DNA from: Apostichopus japonicus
Taxonomy: Eukaryota; Echinodermata; Holothuroidea; Aspidochirotida; Stichopodidae
Assembly: GCF_037975245.1 (NCBI RefSeq)
Contig: NC_092577.1
Location: 19,776,898 to 19,840,897 of the forward strand
DNA: 64,000 nucleotides
Reading direction: 5' to 3'
Shown here: positions 1-64,000 of the stretch, piece by piece
How the letters are laid out: every line of letters begins with the position of its first letter
Numbering within the stretch: the stretch's first letter is position 1
Position numbers and translations under genes: made by a program
The notes under the pieces: model-generated
Told to the model about the DNA's origin: nothing
The model's input: the letters and a program-made list of their open reading frames with translations, nothing else
The model's database searches: none

Positions 1-1650
1 CTACTCACTTTCTGGTGTTCTTCTTCTGACATTCGGGCGAGAATCCATACAGGATTTTTCGTGGGCAGATTTCACGTTGTCTTCCGATTCAACCTCCAGA
101 GTTGTGGTTTTGGGGGGTCCCACTCGTAAACCAGCATTATATATGGGTATCAGTTTAGATTGCGGATCTATGCTTCGTTTCTTGGTTTTGGCAACAACGG
201 GATCAGGTTGGTAAGGTTGTGGCCCTATGATTCTGGCTTGGACTGCAATTCCGTTTACCCTGTGTGATGATCCTTCTCCGCTTAGTGTCTCCTCCAGCCG
301 GTCGATGTTATCCCATGCTAGTGTTGTAAAAACTCCAGGATGTATATTTGACGGCAAAGCAACGTCCCCCCCCCCCAGTCGCTGATAGCTTTTTAAGGCA
401 CAATGCAGTGTCAATCTCTTCCACCTTTGAGTAGGATACGCTGTGTCCTAGACGATTCAGGGTGTTGATCAGTTCCACGTTTCCTGTTAACGACTTCACT
501 GCGTGAGGCAATAGAATATGCTTTGGCGGTTTACATTTTCTGGGATTAACTGCATATACCATGTCCTGACCCAATGATTTTGACAGTCTCTGAACTTTCG
601 GTGATGGGTTCTCACATTCTTTATCTCCTGACAGCATTGTTTGCAAAAACTTGAGAATGGATTCCGGAACCCCGATGAGATTTTGATCTACTTTAGGTGG
701 GCCATTGCTGACTGTCTCCACATTCGAGAATATCTTCTCTCAAATACAATGCGACTTTTGTAGAAGCATAGTCGTCGTTAGTGGATTTGTAAACTTTCAG
801 TTCCTTCTGTAGCTTGAAGTTTGACTTAACAAGCTCTATCATAGTCAGGTTGTCGGGATAAACTAGAAGTTTCCCTTGGTCATCTGCGACGATGTGCAGT
901 GCCTTACCGAACTCGCTTTCTAATCGACGGCGGATGTGTTTTTTGGTAGAAGTTTTCACTTCCGGTACACCAAACACGTCAAGTTTTCAGTTAGTCTCGA
1001 TGTAAAACTAGTCATTGTTATCACTTCAGGGTTAGCGAAAATTAAGTTTTTCTGAACTCAAATAGCGCATTATATGCCTGTTTCTCGGCGGCTTTGTACT
1101 GCGATTGTGTCGTTGTCGTCTACAAGATCACTAGTGCAAGGAGTGTTATCTGTAGCTCCTCTTACGTACTCCCTGTAACACGACCTGTGGTAATGGGCTT
1201 CGGCAGCTACGAGCTCCCTGCTCACAATGGCAAGCATTCTTTCGTCCACTTTAGCGATAGCGCTATTCCTGATCGTATGATCCGAACGCAGATCCCTACA
1301 TTGAGTTAAAGGCTCTCTTGTCCTTTTTCCTTTCAAATACTTGTTGGAACTGTGACAGAAAATACATTCAGCTTGATAAACGGTTGAGGTGCTGGAACTT
1401 TCAGCATTTGCGGTATCCTTTCAGTTCTTAGCAACAAGGGCGTCAAGAACTCCTTTCATTGTGAAAAGGCTTCGGCACTTCCTGTGGTAGAGGATTGATG
1501 GCACCTCTCCTTCCTTCAAACTTGTGGCCAATTTCAGTATCGGGTCGTGTTTTCTTATTTCTGCCGCTCTCAGTAGCGTATTCCAAGACTCCATGTCTTT
1601 AGGTGAAACTAGATTGCAATCCCCTCCTGCGTTTCAGCAATGGATAATAC
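1..1650 (-). pseudogene. Broken copy of an expanded marine-invertebrate protein family of unknown function
   Basis: Read on minus from 1650 down to 1, successive frames give one colinear protein. An N-terminal block has SWNTLLRAAEIR and then YHRKCRSLFTMK (about 1650-1430). Next is a Cys pair in AECIFC (about 1380), then REPLTQCRDLRSD and EAHYHRSCYREY (1336-1150), then KKHIRRRLESEFGKALH and LLVYPDNLTM (977-800), then GQDMVYAVNPRK and KPPKHILLPHAVKSL (about 600-480), and finally TTLAWDNIDRLEETLSGEG (about 340-270). From memory these blocks recur together in large hypothetical proteins of corals, amphioxus and echinoderms, but I know no assigned function. At least four frame changes (near 1420, 1000, 710 and in the C-run at 368-378) show decay. 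The paired Cys and His residues suggest metal binding. It could be a domesticated or transposon-borne gene. Confidence 0.6.
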
Positions 1651-2424
1651 ATTCACCACGTGCTCGCTATGGTGGGAGAGTGGAGTCCTCCGAATCGGAC
1701 ATTTTACAAACGTGTGGGAACTGCGATGACGCCTGTTGAAAAAGCAAATGAATATATACATGTTATACCAATGCCTAGTCACATCATATTCATACACCAA
1801 GTGAGTGTAAGTCTAATTTGCTCCTGAGCGTCTCAGTGCCAATGAATGACCACCATTTAAATGCGTAGTATGCATAAAAGTTCTTGTTCTTCTTGGCGAC
1901 AAAGCAGGGTGTTGCGGTAGTACGAAGGCGTTTCACAATATAGTCAAGCTTAATTTATAATACAGTCTCACGTGTTATCAGAAATTTATTCATAACACCA
2001 ATGGAAGTTAAAAATGTACCTTTAATTTAAAAAAATTGTAGCCTACTATATATTAAAGTTAACTTACCTCAGACTGCTGAAAATGGCGCAATCTGGCCGG
2101 TTGCGAATGTCTCAATCGTGAAAGGTTTGCGTCACCTGTACAAATGAAAGCAGGATACCTTTTAACAACATAATGATGTTAATTAAATGCTATAATTATA
2201 CTACGAGCCAGGGGCGTAAATACCAAAAATTCTGGGGGGGGGGGTGTAGGCCCCGACCGCACGATTGAGACCGACCGACATTTTCGAGACCGACTCCAAA
2301 ACCGGGAATTTCAATTTTAAACTGTTGTTTCCTTAAGATTTCTGTCAGAAACAACGAAATACCACAACATTTTGCGCGCTTCACACGCAAAGCCCGTCTT
2401 TTCGCGTTCAATCAGTCAAAAACC
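1651..2424. other. Non-coding stretch with a G-run repeat end
   Basis: No coding sequence is supported here. At 2209-2245 the text reads like the end of a common dispersed repeat: CAGGGGCGTA followed by a run of about ten G. A similar GGCGTA-plus-homopolymer motif appears at 24,137, and a related GACGTAGC motif at 40,846. I cannot place the other end of this copy. Confidence 0.3.
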
Positions 2425-3055
2425 CGATTTTTTTTTGGGTGCGCGTACACTCGATCTATCCTGGAGGCATCTTCTCCGTTAGGCCTCACCCACGTATACA
2501 CCGTACTACACGGGTGCATATGCCTCCAGACATCGGCTAAAAGGTGTGCCGAAGTGAATCTGATCTCAGCGTCAGGACTAGCAAACACAGAAAGCCCCGA
2601 GTCTGTCAAGACCCGAGTCTGGGACACAGTTAAAGTCTCCGACCATGACACATGGTGCACTACCAGGAACAAGGGAAGGCAGCGTGTTAAAAAAATTCTC
2701 GTCTAGCAGAAGGCCGATTGGGAGCATACACATTGCAAAGGGAGATGTTACCCTGTGGATACTTGAAAAGAATGCAAACCAATCGGCCCTCGTGATCCGT
2801 CTCCACCCTAGTGGCACAACCCGCCTGACGAGTTGACAGGAGGATGACAGTGCCACAAGATGAACACAAAGCATGCAGCCCACCACCCCACTCATAAGCC
2901 CATAGAGGGACATCTTCTTCCAAAATAGGTGTTTCTTGCAGGCAAACGCAGTCGACCACCATTGAAATACAATATTGGAAAATGCGACTGCGCTTGCGAT
3001 GATCCCTCATGCCATTGACGTTGAAAGTGGCAACTGAAAATGTATGGGCCAATGG
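2425..3055 (-). pseudogene. LINE ORF2 fragment, AP endonuclease domain
   Basis: This is the N-terminal apurinic-like endonuclease of a LINE ORF2, which nicks target DNA to prime reverse transcription. Motifs in order on minus are VATFNVNGMRD (N-terminal catalytic Asn), CLQET (Glu), NVYAPN, VGDFN (Asp/Asn) and SRIDRVYAH. The frame changes at about 2710 and again at about 2665, so it is not translatable as one protein. It breaks off after RVYAHPKK at about 2425, so the reverse transcriptase is missing. The upstream neighbour on the same strand is ORF1 of the same element. The motif set fits the L1/Tx1 group. Confidence 0.8.
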
Positions 3056-4010
3056 GGCAAAACTACGCCGACGACGATTCTGTAAGCATCAAGCGCGCTC
3101 TAGACGACATATCGATGTCGGAGTCGTCACTTGAGGCCGACCTTTTCAGAGAGGGTTCCCCCATCTCGTCGTACCAGCTCGTCCCAGTGGCACGTTTCGG
3201 CTCGACGATCACCGAGCCTCCGGAGTCGCTGTCAGACACAGCCTCCGGAGACCCGACGACCTCGTCGTCGTCACAGAGTCTCCGGATCTGGCGATACCGG
3301 CGGCGGACTGGGGATGGAACTGGACGGGTTGATGGGGGAAGCTGTTGGAGACCCCGTGTCCGCTTCGCTGTGTGGTGGAGACGGTGCGGGCACGGGGTTG
3401 ATGGGGAAGCTGGTGGAGACTTTCTCGGTGCGGGCACGGGGTTGGGGTCTGCAACTACGGGGGAGGGTGAACCAGGTGCGGAAGGTATGCCCAAGACAGG
3501 CAGCGCCCACACTTTTTATTTGGGCAGCCCTTCGCTTCGTGCCCGGTCTCCCCACACCTGAAGCAGGTACGGGGCTGACCGTGATAACGCACTTTATGCC
3601 CGGCAATAAAAAGGAAGGAGGGAACGTCCTTGGGGTCGATCCGAACCTGTCGGAGCCCGTTCAACACCCCAGGGGCCTGTGCGTAGGAGCACATTGTAAT
3701 GGCCTTGACAGCCCCAAACCGACCTAAAACAGTTGCGACAAGTTCCTGACGCACGTCTACTCCTACGTGGATGACAGTTACCCCATACGGAACGTTCGTT
3801 TGGGGTAACTGTCAAACCTTCAACCCCACTCAGCAACGTGACACCCTTCTGCCGGGTCACGTCACTGGTAAAACGTAGATCATACGTATTACGGGCACAA
3901 CAACGTATTACGTGCACAGGCACAACAACACCCTTACCCTTTAAAATACTAAAAACTTGCACCGGTGGAACCGCTGGTTCACCGGTGAAGGTGAACTTAT
4001 AAATTTTGGA
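3056..4010 (-). pseudogene. LINE ORF1 (gag-like, zinc knuckle), subfamily A2
   Basis: This is a remnant of the RNA-binding ORF1 protein of a Tx1/L1-like LINE. On minus, the N-terminal block (QVFSILKGKGVVVPV, about 3960) is followed by VTLLSGVEGLTVTPNERSVW, a fold resembling an RNA-recognition motif (ATVLGRFGAVKAI), and one clear CCHC zinc knuckle, CFRCGETGHEAKGC (about 3570-3530). A proline- and serine-rich C-terminal part runs to 3063. Several frame changes break it. It is similar in order to the better preserved ORF1 at 21.5-22.7 kb but clearly diverged, so I treat it as a separate subfamily. The same subfamily recurs at 20.7-21.3 kb. Confidence 0.7.
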
Positions 4011-4229
4011 ATCACGGCGCGATGCTATGACACCGAAGTGGCTAGGCCACAGAGGAGTAACAAAAACAAACTAAGGACAGGTTTAAACTTAAAACGATAT
4101 ACGATAACTATATATAATATACGCACACACCCGCCTGGCGGGAAGTATAGCACAGTACAGTAAAGTGAAAAATTGGCTGTTATCAGATGTAGAGCGAGAG
4201 CGAAAAACACGTCTGCACTCCACGAAAAC

Positions 4230-4684
4230 CAACTACCAACTGTTGTTGTTGTTTGCCGCTGTCATCAGGAGACACATCTGGAACAGCAGACGCCGCCTAG
4301 TTTTCGATGGGGACGTTTCGAGGGCAGAGGATGTTGTCCCCCTTGTGCAAAGTGACATTAGGTTGCGCATGGAGGCGGACCATGCACGGCTTCCCGACAC
4401 TGCCTTTCGTAGACGCTGGCGCAAGCCTGTCGTCTACTATCGGGACGGCGTTCCCGGATGAAATTTGGAGTGAGTTAGTTGGTAGGTCTGGGGGTTGTGT
4501 GGTCGTTACATAATATAGGTTGGTTTTTATTTTTGTGGTTTGGGGTTGGCTTTTTGGGGCCGGTTTGTAGTGTTGTCTTTGTTTTGCTTCTGTTGGCCTT
4601 TAGGTCCGTGTCCTTTTCGCGTCACATTAAACGCTGCGTTAGTGAGAGATTTGTTTGTGGGTGTCCGAAGCACGTAAAAAGCAC
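4230..4684 (+). pseudogene. LINE ORF2 C-terminus and 3' untranslated region
   Basis: The frame from about 4234 to 4461 encodes the end of a LINE ORF2, containing FDGDVSRAEDVVPLVQSDIR and RRWRKPVVYYRDGVPG. The same block, with few changes, is at the end of the open frame at 25,863-26,747 on minus. The following 220 bases match the 3' regions at 22.8-23.1 kb and 25.6-25.86 kb (minus) and end in CACGTAAAAAGCAC. There is no poly-A tail. It is a 3' segment only; the reverse transcriptase is absent. Confidence 0.7.
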
Positions 4685-6849
4685 ACTCTGCTCGACCTCA
4701 GGCGTGGAGAATATATGTTCTCAATAACAAGCACACAAAATTGTCCTCAGTGACAATATTAGATTAACACAATTTAACACCTCATTGGCTTTTAATTGAA
4801 AATGTTAACTCCCGTCCTCAATAACGGAGAAAATACGTCTCTCGCCGACGTGATATGGTTACCAGATGGAATGCAACTAACTTTCCTGTACCCTACCCTA
4901 ACATCAACTTTGCATAAAACACGAATCTAGCCCAGGTATTCCGATACATCTAGGTGAAACATACCAACAATAAGGAGACGAGAAACTCGGAATTTAGTAA
5001 CTCTTAATATGCGACACAGGTGCTCCAATGCACACAGTGAAGCATATCAACACCAGGAATTTTGCATCCACTTACGTGACAATACCCTTATTTCTCTTCA
5101 TAGTACTGATGAGGCCTGCACTGGCCCCGTATATTTTGAGGAGAGCAAAACGGTCTCCTGAAACCCCCAAGGAGAGGACAAAGACGTTGGTGATTTCGTC
5201 CAGGAGAGCGATTTGAATGCATTCTTCTGAATTTTTTTAGAAATGAAGGCCTGGATATTTAGTAACGATGGAAATCGTGGACACCTCTATTATTTGGTGT
5301 GTGGTTTCATACCATTGAGTGCAAGACCCCTATTGCTTTTGATGGAGGTGTGTATAGCCACGTACAGTAGACTCACCTGTGTTATCATGCCATAGTGTTA
5401 TTGTAACAGCTAGTTCTGGTTATACTAACAAGCAGAAGTCATTGAAACCTCAATGCATTTTGCATTCTGATTTTGTAAACCTTTCACGATCGTTATCTTC
5501 CTCTTTATCAGAATTACACAATATAAGTACAGGCCTAGAAAGCACTTGCTTCAGTGGGAAAACGTGGGATCGAATTTTGACTTAAATAGAAGTACATTAA
5601 TTCACCGATATCATCAGCGCCCTAAACTTATTATTACTGGAAAAATATCAAATTTTGTTGTGATTTATGAGCCATAAAACCCTGCAGATGTTGACAGTTT
5701 GTATTGTATTGAACAATCATGATTGGGGTATTCTTGAAGACGTCCCAACAGCTTCAGTTGCTGCTTTGAGAGGTGACAATTTCTTTGTCTAGTACTGGCT
5801 TGCATATGAGCATGTAGGCCTCCTTCACGAAATAGTGATGTGTTGTATGGAAAGCAAGTCATCGCCACAGTTCAATCAGCTTTAGGAAAGTGTCCTAAAA
5901 CAACAAGTATATGTGATGTTTGATGATACTGGTTGTCCGTTACCGGTGTTATTTAGGCGAACAAAGTAGCACCTGTATATACTGCATTCAGGTATTAACA
6001 GGTGCTATTATATCACTTACAGCCACTAATAGCGCCAGTGCACCTGTAAAGTTAGTAAAATACCCGAGTCTGAGTTGCCTCTAACACATATTTCATAGCA
6101 CATCTCTCACTTCATGCCATTCCAGTCATCAAGCCCTGTAAGGGAACCAAAAGTGTATTTATTTGTTTTAGTTGAAAATTAAGGACTACCTTGCTCATAC
6201 TTTAGCCATGTGACCTACTTTTCAAAATTTGATATTAAATTTGGTATACAACCTTTGAAAGTGACTTATATCGAGTCCTGACATTACCACTGCATGAAAC
6301 AGTGAAAAACCTTTTTCTTGAGAATCTTCATGCCTAGTGTATGTTAATCCGAAGGTGAACCCTTCTTTCAAGGAAAATCAAACTTAAAGGACCTATATCA
6401 TGATGCCGAAAAACACATTTGCATAACGTACATGACCATGACCATTGCATTTCACGCCCAGTAGGTCTTACTAGTACTACATTAGCCAGTTTCATATAAA
6501 ATTTATGGGCTAGGCCTTCATATCATATATTTTGTTTTGCCTATTACAGTGGATCAGCATAATATTAATGCTGTATGCCTGGTACAATGGTGGGACGGGA
6601 AAACATTTTCGTTCAGTGGGCCTAGTCAAACTTTATTACTCAGGCCTAGCCAATAGTTTTTTCTTTTCATGAAAATAGGGGACATAGCATAGGCTACACG
6701 CTACATGATTACATAAACTGTGTTGGTTAAGATTTGTAGGCATAGTGTATTCACGCCGATTTGAAAGAAGTAGACAGGCTAAAAGTTTATGCATAAAAAA
6801 AAGCCAAACGAACTCAAAAGGCCCTCATTTAGGAAGTCTATTCACTAAC
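4685..6849. other. No gene or repeat recognised
   Basis: About 2.1 kb of AT-rich, apparently unique sequence. Short open frames (for example 5028-5216 and 5379-5585) have no recognisable motifs or splice context. A small imperfect inverted repeat with AGCACCTGT / ACAGGTGCT lies at 5968-6007. Distal exons of the minus-strand candidate gene starting at 7101 could lie here, but none is evident. Confidence 0.3.
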
Positions 6850-6984
6850 CTGGTGGATGCGAACAGTCCGCTTTTGTGAACCGTTTCCAGCCGTTTAAAC
6901 TTGAATACAGTGATGCCTACCGCATTAATTGTTTTTATATCCAACTTCCTTGAATTGCCAGATATTTCCTGTGCCGATGACATC
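6850..6984 (-). CDS. Candidate second exon of the minus-strand gene
   Basis: The exon is bounded by an acceptor (TGTTTAG|G) at 6984 and a donor (CAG|GTTAGTG) at 6850. It is 135 bases and stays open in the frame set by the first exon, including MSSAQEISGNSRKLD and AVGITVFKFKRLE. It ends in the same codon phase in which it starts. I do not recognise the protein and cannot find a third exon. It may be coincidence, but both splice sites and the frame agree. Confidence 0.3.
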
Positions 6985-7054
6985 CTAAACATATATATAG
7001 ACCAAACATACCTGTAATTTCGAACACGAAACAACATACGGGTATTGAAGTTAC

Positions 7055-7101
7055 CGCCAAATTTGAGGCGTCCTATCCCTCCAAGCAAGCTTGGCGGCCA
7101 T
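7055..7101 (-). CDS. Candidate first coding exon of an unidentified gene
   Basis: An ATG at 7101 (minus) lies inside AAAATGGCCGCC, which fits both the translation-start context and the YY1 motif often found over start codons of housekeeping genes. The frame reads MAAKLAWRDRTPQIW and reaches a good donor, GCG|GTAACT, at 7055. A candidate second exon (6850-6984) follows a 70-base intron in the same frame. I do not recognise the peptide. The main doubt is that the exon is only 47 bases and the intron very short. A plus-strand candidate first exon starts 196 bases away in the opposite direction, suggesting a shared promoter. Confidence 0.35.
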
Positions 7102-7296
7102 TTTAAAAGATGTTTGGTTGTACTGCATCGTTAGTTTGTTTTCGAATTTCTTCGCGAGTATTTTCTGCAATAACAGAACAATTAACGTAGCAGTTTCTTT
7201 GAATCTGACGTAACATTAGCGAGAATTGGAATAAAAGCAGGTCATTCGAAATAAGACAAGTCAGCCGATCCAGGCAGGTTATCGAATATTTGCGAA
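7102..7296. promoter_or_regulatory. Candidate bidirectional promoter between divergent first exons
   Basis: The 195 bases separate two candidate start codons pointing outward. A YY1-like AAAATGGCCGCC overlaps the minus start, and a CRE-like TGACGTAA lies at 7207-7214. CpG dinucleotides look more frequent than in the surrounding AT-rich sequence. No TATA box stands out in either direction at the expected place. This is inference from motif layout only. Confidence 0.3.
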
Positions 7297-7364
7297 ATGG
7301 CGAACACGACAGGGTTCAAAGACCATAGTGGAGGAGCTCGATGCTTTTGCATTGTACATGGCCT
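7297..7364 (+). CDS. Candidate first coding exon of an unidentified gene
   Basis: The ATG at 7297 has a strong context (GAAATGG). The frame reads MANTTGFKDHSGGARCFCIV and continues to a consensus donor, CCT|GTAAGT, at 7364. A possible acceptor, CATTTTTAG, at 8390-8398 opens a second exon (8399-8495) that is in phase. I do not recognise the product. The combined peptide would be only about 55 residues, so either the protein is small or more exons exist downstream. Confidence 0.35.
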
Positions 7365-7369
7365 GTAAG

Positions 7370-8395
7370 TTGAACTAGGCCAACTTTGAATTCATTTATT
7401 ATTATCTTGAGCTGTAGTTCTTATCAAACCGGCGCGGGGAATATACGACACAGCTTTTGCAGTGCCCTGTGTGACATCATACAACTAAACCTAGGCCTAA
7501 TACTAGTAATAATACTACTTACTAGTACAAGCCTAGTAGTAAGAAGGCTAGGCCTGGGCGTTTCATTTCCAATCAGTCACTTAGGCTAAATAGCCTAGTC
7601 TTGAATGCCGGTCACTGTCACAAAAATTAAATTAATAATACATTAAATACAAGTTTACACTTTTGGAGCGGAATTGGATGTTCAGGTATGGCTAGAACGT
7701 TCACTGCTGTCGCCGAGTTAAAAATGTGAGGTTGACAACTGATAGTGATACTAGCCTAGGCTATGTTAAGCAGGCAAGGCTTACCTATATAAGTGAAACA
7801 TAGGCCAAAGCCAAAGCCTGCAGGCCCAAAAAAAAGAATTGGAGGCAGAAGAGGTGTTATAAAGTTTTACGCGTAACCTACATGGCTGTAAGCTACGTGT
7901 CACTGGCGGTAATGGGAACTGCAATATAACTCAATTCACTTTATTTATAACTTTGGCATGAATGCGTAAGAAAACACAGGGGTTGCGGGGTTGCATAAGA
8001 CCCCTGCGTGAGATCCCTGCCAATCGCATGCGACTTCACAGGTCTCTTTTGTGTAATAATCGTGGGATAAATTAGGACTTGTTATTTTTGCGACTAAAAT
8101 ATCTATCGTAATTGTGGTTCTGTTTCCTGGGATTTTATCCCAAAAAAATTATGTTGGTGGTTGGGAGTTTGTCTCTGCAGGTCGGTGGGCATACTTGTTT
8201 TGTTGGCCTTTATGCAAGAAATGTTTGTTGTAAACTTTTATTGTTTTGCTTTGTTTTATTATATGTCAGAACCCTAAATCACTCACTGCAAAACCAGCTG
8301 GGGGAGTGGTGGAGGGGAAGGTACGTCTGCAAACTGTTGTGTTTTGGTACCCACGCTTGTGAAATAAATTACTTCATAATAACCCATTTCATTTT
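7370..8395. other. Putative intron, nothing else recognised
   Basis: The stretch is AT-rich with short TAGGCCTA-type motifs, densest at 7485-7590 where CTAGTA and AGGCCTAG words repeat locally. If the two plus-strand exons are real this is their intron. No mobile element is recognised. Confidence 0.25.
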
Positions 8396-8398
8396 TAG

Positions 8399-8495
8399 AT
8401 TCTCACAAGTCGAGAAGTATATAAGAAAGGTAGAAAAAGCTGTCATGGAATATACCGACAGTTGTGCCCCACTTGACGGGTTGTCTCTTTCGTAA
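8399..8495 (+). CDS. Candidate second exon, in phase with 7297-7364
   Basis: After the acceptor at 8397-8398 the joined frame reads FSQVEKYIRKVEKAVMEY and continues to a stop at 8493-8495. The amphipathic VEKYIRKVEKAV stretch could form a short helix. The frame match with the first exon has a one-in-three chance of being accidental. Product unknown. Confidence 0.25.
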
Positions 8496-9189
8496 AAGTA
8501 AGCATAGACCTCAGGTGGCACCACAATTGTTAAAATGTCAGTCCTTTTTGGAAGGATTAGCATGCGAATGTACTTTGAAGTCTGAAATAGTTTTCCATGG
8601 CAGTGGCATAGTGTCACATGGCCAAGACAACCAAAATAGGTATAGGATGTGAATTTGAGAATATATGCATCACTACATGTACCACTGGTGAAAGTGTACT
8701 CCTTTGCTGTTTAATGCAGAGATATTTGTGATTCAGTTTAGAATTCGAAATGGCATAGCTATTCAAATGTTGTTTTTGTTTTGCAGTGCATTTGCAGGTA
8801 CATTTATGAGCCTAGTTAACCTATATCTTTGGTACATGTCATGTACAGTTCAAAAGGCTTTAATCTGTCTCTAAAACTTTAACGTTACCGGCCGGACAAA
8901 AGTACCAAATTTGGCACGGAGTTTCTTTTCGACCTATCTATCAATTTTATCCGTGGAACGTACTTAATCGGCTCCGATTTTTCAAGATGGCGGCCAAAAT
9001 CCAAGATGGCCGCCAGAAAAAAGGAAATGTCATATATCTGGCTGTAAAAATCAGAAATTAACAAATGAGGGGTCAATTCAGGTGTTTCCGGGTCACTGAA
9101 ACAGATGATGGTCATGACACGTTGCTTGGGTCACCCATTTCCAAGATGGCGGCCAATATAACAGAAAATGCACTTGTTGTCACTGTTAA

Positions 9190-9656
9190 AGGTCAGTGGA
9201 AGTGTAGACTTGACTTTGAAGATTCTGATTCCTTCTGATTAGTATTGAAAATCCAACCACCAGACTGACTTTTAGTCGATGCAGTGTGAAAATTACACAG
9301 ATTTACTATTACGTAATGTTTTTGTGACGTCGATCAGGGGGGATAAAGGATAATGCAAAATTTACATTTTCAAAACTCTGCCACTTAAGAACGGCGAATC
9401 TGACTTGAATGAAAAGTTACAGAATTTTGAAGAATATATAAATGCAAGCATTCATTGACTTTGAAGAAAGCATCCACTTCAACTTTTCACCTATGGAGGA
9501 AGAAAAATCTGCAATTACTGTGTAAACTCAATAGCGACATTCACTTCGTTCCCCTCTTGACGTCAATGGACCCGGATATTTAATTTAGGTAACACAAAAA
9601 CGAAAAAGTGACTTAAAGTGACCTTCAAAAATGTAAGTTTACACTTCCACTGACCT
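9190..9656. mobile_element. Small nested MITE between TTAA sites
   Basis: The sequence AGGTCAGTGGAAGTGTA at 9190 is mirrored by TACACTTCCACTGACCT ending at 9656. Both are bordered by TTAA (9186-9189 and 9657-9660). The inside, 467 bases, has no coding sequence. It sits in the left half of the larger TTAA element, so it probably inserted later. The inverted ends differ from the larger element, so it is a different family. Confidence 0.6.
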
Positions 9657-9779
9657 TTAAGTACATACTGGAAGTATTCGGGAATTCTGTCTACAATGTT
9701 TCAATACGATGTTTCTTTACCAGACAGTTCACAGTCGATGTACACTATTTGGATGAACATGTGCATCAACAAAGAGATG

Positions 9780-11407
9780 TGCAAGGCATCTGGCCCACCC
9801 TCCTCTTTGATTCTACGAAGTGAGTCACCAATCTGAGTATACACCCCCGAAGGGCGTGTCGCCTTTGGCCGGTTATTGGAAAAGGATCCGGGCCAGTGGT
9901 GTCGAAAAAGAGACCCACCCAGAACCTAACAAAAAAAGGCAAAGGGAAACGAACGATTCTCAAACGCAACGAAAACACCTTTCAAAGGAGAAAGCGCAGT
10001 TTAGATAGAAGGTGGACCAAACCAAGCCCACCGCTCAAGGGTATCTTTTACAGAACGGTCCTTTTGACAAGGTTTGGTTTGCGCTTTCCCCAAATGAAAT
10101 CAAAAATGATCGATCACCGTACCAGGATACCAAAGGAGAGGAAGAATAAAACGATTAACAACTGTAACCTTCCCAGGGAGGAAGAGCCACCTCCGACTGA
10201 ATGTGTCGAGCCTTGCCTCCACCTGATCAGTCTTCTCGGCCCAAGTGGTGGCCTCCGGGGCACCATAACGTAGCCAGATGCCATTTACCCTGATCATGAC
10301 ATCTGACCAAGTAGCATCGAATGGGAGGGATTGGCCACGCCAACCTCCTTAACGCACCCTTTTGGTCTTGGACTTGTTAAGTCTGGCACCAGTAGCCTCT
10401 TGGAAGGTGGCCAAAACCTTCGATAAAGACTGGAAGGAGGCGAGGTCCTACACAATACAAGTGATGTCATCGGCATATTGCACGCTTGTAACTCTAGCCC
10501 CACCCGGTTCATTGAAGGGTTGAAAACCCAAGCATCTGTCCAGCGAGGTACTGAGCGTTTCGCTGAAGAGAACATACAACAACGGGGAGAGGGGACAACC
10601 CTGACGGACTCCCCTTCGAACCGGGAAGGGACCAGAAGTTAATCCGTTAACATTGTCCATGCTCGAGACCTCCTTATATAGTAACGAGACCCAACGAATA
10701 AACACTGAGTTCAATCCGAAGGACTCCGAAGGATCTACCATGTCAAAGGCCTTCTCCTGGTCCAAGGAGACCAGTGCACATGGCAAATCACAAACTTTAA
10801 CAAACTTGATCAAGTCTCTCATCAACCAGAGGTTATGTCGAATACACTTGCCTTGCACAGCACAAGTCTGGAGAGGACCTACAATATCCGGCATCACATC
10901 CGCTAAGCGATGTCCTAATGCTTTGGCCAGGATTTTGTAGTCCACAGTTGACAGCGTTATTGGACGCCTATTTGGGTCCAAAGGGTCTCCCGACTTTGGG
11001 CGGAGAACAATATTTCCAACCCGCTGTGTTTGGCCTTATGTAATTCAACTGGAAAGAGGTAGCGAACACGTCTCTCAAGTCCCCACCGAGAACCTCCCAG
11101 AAGGTCCTATAGAACTCAGCAGGGAGGCCATCGAGACCGGGGGACTTTCCCTTCATCGCTGCTACCGCTGTCAAGAGCTCACCAACGGAGAGATTCGAAC
11201 CCAAGCTATCGTTTTTACTATGAGGGGGTGGGGGGGGGCCTTGTCTATACCAGACAACAAGTCTTCCTGGAGATCCTCGCTAACAGCAGCCCTGGAGTAC
11301 AGTTTCGAAAAGAACGACCTAAATACCTCAGATGGATAGTGACCTGACTTAGCGTGTGTTGTTCGCAGAATTGACGTTGTGTTTATGAAGGGTGCACAAT
11401 CGTACAA
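9780..11407 (-). pseudogene. LINE ORF2 fragment with reverse transcriptase
   Basis: On minus, colinear frames give the upstream linker (SFFSKLYSRAAVSED), then GKSPGLDGLPAEFYRTFW (motif 1, about 11,150), then RRPITLSTVDYKILAKAL, SLDQEKAFDMVDPS (motif A with catalytic Asp), VRRGVRQGCPLSPLLYVL (motif B) and SVQYADDITCIV (motif C, both Asp present), then a weaker thumb region to about 10,100. The best open frame is 10,448-10,981, broken before and after by frame changes. The 5' end is cut at about 11,407 and the 3' end near 9780. It lies inside the TTAA element, so it inserted there after that element. The motifs fit an L1/Tx1-type reverse transcriptase. Confidence 0.8.
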
Positions 11408-11659
11408 AATCTCCCAATGAGTCGGAATTCACATTTGGTCGGTTTTCCCTCAAGTTACCCTATTAACTCCCATATAATAACGGGCTTTGCGACAGTGTCT
11501 ATCCACGGTCGATCACACCTCAAATTTCCCAAATAAGTCCTAAGTAGCTTCCATATAGTCAGGGTGCTAGCCCGGTTTCATTTACACGTTTGAGGACGGA
11601 AGGTTTGATGGTCCCGATCAGTAAAGGGCACAGGGGGTCTGGGGAATGAATATATGTGA

Positions 11660-12050
11660 AATTTCCTTTTTTTCCAGGCGGCCATCTTAGATTCTGGCCG
11701 CCATCTTGGAAATGGGTGACCCAAGCAACGTGTCATGACCATCATCTGTTTCAGTGACCCCGGAAACACCTGAATAGACCCCTCATTTCTTCATTTCTGA
11801 TTTTTACAGCCAGATATATGACATTTCCTTTTGTTCTGGCGGCCATCTTGGATGTTGGCCGCCATCTTGGAAATGGGTTGCCCAAACAACATGCCATGAC
11901 CATCATCTGTTTCAGTGAACCCCGGAAACACCTGAATTGACCCCTCATTTATTCATCTCCGATTTTTACAGCCAGAGATATGACATTTTCTTTTTTTCTG
12001 GCGGCCATCTTGGATTTTGGCCGACATCTTGGAAAATCGAAGCCGATCAA
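11660..12050. repeat. Subterminal tandem units with paired YY1-like motifs
   Basis: Three direct units, starting near 11,675, 11,836 and 11,997, each carry two GGCGGCCATCTTGG-type motifs about 20 bases apart, followed by sequence including GACCATCATCTGTTTCAG and a GACCCCTCATTT block. The left arm (8983-9153) has the reverse complement of one to two units. The motif, read as CCAAGATGGCGGCC, matches the known YY1 consensus core. I count nine such motifs in the element, some with a base change. Confidence 0.65.
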
Positions 12051-12131
12051 GTGGGTTCCACGGATAAAATCAATAGATAGGTCGAAAAGAAACTCCATGC
12101 CAAATTTGGTACTTTTGTCCGGCCGGTAACG

Positions 12132-14144
12132 TTAATCCTAAAAATTGTTGCTAAGCCACCTGACTATTACCATTGCAATTTATCCTATTCCCTCAATCTA
12201 TCTTGAAAACTGTTCTCATCACCCTTAAAACCCCAAGCACTAATGAGTAAATTAAAGATTTAAAATTCGCACCCGGAGGCAGACCTCTGGAAAACGTGAT
12301 TTCCTAACAACACAACGATGACGTCATGTTAGAAACAAAAGTGCTAACCACGGACAGGATGGGCGACGATCATGCCGTCACATACACACAGAATTACACT
12401 CAGTGAAAACCCACGGAATACGCTACATCGCTAGAACTTTCTTTACAATCTTGTACAATATCTTACGAAAATGCCGGTCCGTTGTGTTGTTGGGGGATGC
12501 AGTAATGTCATAAACCAATGCACTTAGCCTTCATCGCAAAAAACGAAGAGTTTTAATTTTTATCATGTTGTTTTTAAAATTGTGCAGGCCCTGGCTCTAA
12601 ATTCTTATTGCAAATGTTCTTTTGTATATAAAGGTAGCAAATGCTAGCTATACAGTACCTACCACTACGACAAGAGCAATATGCAAGGGCTAGCTTTTGT
12701 CTAAGTTACTCTACTGGTACAGTTTCGTGAAGTTTACAAGTGCAATCAAACTTTTTAACGAAGAAATCACTGTGTTATTGAATGCACATGTTATTTGGCA
12801 ACTCACAATGCAGAGAGAAATATACTGGAAATTCCTTTTCAGTATCAACTTCCCACAAAATTTCCTTTTTTTTTCTACTTACTAAACTTTGTTTTTCTGA
12901 AATCATTCGTAATATTCTTAGAAAACTTGAACTTCGGTTCCTGCAATTGGTTCTGGATCCGCCAGTTCACAGGAAATTTTGATTTGATATCGCACATCGT
13001 GATTGGTGTTTTGTGTAGTAACTACTAGTGGTATATGTACTTGTCTAATGTGTACGTGTATGGTATGTTCGAAGGATCAGAAACAGCGACAAGTCATGTT
13101 CGTCACATGACGTCATGCGAATGGAATTTTTTTCGAGAAATGTTGAAAACACCGAAGAGGGTGAACCCGTTCTCGATTTAAAAAATCAAGGCCACTTTAA
13201 GATTAAGCGTAACTCTTTGTGGAACGGGGCCCGGGTGTTTTATCCGCCCAAAAACTAACACCTGCTGCCAGAAACTATTCTCCCGCTTTGATAATTAGCC
13301 TATAACGTAAGAAACAGATCCGTCGAGAAGGGTGTTAACACCGCTTTCTGTATTGGAACTGCCACGTAAAACGGCCTTCAGCAATAAATGAAACAAGTAC
13401 AACACATCTCGAAAGTGCGTATAGGTTTTTTAATGCTGGAAATTTAGGTATTCAAGTTGCGGTCAAACGATTGAACGTACATCTTATTTTCAACCAGTAT
13501 AGCCTGCAGTTCAACCACTGCAATTACGGCGAGTTATGAGGGATTTACAGCAGTATAAATAATCACACTAATCATGGTAGTTTGTTTGTGTCACAGATTT
13601 TAAAGCTTGCCAAACCCATACCCAGACAGCTTTCTGTGCCCCTCTCACAAAGAATTTGGGGTGCGATACTCACAGCAAAAAGGAAAGGAAAAAGAAACGC
13701 AATTCACAAAATAACTGTCAAGTTTTCCTTGTTACGTTATTATCTTTACAAGAGATACCGGGAGGAAAATGAACGTCAACATGAACAAACAGCGGAAACT
13801 GCAAGACAGCCCATAGAAGATATTTTAAAGAGGTTATGAAGTGGTGGGTTTCATGGCTTGGAATGGTTTATCTACATTACTACAACACCATCCATGCATA
13901 ACTTTCCTTTAAATGCGGCTTCAAACACCAGAAATTCGCTGTCAAAGTATTCCCTAGAGATCTCTGGAGGTGCCACTCGTAAAAAATCAAAGCTGCTCAC
14001 CGTAGTTCATCTGACGTCATCAAAGGAATATTTCAGCCAAAGCCGCTGTTTACCGATACGGCGTTATACAGATAAATACTACATGTAACCACAACACTCT
14101 TCCTTAACCTCGTAGTGAAGCTTGTAGCATTTTCTTACTTACAA
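12132..14144. other. Mostly unrecognised sequence
   Basis: About 2 kb with no recognised mobile element. It contains a THAP-like fragment at 12,472-12,560 and an 85-codon open frame at 13,582-13,839 whose basic, charged product (including LLRYYLYKRYREENERQHEQ) I cannot assign. GACGTCA-type sites occur at 12,319 and 13,107. The open frame has no clear splice context. Confidence 0.3.
12472..12560 (+). pseudogene. THAP-domain start, broken
   Basis: An ATG at 12,472 opens MPVRCVVGGCSN, the typical start of a THAP zinc-finger domain (Cys-X4-Cys in the first dozen residues). The frame stops after about 18 codons, but a neighbouring frame then gives LSLHRKKRR, resembling the SLHRFP-type continuation of THAP domains. 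THAP domains bind DNA in P-element transposases and in host regulators. The later Cys and His ligands are not visible. It is either a dead transposase start or a decayed host first exon. Confidence 0.4.
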
Positions 14145-14159
14145 TGCAAGAAAAATGTG

Positions 14160-15806
14160 CGCTTTTTACGTGCAAAGAAAACGGACACGGACCAAAGGTC
14201 AACAGAACCAAAAACAATCCCAGTCTGTAAAGCAACCACCTGTAAAACAACCACCAAAAACCCAACTGAAACCCACAAATACAAATCTCTCACTAACGTA
14301 GCGTTTAACGTGACGTGAAAAGGACACGGACCCAAAGGCCAACAGAAGCCAAACAAAAACAAACACTCCAAACCAGAAGACAGAAAAAAAAACATTATGT
14401 AACGACCACACAACCCCACACCTAACAACTCAGTCAAAATTTCATCCGGGGAACACCGTCCCGATAGTAGACGACAGGCTTTTAGGGGGTACCCCTCATC
14501 CCATTCATATTAAGGGTGACGAGGGATAAGGTGTCCGGTGCCATTACCTGCGATGTTTTCCCAATACGGGTCTTTTCAGGTACCTAGCCGTGTTCCCCCT
14601 TTTCCTACGAGCGAACAGAGTTCTTAGCTCCTCGTCAACATTGATCGAGTGTACCTGTCAGGAACAGGAGGTCCACTAGCGACCATCGTGTCCGGTATAG
14701 CGGAAGCGACTGCTGGCAGGGTGGAAGGAGTCAATGAGTTGAGTGGCCTGTTGTCTCATCAAACCAATCTGAGGACCCCTTAGCCGCAACTACTAAGGCT
14801 GTAGTGCAGTCTGGGCCACTCGATGTCCCTTGTGCCAGTTGACTCGGGGCCCGCCGTTTTGTCCGCCTCATTGGGCAGAATGGCAGTCTCGGCAACATTG
14901 TTCAAGGACGAGGTGGGACACGAAAGGGGCTGAAAGCCTCCACCGGGGCGCTAGTGTCGGACACTGGGGCGATCAACGGAGCATCAGGTGATACGGTGTC
15001 ATAGGACGGGACGGGGAGCGCTTCAACCACGCCCGTAGCCACTCTCGCGGCGTATGAGCGGTCTGGGCATAAACGGGCGAGATGGCCCGTTTTCCCGCAC
15101 GAGTTGCATACGATGTCCCCTTTTACACTCGGCCAGGGTATGCCCAACCTGTAAACAGCGGCTACACCGCTTGTTCGGGCACAACCTGGCCTCATGCCCT
15201 TCCAGCCCACACCTCCAACAAGTGCAAGGTTGGCCCGGGTATGCAATGTGGGCCCTGTGCCCATTAGCCCACAAGGTAGAGGGGATATCGGACTTCAGCT
15301 CGACTTTAACTCGTCTAGTCCCGGTCTTGACATCCTTACATTCAAGGAATTCCGGCTCCTCGTAGCCGGTCATTTTCCCAAAACACCCGTTTAGACATGT
15401 CCAGAGGGAGGTGAAGGACTGTCACACACACCGAACTGTCATACGGTGTGACCTTCAGTCCCTCAACTCCCTCCAACACCTGGACACCTCCGACGCGAGC
15501 AGCCTTCCAGGTGAACCGAACATCAATAACATTCATACCCCGGAGCGCGTCAACCTCTCCAGGGACCTTCAAACCAACAGTACGCAAAACTGAAAAAACT
15601 TGTCCAGGGACGACCTTAGCCTCCCCCGAAAAACTCAACAATATGATTTTGCTAGGGGTGTGGCAAGCCACGCACCTATACGAAAAACAAAACAACGAAA
15701 GAAAACCAAAACGCCCAAACAAACTACAAAACAGTGTGTGGTCAACGAAAAGTGGAGAGCAGCCGAAAACACGTCCGCACTCCACGAAAGCAAACTACAA
15801 CTATAG
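14160..15806 (-). mobile_element. Internally deleted LINE with ORF1 only, copy 1
   Basis: On minus the copy starts at the shared 5' signature near 15,806, carries ORF1, the first 20 or so codons of ORF2 (from ATG at 14,544, reading LVTLNMNGMR), and then jumps at about 14,480 to the last codons of ORF2 (VVYYRDGVPRMKF) and a full 3' region. The flanking direct repeats TGCAAGAAAAATGTG (14,145-14,159) and TGCAAGGAAAATGTG (15,807-15,821) differ by one base and look like a target-site duplication. Endonuclease and reverse transcriptase are absent. The layout is like mammalian HAL1 elements, which keep only ORF1 of L1. Confidence 0.7.
14600..15670 (-). pseudogene. LINE ORF1 (gag-like) of copy 1, frameshifted
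   Basis: The N-terminal part (15,342-15,785 frame) reads through SFSGEAKVVPGQVFSVLRT and VEGLKVTPYDSSVCVTVLHL. A frame change follows near 15,360. The next part has CWRCGLEGHEARLC, then CSRCLQVGHTLAEC, and in another frame CNSCGKTGHLARLC, so all three CCHC knuckles are present but split over frames. The serine- and proline-rich C-terminus follows to about 14,600. Compared with the ORF1 at 21.5 kb it lacks that copy's early TAG codon but has more frameshifts, so it is a dead gene. Confidence 0.75.
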
Positions 15807-15821
15807 TGCAAGGAAAATGTG

Positions 15822-17665
15822 ACATTCTGTACAGTGCAAGTGCAACCCTATAGTAGTGGTATCATGGTGTCTAGACCTAACTAATAGGCGTTGTATTACA
15901 GGCTTGCCCGTTTAATTGTATGATCCAATTGTTAAGTAAAATAATAACACTAACGCGTTTTACCCCAAAGGAAACTTTCAGATCTAGTATTGATTGTTCT
16001 AAATCCCGGAAGTGAGCCGAGTTCCTCGACTGACGTCACACCGCATTACCGTAAAAATACAAAGTTTTATAAAGTTTTTATTACCCTCGAATTTGTTATC
16101 GTTTATTCCTCCAGGATGGAAGCTTCGTTTGACACAAATTGGGTATCATTGGAAAGCTACTAGTGTATGTACCAAAGAACACAATGAAAAACAGAAAGTA
16201 GCGAAAAAGGCCTTCTACTGCCAGCTGTGATTTACACTCGATGGGAGGCCATATGTTATGTGTGAGAACTGCGAAAGGTGACTGGTGTTTAGACGTCTCT
16301 AATGAGACTGCGGCAAATAAAAAAACACAAAATCACTTTCAGGAATGTCACGGTCACAGATAGAGGACGTGCCATAAGTGGAGAAAAGGAACAGCTAGTG
16401 GAACTTTGACTTGATGAAACTGACCTCGATTTTGTCGTGTCGGAACACGTTACGGTAAATCATATGGAGAAGGACAGCAACAACGAAAGAAAACGACGGA
16501 CTCAAAATACACCACATGCAGTTGGGGACACCGAATGAAAAGCCCATACATGAAATTTACGAGTCTTTCCGATGTCGTACCTGTAGTATAGTCGGGTTGT
16601 TGTAAGTCACCCAGGGTATGACGTCAGAGAGAACAGAATAAAGTTGTTATGTAACCCGCCATCTTGTGTCATGCTCCCTTATCGGCTCAATATGTCACAG
16701 TACCGAAAGCGTACGAAACAGAGAATATTACGGGCATTAACATTGAGAGCAAAAGCGAGCGACTGAACGACAGTAGAACGAGAGGAGCTTGGGAGATATA
16801 TTCCGATCACGTGTCGGAAGAAGATGCAACAAGTCAGGAGTGCATTAATGTTCCAAAAATGATTGAGGATTCGGTTCGGCCACGTTAGTGTAGTACTACC
16901 TCACAATGCCATGACAATGCTCTGTGGTATGAATGTCACCGATGAACATGCTCCCTAAGAAGTTTACGATAACGCTATCAAATACCGAGTGGGTTAAGAT
17001 ATGCCCCACAAAGAAATGTCTTCGGCTGCGCAACGCATGGATTTGACAAATTCATTGCAATGTGTCCTTGTGTAGAAATACAGCCGTTCCAAGAGGTCAG
17101 GGAGCCACGCCACCGGGGACTGCAGAAAGCGACACATGACAGGTACAAGGAGAGAGACAATCGCATCGGCCTTAAACCAAAATGGAGTGTCAAACTGGTA
17201 CTACGAAACGATCTCACAAATGTCTGCAGAAGACACACAAAAAAAACGGGAAACGTAACGGCATGCAGTTCCAGATTTGCTACCCAGCATTTACGAAAAC
17301 AAACAGATGAAAAACAAAAGAGGCAGTTCGCCCTTTACTGTTTTGCTCTGCTGCAAACGGCGTCATCGGTGCGATAAGCAAAGGCAGTATTCACATATAT
17401 TATATGTGCTTTGTATTTCAACCATCCCAATAGGGGTCCGACGATGTTGCTATCTCTTCAAGTTGATTATGACGTCGGGGGTTTATAACAAGTTGGAAGA
17501 AGTTTTATCGGAAAACGAGGCACAATGCGATGAAGATTTCGACAAGATTGTACACGGGCACAATCGATAAAGAATTCATCGCCTTGGCGAAGGGAATTTG
17601 TTATAGTTGCAAGTAGTGAAGTAAATCGAAAAATGTAAGAATCAGTACGAAAGGCCAGGTTTCGT
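15822..17665. other. No recognised gene or element
   Basis: About 1.8 kb between two LINE copies. Open frames at 16,664-16,888 and 17,277-17,570 are short. The second ends in SGVYNKLEEVLSENEAQCDE, which looks coding-like, but I recognise no domain and see no clear splice sites. A frame around 17,060-17,290 is rich in Lys and Arg. This could be an old unidentified element or host remnant. Confidence 0.25.
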
Positions 17666-17668
17666 TCA

Positions 17669-19700
17669 AGTGCTTTTTACGTGACCCGCCCTGCAGGATC
17701 CAAAACGATACTGACAAAAAAATACTTAAGTCAAGCGAGCCAAAAAGTCAATACCGACCTGCACAGACAAACGCCAACCACTCACTCAAACATTCAATAA
17801 ACCACAAAAGAACGACCAGCACACAGCGAAACGAAACACCTATCCCCAGCACACCAGCGCACAAAAAGGCAGCCCCAGAAAATCGCCTTCAACCTGACGG
17901 CGAATGTTATACTTCACCGCCTCCAGGACTGCCTGCCAACTGGCATATTTGCCCCTAAAAACCACATCACATGTATTCCTCCAAATAAGTTTTTTTCCAC
18001 AATAGAACAGACATAATACGGTGCAACACGGACAAAAGCCCTGTCTTACCGACCATGAACGGTCTACGTTTACACGGTCGGTCCAGGTGTGGGATCACTC
18101 CCATAAGTTTAAAACAGGCAACATCATGGAGCCTACAATTATTCAGCCTTGAAAGCACCGAACGCCATACTTCGGTAGAATGACGTCCCTGTACAAAAAG
18201 TGCATTCATCCTATCCCGCAAGGAACTGTGAACAAGGGCCGGCCGTGACAGGAAACAGGGGCAACTCAATAAGAGAGGAGCAAATGCACCACCCTGCTTG
18301 GAGATACTACTATGCGGTTCTATGTTGCTAAACAGCACCGGGACCCATCGACGTAAGTGCAACCCGCCCCAAAAACGTACAAAATGACCCTGGGTCAGTT
18401 ACCGCTACAAACAAATGCTTAAATAACAAAAAGGTCAATTTACTTCCCAGATGAACAAGCCCTAACCCTCCCGCCTTCTCAAGAGTTTGGTACATTACCG
18501 CCCTCTTGACCAGCTCTGTACCACCCGACCAAATGAACGAAATTGGGAATTCGGTACACCGCGCCCGGGTACCACAAGATTGGCAAACAAAACGATTTAA
18601 AATAAAAAGAATAGCGCAGGTACCCAGAGCAAGATTAATGACGATGACTTTCCCCAAGATCGAAACCAGCGGGTAAGAAAGGTTTTGAGCCATCTGCATA
18701 TTGAACGCGTTTGACGATGGCACCCCCTGGCACAACGAATGGAACAAGTCTCGAGTCCCTTTCCAAAGCAAAACATAAAGTAATGGAGACAGAGGGCACC
18801 CCTGGCGCAAAACCCATGTACGATCACAAAGTTGAAACTTTCCTCATACAAAACAGAAATCAATTTACGAAAACTTTGGTGCAACTGAAACGTCTCCAAA
18901 CACACTCATTAAAAAACCGCGATCCACCATGTCAAAGGACCTTCTGCTGATCAAGAAAGACCAATCCACATGGCAGATCACGCTCAATAACAAAGACAAA
19001 GTCGGTCAAGTCGCGCATCAACCACAGTTCTGCTGGATGCAATGAGCCCTCACTACACAAGTCTGGAGATCACCCACAATGTGCGGCATAGCCAGTGCAA
19101 GGCGGTTGCACAAAGCCTTAGCCAGCAACTTGTAGTCGAGATTTAACAAGGTGATCGGGCGCTTGTTATCAGGATCCAATGGGTGCCCAGACGTTGACTT
19201 GGTTAAACAGTCCGTTTTGGAAGGCATCTTTGAACACGACTCTGATGTCGGGACCTCCCTCGGAAGCCCTCCGAACCCGGAGACTTACCATTCTTCACCT
19301 TCGAAAGCGCCTTCCAAAGCTGAACAGTGGTTATTCCGCCCCCCCCCCCCCAAATATTTCATTGAGCTCGTGGGGAACAGTTACAAGTCGACATTGCCAC
19401 GCGTAAACAAACTGCCGTGAGGGTCGCTTACCATGGTCCCATCAGTAGCGCGCACTGAATGGAATCGTCTGTCACCCGCCGATGAGCTAACGGACTGGTA
19501 AAACCTCGGCGAAGGGCGCTCCTCAGCCTCCACCACTTCGACACGGGCCCGTGGTACTTTTCATCTAGATACGTCTGCAAAGCGATGACAGCCGACGGGT
19601 CGCCAAACTTCACCTCCGCGCACAGCTTCGAGAATTTCTCTCCGCCGCCGAATACTGAATTGCGTAGCTTTTGATGCGCAGCTCGACATCATCCCACTAT
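17669..19700 (-). mobile_element. LINE family B, decayed, with 3' end
   Basis: On minus the element ends at 17,669 with the terminus CACGTAAAAAGCAC shared with family A. Its 3' untranslated region (17,669-17,910) contains a hairpin near 17,884. ORF2 remains extend upward to about 19,700. The 3' region matches the copies at 20,309-20,607 and 23,388-25,593. The 5' end is not visible, so the copy appears 5'-truncated. I find no flanking duplication. Confidence 0.65.
17914..19660 (-). pseudogene. LINE-B ORF2 with reverse transcriptase, broken
   Basis: Colinear motifs on minus are YLDEKYHGPVSKWWRLRSA (about 19,570), then RPITLLNLDYKLLAKAL (about 19,150), then MRQGCPLSPLLYVL (motif B, 18,810) and, in another frame, RVQYADG (motif C region), where the second catalytic Asp is replaced by Gly. 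Then come IWSGGTELVKRAV and the C-terminal region (WRSVLSRLNNCRLHDVACFK) to about 17,970. At least three frame changes are needed. The order and motifs match the family-A ORF2, so B is a sister family in the L1/Tx1 group. Confidence 0.75.
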
Positions 19701-20302
19701 TGGTATGTAGAGGCAAAGGCCGGCTTCAATGTTTGCCATCCTTTGTACCTGGATTCGAAACCTTGGCGGAACTCTGCCTCGCCAAAAATCTGTTTAGCTT
19801 CCACAGGCCCCGCTTCATTACAATATCAACTAGCAGCTGCTGCACTGAATCGCTCATCACATACCCACTTTGCCACAAGGCCACTTTGCCTAGTACATTA
19901 AAAAGAGAAACCGTTTCAAAGGGTCATAATTTTGAAGAACAAATCAATGTCTATGCTTAACATTAGGAGTCTATCAGTTTAAGGGTTTAAAGCATCTGAA
20001 GTAAATAGTCAACCAGAAAAGGTCAGGCTGTCCAATATTTTAAAGCAGTTTTGCAGCAAGCAAACGCCTGGTACGTTATCTGCGTACATTGCCATTACAG
20101 TACTCTGCACAGCAAGTTCGACCATCACTTAGTTCGAAGCTTCACCCTTGTGAAAACTAACTTATTCGATTTATTGGCTTTTCAGTTTTGGATCATCAAC
20201 CTAAGTAATGATAAAAAAACATTTTAACACATTTTTTAACAAAGTTGTCTCAAGACAGTCGCCAGTTCAAACAGTACGTGCATGCGAATCAGGATCCACT
20301 GC
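19701..20302. other. Unassigned, possibly old LINE-B upstream remnant
   Basis: No clear coding sequence. Up to about 19,900 the composition is still like LINE-B ORF2 and may be its decayed upstream part. From about 19,900 to 20,300 the sequence is AT-rich with nothing recognised. Confidence 0.25.
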
Positions 20303-20308
20303 GTGCAC

Positions 20309-20603
20309 GTGCTTTTTACGTGATCCGCCATGCGGGATACAAAACGTCACGGCCAAACGGCACTACCGAACCATCCCATTCTGAAAAACGAAACTCAGGT
20401 CAAGCGAGCCAAAAAACAACATACGCCCGCCGACCTGCAGCGACAAAAAACGCCCAACACCCCCCCCCCCCACAGAAACATTCAAAAACTACAAAAGGAC
20501 GACCCGCACGCAGCGAAACGAAAAACCCCTCCCCAGCACACCACCGTCCAAAAAAGGCAGCCCCAGATAAACGGCGAAAATCGCCTTCAACTTGAAGGCG
20601 AAT
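20309..20603 (-). mobile_element. LINE-B 3' end only, with target duplication
   Basis: This 295-base copy has only the 3' untranslated region of family B. It runs from the terminus GTGCTTTTTACGTG (minus-strand end) to just past the perfect hairpin CGCCTTCAACTTGAAGGCG at 20,582-20,600. The direct repeat GTGCACGTG at 20,303-20,311 and 20,604-20,612 fits a target duplication that overlaps the element's own GTGC end. It is a strongly 5'-truncated insertion, and a poly-C run lies inside at about 20,461. Confidence 0.65.
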
Positions 20604-20689
20604 GTGCACGTGTATGTCCATGTAAGCATAGCGTAAGCAAGAACTTCCCAGTTCAGCATCAAAAGTGCAAGACCTAGGTAATGAGAAGC

Positions 20690-21291
20690 GGGGTATGCAA
20701 ATGATGGCCTTTACCGCGCTGGAGAAAAAAATCTTGCGACTGGGATAACGCACGTGAGCTTTGTGCCCGGCAATAAACAGGAAGGAGGTACATGTCCTGC
20801 TTTAGGTCGATCCGAGCCTGTCGGTGCCCGTTCAATACCCTAGGGGCCTGTGCGTAGGAGCACATTTTGCCAGCCCTCACAGCCCCAAACCGACCTACAG
20901 CAGTTGCGACGAGTTCCTGACGCACCTATAGTCCTGCGTGGATGATAGTTACCCATACGGAACGCTCGTATGGAGTAACTGTGAAACCATCGACATTTAC
21001 TCAGTAGCGTGACACCCTTCCGCCGGGTCACGTCACTGGTAAGCCGTAAGTCATAGTGTTACGACCATGGAGAGCCTGCAAAGCATCAACCTCTCCAGGA
21101 ACCGCAGCACCCTTACTTTTCAATATGCTAAAAACTTGCACCGGTGGAACGGCTTGTTCACCGGTAAAAGTTAACAATACAATAACAATAAAGTTAACAA
21201 TAAAACTTAACAATACGGCTACCACGGCGCGACGCCATTATACCGCAATGTGGCTAGGCCACGGAGGAGCAACAAAGAAACAAAACCAAAC
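20690..21291 (-). pseudogene. LINE-A2 ORF1 fragment
   Basis: Colinear frames on minus give QVFSILKSKGAAVPGEVDAL (about 21,140), then the RNA-binding-like part (RQELVATAVGRFGAVRAGKM, about 20,925), then ARIDLKQD, and decay before any zinc knuckle. It is closest to the ORF1 at 3.06-4.01 kb. Its upstream untranslated region continues at 23,143-23,338 beyond an inserted ORF1-only LINE, so the two pieces were once joined. The 3' part of the element is missing. Confidence 0.6.
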
Positions 21292-23142
21292 CAAACAAAT
21301 TCAGTTCAGTTCTCGTGGAGTGCGGACGTGTTTTCGGCTGCTCTCCACCTTTCCTTCACCACACCTTTATTGTGTTTTTACGTTGGTTCTTCATTAGTTT
21401 AGAGTTTGTTTTAGTGTAGTTTGTGTGTTTTGGGTTTGTTTCGTTTTGGTTTGTGTATAGGTGCGTGGCTTTGCCACACCCCTAGCTGTCATGGCGGCTC
21501 GCCGTGACAGCAAAATCGTATTGTTGAGTTTTTCGGGGTAGGCTAAGGTCGTCCCCGTACAAGTTTTTTCAGTTTTGCGTTCTGTTGGTTTAAAGGTCCC
21601 TGGAGAGGTTGACGCGCTTCAGCGTAAACCTCTCCGGGGTATGAATTGTTTTGATGTACGGTTTACCTCGGAGGCTGCCCGCGTCCGAGGCGTCCATGTG
21701 TTGGAGGGAGTTGAGGGACTGAAGGTCACACCGTATGACAGTTCGGTGTGGGTGACAGTCCTCCATCTCCCTCTGGACATGTCTGAACAGGTTGTTGTGC
21801 GGACACTGGGGCGTTTTGGGAAAGTGACCAGCTACGAGGAGCCGGAATTCCTTGAATGTAAAGGTGTCAAGACCGGGACTAGACGAGTTAGAATCGAACT
21901 CAAGTCCGATATCCCCTCTACCTTGTGGGCTAATGGGCACAGGGCCCACATTGCATACCCGGGCCAGCCTCGCACTTGTTGGAGGTGTGGGCTGGAAGGG
22001 CATGAGGCCAGGTTGTGCCCGAACAAGCGGTGTAGCCGCTGTTTACAGGTTGGGCATACCCTGGCCGAGTGTAAAGGGGATATCGTTTGCAACTCGTGTG
22101 GGAAAACGGGCCATCTCGCCCGTTTATGCCCAGACCGCTCATACGCCGCGAGAGTGGCTACGGGCGTGGTTGAAGCGGTCCCTGTCCCGGCCTCTGACAC
22201 CGTACCACATGATGCTCCTGTCATCGCCCCAGTGTCCGACACTAGCGCCCCGATGGAGGCTTTGTTCCCCCTTTCGTGTCCGACCTCTCCCCTGATCGAA
22301 CTTGCCGAGACTGCCAGCCTGCCCACTGAGGCAGAGCAGGACAAAACGGCGGAGATGGTACTAGCGGAGTGGCACGCGGCGCAGGATGCCGCTTGTACTG
22401 GTTCATCGGTAGCTACGCCCGCTATCGGTGATACTAGTCGGGCCCCGAGTCAACCGGCCCAAGAGACATTAAGTGGCCCAGATTCTGACTCGCCAATGGA
22501 GGACTGCACTACAGCCTTATTAGTTGTGGCTAAGGAGTCCTCCGGTTGGTTTGATGAGACAAAACAGGCCACTGATCTCATTGACTCGAGTGGCCCTTCC
22601 ACCCTACCCGCAGCCGCTTCCGCTATACCGGACACGATGGTCGCTAGTGGACCTGTTCCTGACAGGGAGGTCCACTCGAACAAGGTTGACGTTAAGAACT
22701 GTGCTCCCTCGTAAGAAAAGGGGGAATACTGTTAGGGGCTTGAAAAGACCCGTATTGGGAAAATTTCGCAGGTAATGCGCAAGCCTGTCGTCTGCTATCG
22801 GGACGGCGTACCCCAGATGAATTTTGGAGTTAGTTAGTTGTTATGTGTGGGGTGGGGGGTTTGTGTGGTCCTTACATAATATGGGTTGGGGGTTTTCTGT
22901 TTGTGGTTTGGTGTTGGCTTTTTGGGGCTGGTTTGTGGAGCATTGTTTTGGTTCTGTTAGCCTTTGGGTCCGTGTCCTTTTCACGTCACGTTAAACGCTA
23001 TATTTTATACATTTGTGGGTTAGTGAGAGATTTCTGTTTGTGGGTTTTCAGTTGGGTTTTTCGTGTTTGTTTAACAGACTGGGATTGTTTTTGGTTTTGT
23101 TGACCTTTGGTCCGTGTCCGTTTCTTTGCACGTAAAAAGCAC
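21292..23142 (+). mobile_element. Internally deleted LINE with ORF1 only, copy 2
   Basis: This 1,851-base insertion lies between direct repeats ACAAAACCAAAC (21,280-21,291 and 23,143-23,154), a target-site duplication. It splits the 5' region of a minus-strand LINE-A2 fragment. It contains the 5' signature (TCGTGGAGTGCGGACGTG from 21,313), one long ORF1, then at about 22,775-22,780 a direct jump from the ORF2 start codon region to the last ORF2 codons (AAGCCTGTCGTCTGC), a full 3' region, and the terminus CACGTAAAAAGCAC. No endonuclease or reverse transcriptase is encoded, so it must have been mobilised in trans. Confidence 0.75.
21491..22714 (+). CDS. LINE ORF1 protein with three CCHC zinc knuckles
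   Basis: This gag-like nucleic-acid-binding protein would package LINE RNA. The natural start is probably the ATG at 21,491, but TAG at 21,539-21,541 (GAG in copy 1) interrupts codon 17. From 21,542 the frame is open for 390 codons. Domains in order are an N-terminal block (LKVPGEVDAL), an RRM-like fold (VTVLHLPLDMSEQVVVRTLG), then knuckles CWRCGLEGHEARLC, CSRCLQVGHTLAEC and CNSCGKTGHLARLC, and an acidic, Ser/Pro-rich tail. Apart from the one nonsense codon it is intact, far better kept than the other ORF1 copies here. Use of a downstream start after the TAG is possible but unproven. Confidence 0.75.
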
Positions 23143-23338
23143 ACAAAACCAAACTAATCACAGTAAAGCAAGAACGATATGTTGTATGACCAACAACAAA
23201 AAACGCCTGTAGCACACATGCACGTACTAACAGAAATGAACACGCCCGCCTAGCGGGAGGCACAGTACGGTATAATACTATCTAGAAGCTGTAGTAAATG
23301 GAGAGCGAACACGTCCGCACGCCACGAAAGCCAACTAC
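23143..23338 (-). mobile_element. LINE-A2 5' untranslated region, separated piece
   Basis: The sequence resembles 4,080-4,225 (CGCCCGCCTAGCGGGAGGCA against CACCCGCCTGGCGGGAAGTA) and ends at the 5' signature CACGTCCGCACGCCACG (23,308-23,324). It continues the A2 fragment at 20,690-21,291 after removal of the inserted ORF1-only LINE and one copy of the duplication. There is no coding sequence. Confidence 0.6.
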
Positions 23339-23515
23339 TGTGATATTTCACTAACTTTTACTTAAGTTTGAATAAATCCATGCTATGTGCTTTTTATGTG
23401 ATCCGCCATGCGGGATACAAAACGTCACGGCCAAACGGCACTACCGAAGCATCCCATTCTGAAAAATGAAACCAGGCGCGTATCCAGGATTTTCTAACCC
23501 GGGGGGCGCGAATTA

Positions 23516-23630
23516 CTATCTAAGCGGAGCGCCACCATTGGTTGGCGCGAAGCGCACAAGAAAATTTCTGGTTTCGATAACCCCCAGATCGCCGGAAATG
23601 GCACTTCTCGGGATGGAAAATGACCAACCA
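23516..23630. repeat. Direct repeat, first copy (pair with 24,703-24,800)
   Basis: The segment has TATCTAAGCGGAGCGCCACC, then GGTTGGCGCGAAGCGCACAAG, then CCCAGATCGCCGGAAATG. The second copy at 24,703-24,800 matches in the same order with scattered changes (AAGCGTAGCGCC, GAAGCGTACAAG, CCCAGATCGCTGCAAATG). They lie about 1.19 kb apart inside the same transposon. This may mean one related element inserted into another, or an internal duplication. Confidence 0.6.
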
Positions 23631-24124
23631 GAAGTACACTTTTGCCTGAGAACCAAGTATTTCCCAATATTTTGTTTTCCATCCATAACACTTTTGAAGA
23701 TTTTCACCAGTCACACATCATGTTCGACCTCATTGCATGTCCTAAGGATCATTGCTTTTGTAGGTGATTCTACGTCACGGCCCACAATATCCGAAAGCCC
23801 CACTTTTCATGGTTTTATGCCCATTATTTGTTCAGAATTTGAAAATTCACATTTCTCGTGAATAAAATCACTTGAAAACATACCCATAATGTTGCACAAA
23901 ATTCAATCTATGGACAACCAATATAGAAAAACCCCCCTAACAGACAGGTCAAAATTGCACGAGTAGAGGGAAGTATGATGAAGAATGTTGGTGAGGAAAT
24001 TTTCGAAAATTCAGACACAGTTAATTTATTGGTGTAGAAATATTAAAACCTCTTATAACGGCTATTATAAAACTTGGTTGAAGGAAATGAAAAATACCAG
24101 ATATTTCCGATATCAGATAACCGA

Positions 24125-24270
24125 ACACTACACACATAGGCGTAGGAGGCGGGGGCTGCAGCCCCCCCCCCCCCAACCCGATTTTTCCCCTGAAAATTCT
24201 GGGAATATGCTGAAAATTTTTCCGGCACCTACTGAAAGAAAAATTCATAGCAATGATGTAGCTTAAGGAA
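24125..24270. repeat. G/C-run repeat end inside the transposon
   Basis: The text CATAGGCGTAGGAGGCGGGG followed by GCTGCAGC and a run of twelve C (24,134-24,175) resembles one end of a common dispersed repeat. I cannot find the partner end. Confidence 0.3.
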
Positions 24271-25593
24271 ATGAATAGTTTAAAAATGATCTCCTTGGTA
24301 ATTAAAACAAAGTTCTAAGCTTGGCCGACTAATTCGCCATTACCACTGTAAAAGAGAGTTTTCACATAATTGGACCTGTATGCTTTTTCTCCATAAGACA
24401 TTTCGTTCTTTACATTAGCATCAGGCGGTATACTGCGCAACTTTCACGGACCGTACGGTACACGATGCGATGTAATGACCGACGCTTGCTTATATGATAT
24501 TGACATTAACATGTTGAAAGCGCGCGAAAAATTTTGGTTATATTTTTCGGGCAAGTCGTCACAGCCCCCAAGTCCAATTGTGCTCCTACTACACACATAG
24601 ACAGTTTTGAGGCTGTTCACCCTGGAACATGCATTTTCATGCTCACTGATATCATGTGATATCTGCTCTTTGCTTTGCCAAGGGAGGGGCGAAGCCTGTA
24701 GGCAAACTATCTAAGCGTAGCGCCACCATGGTTGGCGCGAAGCGTACAAGAAAATTTTGCCCGAAAATGCCTCCCAGATCGCTGCAAATGACACTTCCCA
24801 GGCCTTGTAAGTTGCATCTAAGCATTGTCTTTTTTGAAATTACTAGCGATATCATAAAGAAAATTTGCTCGGGAAGGGGGAGAGGCGGTTGCCCCTTCCC
24901 GAAATGCGTCATGTTCCCCGGCGACTCGGTTGAGTTCAAGACCAGCCACAGTTGGTTCCATAGCACAATTGTACAATTGTTTAAGGCGTCCATACACACA
25001 CACGCGTTATGATAGACCATAATAGTATATATATAGATACATTAGTGAAAGAGGACAAATGGAAACGTCAAAAATGGAGTTGTCGGTGTAAGGGGTAGGG
25101 TGAGGCGCACGTCCCCTCCGTAATCCTCGATCTGTCACTGGCTACCCTGTGTATATTATAGGGGTCAACGCTGTAATTATGATTGTTCCTCTTTCTCTTC
25201 CCGAGGTCTTGGCGTTTATCTTCTACTCCCTCCTGTTCTCCTTTTTCTCTCTTTGTTCTTTTCTTTCCCTTCCTTCCTCTCCTCCTTTCCTTTTTTCCCC
25301 CCTCCTTTTGCCTTTTTTCTTCTCTTTTTTCTCTTTTCCTTACCCGGGGGGCGCGCGCCCCCAACGCCCCCCTGGATACGCGCCTGGAAACTCAGGTCAA
25401 GCGGGCCAAAAAAACAACATACGCCCGCCGACCTGCAGCGACAAAAAACGTCCAACACCCCCCCCCCCGACCCCCACTGAAACATTCAAAAAACTACAAA
25501 AAGGACGACCGCACGCAGCGAAACGAAAAACCCCTCCCCAGCACACCATCGTTCAAAAAAGGCAGCCCCAGATAAAGAGCGGAAATCGCCTTC

Positions 25594-26557
25594 GTGCTTT
25601 TTACGTGCTAAGAAACGGACACGGACCAAAGGTCAACAAAACCAAAAACAAACCCAGTCTGTAAAGCAACAACTGAAACCCATCAATCTCTCACTAACGC
25701 AGCGTTTAACGTGACGCGAAAAGGGCACGGACCCAAAGGCCAACAGAAGCAAAACAAATAAAACACTACAAACAGGCCCCCAAAAGCCAACCCCAAACCA
25801 CAAAGAGAAAAATTCAACCAACCTATAATATGTAACGACCACACAGCCCCCACACCTACCAACTAACTCACTCCAAATTTCATCCGGGGAACGCCGTCCC
25901 GATAGTAGACGACGGGCTTGCGCCAGCGTCTACGAAAGGCAGTGTCGGGAAGCCGTGCATGGTCCGCCTCCATGCGCAACCTGATGTCACTCTGCACGAG
26001 GGGGACAACATCCTCTGCCCTCCAGACGTCCCCGTCGAAAACTAGGCGGCATCTGCTGTTCCAGGTATGTCTCCTGGTGACAGCGGCAAACAACAACAGC
26101 AGATCCCTAACCCAGGTTGGGCACACAGGGGGCAACAAACCATACAAAACAAAATCACTACTAATGGCCCACTGTGTGCAACCAATAACGAAGGCGTGAA
26201 ACCAATCCCACACCAACCGGACAAAGGGACACTCCAGCAAAAGGTGTTGCATAGTCTCGATGGCTTTACAGCCCACACGGGGACAAATCCCATCACCTAA
26301 TCGCCACCTGACTAGGCGAAAATGGTTAGTGATGAGGACCCCATGTGCAATCCTCCACGCCAAGTCCCTGAGACGGCTATCTAGTGACTTGCAACACACA
26401 GACCGCCACACATCTGGAGAGATGGCGGTCCGGCAAGCCGACGGGCACACAGGCGCGAGCATTGAACGAAACAATGGTGGGTATAACACAGAGAGGGCCA
26501 CGAAGGGAAACGAAAGATTTTCAAAAGCAACAAAAACACCTTTCAAGAGGAGAAAGC
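25594..26557 (-). mobile_element. LINE-A1 3' fragment inserted in the LINE-B hairpin
   Basis: On minus the fragment ends at 25,594 with GTGCTTTTTACGTGC (the shared terminus), preceded by a 3' untranslated region and the ORF2 C-terminus. GGAAATCGCCTTC stands at 25,581-25,593 on one side and is present three times on the other (about 26,558, 26,576 and 26,596). Those 13 bases are the left arm of the LINE-B hairpin, so the fragment inserted into that arm and the target sequence was duplicated. It is 5'-truncated. Confidence 0.65.
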
Positions 26558-26747
26558 GAAAATCGCCTTCAAAGAGGAAATCGCCTTCAGAAAGAGGAAA
26601 TCGCCTTCGAATTTGAAGGCGAATGTGAGACTTCACCGCCTCCAGGACTGCCTGCCAACTGGCAACCTTCCCCCTAAAAACCACATGACATCTATTCCGC
26701 CAAACATGTTTTTTCACAATAGAGCAAACAAAAATAATGCGATGCAA
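25863..26747 (-). pseudogene. Chimeric open frame of two LINE ORF2 C-termini
   Basis: A 294-codon open frame joins LINE-B ORF2 C-terminal sequence (VKKHVWRNRCHVVFRGKVAS, residues about 12-31) to LINE-A1 ORF2 C-terminal sequence through a short spacer of repeated EGDF units encoded by the target-site repeats. The A1 part includes a zinc-binding motif of reverse-transcriptase C-termini, CPRVGCKAIETMQHLLLEC, and ends in RRWRKPVVYYRDGVPRMKF. The two halves are homologous (RNRCHVVFRGKVASWQAVLE against NSRCRLVFDGDVWRAEDVVP). The fusion is an accident of insertion; no reverse transcriptase core is present, so I do not expect a function. Confidence 0.7.
26543..26622. repeat. Three-copy repeat of the insertion target
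   Basis: The unit GAAATCGCCTTCA occurs three times at a spacing of 18 and 20 bases (26,558, 26,576 and 26,596) and is followed by the other hairpin arm GAAGGCG (26,615-26,621). The first two copies are extra relative to LINE-B at 17.9 and 20.6 kb. They mark the 5' junction of the A1 insertion. Confidence 0.6.
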
Positions 26748-26985
26748 TACAGCAACCGAACAAACTGGAGGGTCTACCCCATATAATATAAAGCCCTGTC
26801 CTACCGACCATGAACGGTCTCCTGTTACACGGTCGGTCCAGGTCTGGAACCACTCCCATAAGTTTAAAACAAAGCAACAATGCCAAAAAACTTAGCGGTA
26901 CTCTCTAAGCTGTCACAGCCGGTCCTTGGGCACAGTCCATCACCCAATCGCCAATGATACCTTTTAAGGTTGGTCACCAAGGCAT

Positions 26986-27441
26986 GCTATGTTTGCACTT
27001 TTTTAACTTCTGCTTGAATTAATTTTGTCTGGAATCTATAACATTGTACATATATTTCATGCAATTTGGAGATGTGGTTTCTTTGTCCCCTTAAACATAT
27101 CAAGAAGTTCTCAATTTGTGTTTTCAAAGGCGAAACAAGAGTGCATCCACAAGGGACCAAGGTGTTGGGCAACATCTGTGAGATGTAGTTGCTGATGAAC
27201 AACATCAGTCATATACCTTTCACCATAGAGTGTCCCAAATAAGCAAATGTTGTATACCGATGATTATAAGGCTAAAGCGCCCTCCATCTGAGAATGTAGT
27301 TTAATAAATACGGCCAAAGAACCGGCCTGAATCGTAGCCATCCGTCTCGTCCATTATCTACCTACATAACATCCCGGCGACGGAGTAAACAATGGTTAAT
27401 ATGGACTACGTTTCAGACATTACTTTCATGTTTCAATGTGA
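26986..27441. other. No gene recognised
   Basis: AT-rich sequence between the LINE-B remnant and the Gypsy LTR. No coding, repeat or RNA feature is supported. Confidence 0.3.
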
Positions 27442-27690
27442 TGTTACATAATTTATGTAAAACTGTTACGTGTACATGTTATGCGAGTAGACCAATCAGA
27501 CGTGTCCAACCAGTGATATATAAGCAGTACATCACGAGGCGTGTGCCTCCACTTCACTTTCCTACTTCCTGTCTCTAAGTTGTGTATCAGTGCTCGTTAT
27601 ATTTGTTATTCATTGTAAATATATATACGTTGAAGTCAGAGACTTGTTATGTTCTTCTTTGATATGTCCACCCAAGTCAGAAACATTACA
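27442..27690 (+). repeat. Likely 5' LTR of a Ty3/Gypsy element
   Basis: The 249 bases begin TGTTACATAA and end CATTACA, so they carry the usual TG...CA borders. A TATA-like GATATATAAG is at 27,512-27,521. Right after the end is TGGTGGCAGCG, a plausible tRNA primer-binding site beginning with TGG. Gag, protease and reverse transcriptase follow downstream in the right order. Only one LTR is visible in the window, so the boundary is not confirmed by a second copy. Confidence 0.55.
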
Positions 27691-27933
27691 TGGTGGCAGC
27701 GATAGGATTGAACACCAGCCCGGATTAAGAAGTCCTACGTTCCGTTCGTTCCGTTCAACTCATTAAATGCTCTCGACATGCAATACCCTCCTCATTGATA
27801 CATAGCAAGAAAAGTATGCAAGCAACGAACTGAAAATACGTAGAAATACTAGTAGTAGCACACAACGTACATACCGGACGACACAAATTCCTTGAGGCTG
27901 ACGTACCGCTACAAGTAAAAAGATTTAGACGAG

Positions 27934-28004
27934 TACTGATGTCGTGAAAGATTGTACTGACGTCGTGGAAGATATATACTGATGTTGTGAAAGATGTACC
28001 TGAC
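27934..28004 (+). repeat. Short tandem repeat in the Gypsy leader
   Basis: Three copies of a roughly 22-base unit, TACTGATGTCGTGAAAGAT, occur at 27,934, 27,955 and 27,976 with one or two changes each. They lie between the primer-binding site and gag. Confidence 0.6.
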
Positions 28005-28223
28005 ACAGTGACGATATCCCAAGATGCCTAGAAGTAGATTTCGAGCAGATCATGCAGATGGTACTACTAACGTCTAGAAGCTCGAGAAACCAATCCCCAC
28101 AGTGTACGCTGTTCATTTCAAAGAAACTGATGCAGTAATTATCATGTCATAATTTAAATGTATCAGGTTGGTCAGTTCATTATTTACGTTTTCGTAAGCT
28201 GTTGCGTCTTGCGACCATACAAT

Positions 28224-29170
28224 ATGGGCGAATTATCTAGCATCACGCCACCCGTATTTGATTGGAAATCACATGATTTACCATATGCATTTGAAAATTG
28301 TCAGAGTTACTGTAAATTGATATTCACAGGCCCTCTGGCATCAAAGCCTCCAAAAGAGCAAGTAACATGTACTGTTGTGGATGGGACAAGAAGGCATTAG
28401 TATTTATCAAACACGGGAATTGGATTTGAACACTAAAGAAAATCCAGAACAAATTTTAAAACGTTTCAAAAAACACTTTGAACCTGGCGCGATACAAATT
28501 ACAAAAATGAAGGCAAAACCACTCGGAAAATGTGGATGAATTAATAACACGATGCAAAAAACAGGCAGACAAATGCAAATTTTATCTTGCAGAGTCGAAA
28601 GTCACACTAATTGAGCAACTAATACTGGGGACCCCCCATGAGAGTGTCCAAGAAAAGTTATTAAGCAAAGATGAGAAACTTACTTTAGACATCTGCAACT
28701 ACTGAATTAGATTTGACTGTTGATTCCCTGCAAAAACAAAGAACAGGGAGCAATCGCAAATGCAACCGGTGTGGTCTAAAATACCCCACAAAGGTAAATG
28801 CCCTGCCTTCGGAACTATTTGCAACTACTGTGAGAAACCAAATCATTGGCAATCAGTATGTAGACTAAAACAAAAGAACGAAACCCATGGTAGGTCATCC
28901 AGTATGGTTAGGCCTGAAAGAAATGCTAGATTTAAATCTCAGAGCAGATCGTCAGACATACCTAAACCAAAAGGATATGAAAATGACAACCTACAAATTG
29001 AGCAAATACTATTCAGTTCGATGAAAGTTGACAATCTTAATAATGATAGTAACAGTGAAATTTTTCCAATGCTGAACACATGTGTTAATGACAGAAAAGC
29101 AACCTTAATGGTCAAAGTTGATACTGGGGCAGAGGGAAATGTTCTGCCACTTCGAATTTTCAAACTGATG
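28224..29170 (+). pseudogene. Gypsy gag with zinc knuckle and start of protease
   Basis: The ATG at 28,224 opens MGELSSITPPVFDWKSHDLP, a gag-like start. Frame changes follow near 28,370 and the central part to 28,740 has stops. The nucleocapsid knuckle CNYCEKPNHWQSVC is at about 28,820-28,862. In the same frame VKVDTGAEGNVLPLRIF (about 29,111-29,160) is the aspartic protease active site. The frame ends at TAA 29,171. Gag would form the particle and protease would cut it; here both are inactive through stops. Confidence 0.7.
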
Positions 29171-29215
29171 TAACCTCAGAAGGTTGACAAGTATGGTAAA
29201 CCTTTCCCAAGTTCC

Positions 29216-30023
29216 TTGAAACATAGCAGTGTGATAATGACAGCCTATAGTGGGAGTAAAATACATCACTATGGTGGTATCCATTGTTTGGATTGTGCAT
29301 ACGAGAATGTAATCATTAGAACTGAATTTTATGTGGTAGACGTAGATGGTCCAGCTATACTTGGTCTAAAGTCATGTCTAAATTTCAAATTGATAACACT
29401 TCACTGCGGTGTCGGCCTGAAGTCATTTGATATTCACGATATTGACGATGTTAGAACAAAATATGCCGACAGGTTCGAAGGTATTGGCAAATTTAAAGGT
29501 GATTATCATATCGCAGTTGACAAGTCATTTCCACCTGTTGTTCATGTTCCACGTAGGTGTCCTATCCAAATCAAGGACGATATCAAAAAAGAGATAGATG
29601 ATATGGTATCTATGGGTGTAATTGAACCAATCACTGAACCGACAGATTGGGTATCCAGCATAGTTTATTGTCGTAAACGAAATGGTAAATGGAGAGTTTG
29701 TCTTGATCCAAAAGATTAAAACAAAGCTATTAAAAAAACTCATTACCATACACCCACCTCTGAAGAGATTACCCATAAGTTAGCCCAAAGCACAGTATTC
29801 TCAAAATTAGATGCAAAACATGGATACTGGGCAGTTTCACTGGATGAGGACTCCAGTAGATTCACAACGTTCAGCAGTCCTTTCGGTCGTTATTATTTCA
29901 AACGATTGCCATTCGGACTATGTTTAAGCCAGGATATTTTTCAAATGAAAATTCAACAACAATTCTAGAGCTCTGTCCTGGCACCATAGGAATTTCAGAT
30001 GATTTGTGTATTTGGCAAAACGG
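29216..30023 (+). pseudogene. Gypsy protease end and reverse transcriptase, first part
   Basis: The frame 29,216-29,719 contains the second protease motif (AILGLKSCLNF) and the start of reverse transcriptase (IKKEIDDMVSMGVIEPITEP, then KRNGKWRVCLDPKD). A stop at 29,717-29,719 interrupts it. The next frame continues with FSKLDAKHGYWAVSLDEDSS (motif A with catalytic Asp) and FKRLPFGL, then after a frame change SDDLCI, in the catalytic region of motif C. At 30,023 the LINE insertion begins. The order fits Ty3/Gypsy pol. Confidence 0.75.
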
Positions 30024-30132
30024 TCAATGGCGCTGCACTGGTGGCGACGCAGCTCGTATCGTATCGTCTTCTCTGAAATTTTACCCATTTCATCATGCAA
30101 TACTGTTCTTACGTCTCATTTCCTGTTGCAAT

Positions 30133-30906
30133 ATGGATCTATCCGTACTTTTCACCGTTTTATGTGTTTTATTAATCGTTTCATCGTCTGGTTTGTGTCA
30201 AAGTAGGGATTTTTTGACTCACACAACTCACAGTCATCGGCCTATGCAGTATACGGCATCTCAACTACGCTCGATTAAGCCTAGGCCTGGCCACCTTGCC
30301 GAAGAACTGCTGAACATGGAACTACCTGGTGAAATGAAGAAAAGAAAACGAGGGAAAGCAGGGGGAGTAAGGAAGAGACTCAATGCCCGTAAGTTTAAAC
30401 CATACCTACCGTCGATCATTATGGGAAATGTACAGTCGCTGAATAACAAAATGGATGAATTACACAGCTGTATGAGTTATACGCGGGAATTCAAACACAT
30501 TAGTATGATGTCCTATACAGAGACCTGGCTCAATGGATCTATTCCTGATAGCTGCGTTGATATTAATGGTTTTACACTTATTCGGGGAGATAGGGACCCG
30601 GAGCTATCACAGAAACAGAAAGGAGGGGGACTTTGTCTTTACGTGAATGAACAATGGTGCCACCCCAATCACGTTACATTGAAGCATTACTCATGTTCGA
30701 CGAATGCCGAAATTCTTGCAGTAGGACTGCGGCCGTACTACCTCCCCAGGGAATTCTCCCATGTGATTCATCTTACAGTGTATGTCCTCAACCGCAATGT
30801 CGCCACCCCTGCTGCTAACGAGCTATGTACTATCATACAAGACCTTGAGATAGCACATCCCAATGCCTTCATGGTAATTGATGGCGACTTCAATCATTGT
30901 AGTTAG
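30133..30906 (+). pseudogene. LINE endonuclease domain with hydrophobic N-terminus
   Basis: The frame from ATG 30,133 starts MDLSVLFTVLCVLLIVSSSG, which looks like a signal or membrane segment, then a basic region (KKRKRGKAGGVRKRLNARKF), then endonuclease motifs GNVQSLNNKMDEL, TETWL, LRPYYLPREFSHV and MVIDGDFNH. It stops right after the GDFNH motif, where sequence jumps to the reverse transcriptase, so the last third of the domain is lost. The hydrophobic start is unusual for a nuclease-polymerase protein. Confidence 0.7.
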
Positions 30907-32143
30907 ACAGTACCGACACTTTGGAAAAGTTCGTGTATCATTCCGATCCCTAAGAAAAACAAATGAATGACCTTCGACCTGTTGCTCTGACTTCAGTGGC
31001 AATGAAAACGTGTGAACGTCTGGTCCTGAGGCATCTAAAACCAATGGTTGATCAGTTTCTAGACCCCATGCAATTCGCCTATAGGTCGAACCGGAGTACA
31101 GAAGATGCAATCCTATATAGTCACTGTATTCTCATTTAGAGCACACCACCTTGGGTAACTCAGTCCGTATACTGTTCTTTGACTTTTCGTCAGCCTTCAA
31201 TACTATACAGCCCCATATCCTTGCCAACAAACTTCTGGAAATGAATGTGCAATGTGATTTTATTAATTGGATACTTAACTACCTCACAAACAGGCCCCAG
31301 TATGTTTCCATAAGGTCATCGGGTTGTAATTCTGACGTCATCTTCTCGAATACAGGAGCACCCCATGGTACGGTTCTGGCCCCATTCCTTTTCACTCTCT
31401 ACACAGCAGATGGCAGGTCATCTGCCGAGAGTTGTTCTCTCGTCAAATTTGCAGATGACACTGCCCTGATTGGGTTGATGACGAAAGATGATGACACCCA
31501 GTACATTGAGCAGATAAGAGATTTTGAGAAATATTGTGAGAGTAACTTCCTGGTTTTAAATGTTGATAAAACAAAGGAAATGGTAATAGATTTCTGTAAG
31601 TGTGGGGCTATCCCGAGTCCTGTCCGTATTAAAGCCCATGATGTTGAGCGTGTGGATCACTATACATACCTAGGGGTTGTACTTGATAATTCCTTGTCCT
31701 GGCATAGCCATGTTGATGCCACACTGAAGAAACTTAACTCTAGAACACTACCTGCATAAAATAAAAACTTTTCAAATTGATGAACGTATTCTGACCATGT
31801 TTTATACTTCCACCATTTGTGGGGTATGGAAATACAATTTGATTTCTTGGGGCGCGGGAATGCGAGAAAGGAAGATCAGAACCGTATAGACTCTTTAATC
31901 CGTCAGGCGGGCCGCATAATTGGCAACAGCCAACCCTCTTACTCATCAAGTTATACCCATCTACTCCAACAGAAATTAGACAAGATTTTGGAGGATGCTG
32001 ACCACCCACTGCATGGACAATTTCAGAATGCAGTGTTTCCTCGGAGCGGGAGGATGAGGCTGCCGACAGGCAAAACCAATCGTCACCTCTCCTCATTCGT
32101 CCCACAGTGCATCAGAATCCATAATCAAAATTACAATCGCTAG
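30907..32143 (+). pseudogene. LINE reverse transcriptase and C-terminal domain
   Basis: Colinear frames give VPTLWKSSCIIPIPKKNK, then NDLRPVALTSVAMKTCERLV and QFAYRSNRSTEDAILY (30,970-31,130), then ILFFDFSSAFNTIQPHIL (motif A), TGAPHGTVLAPFLFTLYTAD (motif B) and VKFADDTALIG (motif C, both Asp present) in the open frame 31,151-31,759. After a break at about 31,760 the C-terminal part has IDSLIRQAGRIIGNSQPSY and ADHPLHGQF to a stop at 32,143. The pattern matches the Rex/CR1 group. At least three breaks inactivate it. Confidence 0.8.
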
Positions 32144-32310
32144 TGTTCTTGCCCTCTTGTTACACCTTCACTGTTTTTGTCATACTTAGTCTTGCCATTT
32201 TCCATGTGCTGTATTTTAATGTTATATCCATCTTATTCTGTACATCGAGCATTTAATTACCCTAAATGGGTTTAATATAGTGAATCTTATGTTATCTTAT
32301 CTTAAAACGG

Positions 32311-32902
32311 AGCAACAACATGACGAAAACTTAATAGAGATTGCTAGAGATTAATAGAGATTAATAGAGGTTGCTAGAGAGAAAGGCCTCGTGTTTAATC
32401 CAGACAAGTGCGAAATTAAGCAACCCACTATTAAATTATTGGGTCATATATATGATGCACAAGGTGTACACCCAGACCCAAGTAAGGTGAAAGCCATGAA
32501 AGCAATAGAGAAAGCCAAACAATGTCGAAGAACTCCATCAATTCTTGGGTATAACTACTTATATGGCCCCGTTCATTCGAGACTTGTCCAATCATACCGC
32601 CTCCTTGCAGGAATTATTGAAGAATGATGTAACCTTCAAATGGACGAATGTACATGATCAAAACTTCAAAAAATCAAAGGTCTCATTAGTGAAGAATTTG
32701 CCTATTTTGACCCATTTTGACATTAGCCTATTTTGACCCAAACAAGGAGTCAGTTATTGAAGTTGACGCTTCATTAAAAGGTATTGGCTGTGCCCTAATC
32801 CAAGACAAAACGAGAATGAAAACATTTCATGGTTCCTTGCTGCTGTTCATTAGTTCCATTCATAGGGAAATTTCTAACAAAGCCCTAATACAACAACAGT
32901 AA
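32311..32902 (+). pseudogene. Gypsy reverse transcriptase end and RNase H start
   Basis: After the LINE, the frame continues with CREKGLVFNPDKCEIKQPTI, KLLGHIYDAQGVHPDPSKVK, then with frame changes a connection region (SRLVQSYRLLAGIIEE), and ESVIEVDASLKGIGCALIQD, the RNase H start with its catalytic Asp. A stop ends it at 32,902. There are small local repeats (ATTAATAGAG) at 32,331-32,370. Confidence 0.7.
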
Positions 32903-34880
32903 TTTATGCTCACAACCTTTTCTTGCCAAAGTAATGCTAAGCCCTGATATCAATTGCAACACACATCAGTGTGTGAAGACTATCTACCATTATCATCATA
33001 CCAAGTTTGACGAAATTCAGACTAGTAATAGTAGCCAAGTAATTGCAATTTGGAGTATTTCACCTTTGACCCCATGACCTCATTAATATTCATGATATGA
33101 GCACCAAAATCAACAGGGTTAATCTACTTACTATGGGCCACCCACTCACCAAGTATGGTAATGATTGGTCAATCCCTTGTTGAGTTATTATGCATACAAA
33201 CTTTCATAACGAAATAATGCTAGCCCCCCACCCCCCTTATAAACATGCATGATATCAATTGCAACACACATCAGTGTGTGGAGACTATCTACCAATATCA
33301 TCATACCAAGTTTGACGAAATTCCAATAAATAGTAGCCAAGTTATTGCAACTTGGGAGTTTTTCACGTTTGACCCGTGACCTCATTAATATTTTTTAACT
33401 TTGACCTCGTATAACTTCGCACACAAAGGTCACACGGGGGTCAACCTATTGGCATTTATGATCAGAAGGTATCTGTCATCTGAAAATAGCATCGAAACTG
33501 TAAAAATCCCTAAAACACGAAAAGGTCACCAGAGGTCAAATTGAGGTGAAGGGTCACCCAGATGCAGGTCGACAAATGGATTACATTGAAGCAACTCCCA
33601 ACCTTAACGGACAGTTCGTTCTCAAGTTATCGCAAAAATAGTATTTTTTTGGATCATTAATTGACCTTTGGTGACCTCGGATCACATGACCGTTAAGTTT
33701 GAAAATATTTCCCTATACCATTTGCAACTTGTCCCAGAATATCAACCGTGTTACACCTTGGAACTGGGAATTATTGCACTAAATGTCTGAAAATTTACTT
33801 TGACCTCATATAACTTCACACACAAAGGTCACCTGAGATAAACCTATTGACATTTTTGATTGGTGAGACGTGAATATAGCATTAAAACTGTAAATATTCA
33901 AACATTTTTTTCTTTGCCCATTTTCTCACCCAAAATACTAGTTTTTTAACATTAATTGACCTTTGATGACCTCGGATAACATGACCGTTAAGTTGGAAAA
34001 TATCCCTCTATACCATTTGCAACTTGTCCCAAAATATCAACCTTGTTACACCTTGGCACTGGGAGTTATTGCATTAAATGTCTGAAAATTTACTTTGACC
34101 TTGTATAACTTTACACACAAAGGTCACCCGGGTGTCAACCTATTGACATTTTTGATCCGAAGGTAAATCTAGCATCAAAACCAAACATTTTCTTTTTCGC
34201 CCGTTTTCTCCCAAACTAAGCCCATTTTTTCTAATGTGACCTTTCACCTTTTGACCTTGGTTTCAAATGTAGTTTGATCTGCTGATTCCAAAAATCAACA
34301 CGACAAGTCTGTACAGCCATCCTAACTCCGACCGAAAACTTTGGACCCCATATAAGTTCGCACACAAAGGTCACACGGGGGTCAACCTATCAATATTAAT
34401 GATCGGAAGGTACCTTTGACATCTGAAAATAGCATCGAGACTGTAAAAATCCCCAAAACATGAAAAGGTCACCAGAGGTCAAATTGAGGTCAAGGGTCAC
34501 CCAGATGTGGGTCGACAATTGGATTACACTGAAGCAACTCCCAACCCTAACGGACAATTCGTTCTCAAGTTATCGCAAAAATAATAGTTTTTTAACATTA
34601 ATTGACCTTTGGTGACCTCAGATCACATGATCGTTAAGTTTCAAAATGTTCCCCTAACCAGTTCACAACTTGTCCCAAAATATCAACCTTGTCGCACATT
34701 GGCACTGGGAGTTATTGCAGTTTTAGTATTTTGGGTTTTTGGACTATAACTGACCTTTGGTGACCTTTGTGGGCACCAAAAACAATAGGGTTCATCTACT
34801 CACTATGGGCCACCCACCCACCAAGTTTGATCATGATCAGTCAATCCCTTGTTGAGTTATCGTGCATACAAGGTAAAGCG
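32903..34880. repeat. Degenerate repeat region dense in AGGTCA half-sites
   Basis: Several blocks recur. GCAACACACATCAGTGTGTG starts at 32,957 and 33,261. CTATGGGCCACCCAC lies near 33,133 and 34,803. ACCTCATATAACTTCACACA-type blocks recur near 33,400, 33,805, 34,100 and 34,345. TTAATTGACCTTTGGTGACC-type blocks recur near 33,656, 33,953 and 34,599. Spacing is irregular, about 250-650 bases, so this is an old, rearranged array rather than a clean satellite. Many units contain TGACCT or AGGTCA in pairs four bases apart. No coding sequence is supported. The AGGTCA pairs resemble nuclear-receptor sites, but no function is shown. Confidence 0.6.
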
Positions 34881-34887
34881 TCACACA

Positions 34888-34911
34888 CACACACACACAT
34901 ACTCACCTCCA
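34888..34911. repeat. AC dinucleotide microsatellite
   Basis: A short run of alternating A and C lies just after the half-site repeat. Confidence 0.7.
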
Positions 34912-34959
34912 CAATAATATTGGGACCAGTAACTTGGTACGTTTTGCATCAACAATTGT

Positions 34960-35290
34960 TGGACCTGATTTGTGGGACCAGAATGTACACCTTATGTGTG
35001 GGACCTTAAAAACACACCTTTGTGGGACCAGTCCAAATATGTGGGACCACAAAAACACACCTAAGAAACATCATTTGTGGGACCAGACCAAATTGTGGGA
35101 CCAAAAAAACACACCTGAGAAACATCATTTGTGGGACCAGATAAAACATGTTTCAAACTAAATTTGTGGAATCACACCCAATATGTGGGACCACAAATCA
35201 TGCTGTTCCAACATGTCTGGGACCAAAAGCAGACCTTTCAAAAGGTTTGGGTACCAATCCCAAAACTCCTTTGTGGGACGTACCATCTAA
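34960..35290. repeat. Degenerate tandem repeat based on TGTGGGACCA
   Basis: TGTGGGACC recurs about ten times with variable spacing. Two units of about 65 bases (CACACCTAAGAAACATCATT and CACACCTGAGAAACATCATT, at about 35,056 and 35,111) are clear direct copies. Open frames here simply read the repeat (LWDQ). Confidence 0.6.
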
Positions 35291-36000
35291 TGAACACAAA
35301 TACCGAGTCTCTGTCTCTAAGACAGAAATGAAAGGAGCTTTGGTAGTTGAAAGATAAATTACACATAAGTTTCTGTACTGTTTCCCCCGAAATCAGCAAT
35401 AGATATTCATCCTGCGAATATTTTCCCAAAAAACTGCCTCAGCAATAGCAATTTCCAACAGAAATTTCTTTAATCGGCAGAAAAAAAGGTATATGAATTT
35501 TTCTTGTTGACGTCCCAGCTCAATAAGTTGGAGGAATACTGTACAGAAAGTAAGGAACACATTTATCTCTCATAACTACCTATCCTCCTTTAGCCATTCA
35601 GATGTGTCAAGTTAAGGAACTGTAAATATGTTAGGAAAAGAACATTTTCAATTTTTCACAGTTGTCCTTATCTTTCAGTCTACACTACATATAATTTGAC
35701 AAATTGACCACAGTAATTCACTTTTCATTCAGTTTGAGTTTGAACTTATACATTTTCATGCTCAACAAACTTGGCATCAGTCTATTCTAATTCAAAGTAT
35801 TTCTCTGTTTAATTGATACATCAGAATAACTGCTGTTCGTTAAAAGAACTTTTTAAGAAATATTGCTAATTTTTTTTTCTATTAGTAGTGCCCAACAAGG
35901 ATAGCAGCTTTATATGTATTCATACTGGGCAGAATCAACAATGCTGTCAGTTTGCACTAACATTTACAGTAGGCTCAAATGAGCACAGAAAATGTGGGAC
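35291..36000. other. No gene recognised
   Basis: AT-rich sequence with no supported feature before the TA microsatellite. A single TGTGGGACCA at 35,993-36,002 is a last stray unit of the preceding repeat. Confidence 0.3.
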
Positions 36001-36005
36001 CAACC

Positions 36006-36009
<4 letters not shown>

Positions 36010-36087
<78 letters not shown>
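36010..36087. repeat. TA dinucleotide microsatellite, about 39 units
   Basis: About 78 bases of uninterrupted alternating T and A. It is self-complementary and probably variable in length between individuals; assembly length here may be inexact. Confidence 0.95.
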
Positions 36088-36092
<5 letters not shown>

Positions 36093-36344
36093 AAACAAGT
36101 GGCGAATCCGTGGAATTGCATATCTAATCGCCACACACCAAATACAGACATAAACTACTGGCAATACCCATGCAATCTACCCAATGTAAGGGAAATGTTA
36201 ATGATATGGGTATAAGCCTTTTGACCCTTTATAATGTACTCACTTTTTGCCATAATAGTGTATATGTATGACACAAAAAAACCATTACCAAAGTTAAAAT
36301 GAAGTATATTCGTTTTATCGAAATATGTGGTTAGCATGGTTATG

Positions 36345-38790
36345 GTCAGTGTGAATTAGATTAGCTGATCATTTCTGAATAAATTCAAGAGGAGCTTTGT
36401 TTTAGAGTCAATATGTTATAGCACATCATGTGTATAAGATTATGTGGACGGTCCACATAATCCGCTCGTACACTTACGATTATATATTCCAATTGAGATT
36501 ACGTGTGTTACAGAAAAAAAAAAGACGTTAATACTTCTATATGAATATATTCAATACATTCAATACAAATGATTTAAACAGATCTACGAGTTCGGTAAAT
36601 ACAGGATATAAAACAGACCCATATTTGACGGGTTGATTCTTTACTGAATCTGTCGATATTTGGTGCGGGGTCTTTCCTAAGAACGGTTATTTTGAATTAA
36701 TAGAGTTGATAAATGTTATGCCCTAATTTTGGTTTATAATATGAAATGTGTATAAGATTATGTGGACGGTCCACATAGTCTACTCGTACACCTACGATTA
36801 TATATTCCAATTGAGATTACGTGTGTTACGGAAAAAAAGACGTTAATACTACTATAGGAATATATTCAATACATTCAATACACATGATTCAAACAGATCT
36901 ACGAGTTCGGTAAATACAGGATATAAAACAGACCCATATTTGACGGATTGATCCTTTACTGAACCTGTCGATATTTGGTGCGGGGTCTTTCCTAAGAACG
37001 GATATTTTGAATTAATAGAGTTGATCAATTTTCAACCCTAATTTTGGTTTATAATCAATGAAAAATACAATGAAATGTGTATAAGATTATGTGGACGGTC
37101 CACATAATCCGCTCGTACACTTACGATTATATATTCCAATTGAGATTACGTGTGTTACAGAAAAAAAGGACGTTAATACTACAATATGAATATATTCAAT
37201 ACACATGATTTAAACAGATTTACAAGTTCGGTAAATACAGGATATAAAACAGACCCATATTTGACGGGTTGATTCCTTACTGAATCTATCGATATTTGGT
37301 GCGGGGTCCTTCCTTTGAACACAGTTGTTTTGAATAAATGTAGTTGATAAATTTTAAGCCCTAATTTTGGTTTATAATCAATAAACAATATAATGAAATG
37401 TGTATAAGATTATGTGGACGGTCCACATAATCCGCTCGTACACTAACGATTATATATTCTAATTGAGATTACGTGTGTTACAGAAAAAAAAGAGGTTAAT
37501 ACTACTATATGAATATATTCAATACATTCAATACACATGATTCAAACAGATCTACGAGTTCGGTAAATACAGGATATAAAACAGACCCATATTTGACGGA
37601 TTGATCCTTTACTGAACCTGTCGATATTTGGTGCGGGGTCTTTCCTAAGAACGGATATTTTGAATTAATAGAGTTGATCAATTTTCAACCCTAATTTTGG
37701 TTTATAATCAATGAAAAAATACAATGAAATGTGTATAAGATTATGTGGACGGTCCACATAATCCGCTCGTACACTTACGATTATATATTCCAATTGAGAT
37801 TACGTGTGTTACAGAAAAAAAGGACGTTAATACTACAATATGAATATATTCAATACACATGATTTAAACAGATTTACAAGTTCGGTAAATACAGGATATA
37901 AAACAGACCCATATTTGACGGGTTGATTCCTTACTGAATCTATCGATATTTGGTGCGGGGTCCTTCCTTTGAACACAGTTGTTTTGAATAAATGTAGTTG
38001 ATAAATTTTAAGCCCTAATTTTGGTTTATAATCAATAAACAATATAATGAAATGTGTATAAGATTATGTGGACGGTCCACATAATCCGCTCGTACACTAA
38101 CGATTATATATTCTAATTGAGATTACGTGTGTTACAGAAAAAAAAGAGGTTAATACTACTATATGAATATATTCAATACATTCAATACACATGATTCAAA
38201 CAGATCTACGAGTTCGGTAAATACAGGATATAAAACAGACCCATATTTGACGGATTGATCCTTTACTGAACCTGTCGATATTTGGTGCGGGGTCTTTCCT
38301 AAGAACGGATATTTTGAATTAATAGAGTTGATCAATTTTCAACCCTAATTTTGGTTTATAATCAATGAAAAAATACAATGAAATGTGTATAAGATTATGT
38401 GGACGGTCCACATAATCCGCTCGTACACTTACGATTATATATTCCAATTGAGATTACGTGTGTTACAGAAGAAAAGGACGTTAATACTACAATATGAATA
38501 TATTCAATACACATGATTTAAACAGATTTACAAGTTCGGTAAATACTGGATATAAAACAGACCCATATTTGACGGGGTGATTCCAACCTGAAACATATCA
38601 AGATATGAGGGTGTGTAGCCCTTATTCAGAAGACCATTATTGTGAATTAATGTAGTTGATTAATTTTTAATATTTTTAATTACGGTTTTAGTTATAATCA
38701 ATTAACAATACAACATCATACGTATAATATAATGTGGACGATCCACATAAACCGATTATACCGATTATACAATTATGATTATATATTTCA
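36345..38790. repeat. Satellite array with 654-base dimeric unit and central palindrome
   Basis: The 23-base palindrome ATTATGTGGAC-G-GTCCACATAAT begins at 36,439, 36,757 (one change), 37,086, 37,409, 37,740, 38,063 and 38,394. Spacing alternates 323 and 331 from the third copy on, so the true period is 654. The block from 37,086 repeats almost exactly at 37,740: the open frames at 37,179-37,388 and 37,833-38,042 have identical products. Each monomer also has GAGATTACGTGTGTTAC, TTCGGTAAATACAGGATATA and ATATTTGGTGCGGGGTC blocks. Array edges are more diverged. These frames are not believed to be genes. Confidence 0.9.
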
Positions 38791-39639
38791 ATTAAGATGA
38801 CGTGGGTTATTAAACAAAAACGTCAATACTACTGTTGCATTCCGGGGGCCCATTAGCACAGCAGAGAATACTGTCAAAAGTTCCTTTATGGAAATGTCGT
38901 GGTTAGCTTGTGTATCAGTTAATCGTAGTAAATAGAGACCAGGCCATATTACAATTACAAGAAAATAAAAAATCTCTGCGTACAAGAATTTAGTATATGT
39001 GAATGCAAGTTTACAATATAGATGTAAGTGGTGACACTCTGGTATATATACTAAGCAATAAAACAATACAACATGTGACGTAAAATCTTTTTAACTATTT
39101 AATTTACAACAACAACATTATCCCCCTAAACCTATGCAGATATGTTGTAGACAATAAATTCACTGGTAATACCGATTTACTTAACCCATAACTCTCTTAA
39201 TAAGACTATAAAACACATCAATTAGCATTTAACCCTCCTAAATTACATACCACTTGAATATAAATAGTCATGACATGGTGGGCTATGTAGCTCAATGCAC
39301 AGCTTACTACGGATGAGTATAAAAACCATTCACGTTACACTACTATCCTAATACACACTATTGTCTTAACAGCTTCGTTTTAAACAATTAATATTTGAAT
39401 GGTTATGAGTATTATCTTACAGGATAAGGGTAATAGTAAGTTTTATTTTCACTTTTCTTTTTTAAGTCGGGGGGTAAGGGTGCGGGGGGGGGGGCACCAA
39501 TGCCAACCATAACCCGTGCACCGGTGGTCATTGAGGTCAGTTTACAGGAGTGGTTCATTTCCAATGTTCCCAATTAAAGTTGAGATCAAGTTTCATTACA
39601 ATGTAGGTAAGCCGACTTTCATTTAATATGATATGGCTA
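38791..39639. other. Unassigned AT-rich sequence
   Basis: No gene is supported. A G-run of ten is at 39,484-39,493. The region may be flanking or spacer sequence between satellite copies. Confidence 0.3.
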
Positions 39640-40840
39640 TCTATTTTTAATTTCAATTTTTCTATGCTCAATGACACATGATATAGACAGACCTACAACT
39701 TCGGAAAATAAAGGATATAAACAGACCCTTGTTTGACGGAGTGGATGATTAACTGAAATATTTCGAGATTTGAGGGTTTGGCCCTTGTTCAGAAGGCTGT
39801 CAGTGTTAATTAGATTAGCTGATCATTTCTGAATATATTCAAGAGGAGCTTTGCTTAAGAATCAATATGTTATACAATATCATGTGTCTCAGATTATGTG
39901 GACGGTCCACATAATACGCTCATATACTTACGATTATATATTCCAATTGAGATTACGTGTGTTGCTAAAAAAAAAAAACGTTAATACTACTATCCAAATA
40001 CATTCTATAGACCAAAAGAAAATATTTAGGTTGTGATCTTTCTTAAGCTGCTTTTAAGACAATTATTGTGAACGGTCAACAGTATTATCATACTAATATT
40101 AAGGGTTAAGGATTAGGGTTATTCTTTCGGGGTTTCCTATAATAGCGAGGATTGTTGATGCTTGCTTACATTTTTTCTTCCCAATGTTCCTAAATAAACT
40201 TTTAAGAATATATTAACCTAAAGGTAAACCGTATGGCATGCCAAAAAATATATATTTGATAAAGTTATCTGTTTTTAAAATTAATCTTTATATGCTCAAT
40301 GACACATGATTTAAACAGATCTACGAATGAGTAATCAGTAATTAAAGGATATAAAACAGACCTATATTTGACGGGTTGATTCCTTCCTGAATCTGCGGAT
40401 TTTGGTGCGGGGTCCTTCGTTAGAACAGTCTTTTTGAATTAATAGAGTTCATGAATTTTTAACCGTAATTTTGGTTTATGATCAATAAATAATACAATGA
40501 AATGTGTATAAGATTATGTGGACGGTCCACATAATCCGCTCATACACTTACGATTATATATTCCAATTGAAATTACTGTGTTACAACAACAAAAAAGACG
40601 TTAATACGATGTGATTACTTTCAATGCATTCAATACACAGATCTACAACTTCGGAAAATAAAGGATATAAACAGACGCTGACCCTTGTTTAACGGAGTGA
40701 TGATTAAGTGAAACATTTATATATCTATATTGAATTTGAGTTTTTCTACGCTCAATGACACATGATATAGACAGATCTACAACTTCGGAAAATAAAGGAT
40801 ATAAACAGACCCTTGTTTGACGGAGTGATGATTCCATGAA
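39640..40840. repeat. Dispersed, decayed satellite monomers
   Basis: Palindrome cores at 39,893 and 40,513 and blocks such as ACTTCGGAAAATAAAGGATA at 39,690, 40,650 and 40,782 show the same family outside the array. The sequence left of the 39,893 core (GATTAGCTGATCATTTCTGA) also matches the sequence left of the main array at 36,359, so a larger unit than the monomer was copied. Another partial copy lies at 42,010-42,180, and a palindrome-only relic at 44,155-44,175. Confidence 0.75.
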
Positions 40841-40845
40841 ATCAG

Positions 40846-41285
40846 GGACGTAGCTAAGGCCTGATCATTGGGGGAGGGGGGGGGGGGTAGTGGCTGAAAT
40901 TCCAACTGGATAGGTTTTGGAGCCATAAAATTCCGGCTGTTGTTTGTTCTCCAACCCCCCCCCCCCCTGCTCTACTCGCCAACATTCACATATTGAATAC
41001 CACTGGCCCTCACTTCACAAACTTCTATAGACACTCTGGTTAAGCAAAGCAGGTAAGCAACTAAGTAAAGTTATCTGCTTGAAGGCTTTATAGACTACTG
41101 ACTACAAAAGCTATGTTAGTGTAACAAAGGGGAAAACTTTTTATTTTCAACAAATTATATTCGACGACAAAGTGAGTTACCAAAAATACAGAGCTTTTAT
41201 TGGCACGCTTAATATTTTTTCTTTGGGGGGGGGGGGTGGGTGGGGGATATTTATTACTCACATGAAATGTTTTAATTGTTCGCTT
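40846..41285. other. Possible dispersed repeat end with G- and C-runs
   Basis: CAGGGACGTAGCTAAGG at 40,845 followed by G-runs, then a C-run at about 40,955, then a second G-run at 41,225, look like ends of one or more small DNA elements. I cannot pair ends or find a target duplication. Confidence 0.3.
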
Positions 41286-41540
41286 CATTCCAACTGATCA
41301 TTCGGAATGAAGTGAACAATTAAACATTTTGCAGAAAAATGTTGAGTTGACGAGTTACGATAAGTTGGCAATTAAACACATTGAACATTTTGCAGAAAAT
41401 GTTTCAATTGCTCAGATGGAATGAAGTGAACGATCGGAAATTTTGCAGAAAAATCTGAAACTGACGAGATAATGATAAGTTATCAATTAAACATTTTTCA
41501 GAAAATTGTTCAATTGATCAGTTAAAGCAACTGAGCAATC
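41286..41540. repeat. Local repeats around AATTAAACATTTTGCAGAAAA
   Basis: Units of about 80-90 bases with GGAATGAAGTGAAC and ACATTTTGCAGAAAA recur three times, partly with internal inverted matches (CAATTGATCAGTT, AACTGATCATT). It looks like a decayed fold-back or tandem repeat. Confidence 0.5.
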
Positions 41541-41871
41541 CAACATTTTCTGATTTTTGATATCATTTTATCTTCTTACTGAAAAATGTCAAATTATGGG
41601 CCAGAGTTTTTGTTATGTTGATGGCACTTTTAAGCTTCCGTAGATTAGCATTCAGCGTTTTTTGTATACATAGAGACAATGTATATCTTGAACTTACTTG
41701 AAGCTAGCGAACTGGGAGTATTCAAAATCATACGAAGTTTTGTATGGTGGAGTATAAAGATCGCGTGATAGAATTTCTCAATGTGACAAGGAAAACGTGG
41801 TAAAAATGACTGATTGAAGGTCAATTTTGACCGAAAATTTTAGTTCACTCACAAATTACAAGAATATGTGA

Positions 41872-41937
41872 AAATGAGAGTGCGACAGTCGGAAAAATGA
41901 GAGTGCGACAGTCGGAAATTCAGACTGTCGCACACAA
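41872..41937. repeat. Short direct and inverted repeat of GAGAGTGCGACAGTC
   Basis: ATGAGAGTGCGACAGTCGGAAA occurs twice in tandem, followed by an inverted match GACTGTCGCACAC, so the transcript could fold into a hairpin. Confidence 0.6.
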
Positions 41938-42321
41938 ATTTTCCAAGTATCGTCAGTTTGACCAAGATTTGGGGGGGGGGGGAGGGTTATCTGTTTTTAA
42001 TTTGAATCTATTTATGCTCAATGATACATGAATTAAACAGATCTACCAGTTCGGTTAATAAAGGATATTAACAGTCCCATATTTGACCGGTTTAAGTCTT
42101 CCTGTAGAATATCGAGATTTTATGGGTGGGCGTCCCTCCCAGATTCTTCTTGTTGTGAATTATAGTAGTTGATAAATGTGTAATATTTTCAATTAGGGGA
42201 TTGGTTATCTGGAAATGGTATTTATAGTAAGCAGTATACTTTTCTGTATCCTACATAATATTGCGATATGGTATTTGTCGACTTTTAACGTGCGATTCAT
42301 CGCTATACGTGCATGATATAG

Positions 42322-42937
42322 GGGTGTTACTAAAACGAATGACAATTGCGTTACACATAACGAATGACAATATGTTGTACACACTAAAAAATTGCGTTGA
42401 CTAAAACGAATGACAGCACAAACATTTGCTTCAACCGGATATCACAATTCAGACTTCGTGGGTATCTAGATCTAGTAAAGTACGGACAAGATAAAAACAC
42501 ACCTTATAGTAAGCAAAATTGTTAGTCTGATTTTAAAAAGTAAAATTTAACGTCATTTTCCCGATATGATTTGTTAGAAACTAACAATACTATAATCTTG
42601 AAACGGCTTCAGTTATCTTTCTATATAAATCTACAGAGGTAAAAAGCACAGCACTCAAGCGCATTCTCACACAAAAACTTTCCCTGTGGTTTCTATCCGT
42701 AAATTACACCAAAACCCTGCAACTAAGTACATACGTAACATGCGATTTTCCTCAAATCATTTTTGCGCAGAAAACCAATAACCGCATTTACTCCACTCCG
42801 TTAATCATTCTATCTCTTCTCAACACTGTCCTTCGTTGTCATTCGTTGTCATTCGCTGTCATTTGCTGTCATTCGCAAATGATAATTAACCCTGTACAAA
42901 GTCAATTGTCATTCGGTCATTCGTTTTAGTTTGTCCC
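42322..42937. mobile_element. Non-autonomous DNA transposon with 8-base duplication
   Basis: TGATATAG flanks both sides (42,314-42,321 and 42,938-42,945). The inner ends match in inverted orientation (ACTAAAACGAATGAC from 42,330; its reverse complement near 42,917-42,931). The left end has three AACGAATGACA words and the right end about five GTCATTCG words, so it has subterminal repeats. An 8-base duplication fits hAT elements. There is no coding sequence. Length 616 bases. Confidence 0.65.
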
Positions 42938-42945
42938 TGATATAG

Positions 42946-44150
42946 CCTGGGCCATTAGTATACTTTCTTTGAATATCACTTGACGGCTTATTCAAAGACA
43001 TCGGCAGTGCAAAAAAACGGACTGTTTAAATCTATCTCTGACTAATCTATGAAAAAGCAAATGGACAATGGGAATCGTAAGAGAGAACATCTGAAGCGGG
43101 GGGGGGGGCGGGGGGTTGTAGGTGGTTGGAAAAGGTTTTGTCCAAATTTAAGCAGTAAATATACTGAAAAGGTATCAATCCCCTCCCCCAGAAAGTGTTA
43201 CTTCATTCTTTATTTTCGATGCGAACAATGAAGATTGAGTGTGCCTGTTATATGAAGGTACAAACATAAGCTTTTAGAAAAAAACACCAAGTAAACATCG
43301 ATTTTCATGTTGACAACATCATTTGAATTTCAACACATCTTTTATATGTACTCGAAATTCGAAGTATTGTTAATTGTTTGTTTATTTATATAGGCCTTTA
43401 TGTTTAGATGGGGCAAGAAAAAAAAGGTTACAGGTATGCTTTACTTAGAATGTCTGAAAACAATTTGGAGAGTCCAGACATCCAGGAATTAGTACTTTTT
43501 GAAATCTTTACGAAACTTCCCTAACGATAGCGTGCTTTAAGGGGCCAATGCAGCAGACCTGCCACGAACACGTTAATGCACATGCATATTTGGTTGGTTG
43601 CAAACTTTCAGGCACATTTTGAAGCAATAAATACTAAAAAAGGTGTAACGAAAAAATATACAAACAATGATCACTGTATTTATCATCAACATTGAGGAAA
43701 ACATTGCATGCATTCCATTGCTGTCATTTTGCAAGCTTATTATTGATCAAAGACTGTCAAAAAAAAAAAAAAATTGTACATCATAAATTTCAAGATTGAA
43801 CATTTGCAGTACTATATATACGTATATGCGGCTGTGCAATGTCGTTTGTGTTGGTTGTTAGCGATACTGCTGTCATGGTGGTTGAATAATTATCCTCTTC
43901 GACATTGTCATTTATGTTTGCTACCTTTTTAAATATAGGAATAAGTTATGTTGTAACTCTCTAACAGCGTAGAGCAGGAAGCAGAGAACAATGTGAAATT
44001 TACAGAACCTTTATAAAAGACATTTTACATGGAATTTTTTTTTTTCGTGTCGAAAGCAGCGCCATTTTGACTTCCTCCCTCGCATGATAAATTTCTGACA
44101 CCTTCAAATAGTTTTGGTTAGGCTTATTTAATAATTCAAGATCAAGTGTA
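42946..44150. other. No gene recognised
   Basis: AT-rich sequence with a G-run at 43,099 and an A-run at 43,759. No reading frame has recognisable content. Confidence 0.3.
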
Positions 44151-44180
44151 TAAGATTTGTGGACGGTCCACACAATGCTC
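44150..44180. repeat. Isolated satellite palindrome
   Basis: TTTGTGGACGGTCCACACAA preserves the palindrome core of the 36-39 kb satellite, preceded by the same GTGTATAAGA words. The rest of the monomer is barely recognisable, so the palindrome is the best preserved part. Confidence 0.6.
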
Positions 44181-44469
44181 TCGTATACTCACGATAATAA
44201 TATTCGAAGCGAATTGCTTAGCAAAGATGTTAATATAAAAGGAGTTGTATCGAAGGTTTACGACACATAAACCATGTTTGTGCCTTCAAATTCTTCTTGA
44301 GCAAAGCAAAAGAAAAACCAAGAAAAAGATCATACACAACAAATATCATCAGGTTGCTTTAAGTTGGTTTATCTCTTCCAAATAGTTTACAAAGGTTAAA
44401 TAGAATGAAAGAAGTACAGTGTTACACATGAACACAGGACATTGGTCTTGTTTTAATTAACATTGAATA

Positions 44470-44690
44470 AAAAAAGGACTACCATTTCAAAATATCAAAA
44501 TGTAAACTGATATGAACATCAAAACATTTAATGGAAAAAAGCACTACATCTCAAAATATAAACTGATATGAACATTAAAACATTTAATAAAAAAAGCACA
44601 TCTCAAATAAAAACTGATATTGAACATTAAAACATTGATTAAAATAAAGTACTACATCTCAAAATATAAACTGATATGAACAACAACAAA
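44470..44690. repeat. Tandem repeat, four units of about 60 bases
   Basis: The unit contains CAAAATATAAACTGATATGAAC, then ATTAAAACATTTAAT, then AAAAAAGCACTACATCTC. Four units with small deletions follow one another. Non-coding. Confidence 0.75.
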
Positions 44691-45340
44691 GAATGGGCAA
44701 GACTACACCAATGGTGTTGTCATCTACAGCAAAATATATAGTGAAAACCTGCACTCAATTTAATCCCCTGCCTGTTCCCAAAGTCCCTCCCTGCTCACCT
44801 CAATACCCAATATTTACTAGTCTTACTAACACAGTTATAGCAATCAAACTTTTAGCTTTGCATTCATTCAAATGTATGATGTTGACTAAGCTCTGCCCAC
44901 TAGTTTAATAATATGCATAATCCTACTGACATATAATTTGTTCAAAAGTTCCTTTGCACCACATAATACATGCTGTAGGAAAAGGACCATATACATTAGG
45001 CAAAAATATAACTATGTCATATGACGATCTTTCAATATGTTATCATCGGACATTAATCACTCATTAATATGAATGACATATATATGCAAAAATGACAGGG
45101 GATAAAGGTTATGGTCCAATTGAAATATTTGTACCACAATGAGAGACATATTTCTATATAAAAAATATATATCAATTTTAAATTTTGGCACAAAACAACT
45201 TCATTTGCACCATCTTCCATAGTTTACTAATACCTCAGTTTATTAGTAATGCTATAGATCGAGAAATAGTAAGCAGTTTTCCCCAATCCCTTCACCTTTA
45301 ATCCATTAATTTATTCAGTCCTGAGAGACCTGCAATAGGT
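44691..45340. other. No gene recognised
   Basis: AT-rich sequence downstream of the candidate minus-strand exons at 45.3-46.1 kb. It could hold their 3' untranslated region; no clear polyadenylation context was identified. Confidence 0.3.
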
Positions 45341-45347
45341 TATCGAT

Positions 45348-45466
45348 ATGCCACCATCTCCATCTCCACTCTTCCAACATGAAGAGTCTCTTCCAATATC
45401 ATCTGCATCAGTTTGTACAATAATGGGTCAAATATCTTTTCCAACAGATACATTGTCCTGATTCCC
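45348..45466 (-). CDS. Candidate exon, product unknown
   Basis: On minus a frame opens after a possible acceptor (AATCAG|GACAATG) and reads TMYLLEKIFDPLLYKLMQMI, continuing EETLHVGRVEMEMV to a stop near 45,348. The residue mix is protein-like, but it is only about 38 codons. It lies downstream of the stronger terminal exon at 45,902-46,077, so it would have to be an alternative last exon, another gene, or chance. Confidence 0.25.
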
Positions 45467-45901
45467 AATTAATTAATTGGGGGATTTTTTTTGGTTAGGA
45501 CAGGTTGAGCTATGAGTTTATATTGGACGGGGTAGATCTAATATGTGTGAGGTGAACTTAGTTTCCAAGAGTAAATTTATCCTTGATGAAGAAAATTTCT
45601 TTTTGAAGAGTAAAGTAAGTTTTCATGTGATTTAGTAAATTTATATTTGATGGAGTAAATTTATTTTTGATATCCAAGTAATTGTTTTTATGAAGAAATT
45701 TTCTTTTCTATGGAGAAAATTTCTGTAATGTGTAATGTAATGAATTTACTTTTTGTTCTTGTTTTTGTGGTAATGGCCGTCCATAGCCACTCTCATCCAG
45801 CTCAAATAAATGACATTGTAACTGTTCCAAGTAGTTATTTTTGCCCATATATGGTGGCTAAGTCATATGGATGATTTTCAGCTACACATGCCTACAATGC
45901 C

Positions 45902-46077
45902 TCATGCTTCTTTTAACCAGTCAAACAGCTTCCATGGAGCAAAATAAATTTCCATCTTTTTGGGAATGGCTTCCACCAGGGAGCTGCTTCCATTATTGAG
46001 CTCCAAGCAACAGATGACCAGCTCAATGTATTCAGTTGGAAGGTCTTTATTGCTGTTCAGTTCATTGTGTCCTGCAC
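45902..46077 (-). CDS. Terminal exon of an unidentified host gene
   Basis: A strong acceptor with a long pyrimidine tract (TTTGTTTCTTTTGATCCTCC then ATCTAG) precedes 46,077. The frame reads GAGHNELNSNKDLPTEYIEL, then CCLELNNGSSSLVEAIPKKM, and ends FDWLKEA with TGA at 45,902-45,904. The GAGHN start resembles the catalytic-His loop of ABHD17-like serine hydrolases, but the rest does not match what I know of them, so I leave it unnamed. Upstream exons must lie at higher coordinates, possibly beyond the DIRS insertion at 48.6-55.2 kb, which would then sit in an intron. I found no convincing upstream exon. Confidence 0.5.
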
Positions 46078-46413
46078 CTAGATGGAGGATCAAAAGAAAC
46101 AAAAGCAATGTATTTACACAACAAGTTTGGTATAGTAGATATAGTTATTACCTAAAGTAATGCTCCTGAAACAGCAATCAAGTTTTATGATGAATGAATT
46201 AGCAGTTCAGAACAGTTTTTATCAAATAGAAATAAAAATTATCATTGGGAGAGAAGGCTATTGGTTTGAACCCCAATTGTCATTGCGTCTTCACATTTCA
46301 GTAAAGAAATAATCCAGATATGGAGCATATTGTTTGATATTAAGTCATGTGCAGATACTTAAAAGTTAGGAATTTAAGCCAAGTCAGTATTAAGTCATAT
46401 ACTCCTATCAAAA

Positions 46414-46577
46414 GCAGATCTTACCTTTTTTGTCTGGTAAGACTATTAACTGGGACATTATAGTGGCCATAGTAGCTATAGTGGCCAGCATGTGTGTTAT
46501 GCAGATCTTACTTTTTGTCTGGTAAGACTATTTACTGGGACACTATAGTGGCCATAGTAGCTATAGTGGCCAGCATG
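46414..46577. repeat. Tandem duplication of about 87 bases
   Basis: The unit from GCAGATCTTAC to GTGGCCAGCATGTG occurs at 46,414 and again at 46,501 with a few changes, including a shared inner word repeat TATAGTGGCCA. Confidence 0.75.
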
Positions 46578-46659
46578 TGCTTGCAACAAGCAAAAAGAGG
46601 GACACTGTAATGGTTAACATTGAAAATTGGGGTGTCTACAAAGACCTAAGACCTGCAAA

Positions 46660-47136
46660 AAAGGTGACATCCCTATTTTCCGACGTCTCTATGTTCCGAA
46701 GTCTCTATGTTCCGAGGAATACGTTCCGATAATTTTTTTGGACTAATTTTTTTTACCAACATTTCTTCGTAGCCAATTTTTCGGACTCAATTTTTTTGGG
46801 GGACTTAATTTTTTGGGACTCAATTTTTTGGGGGGGACTCAATGTTTTTTGGACCAACATTATTTCTGACGTGACTTGTTAGGACCCACCAATTTTTTTT
46901 CCACGAAAAAAAGGGCCCAAAGTTTGTTATGACCCAAAAAGTGCTTGTCCAAAAAAAATTTGGTCATGAAAACTTTTACAGTAAAAAAAAAAGGTTGGGT
47001 CACAAAAATATTTTGGTCCAAAAACATTTTGGTCCGAAAAAACTTGGTCCGAAAACATGTTGGTCAAGAATTTTGGTCAAAAAAAATTGTCGGAACATAG
47101 AGATGTTGCAACATGTCAGAACATAGAGATGTAACC
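46660..47136. mobile_element. Fold-back element with CTCTATGTTCCGA ends
   Basis: The left side has GACGTCTCTATGTTCCGA twice, then T-runs separated by TCGGACT and GGGACTCAAT words. The right side is roughly its reverse complement: TTGGTCCGAAAA words, A-runs, then GTCGGAACATAGAGATG twice. So the whole 475 bases could fold on itself. CCTGCAAA flanks both sides (46,652-46,659; 47,137-47,144), but the region has other CTGCAAA words so this duplication is uncertain. No coding content. Confidence 0.55.
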
Positions 47137-48568
47137 CCTGCAAAGCTAAGACCCTATCAACTGCAAAACTAGGACCCTATTACAAACTAAGACCCCACCT
47201 ACTGCAATGGTTAGGACTATATTGCTACAAGTCCTCCTCATCTCAAAGTGCAACGAATGTGTCATAATGATCAGCCCAATGCAAGCTGTGTGGCAGTTTG
47301 ACCAATACAGTTATTACCCCTGAAATTAATATTTTTATAGTGGTCTATGTATGGGGATGGCGAGACACTTTACCTCACAAGAAATTAAGCTGTTTTGTCA
47401 ATGGCTAGGCTAAAATTTAAATAAGATTTAAGATAGACAGGTCAGTACAATTTGGTATAGATTTCAGAAGTGATGACAAAAATGATGCAATGTCCTTGTG
47501 ATGATACATAATGGGATCATAGGGTTCACTGAGGGGAAGCAATGGAAACTAATAACTCTCGGATAATTCTTACATGAAATGAAGGGAGACTTGATCACAA
47601 GCTTGTGTGGCAATAAATAACTAAGTGGTGTTAGAGGTTGGAATATTTAACAGTGAAATACTGATGGTGTAAATTGTAAAAAAATATCCCTGAAATGCAG
47701 GCTACGGAAGGTCTTTGTTATGGGAATTAAGTAACAAAGAGACAATATGCAACACATGCAAAGACTGGACCATACAGCGAAAGGTAGTTTTCATGTCGAT
47801 TGAACTGACAGACAGTTTTCCAATCTTGAACTCAAAGTTTTTTCGTTCTTGATTGAACCAAATTTAATGTCAGATAGCAGTGCATAGTGTGTGAATGGGG
47901 AGGGGGAGGAGGAGGGGCGTTGACCTTGACTTAATGGTTATTAATTACATATCATGTATGTATTAAGTAAAGCTATTATCCTTCATCTGAGCTGGGCAAT
48001 GATTACAAATGATTTATTACAAAAACTAATAAGGATTTTCAGTAATGTAAACCACATTCACCAGTGTGCTGCATGGTGGGCATGTGCACGTATAGAAGCC
48101 CACTTTGATTTGAGGAGAGGTGGGATTAAAGATTTGCCCGAAAATTTAACCAATAGAAAGAGCGGACTGGTGATGTTGCAAATTTTTATGCAATCGGACC
48201 TCTGCTGCATGAAATAACCATTGACTTTCATGAAAATATAAAGAGATCAGTTACTCACCAACAGCAGCCTACTGTATGTACCGAGTGTGCTGTTCTAGCT
48301 ATTCTGTGGGATGCCCTTCCAACCCAACAAGTGGGATGGTTCTCCCACCACACCTGTCTGATCAGCTCCTGTTCCTGTTTACATGTTTTTTTCCCCTAAT
48401 TTTCTGATCAGTTACAACATAGCCTACTTAGAAACATTGTAACTTAGATTTCCATTAACTATCCATTTGATTACTCTTCAAATTTTGGAATGGGTTTAAC
48501 TTTCAGATTATTAGAGAAAATTCTGGCAAAGTTTACCTTCAGATAGTAGAATGGATTTTTGTTGTAAA
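47137..48568. other. No gene recognised
   Basis: Short tandem words CTAAGACCCTA / CTGCAAA at 47,137-47,215, then AT-rich sequence. A possible internal exon at 48,250-48,380 on minus was considered and rejected. Confidence 0.3.
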
Positions 48569-48606
48569 CTCCAAAACTTACTGATTTGGATATTTACGAG
48601 TGACGA

Positions 48607-48729
48607 GCTTACCTGTCTCGCCACAACCTTAGCACCCTCATTCTACCGCGCCTAGAATGTCCTGGTAACCTTTTAACACTGTGCACCCTCTGTGACCCGG
48701 CTTCACGGGTCACTGCCCATCCTTCTCAT
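48607..48729. repeat. Left inverted terminal repeat of the DIRS element
   Basis: Starts GCTTACCTGTCTCGCCACAA and ends CCCATCCTTCTCAT. It is the exact reverse complement of 55,071-55,193. The outer end extends to about 48,569 and is matched by the internal complementary region. Confidence 0.9.
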
Positions 48730-49377
48730 GAGACCAAAGCCCTCCAAAGTGGTCTCTGCCTTGGAGTTGAGTAGTAGTCCTCCCCGACAGAAGGGGAAGA
48801 CTACCCCCTCGACTCCTGAACTAACATCGAATTCTGACGCTACTGACGGGAGGGGGAGTACTTCCCCCCCGTAGGGAGGGAGACTACCCTCTACGACCCC
48901 GTCCACGTCTGACCCCTTAACTCTAACAAAGAGGCCTAAAAATAGCAGGAGATACTCTTAAGTTAGGCCCAACGCCCCGAACACTGTAGTGTAGATGTGG
49001 TGAGGAGACAGGTAAGTAAGGAGACAACCGAAGTGAGAAGAACATTACTTCATAGAGAAAAGGGGGTATACGACACTAAAAACCCCAGTAACTCACGGTG
49101 GATCTAAGTTACTACACGTTACTACGAGTTACTACCGGTTACTGCAAGTTACTACGAGTTACTACCCGTTCCTACACGTTACTACGTCAAAAAAAAAAAA
49201 TTTGTACCATGAACTCACCGGTAAAATTAGGTGGCCGGGCGAGGACTCGTTCGGTGGAGGCCCTTCCTTTTTTTTTATCAGGTCTCTTGGCCTGTACAGG
49301 AAGGTGTATAGTCAGGTCAGTGCGACCGCTCCTCCGTCCGGCTGCGTCCCACCCCTCTCGGGGGAGGGAGGCGGGAA
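48730..49377. other. DIRS spacer with a 10-base tandem repeat
   Basis: A spacer between the left terminus and the complementary region. At 49,109-49,188 there are eight copies of a 10-base word TTACTACNNG. A plus-strand open frame at 48,692-48,874 is Ser/Thr/Pro-rich and overlaps the inverted repeat; I do not consider it a gene. A T-run is at 49,267. Confidence 0.6.
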
Positions 49378-49475
49378 TGGAGACAGGTAAGCTCGTCACT
49401 CGTAAATATCCAAACCAGTAAGTTTTGGAGTATTTACTTCGCTCCTCGCTTACCTGTCTCGCCACAACCTTAGCA
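49378..49475. repeat. DIRS internal complementary region
   Basis: It carries GAGACAGGTAAGC, then ACTCGTAAATATCCAAACC, AGTAAGTTTTGGAG, then TATTTACTTCGCTCCTCGCT and TACCTGTCTCG. The first half is complementary to the left outer end (from 48,569) and the second to the right outer end (to 55,210). It overlaps the last codons of the recombinase ORF. In DIRS elements this region templates completion of the termini and circle formation. Confidence 0.85.
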
Positions 49476-50567
49476 CCGAGTGGCACTGCCCGATGGTGGG
49501 AGGCCCGAGGGGTGGGACCTAATACCCGCCGGACCTCGCATCACCGCGCTACAAAACGCCGTCTCAGCCTGTAGAGAGTCCGAAAGGTAGCAGGTAACGA
49601 ATGTTGTTGGCGTTCGCCAGGCTGCTGCCTTGAGAATGTCCTCCACTGGGACTCCCGCAAAAAGGGCTGTTGAGGCCGCTACTCCCCTGATGTCGTGGGC
49701 TCTCGGTGTACTTGTGCCGGTTGTAAACGGGCGGATGATCTCCGCCAGCCATCGGGAAATGGTGTCTTTGGACGCCGCTGAATAAGGTGCTCTCGGTAAG
49801 ATGAACAAGGTCGTGGTTGTTCCTCTAAGGTGTTGGGTCTTGTTTAGATACCATTTGAGAGCTCGGACTGGGCACCACAGTTTATCCTCTGCGATTGAAG
49901 AGAGGGATTTTATTTCGGTGATAAAAATGTCCCCCGGCAGGAAGGATAGGACCTGGTTTTTGGCTAGGAAGGCCGGATCGGGGACCATTCTTACCCCGTG
50001 GTTCTCGAACCTGATATGGTTCTGTTTGGTGGAGAGAGCGTGGAGACAGCTTCTTCTTCTTGCTGACGCCAGAGCGATCAGAAATAGCGTTTTCTTTGTA
50101 AGAGATGCCAGCGAGGCTGAGGCCATGGGTTCGTACGGCGGTTTGGTGAGTGTTGGCAGCGCTGCTGATAAATTCCACGAGGGCGCGAGTCGCCTGATTC
50201 GGGGGCGTCTGTTCGCCATCCCCCTGATGAGCTGGGAGATGTCCCTGTTGCTGCCTGGGGTGGACCCATCTGCAAACCCACGATGTATAGCGGTAATTGC
50301 CGACCTGTAGTTCTTGATGGTCGACACTTGCTTGCCTTCCTCGAAGAGGGAGTGAAGGAAGTCTACCACCTGTGCCAAAGAGGTTTCGGATGGCAGTACC
50401 TGTCTGTTGTGGCACCATTCCCCGAACTTGCGTAGTCGGGAATCGTAAGTAGCAACGGTTGTTGCCCTCCTGGCGTCGGCCGCGATCGCGGCAGCCGCTT
50501 CCGAAAAGCCCCTCTGTCGAAGGGAAGTCCTGACAACTTCCACGCAACTAGTTGTAGCCCTTTGATG
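49470..50567 (-). CDS. DIRS tyrosine recombinase (ORF3)
   Basis: This recombinase inserts the circular DNA copy into the genome. The open frame extends upstream to 51,287, but the part before about 50,567 is a shadow of ORF2, so the start is uncertain. In the 605-codon frame an N-terminal core-binding part (TYDSRLRKFGEWC, VDFLHSLFEEGKQVSTIKNY) is followed by the catalytic domain: Arg in ALASARRRSCLHAL (about residue 411), His-X-X-Arg in AHDIRG (531-534), Trp in AAAWRTP (557), and the nucleophile Tyr in FVTCYLSD (567). All expected residues are present and there is no stop. Its end runs into the internal complementary region. It overlaps ORF2 in another frame, typical of DIRS. Confidence 0.85.
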   Translation of the reverse strand, partial: HQRATTSCVEVVRTSLRQRGFSEAAAAIAADARRATTVATYDSRLRKFGEWCHNRQVLPSETSLAQVVDFLHSLFEEGKQVSTIKNYRSAITAIHRGFADGSTPGSNRDISQLIRGMANRRPRIRRLAPSWNLSAALPTLTKPPYEPMASASLASLTKKTLFLIALASARRRSCLHALSTKQNHIRFENHGVRMVPDPAFLAKNQVLSFLPGDIFITEIKSLSSIAEDKLWCPVRALKWYLNKTQHLRGTTTTLFILPRAPYSAASKDTISRWLAEIIRPFTTGTSTPRAHDIRGVAASTALFAGVPVEDILKAAAWRTPTTFVTCYLSDSLQAETAFCSAVMRGPAGIRSHPSGLPPSGSATRC

Positions 50568-52428
50568 TCTGGGTGGATGAGGGTCCCCCGTCTTTGGGAC
50601 AGCAGATGGGGCGTGTCCGGTAGGATCGCTGGGGTGTCCATTAGAAGTTGTAGGAGCTCCCCGAACCATGGTCTGCGGGGCCAGAAGGGGGCTATCAGTA
50701 TGACTCTTCCTCTGGAGTGGCGGATCTTTCTCAGGACCTGGCCGATCATGCAGAGCGGCGGGAAGGCGTAAGCCTCCAGATTGTTCCATGGGAAGGACAT
50801 GGCGTCGATGTGGTGCGCCCTGGGGTGGAATTGTCTGGAGCAAAAAATCTGGAGTTTGGTGTTCTCCGCCGTCGCAAACAGGTCCACCATTGGTTTGCCG
50901 AAGATTTCGAAGATCCTGTTGCATGTTTTCTGGGACAGTGCCCACTCGTTTGGGTCCATCTGTCCTCTGGATAGAGCATCGGCCATCACATTTAGTTTTC
51001 CGGCGATGTGGGACGCTCGTAATGTCGTTCCGGAGTCCTTGGCTGTCATCAGGACTTCCCAGGTCAGCTGGCATAACCTCTCGGAGTGAGTACCCCCCTG
51101 TCTGTTTATGTACGCTACCACGGTGGTATTGTCCGTGAAGACGGTGGTTACTGTATTTTTCAGGTGTTCGTGGAACGACTCTAGGGCCCGTTTGACAGCC
51201 AACATCTCTAGTGAGTTGATGTGCCATGACTTTTCTGCTGTGGACCACGTCCCCCAGGCTGTCAAGTTCTTTCAGTGGGCTCCCCACCCTGTCAGTGAGG
51301 CGTCCGTCGTGACCGATGTGTTTGGCAAACTGGTGGTGAAGGGGACCCTTGGTCCCAATTGCCTGTGTCGTGCCACCATTGTAGATGGGGGGTGATGTCT
51401 TCCGATCGGCGGATCGGCGCTGTCTGGTCCAGGGTTAGCAGGTTGGCCGTTTTCCGCAGGTGGAGTTGCAGCGGACGCATGCGTAGTCTGCATAATGTCA
51501 CCACGTCGACCAGGCTGGACATTAGCCCCAGGGCTCGGAGCCACGTTCCTGTGGGTGACTCTTGTGACGATATGATCTGGGCTGTGGCCGCTCTGACTGC
51601 CTCTATCCTTTGTTCTGAGGGACTGGCTATGCCTGTGGTGAAGTCTAGTTTGGCCCCCAGGAACTGGATCGTCTGTGTTGGTGTTAGCTGGGATTTTGTT
51701 TGATTGATTATCCAACCCAGTTCCTGAAGGGTCTGCACCGTTTTCTGTACGTTATGTGCCGCGCTGGACTTCGACTCTCCTACTATGAGCCAGTCGTCGA
51801 GGTAGGCGTACAGCGTTACTCCTTGTTTCCTGAGGTAGGCGATTACCGTTCCTGCCACTCTTGTGAAGACTCTTGGTGCCGTAGATGTAAATCTCCTTCC
51901 GGCGTATTGGAAGGCTAGGTACCGCTGGTGACGTGGGTGTATTGGTATATGTAAGTAGGCGTCCTGTAGGTCTACGCTTGCCGCCCACATGCCCTTTCTG
52001 AGCAGGGGTAGGATTAAATTTAGGGTCTCCATACGGAAACGTTTTGGTTGTACGTAATTTTTGTTGAGGGGTTTTAGGTTCAAGATCGGGCGCCAAGATT
52101 TGTCCCGTTTTTGTGTTAGAAACAGGGAGGAGCGGAAGAGGGGTCCCGCCTCTCCCGACACCTCTACAATTGCCCGCTTTGCCAGCAAGGCTGATACTTC
52201 CCCTTCTAGTGCTGCTTGTTAGACGGGGTCGGTGGGTATTGGAGTAGGTCTTCCCCCCTCCCCGGAGGGCGGGGCGGAGGTGAACTCTATTTTGTACCCT
52301 TGTGAGATCGTCTCCAATACCCACTTGTCCCCGCCCAAAATGTCCCATTGCTGGGTGAAAAGTGACAGTCTCCCCCCCACCTGCGGCGTTGCCGTGGTGA
52401 GGTGGGCACCCCTAGGGCCGGGCGGCAA
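50363..52428 (-). pseudogene. DIRS reverse transcriptase and RNase H (ORF2), broken
   Basis: On minus the start region (RLSLFTQQWDILGGDKWVLE) is cut by a TAA at 52,219. Reverse transcriptase follows in 52,188-51,292 with SWRPILNLKPLN, SVDLQDAYLHIPI (motif A), STAPRVFTRV (motif B) and LYAYLDDWLIVG (motif C, YLDD). A frameshift near 51,355 leads to RNase H (VTTDASLTGWGA), a TGA near 51,274, then HINSLEMLAV, FTDNTTVVAYINRQGG and MADALSRG, and a C-terminal region to 50,363. So one frameshift and two stops break it while all catalytic motifs remain. The breaks could be recent mutations, or the TGA and frameshift sequencing errors. It overlaps ORF1 and ORF3. Confidence 0.85.
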
Positions 52429-54451
52429 ACGGTGGTCTCGTGGAGGAGCGGTCGCCGTCCCGTCGGGTCGTCGCCGGGCTTCTGCCTGAGCCTCGTGTTC
52501 CCCACGGGCGAGGTGGTCGGCTAGTTGTTCCTCTTGATCTGCCCCGTGGGGTTCCTCTCATGGGTGTCCTGAGGGACGTTCCTCTGCCTCCTCTGGTTGG
52601 TCTAGATTCTCTTGGGCGGTGCGGTCTTGACCTGAATCTCTCAGAGGAGCGGAATTCCGATTTTGCTAATGTCTCTCTGCGTGAGACTTCCTCCTGGAGT
52701 TTTTGTTGGAAGCTACCAGCGAAGAGGTCGTCTCCCAAGGAGGGCAGGGCTAGCATTCTCTCCTTAGCTTCCACGGACGGCCAGCGGATGGAGGAGATGA
52801 CGTTTTCCCTCCTGGCCTTGACTGAACGTATAGCGACTCTAGCAAACTGGTCGAAGGCCAGTCTCACAAGCGGTCCGAGGAGTAGTAAAAGTTGGCCTGC
52901 CTCGTTTCTGGACACGTAGGTATCGTCCTGTGGGAGTTGTTGGTGATATCTCATCAGCACCTCCGCGGTCAGCATGAGAACAGAAGTAAACTTCATTCCG
53001 GACCCTTCGTCTGCTTCGTCTGGGACCCTGATGGCTCGTTCCGCTTTTGCCGGGAACGCGGTCCATCTCTTTTTGTCCGCGATAGCCTCGAACCTGTCAT
53101 AACAGGAGGCGTCGACTGGAATGGTAGATTTCGGACGGGTAGAGGTCTCCCCTGTGGCTGTGAGTTTGGAAACTCGGGTCGGTTTAGCTGTCGCTTCGGG
53201 AGTGTTTTCGAACCCAAGGTGTTTGCGGAAGATTTCTGCCACCCGCGTGGTTAGTTCCGGGGGTAAACTGCCTCCCGCCGTGGGAGCTTCCTCTTCCTCG
53301 AAGATGCCTGGGAACTCCTCTTCCAAAGGGTCGAACTCCGGGGGGACGTCAGAGTTGTCCTCCAGACCCGATAGATTTACGGAGGCTCTGCAGTCCAGAG
53401 TGTCCTCTCCGAGGGTGACTGCCTCCGGTTCCAGGGGGGGTTCCGGGACCGTGGTGGTCGTTGTAGCCGCTTTTTGGCTCCCGGCTTCTGTTTCTGCCTC
53501 GGCTCTCTGTTGTTCTCTCTCGAGGAGCGGCTTTAGGAGGCCTGTCAATTGGGCTAGCCACGAGGGCTCTTCCTCGTGACGCTGTTTGTGTGGTCGATAC
53601 CTCCTCTTAGCCCTACGGTATCCATCATCGGAGGAGTCGGAAGACTGGTCTGATGCTGGCGACCATCCCCTCCTGGTACCTCGTCTGGGGGATCGGGACC
53701 GTGATCGGGTGCGGTCCCGTCTGGCCGGATTGCGTGAGGGATTCCTTCCTCTGCTCTCTCGGTCGGGGATCCCAGCTGGGGATCGTGATGGCTGTGGTTC
53801 TCGGTCCCCGCTCCGGGACCGGCTCTGGTTGGACAGCGATCCTCCGGCCTCTGGCTCTCTGCTGTGCGCCCCGGAAGGAGCTCGAGTTGGGCTTGTCGGT
53901 GCCCGTGGCACCTGCCTCTCCGGCGGGTTATTTCTCTGCGACCCAGGTTGGGAAGCCTTCTCGGTGCCGGCGAGGCCGGACTTTTTCTTGGGCACTTTTC
54001 TCTTGGCCGGAGCCTTGCCCTTGTCTTTGCCTTTCCCCTTGGTCATGACTGATCCGGACGTCGCCGGGACCGTGGGAGGCACTTTCTCTCTCTCTTTCCC
54101 TTTCTCTCTCTCTCTCTCCTTCTCTTTCCCTTTCTCTCCTTCTTCCTCGGCCCCTACTGGGCCCCTCTCCAACACCTCTCCTTCTTCTTCCTCTCCTAAC
54201 TGTGCTCGGTCTCCCGTTGTTCGGGACCCACTGGGGTTGGGGAGCAGGTCGAGTTTATCCTGAAGCTTGCTTCTCTGGCCTGCTAGCCAGGTATCAATGT
54301 CTAGCCATTGGTTGGGGGTGAAGTTGATACACACTAGGCAGGGGTCCCTCCTCGTGCACGTACGGCACTTGGGACAGAGATCGTGCTCATCCCAGGCCCT
54401 CCCTGGCCGGAACATAGAGCAGTTAACGCACTTTAACTGGCTTCTGGACAT
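52412..54451 (-). CDS. DIRS gag-like ORF1 with Cys-rich start and RS-rich middle
   Basis: A 679-codon uninterrupted frame from ATG 54,451. The start has a Cys-rich, zinc-binding-like region (CVNCSMF, CPKCRTCTRRDPCLVC). Next come an acidic/basic low-complexity region (EEEEGEVLERG, KGKEKEREREKGK), then a serine-arginine region (RTRSRSRSPRRGTRRG), then a folded C-terminal domain (about residues 400-600; PVDASCYDRFEAIADKKRW, VLMLTAEVLMRYHQQLP, FAGSFQQKLQEEV), and an Arg/Gly-rich tail. The C-terminal domain resembles DIRS gag proteins, the source of the vertebrate LAP2-alpha specific domain. It probably forms the particle and binds nucleic acid. The frame remains open 58 codons upstream, but the start before MSRSQLKCVNC fits the family best. 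Confidence 0.85.
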   Translation of the reverse strand: MSRSQLKCVNCSMFRPGRAWDEHDLCPKCRTCTRRDPCLVCINFTPNQWLDIDTWLAGQRSKLQDKLDLLPNPSGSRTTGDRAQLGEEEEGEVLERGPVGAEEEGEKGKEKEREREKGKEREKVPPTVPATSGSVMTKGKGKDKGKAPAKRKVPKKKSGLAGTEKASQPGSQRNNPPERQVPRAPTSPTRAPSGAHSREPEAGGSLSNQSRSRSGDREPQPSRSPAGIPDRESRGRNPSRNPARRDRTRSRSRSPRRGTRRGWSPASDQSSDSSDDGYRRAKRRYRPHKQRHEEEPSWLAQLTGLLKPLLEREQQRAEAETEAGSQKAATTTTTVPEPPLEPEAVTLGEDTLDCRASVNLSGLEDNSDVPPEFDPLEEEFPGIFEEEEAPTAGGSLPPELTTRVAEIFRKHLGFENTPEATAKPTRVSKLTATGETSTRPKSTIPVDASCYDRFEAIADKKRWTAFPAKAERAIRVPDEADEGSGMKFTSVLMLTAEVLMRYHQQLPQDDTYVSRNEAGQLLLLLGPLVRLAFDQFARVAIRSVKARRENVISSIRWPSVEAKERMLALPSLGDDLFAGSFQQKLQEEVSRRETLAKSEFRSSERFRSRPHRPRESRPTRGGRGTSLRTPMRGTPRGRSRGTTSRPPRPWGTRGSGRSPATTRRDGDRSSTRPPFAARP

Positions 54452-55070
54452 GACTGAAAAACCCCGGTTAAGGAAGAAAAAATGTAACAAAACGATAGGA
54501 GAGGGGGAGCTAAAAGGGGGGAGAGAAGCAATAAGAACTGTGGGAAAACACACTAGGCTTAACACCGTGCCTCGGCTAGAGGCCCGCGGCTTACAATGGT
54601 AACAATTAGGCCTAAGCCGACCCACAAGGTCTAACTAACTAGCAAGTTATTTAAACGAAGGGCAGGGAGGAGAGAAGGCAACGAAATAACGAAAATAACG
54701 AATAATGAAGGCAGGAGAAATAAAGTGAACAACAAAAAGTGAACAACTAAACAGTGGGTGAGGGAAAAGCGTGATAGCGTGTGTAGCCTAAAAAGGCGGG
54801 AACTAGCGTAACTACGGTAAACAAATCGCAGAACTGCTACCCACGCAAGTTTTCAGCACAGAAAAAACGGCGCGAGCGCCGCTAACAAAAACCAGCCCTA
54901 AAAAACCTCCCAAGAATAGGAAAAGGATACTTATCGGGCTGCAACGGTTAGAAATGCTTCAGCAAACAGTAGGTGGAAAAAATTTCAGATTCTAGGTACC
55001 AAAATTGGACAGAAATCGATGGAATAATATCCGCTCGAAAAAAAACGATGTAGACGCTTTGGTTGGTAGA
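54452..55070. other. DIRS 5' untranslated region
   Basis: Between the ORF1 start and the right terminal repeat. AT-rich with AACGAAAATAACGAATAATG-type words at about 54,682-54,705. The promoter is presumably in or near the right terminal repeat; no clear core motif is seen. Confidence 0.5.
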
Positions 55071-55193
55071 ATGAGAAGGATGGGCAGTGACCCGTGAAGC
55101 CGGGTCACAGAGGGTGCACAGTGTTAAAAGGTTACCAGGACATTCTAGGCGCGGTAGAATGAGGGTGCTAAGGTTGTGGCGAGACAGGTAAGC
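55071..55193. repeat. Right inverted terminal repeat of the DIRS element
   Basis: The exact reverse complement of 48,607-48,729. The outer end continues GAGGAGCGAAGTAAATA to 55,210, matched by the internal complementary region. Confidence 0.9.
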
Positions 55194-55210
55194 GAGGAGC
55201 GAAGTAAATA

Positions 55211-56629
55211 TAAAGTAACATTAAAGCAATAATTAAGGTCAGAGACTTCAAAACTATCCTTCTTCCATTAACAGGATATCTCGTATAGTTTGTGGCCCAT
55301 TATAGTAGTTACGATTTAAAACCCTCCACGAATCTTTCACACCATCAATTGCCAAACTTTTTTGCAGATTTGGTATGATAAAGCTTTCTGCTTTGCCAAA
55401 GCAAAATCGTTCATTACACTTTTCATCTTTTCAAAGAACATGGATAGGCGATGTTTTGTTTATTATTAAAATGTCCACCTTTGTGACATAACAAATGTAT
55501 TATGATGTGGTTAAATGCAACAAATTCTTAAAAATTAAACCCTATTAAAAAAGATCTGCTGTATGAGCACCATGCCATAGCTACAAGTTTCATACAATCT
55601 AGCTGCTGGCATTGTAAACTGTAGTCTGACTGAAAAGAAGCCTGCACTGCTGAAAGCTTTTCTCCTTGTTATGTGTAAACCAAATTCAGTAGCATGTGTC
55701 CTTACTGTGAGCCCACACTCTAAACTGTAGATTGTGTATACTTTTTGAAAAAGGATAAAATTTGTTCAGTATGTGACAGATACAAGCAGGTCCTTCTCAG
55801 TAGGCATGCTAACTTTAAGTGCAAAACAGCAGGTATTTCAATTTGACACAATTTCTTTTAGCATTGATTTTGTAACATGCCTGAAATTGACTCTTGTGCA
55901 ATTTGCTTTAACCAATTGAAAGTTTTCATAAAGTATGTACATTAAATTCAACATATAGTGACCAATAGAGTAACTGATAGGGAACACTCATATTTTCCCT
56001 CCAATTTATATGAATTATGCCTGACACACCTAGAGAATGTACATACCACATCGAATACTGCACCAGTCCTTGGATACAAGAAGGGGGGGGGGTTGGTTGT
56101 ATTTACTTGACTTTCACACTTTATCCAAGTCAACTTACAATACAAATAAAGTTGCAATTGAGTCTAAGCTCTATGATCATATTTGAATAGCGCTATATCA
56201 AGCATTGTATTTATTTATAATTATATAAATTGAATGACTGGAGTCTGCAAGACAGGACACTGACAAAGTATATATATACTAGACAAGTGTGAAACAAATT
56301 TCACCAATGAACCTAACTGTTTCAAACAAAACTTATCCAAAATCAAAGTTGGTATATAATGAAAACCGCAAGATAAAACAAATTCTAATTTTGTGCCTGT
56401 TCAACACTTTTGAGGTAAACAGTATTGCAAGACCATTCAAAACTTTTTCGGCAAAGGAGCAACCTTTCCTCTGCTATTTTATTTCCATGTGTACTGTGAC
56501 TGTGAAACAAGCCAGAAGCCTCCAAAATGTTAGCAGCTTCCAGTTCATTGACCAATAAACAAGAAACAGACATAACAGTGGGCACACTGTCCTTTTTGTT
56601 ACACCTATGACCTTGATGGGGGCTCTTAT
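55211..56629. other. No gene recognised
   Basis: AT-rich sequence with a G-run at 56,082. No supported exons. Confidence 0.3.
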
Positions 56630-56659
56630 CAGGGAGTTGTTACTGGAACAACTCACTGG
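56630..56659. repeat. Short hairpin, CAGGGAGTT family, copy 1
   Basis: CAGGGAGTTGTT ... AACAACTCACTGG can form a stem of about 12 base pairs with a small loop and one mismatch. Two more copies lie at 56,734 and 59,205. Confidence 0.6.
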
Positions 56660-56733
56660 TATTATCAAGCTGTGCAATGCATACCTGAGAGATATCAATG
56701 GCATCTTACTGCATGTATACTCCACTGTTGAAT

Positions 56734-56765
56734 CAGGGAGTTATTGTTCCATAACAACTCCCTGG
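56734..56765. repeat. Short hairpin, CAGGGAGTT family, copy 2
   Basis: CAGGGAGTTATTGTT ... AACAACTCCCTGG forms a stem of nine perfect pairs plus further pairs with a bulge. Loop sequence differs from copy 1. Confidence 0.65.
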
Positions 56766-57114
56766 TTGAATGTACATGTGCTACATTTGTACACAGGTAT
56801 TGTATGTACAGTACAGGTACCTGTAGTGTAGGGATGAACTACTGTATAAACAGTTGCAAGTGTGGGCTACTTCTTATATACACAAACAATAGCAATTGTT
56901 ACCTTGTTGCTAGCATAGTGGTCAAGAACAGAACACAATGTACAGAAAAATATAATTACTAGACAATAGGTATTTTGAATAGGAAAAAACCCAATGAAGT
57001 AAGATTTACCTTAGTTCAATACATTTGTCTATTTGGTTCCTGGGAAACGCCTTCCCAAAAGTGTGATAGAATTATTGGAACAGGACATCTACATGCTACC
57101 AAATAACAATTACA

Positions 57115-57348
57115 GGCCGCGAGACCGAAGGTCCGCGAGACCGAAGGTCCGCGAGACCGAAGGTCCGCGAGACCGAAGGTCCGCGAGACCGAAGGTCCGC
57201 GAGACCGAAGGTCCGCGAGACCGAAGGTCCGCGAGACCGAAGGTCCGCGAGACCGAAGGTCCGCGAGACCGAAGGTCCGCGAGACCGAAGGTCCGCGAGA
57301 CCGAAGGTCCGCGAGACTGAAATGAAAAGAGGTCCGCAAGACCGAAAC
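57115..57348. repeat. GC-rich 16-base minisatellite, about 13 copies
   Basis: GGTCCGCGAGACCGAA repeats about thirteen times with almost no variation to 57,320, followed by one diverged unit at 57,331. Each unit has the inverted pair GGTC/GACC around CGCGA and is CpG-rich in AT-rich surroundings. Because 16 is not a multiple of 3, long open frames occur on both strands, but they are artefacts of the repeat. Confidence 0.9.
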
Positions 57349-57359
57349 CATCACTAGGC

Positions 57360-57650
57360 CCTAATATTACTACTGGTAATATTACGTTGATTAAGCGCGT
57401 AGTTAAAAAGAATTTACAGCCATTTCTTGCGCAAGGGGGCTTGGGCGGGTTGAAGGGGGCGAAGGACCGCCGCTCTCAAAAGTCTCGCCCCCTTTGCTTT
57501 CCCAAATGAAATTTTAGAATACAATATAAAAGCAATACCCTATTTTAAACAATATTGCCCCCCTTGTCAATCTATTTGACCCCCTCTAATGAAAAAAGTC
57601 TACTTACGCCACTGCTCACCCCCCCCCCCCCCCTTTCGTTGCTATGGTTG
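57360..57650. repeat. Possible decayed dispersed element with C-run
   Basis: Repeated GGGGGC-type words at 57,430-57,470, CCCCC-rich words, and a C-run at 57,619 preceded by CTTACGCCACTG, which resembles the CAGTGGCGTA end of hAT-like elements in reverse. I cannot find a matching partner end or duplication. Confidence 0.35.
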
Positions 57651-59204
57651 TAAAGGTTTAGGTCTTTTAATTACCTTCTTCTCTTTTATCAAAAAGACAA
57701 ATTTTGCAATTTTTCTGAAAAATATTTTGTTCGAACAGTTGCTTCTTTTTTTTGTGCTTTCTTTTGTTGTTCTAGTATGTGCATGGAATCATGAAATGGT
57801 GTCATTTCAGGTTTTTGTCACTTGGCTCGGACCTTCAGTCTGGCCGGGCTATCAATGGACCATCATGTAGACCATCGATCTCACGGACCTTCTGTCTCGT
57901 GGAGTTCCCCCCAAAACACAAACTATACTTAAAAATTTAGAGTGCGATATCTGGCAGGTATAGAACATAGAAATTAAATTGCTGATTTTGGGCCTCCGTA
58001 ATTTATACAATAGAATTTGCAAAACATTGCAATGAGACTTTGAACAACACTCAGTTCACTGGTGATGATTTTATGGTTGCAGTGTAACTGCTCTGTATGA
58101 AGCTATGTGTTATTTTCATGTCCGCATATATACAGTATAACTGTTATTGTGGCTTAATTAGGACACAATGATTGACAAATGAATTATAAATTACAATAAT
58201 GTTACAATAATGGTTTCAGCATGAGATTGCATTTGGTTCACTAGCGGCAAGCAAGCAAAATCTTTATGTTATACACAATGATAAATGTCTATTATAAAAC
58301 TTATATAATTGTTCTCAAAATGCAAATCTTGGGCCCTTTGTCTATTTTCACATTTATACCAAATCCTGTGTTGGCCATTGGGCCTTTCCTGAGGTTGCTT
58401 CTGCAGCCCTGTTACATGAAAAAAAATTGTTGGTATTTTTGGACACCCCAATGTCCAATTGGACCAACACCCTAAAATAGTTATCCTGCTCTGTTCACAT
58501 AATCAAATTATGTGTTGACCATGGGCCCATAATGACTGTTCCATGGGAACCAGGAAAAAGTTGTAATGAATGCAAAAACTGTTCAACTACAAGATTGATT
58601 CTGGTTTTTTTTCATGACAAATCAAGTCTGGGCCAAGGGCCCTTGGATTTTTTTGGGCTCTGGTAGAGGATACATTTTTTTCATGTTTTTTTTGAATACC
58701 CAATAACCATAAGGGGTAGCATCGCTAAAAGAACCACCCTGCTCTCTTTTACATGATTAAATAATCTGTGGCCCACAGCACATTTCTGTGGTTGCTGCCT
58801 GGGTCTATTAAAAATAGTATACAGTTGCTGTAATTGGTGGTCCAAAGGGTCCTGTACCAATAAAAGAGAACTGCTATCTTTGTGAGTCATGTGAGGGCCA
58901 CATGAACTTTTTTGGCTGCTGCCTGCATAGGCCCTGGTACAAAAGTTCCTGTATTTGATATTTACGTACCACAATGTCTTATGGGTGTACTGCAAAAAAG
59001 GATTATCCTTGTACATTTGGGCCCCAATTTGATGACCCCTAGACGACATACACAGGGCATGACATAGCGGGAACATATGATCTGAAATCCTGGTCATACA
59101 GGGATATATACTCTGCCAATCAAACTCCTTGACTCTTTTCACATGATTAAATATTCCGGGTTCCTGGTCCAGTTGACATCACATTAATGCAGACTGGGTT
59201 GAAA
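57651..59204. other. No gene recognised
   Basis: Diverged recurring words such as TTCACATAATCAAATTATGTG (58,494) and TTACATGATTAAATAATCTG (58,751) hint at old local duplication. The 153-codon minus frame at 58,681-59,142 has no recognisable motif and is probably chance. Confidence 0.3.
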
Positions 59205-59233
59205 CAGGGAGTTTCTACAGAGCAACTCCCTGG
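59205..59233. repeat. Short hairpin, CAGGGAGTT family, copy 3
   Basis: CAGGGAGTTTC ... GCAACTCCCTGG, a stem of nine pairs and a different loop (TCTACAGAGC). It lies 2.4 kb from copy 2, so the family is dispersed rather than tandem. Confidence 0.65.
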
Positions 59234-62200
59234 TTTAAAGAACAGGCAGGCCAAGTGCAGTGTAAAGCTAAGCCCACTAAAAGAAGTCAATCATCAGTCA
59301 TATTTAACAGCACTCATTTGTTGGCGTTGTAAACAGGAAATCATTAAGACCATTTAAAAAGGAAAATCTCATCTTTTCTTGAATGCTGAAATGTTATTGG
59401 CATCCAAGTGTATTTCCAGTGGACAAGATATCCATGTGAATCATTAGCTTTTATCTCCCTAAGGCCTGAACAAGCTGTAAATGGGACTAATTTCCATTAA
59501 AACTGTAGAAAATGCAAGTTATTTTCAGCTGTTTAGTCATCAGTGAAAATCCATCACCAAGGTCAGGCTCCAGCTGTACCTAGGCCTAAATACAACCCTG
59601 CCTAGGAGTAACTTGGCCAGCTGTACATCAGAACAAAAACAATTGATTAACTTCCAGTGTTTATACAGTAGTAAACACAGGTTCAAATATTGTGGAATTT
59701 TTTGGCTCATTTGAAAAGTTCATGAATTTATTTACAAGCAAATAACAAGGATACCAGTTGGATTTCTATCCTTGCTTCAGTCTGTGTTTATTTGTCATCA
59801 CATTGATTGCACTTGCATATCAGTTACTAGGGATATGGCATGTATTTATCATATAGGCCTATTTATTTTCAAGATATCAAGAAACACAACACAAGAGAGT
59901 AGACTGATGTAAATTTTCTAATTTCTGAAGGACTGTGTTAGGTCATTAATATACCCTGAAGGTCTTTTAAAAAGAAGCCTGTCACTGTATCTTCACTTTT
60001 CCCCATGCATAAATAATTCAAAGAAAGGAAAAGGTTTTTATTTCAAGATAGTAGGTTTTCTGGGCAGAGAGAGATGAAAGAAGAAAACTTGAACAACTGC
60101 ATTTGTAAACAAACACTTGTCATTGTAGTGCCTGATGAATGTCAACCTTAGTTGATGATTTTCAATGGAGGGGTCTTTGTTACTGAAAGTCCTTTTAAAG
60201 TTATTTCTGTCACAAAGAAACAAGTTCATCGTTTGGGCCTTTAACGTAGACCAAAGCTAAACTATATTTTGTAATGTTTATATACTGTACTCTAGGAATA
60301 ATGATTACTAAAACCAGATGTCAGAACCAAGCTGTAAATCACGAGTCAAGCCTTTTTCGGACATGACAGAAAATACACAGGGTCCTGGACACTGGTCAAA
60401 AGAAACAACATGTTAACATTACCTCGCCTAGTTAGTGAAATTTGACGAGCACATATGGAACATTCAAAGGCCTAGTCTATCAATTCAATTGCAACACCTT
60501 CCGGTCTATTAAAAACTGCTTTGTCAATGTCTTGGCCCTGGTTTATTATGATTCAAAACACGTAATATATGCCATACGCTGCTATAGTATATAATGCCAT
60601 GCTACAATACTAATGTTACGAGTGCCTATGTTGCAAGAGCTGAAGTAGTACAGATAACACTGAGTCGTTGCGGATAAACATGATTAACATTTGTTGCTTG
60701 CAACTTTTTGGCAAGATGATTTTAACTCAAATGCGTTCAATGTTACCTGTCTTGTTCAAGTCGAGAATAAAAGTCGAGAATTTAACGTATTGTTTAGAAG
60801 AAGTATGCTACTCAAGGAGAGATATTTTCTTAACGTGTGCAGAATTCATTGTTTCCCGCCAAAATTCTTTGCAAATCTATGCCTGGATTATTTCCTGCGT
60901 AGCCAACCTGTAAATTTGAGATTGCTGTGAAGATTGTATGTTCAGCTGGCATTCACTAGCCAGCCATGTACAGTATATGATGGAGCGAGCTGGTAGTCCC
61001 AATATTGTAGCATGCACTACAATTACCATAAGAGTCCTCCTTGCTTCCCTATTGCAATGATTTTAAGTATATTTCCTCTCACATTCAAAATGAGAAAACT
61101 GAGTGGTGGTTGCAAATTGTTTTGCCATGCACTTATTCATGGGATAACCTCTATATTTCCATTTGTCATGTCATTAATTCCTTTGCAGTGGGAGGCTTCT
61201 GGACCACAGGCTTACTTGCAAGTAAACAGAAGGGTCACTGTGAAGTGATGTGTTATCACCAGTATCCATTTAATGTGATGAGAATATACCTTGCCATGAA
61301 TCATGATATTGTCACATGTGACTAGTATCAGTGGTAAAGCAGGGAGTTGGATAAAGAGTATACTGGTACTCTACCATTACATATCAGGTCTAAAGACCAG
61401 AACTAATCAATTTTAGGAACTGATTTGGGGTTTTATTAGATTATTTTCTTGTTAGATTATATTCACCTTTGCTGTCCTTAAATTGCCAACAAGGAAGTAT
61501 CTTTTTGCATTGACCTTGTTGACCTGCCCCCACCCAAAGAGAACAAACAAAGAAACAAGAAAATCAAAGCAGATGTTGAATTTGTTGTTGAAGTGCCCAA
61601 TGCTATCTGCTGTGCAGTCACATTTGTTGTCATGCAGACTACATTTAGTGTGTTCATATTGAAGCTATGTACAGTAATCATGCTACGAAAGCATGCAACT
61701 AACCTTAATTTGATCTTACCAATATGACATGTACACTAAGGTTATCTAGTGTATACATTGCAAAAGTACTACAGGTAGGGAGTAAGGTGGGGGGGGGGTG
61801 TCAAAAGGTCTGAGCAAAATAAAATATGACAGAGACAGAAATTCAGCCATTGTACTATGTTCAAACAAACGGTCAGGAACGGGGCAGGAATCTTTCCCCA
61901 ATTAAATGGCTGAATCCTACAATATACATAGTCTATCAACATGCACATGAGGAGGTTACTTGTACATAAAACAACCCATCAACACAATCTACATGTACAG
62001 TATAAATTCATGAGAATTTTGTTGACACAATCAAAGGTCTGTGAATCTACAAAATTAATCACATACTGTATGGCTGTAATTGTTTGAGAACTTTGTCCAC
62101 ACAAATGACACAAATCAGACATGTGAATATAATTGAGATCAGGAAAATTTAACACAGTATCTTGAGTGAAAATAGAGTGACTTGCTCCATTAATTTTCTG

Positions 62201-63090
62201 TATTCTTTACTGATTTACTAAGTTATAAAGTAGCATTAACAGTGAGAATTGTTGAGTCAATGTACTATTTTATCCTTTATTAAAAAACCTTTATTACATT
62301 ACCAGTAAGTGTGCACCTAACATTTGCCACACAAATCCAAACCCATGTACAATATTGTGTAGTAAGAACAGTATTGTGGAGTTCATATGGTTTGATTTTA
62401 CTTGTAATTTACATTTGATTGCAAAAGTTTTTGATAATAATTCACTGCAGGGACTGGATTAAGGAACTTTTAAGTCTTGGCTACCCTTGAGAAACAATTT
62501 CCAGATTTGCAGTATCTAACACAAAAATGACATCCTAATAGGATTATGATCTAAACTAATATGGCAGATGTTTAGCCACAAGTTTGGCAAACCTGAAACG
62601 AAACAAACATTGGAGGGATGTGATACAGGCCTAGGTCTTATAGCCTACAGTAGTTCTCACCTCTTCAACCGAATCAAACTCTCAATGGGCCGAGACAAAA
62701 ATAAGTGCAACTTCGCTACCAAATGAATCTTTAGACATGAGCAAAACTTTTAACAAGATTGTAGTGTGTAGATTCACGATTGCAGGGTTTCGCTAGTCGC
62801 ACCTTAACTGAAACGCGTTGGCTTTTCTCCTGGGGAGGATGTACGCTCAGAGATCGGCATGATTTGAAAGTTCAGATCGTATTTAAACTTCTCAAACCGA
62901 CCTTTTGTTGATGAAAATTGCACCAAATAGGAAAATTCAACCACTAAATACAGTAAGGTATAAGTAATCCAGTGAAGACTCTTAGAATATTAAAACAATC
63001 ATCAAAGGTAAAACTCATTTGCGTGCATGGCTAAGGTGAATCACGCTACTTGAAAGGGAAATATTTATGTACAGTAATTAATATACAAGC
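59234..63090. other. No gene recognised
   Basis: Mostly AT-rich, apparently unique sequence. Frames at 60,668-60,913 and 61,012-61,325 are open but without domains or clear splice sites. A G-run is at 61,790. Confidence 0.3.
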
Positions 63091-63434
63091 CAAGGGCATG
63101 GGAACCGGGGAGCCCCCCCAGTGAAAAATGTGGAGGGGCGGAAGCATCATTCCGCCCCCCCCCCGGTTCCCAAATCAGAAAACCCCTTTTTCATTTCCAA
63201 ATGAGAAAAAAATCTCATTTGGAGCACCAATTGTATCTAAGGCCAGGTGAAAATGCAAAATTATACACAAAATGGAGTGGGTGGGTTGAAGTGTGCTGTA
63301 TATTGTACCAAATTGCATCTGAGGCCACCTGAAAATGCCAAAAAAAATCCAAAGCGGAGGGGACACCCCCTTCCTCCCCCAGGCCGGCCATCAGTCTTCA
63401 GCCCCCCACCAAAAAGTACCTTCCTATGCCACTG
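63091..63434. mobile_element. hAT-like MITE with 8-base duplication
   Basis: ATACAAGC flanks both sides (63,083-63,090 and 63,435-63,442). The left end is CAAGGGCATGGGAA; the right end, reversed, is CAGTGGCATAGGAA. Inside are C-runs and two related segments (AAATTGCATCTGAGGCCACC and CAATTGTATCTAAGGCCAGG). There is no coding sequence. The CAGTGG-type end and 8-base duplication fit the hAT superfamily. Confidence 0.65.
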
Positions 63435-63442
63435 ATACAAGC

Positions 63443-64000
63443 TAATGTTCAAAGCTAATAACCTTGAAAGGTGCAGAGACGACCAGTGACCAAAAGTGAA
63501 CATCAGTGTTACTAGAGGGCCGATTTTCACATGTGGGCCGAGCCCACAAAGTTTGGAGACCCATAACTTGAAAAGTAAAGGTCCAATATTGATGGAAAAA
63601 GTGTCACTTTAAAGCTAATGCAATGGGATTTAACAATTCACTGTCAGATATAAGGTAGACTACATTAATCAATAATTGAACATTTGACCTTTACTTTGAC
63701 TTTGGAAATTACCTTGTGAAACCATTTCGTATTCTTCATAATTCTGAATTTTTTGATAACCTACCTATAATTTCAAAGAAAAGTTTGGTTGCACTTTTTG
63801 AAGTTTTGAAACTTTGTATCTCTGTAACAGGCACCTGAAAATAGTCATCTCACCAATTCTATAAGTTATCATGCAATTTACACTGAGTAACACAATTAAG
63901 ATGCAGGAAAAGTGACACACCAAAATATTTGCATAATTTGTAATACAAGACAGCATTCAACTGTGATATCTCTCTCTAAGCATTACGATGTGTAAATTAT
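63443..64000. other. No gene recognised
   Basis: AT-rich sequence to the window end. No supported feature. Confidence 0.3.

Follow-up and report, generated by a model that had tools for sequence, protein, structure and literature searches.

An ORF1-bearing LINE copy without its ORF2 body: member of an ORF1-only family or product of an individual loss?

A LINE copy that retains both ends and ORF1 and has lost the body of ORF2 could belong to a replicating family of such elements or could have lost ORF2 on its own. The question is raised by one such element (copy A) in the 64 kb stretch of DNA considered here in its entirety (hereafter, the window), which contains no N, presents a GC content of 42% and, to judge from its retroelements, looks like part of a repeat-rich animal genome. 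In the reading favored here, to which a probability of about 0.55 is assigned, the ORF2 body of copy A was lost during the making of that individual copy or later, independently of a second such copy, B. The features considered are listed in Table 1.

Table 1. Features of copy A and of related LINE copies in the window
Feature	Positions	Strand	Basis and remarks
Copy A, LINE without ORF2 body	21292-23142	+	Bounded by duplications; 5' and 3' motifs; homology to B, C and D
Left target-site duplication of A, ACAAAACCAAAC	21280-21291	+	Exact 12/12 match to 23143-23154
Right target-site duplication of A	23143-23154	+	Exact 12/12 match to 21280-21291
ORF1 of A, three CCHC knuckles, in-frame TAG at 21539-21541	21491-22714	+	Translation; PF00098
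ORF2 start codon of A, final bases of left parent	22775-22777	+	Alignment to B
Final 19 ORF2 codons of A, fused to start codon	22778-22834	+	tblastn with ORF2 end of copy C
ORF2 stop codon and 3' UTR of A, ending CACGTAAAAAGCAC	22835-23142	+	Alignment with B, C and D; 3'-end motif
Copy B, second ORF1-only copy	14160-15801	-	Homology; ORF2 start kept at 14544-14482, tail from 14481; outer limits approximate
Copy C, 5'-truncated, retains ORF2 C-terminus (zf-RVT), inside another LINE (G)	25594-26565	-	Left limit approximate
Hairpin GTAGACG...CGTCTAC at ORF2 end of copy C; tip corresponds to right breakpoints of A and B	25905-25933	-	Folding energy
Copy D, 5'-truncated, retains ORF2 C-terminus	4238-4684	+	Alignment, 3'-end motif; left limit approximate
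Copy E, second related family: 5' end, ORF1, ORF2 endonuclease start, then broken	2440-4237	-	Limit near 2440 by eye
Copy F, second family, split by A: 5' and 3' ends, part of ORF1	20309-23335	-	5' limit approximate

Copy A, its insertion site and its relatives

Copy A is flanked by a 12-base target-site duplication that is identical at all 12 positions and carries both ends of a LINE, as the first-pass annotation had proposed, with its 5'-end and 3'-end motifs recurring at other LINE copies in the window. The 5' UTR holds TCGTGGAGTGCGGACGTGTTTT, also seen at three further places with up to three mismatches; at this threshold, the 22-nt 5'-end motif was thus found four times, as compared to 0.01 occurrences expected from shuffles. 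At the other end, copy A terminates in CACGTAAAAAGCAC, a sequence also found at six further LINE ends, with a single mismatch in two of these. The 14-nt 3'-end motif was detected eight times with up to two mismatches (0.44 expected), with seven of the eight matches being counted as LINE ends. The remaining match (at 42636, with two mismatches) was taken as a chance occurrence rather than a LINE end. Moreover, copies A and B are 82% identical over an alignment of 1,044 nt (E 0.0), such that copy A does not reflect a chance resemblance.

Once joined, the sequences flanking copy A read as one uninterrupted 5' UTR belonging to a minus-strand LINE, copy F, and can be aligned through the insertion site to the 5' UTR of copy E. 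Copy A is therefore a nested insertion in the 5' UTR of copy F. Copy E reads through the site without an insert (an 8-nt gap adjoins the site) and so provides a homologous unfilled site, which makes the case for insertion stronger than the short A-rich duplication would by itself. Both signs of LINE insertion by target priming, namely, a target-site duplication and an unfilled homologous site, were hence observed.

The fusion of the ORF2 start region to the last codons of ORF2, likewise noted earlier, was borne out. The junction (GCAGGTAATG/CGCAAGCC, at 22777/22778, with one base being ambiguous) joins the ORF2 start codon to the last 19 codons of that ORF. The right side encodes RKPVVCYRDGVPQMNFGVS, which in a tblastn comparison is 84% identical over 19 amino acids to the end of ORF2 in copy C, while the continuation of the left parent is visible in copy B (ATGGCACCGGACACC..., MAPDTLSLVTLNMNGMRG) and, by eye, resembles the start of an endonuclease. 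The parental sequences overlap by 1 nt at the junction, which points to no mechanism. As such, copy A presents an internal deletion joining the 5' and 3' regions of one LINE, as in the elements termed SIDEs, and a HAL1-like anatomy in which ORF1 (with one in-frame stop) and both ends are kept and ORF2 is lost. When used as an 18-nt query, the junction matched 2 viral and 16 prokaryotic contigs, with none of the 18 matches extending beyond 24 nt there; these were considered chance matches. Within the 3' UTR of copy A, an internal duplication of some 105-110 nt, 74% identical, was noted at 22894-23140, with pieces also matching within copies B and C.

ORF1 opens with an ATG at 21491 and closes with a TAA at 22712-22714. 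Its description as nearly intact with three CCHC knuckles was correct as regards the knuckles, with three CX2CX4HX4C motifs being recognized by eye and PF00098 (zf-CCHC) matching with an E value of 7.5e-7, and not as regards intactness. Codon 17, GAG in copy B, is TAG in copy A, so that translation from the first ATG would yield only 16 residues; beyond the TAG, 390 codons are open. In copy B, ORF1 is shifted by indels and its start region is missing. A search of solved structures returned 22 matches, the best being to zinc knuckles of retroviral nucleocapsids (E 0.0016 and weaker), and ORF1 of copy A matches copies E and F at an amino-acid identity of 42-48%. Protein relatives of ORF1 were also sought in viral and prokaryotic contigs, where 3 and 26 pattern matches, respectively, were obtained and none was confirmed, although such collections say little on absence.

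That copy A derives from a LINE with ORF1 and an ORF2 encoding endonuclease and reverse transcriptase is seen via the domains of its relatives. These include the endonuclease of copy E (PF03372; E 4.5e-5, 23.7 bits against a cut-off of 24.5), the zf-RVT domain of copy C (PF13966; E 4e-6), found in an open frame, and the reverse transcriptase of copy J (10451-11035; PF00078, E 1.5e-20), for which a short match of 56 nt (91%) provides the link to the family. We take the group in question to be L1/Tx1. Copy D matches the ORF2 frame of copy C at 94% of 72 residues, and in both copies the tail extends upstream of the point corresponding to the junction of copy A into genuine ORF2; neither carries ORF1. 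In searches of viral contigs, the reverse transcriptase protein gave three pattern matches, none of which was confirmed, and a 20-nt 3' UTR pattern gave none, a collection of viruses being one in which absence says little.

Two arrangements of these relatives were also noted. At 25866-26891 on the minus strand, copy C lies within the ORF2 of another LINE, with the two frames being fused into a single open frame of 342 codons. At 2440-4684, copies E (minus strand) and D (plus strand) meet head to head at about 4237, resembling the product of twin-priming (5' inversion), even though the two look like members of two related families.

Loss of ORF2 in copies A and B

A 5' end is present in four copies in the window (A, B, E and F). 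Three of these, A, B and F, keep the 3' end and lack the ORF2 body, doing so at three different junctions and in two related families, which argues for separate losses. Copy E is broken near 2440 and hence uninformative on its own 3' side. In copy F, part of ORF1 is followed by about 130 nt of unmatched sequence at the junction, by the last part of ORF2 and by the 3' UTR; no convincing match to the unmatched sequence was found within the window. Copy B is bounded by an imperfect 20-nt duplication (17/20 by eye), and its ORF2 start codon is followed by some 60 nt reading MAPDTLSLVTLNMNGMRG... and then by the AAGCC of the tail.

Comparison of A and B points in the same direction. Copy B retains about 60 nt more of the start of ORF2, while copy A retains 3 nt (CGC) more of its end; overall, the gaps differ by 57 nt and the right breakpoints lie 3-4 nt apart. 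Because the junctions differ and neither nests in the other, separate losses are again favored, as they are by the finding of A's junction, at up to three mismatches, only once in the 64 kb window. At the same time, breakpoints so close to each other could reflect a single ancestral deletion that was later reshaped. Relative to A, copy B presents 19 internal gaps, 13 of them of at least 6 nt, although these gaps are not polarised, and against such a background one more change of 57 nt is unremarkable.

The tails of the four copies were also compared. Across the 214 columns common to A, B, C and D, the A-B distance is 0.173, while the cross-distances (A or B against C or D) range from 0.103 to 0.159 (differences: A-B, 37; A-C, 26; A-D, 22; B-C, 34; B-D, 28; C-D, 12). 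The A-B distance is therefore larger than the average of these four (95% bootstrap interval of the difference, +0.009 to +0.079), a further argument for separate losses. With pairwise gap removal, the A-B distance is 0.137, inside the cross range of 0.123-0.142, and in the 288 tail columns available without D, 41 A-B, 34 A-C and 41 B-C differences were counted. To judge from these alignments, the tail of A is not nearer to that of B than to those of C and D, contrary to what would be expected had A and B shared a private ancestor.

Such a private ancestor is what the main alternative, built on the HAL1-like reading of the first-pass annotation, calls for. According to this alternative, copy A belongs to a replicating, HAL1-like family in which the transcript of an ORF2-less source with a selected ORF1 was copied by ORF2 protein supplied by full-length relatives, with copy B having diverged and its junction having changed later. 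The presence of two ORF1-only copies within 64 kb, with nearly coincident right breakpoints, is in line with such a family, as is the unrooted tail quartet, where four columns pair A with B and none supports a pairing of either copy with just C or just D. The closeness of C and D would produce this split anyway, yet a short branch joining A and B is possible, and the unrooted quartet is not decisive. Likewise, five changes absent from C and D were counted by eye in the 19-codon ORF2 remnant of A, three of which alter an amino acid. The ORF2 tails of C and D, by contrast, appear constrained (changed sites: 7/43 synonymous, 4/140 nonsynonymous; p 0.004). The excess in the remnant, however, comprises five changes only. 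Given also the differing junctions, the tail distance between A and B, which is not clearly below the cross-distances, and the single occurrence of A's junction in the window, an ORF1-only family seems a rather unlikely source of copy A. The HAL1-like reading thus stands for the anatomy; a family sharing one junction was not seen in the window, where A's junction is present in a single copy, that of B differs, and C and D have ORF2. Based on four copies, the window leans toward separate losses over one mobile ORF1-only family.

Selection on ORF1 was considered as well. In the single pair A-B, dN/dS is 0.66 over 340 codons. By region, values of 0.55 and 0.47 were obtained for two N-terminal blocks, 0.07 for the knuckle block, where 1/199 nonsynonymous and 4/62 synonymous sites differ (p 0.012), and 1.04 for the C-terminal block. 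The knuckle and C-terminal blocks differ in nonsynonymous (p 2e-8) and not in synonymous (p 0.29) change. From the knuckle block, and assuming no gene conversion, neutral decay of A and B together is at most about 2.4% (95% bound). Therefore, the sources in which most of the divergence between A and B accumulated seem to have had a working ORF1, and the dN/dS values suggest that ORF1 was selected in these source lineages. Although this is as an ORF1-only family would have it, the suggestion holds whether or not those sources also had ORF2, with full-length sources explaining the selection equally well. Gene conversion between A and B may alternatively account for the low divergence of the knuckle block.

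Routes to the loss of ORF2

In copy C, the positions corresponding to the right breakpoints of A and B lie at the tip of a hairpin located 40-70 nt ahead of the ORF2 stop. At -16.5 kcal/mol, this is the lowest-energy 31-mer across 967 nt of copy C, and 10 of 6000 random 31-mers from the window reach -16.4 kcal/mol, figures to be read knowing that the hairpin was spotted after the fact, once the junctions were known, and that three junctions are involved. The right junction of copy F adjoins the base of another inverted repeat or hairpin (-15.0), near the end of the ORF2 of the second family. Both coincidences were counted for loss per copy. Still, 4-8% of the 31-mers in the four scanned LINE stretches fold at -10 kcal/mol or lower, copy E contains more stable 31-mers (-18.2 and -17.7) where no break is visible, and the 407 nt around the end of ORF2 present an ordinary folding energy (z -0.11), with only the local hairpin being conspicuous. 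The hairpin at the near-shared breakpoint is thus a lead, one that suits either a polymerase jump or deletion at a cruciform.

In the favored reading, copy A is a LINE insertion that arose when an RNA of a family with ORF1 and ORF2 in its normal members was copied by target-primed reverse transcription. In the first of the two routes, reverse transcriptase would begin at the 3' UTR, copy the last 19 codons of ORF2, halt inside the hairpin and resume at the ORF1/ORF2 boundary, this jump during copying being regarded as the most likely step. Taken alone as the cause of the loss, a reverse transcriptase jump is possible, if tentative. Work on R2 SIDEs refers to L1 insertions in cultured cells that carry internal deletions; for the SIDEs themselves, its authors consider DNA-level recombination likelier than a template jump (PMC3414825). 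Copy A was probably dead on arrival and could at most have supplied ORF1 protein, its own ORF1 now being broken.

The second choice within the favored reading is deletion in place, where a full-length LINE would have inserted and ORF2 would later have been removed by break repair, perhaps at a cruciform formed by the same hairpin. The many unpolarised gaps between A and B suggest that deletion is common at the locus of B. By contrast, the largest A-B gap apart from the loss of ORF2 measures 89 nt, whereas ORF2 comprises thousands of bases, and three copies would each have needed a large deletion sparing both ends. The gaps in B present no clear excess of microhomology (mean 1.08 against 0.78 at random, with 19% of random sets reaching that value). 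Beyond the R2 SIDEs, support comes from Hebe of the bdelloid rotifer Adineta vaga, which loses sequence via microhomology deletions (PMC2861651). Overall, deletion in place, as a share of the favored reading, is unlikely.

Retrotransposition of a spliced LINE RNA, as in SpIREs, is highly improbable. In copy B, one placement of the junction sets the right boundary after CAAG, that is, after an AG, and a GT is possible on the left side (by eye). For copy A, where both parents are known, neither of the two placements (GGCACC...ACGCTG or GCACCG...CGCTGG) gives a canonical GT-AG, and splicing was accordingly rejected for this copy, a result also counted for loss per copy.

A broader proposal, judged distinctly improbable, is that this LINE group sheds its polymerase gene recurrently, in two related families, via jumps of reverse transcriptase to the ORF1 region induced by a hairpin close to the ORF2 end, with some of the ORF1-only products replicating parasitically, providing an RNA-binding protein of their own while borrowing the enzyme.

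Known parallels and surrounding sequences

Internally deleted LINEs are already known (HAL1, SIDEs, HeT-A and Hebe), and copy A is a further case. HeT-A of Drosophila is the established example of a LINE with gag alone; like copy A, it lacks reverse transcriptase and has CCHC knuckles. It is an established telomeric family, whereas copy A is an insertion inside another LINE. HeT-A is described as a LINE in which a gag (ORF1-type) coding region lies between long UTRs (PMC3357415) and is listed together with non-autonomous retrotransposons (PMC3414825).

HAL1 of mammals is described as a LINE derivative that encodes ORF1 only, presents target duplications and depends on the enzymes of full-length LINEs (PMC5322556; PMC5753468), an anatomy like that of copy A, and as having arisen several times (PMC5753468). 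HAL1 is, however, a multicopy family, with nearly 2,100 human copies (PMC5322556), whereas no two copies in the window share a junction. Furthermore, ORF1 of copy A presents CCHC knuckles, while that of human L1 is reported to comprise a coiled coil, an RRM and a CTD (PMC5860796).

SIDEs, such as R2 and R2/R1 elements of Drosophila and Persaeus of Lepidoptera, are non-autonomous elements with an internal LINE deletion and kept 5' and 3' ends, like copy A, but are propagated families, while A was seen as a single junction copy in the window (PMC3414825; PMC6740152). Several origins are given for Persaeus, with microhomology, recombination and template jumping being discussed by the authors; the main text, where the term ORF1 is absent, describes no kept ORF1, which copy A retains (PMC6740152). 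Copies of Hebe are described as having intact 5' ends and as being inactivated by internal deletions, like A, yet these deletions measure 12-200 bp, most with 5-14 bp of microhomology (PMC2861651), whereas in copy A the ORF2 body is gone and the overlap is 1 nt. In SpIREs of human L1, the internal gap is likewise made before integration, although by splices within the 5' UTR or between the 5' UTR and ORF1 (PMC5860796), unlike the junction of A, which lacks GT-AG. Internal deletions described for Helena contain nothing decisive for copy A (PMC3087515).

Among the literature matches listed, comprising open-licence papers, no report of an ORF1-only family from the LINE group of copy A was recognized. 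Should ORF1-only copies prove numerous in the genome, they would represent another parallel to HAL1 or HeT-A in yet another lineage of LINEs, where one could ask why polymerase-less derivatives keep arising from some of these elements. At present, the window offers a dissected example of ORF2 loss in neighboring LINE copies with different junctions, with the hairpin being a testable lead.

The window also contains other retroelements and repeats. At 49473-54634 on the minus strand, a reverse transcriptase (PF00078) is found beside a frame with weak matches to phage-integrase SAM-like domains and a long gag-like frame, together presumably corresponding to a DIRS-type element. Another retroelement with a reverse transcriptase domain (PF00078), at 29860-31756 on the plus strand, is assumed to be a non-LTR element of a different kind. 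Finally, a tandem array of 5.6 copies of a 323-bp unit spans 36741-38575, with related pieces reaching to about 44.2 kb, and a minisatellite comprising 12.8 copies of a 16-bp unit (99% match) is located at 57117-57321.
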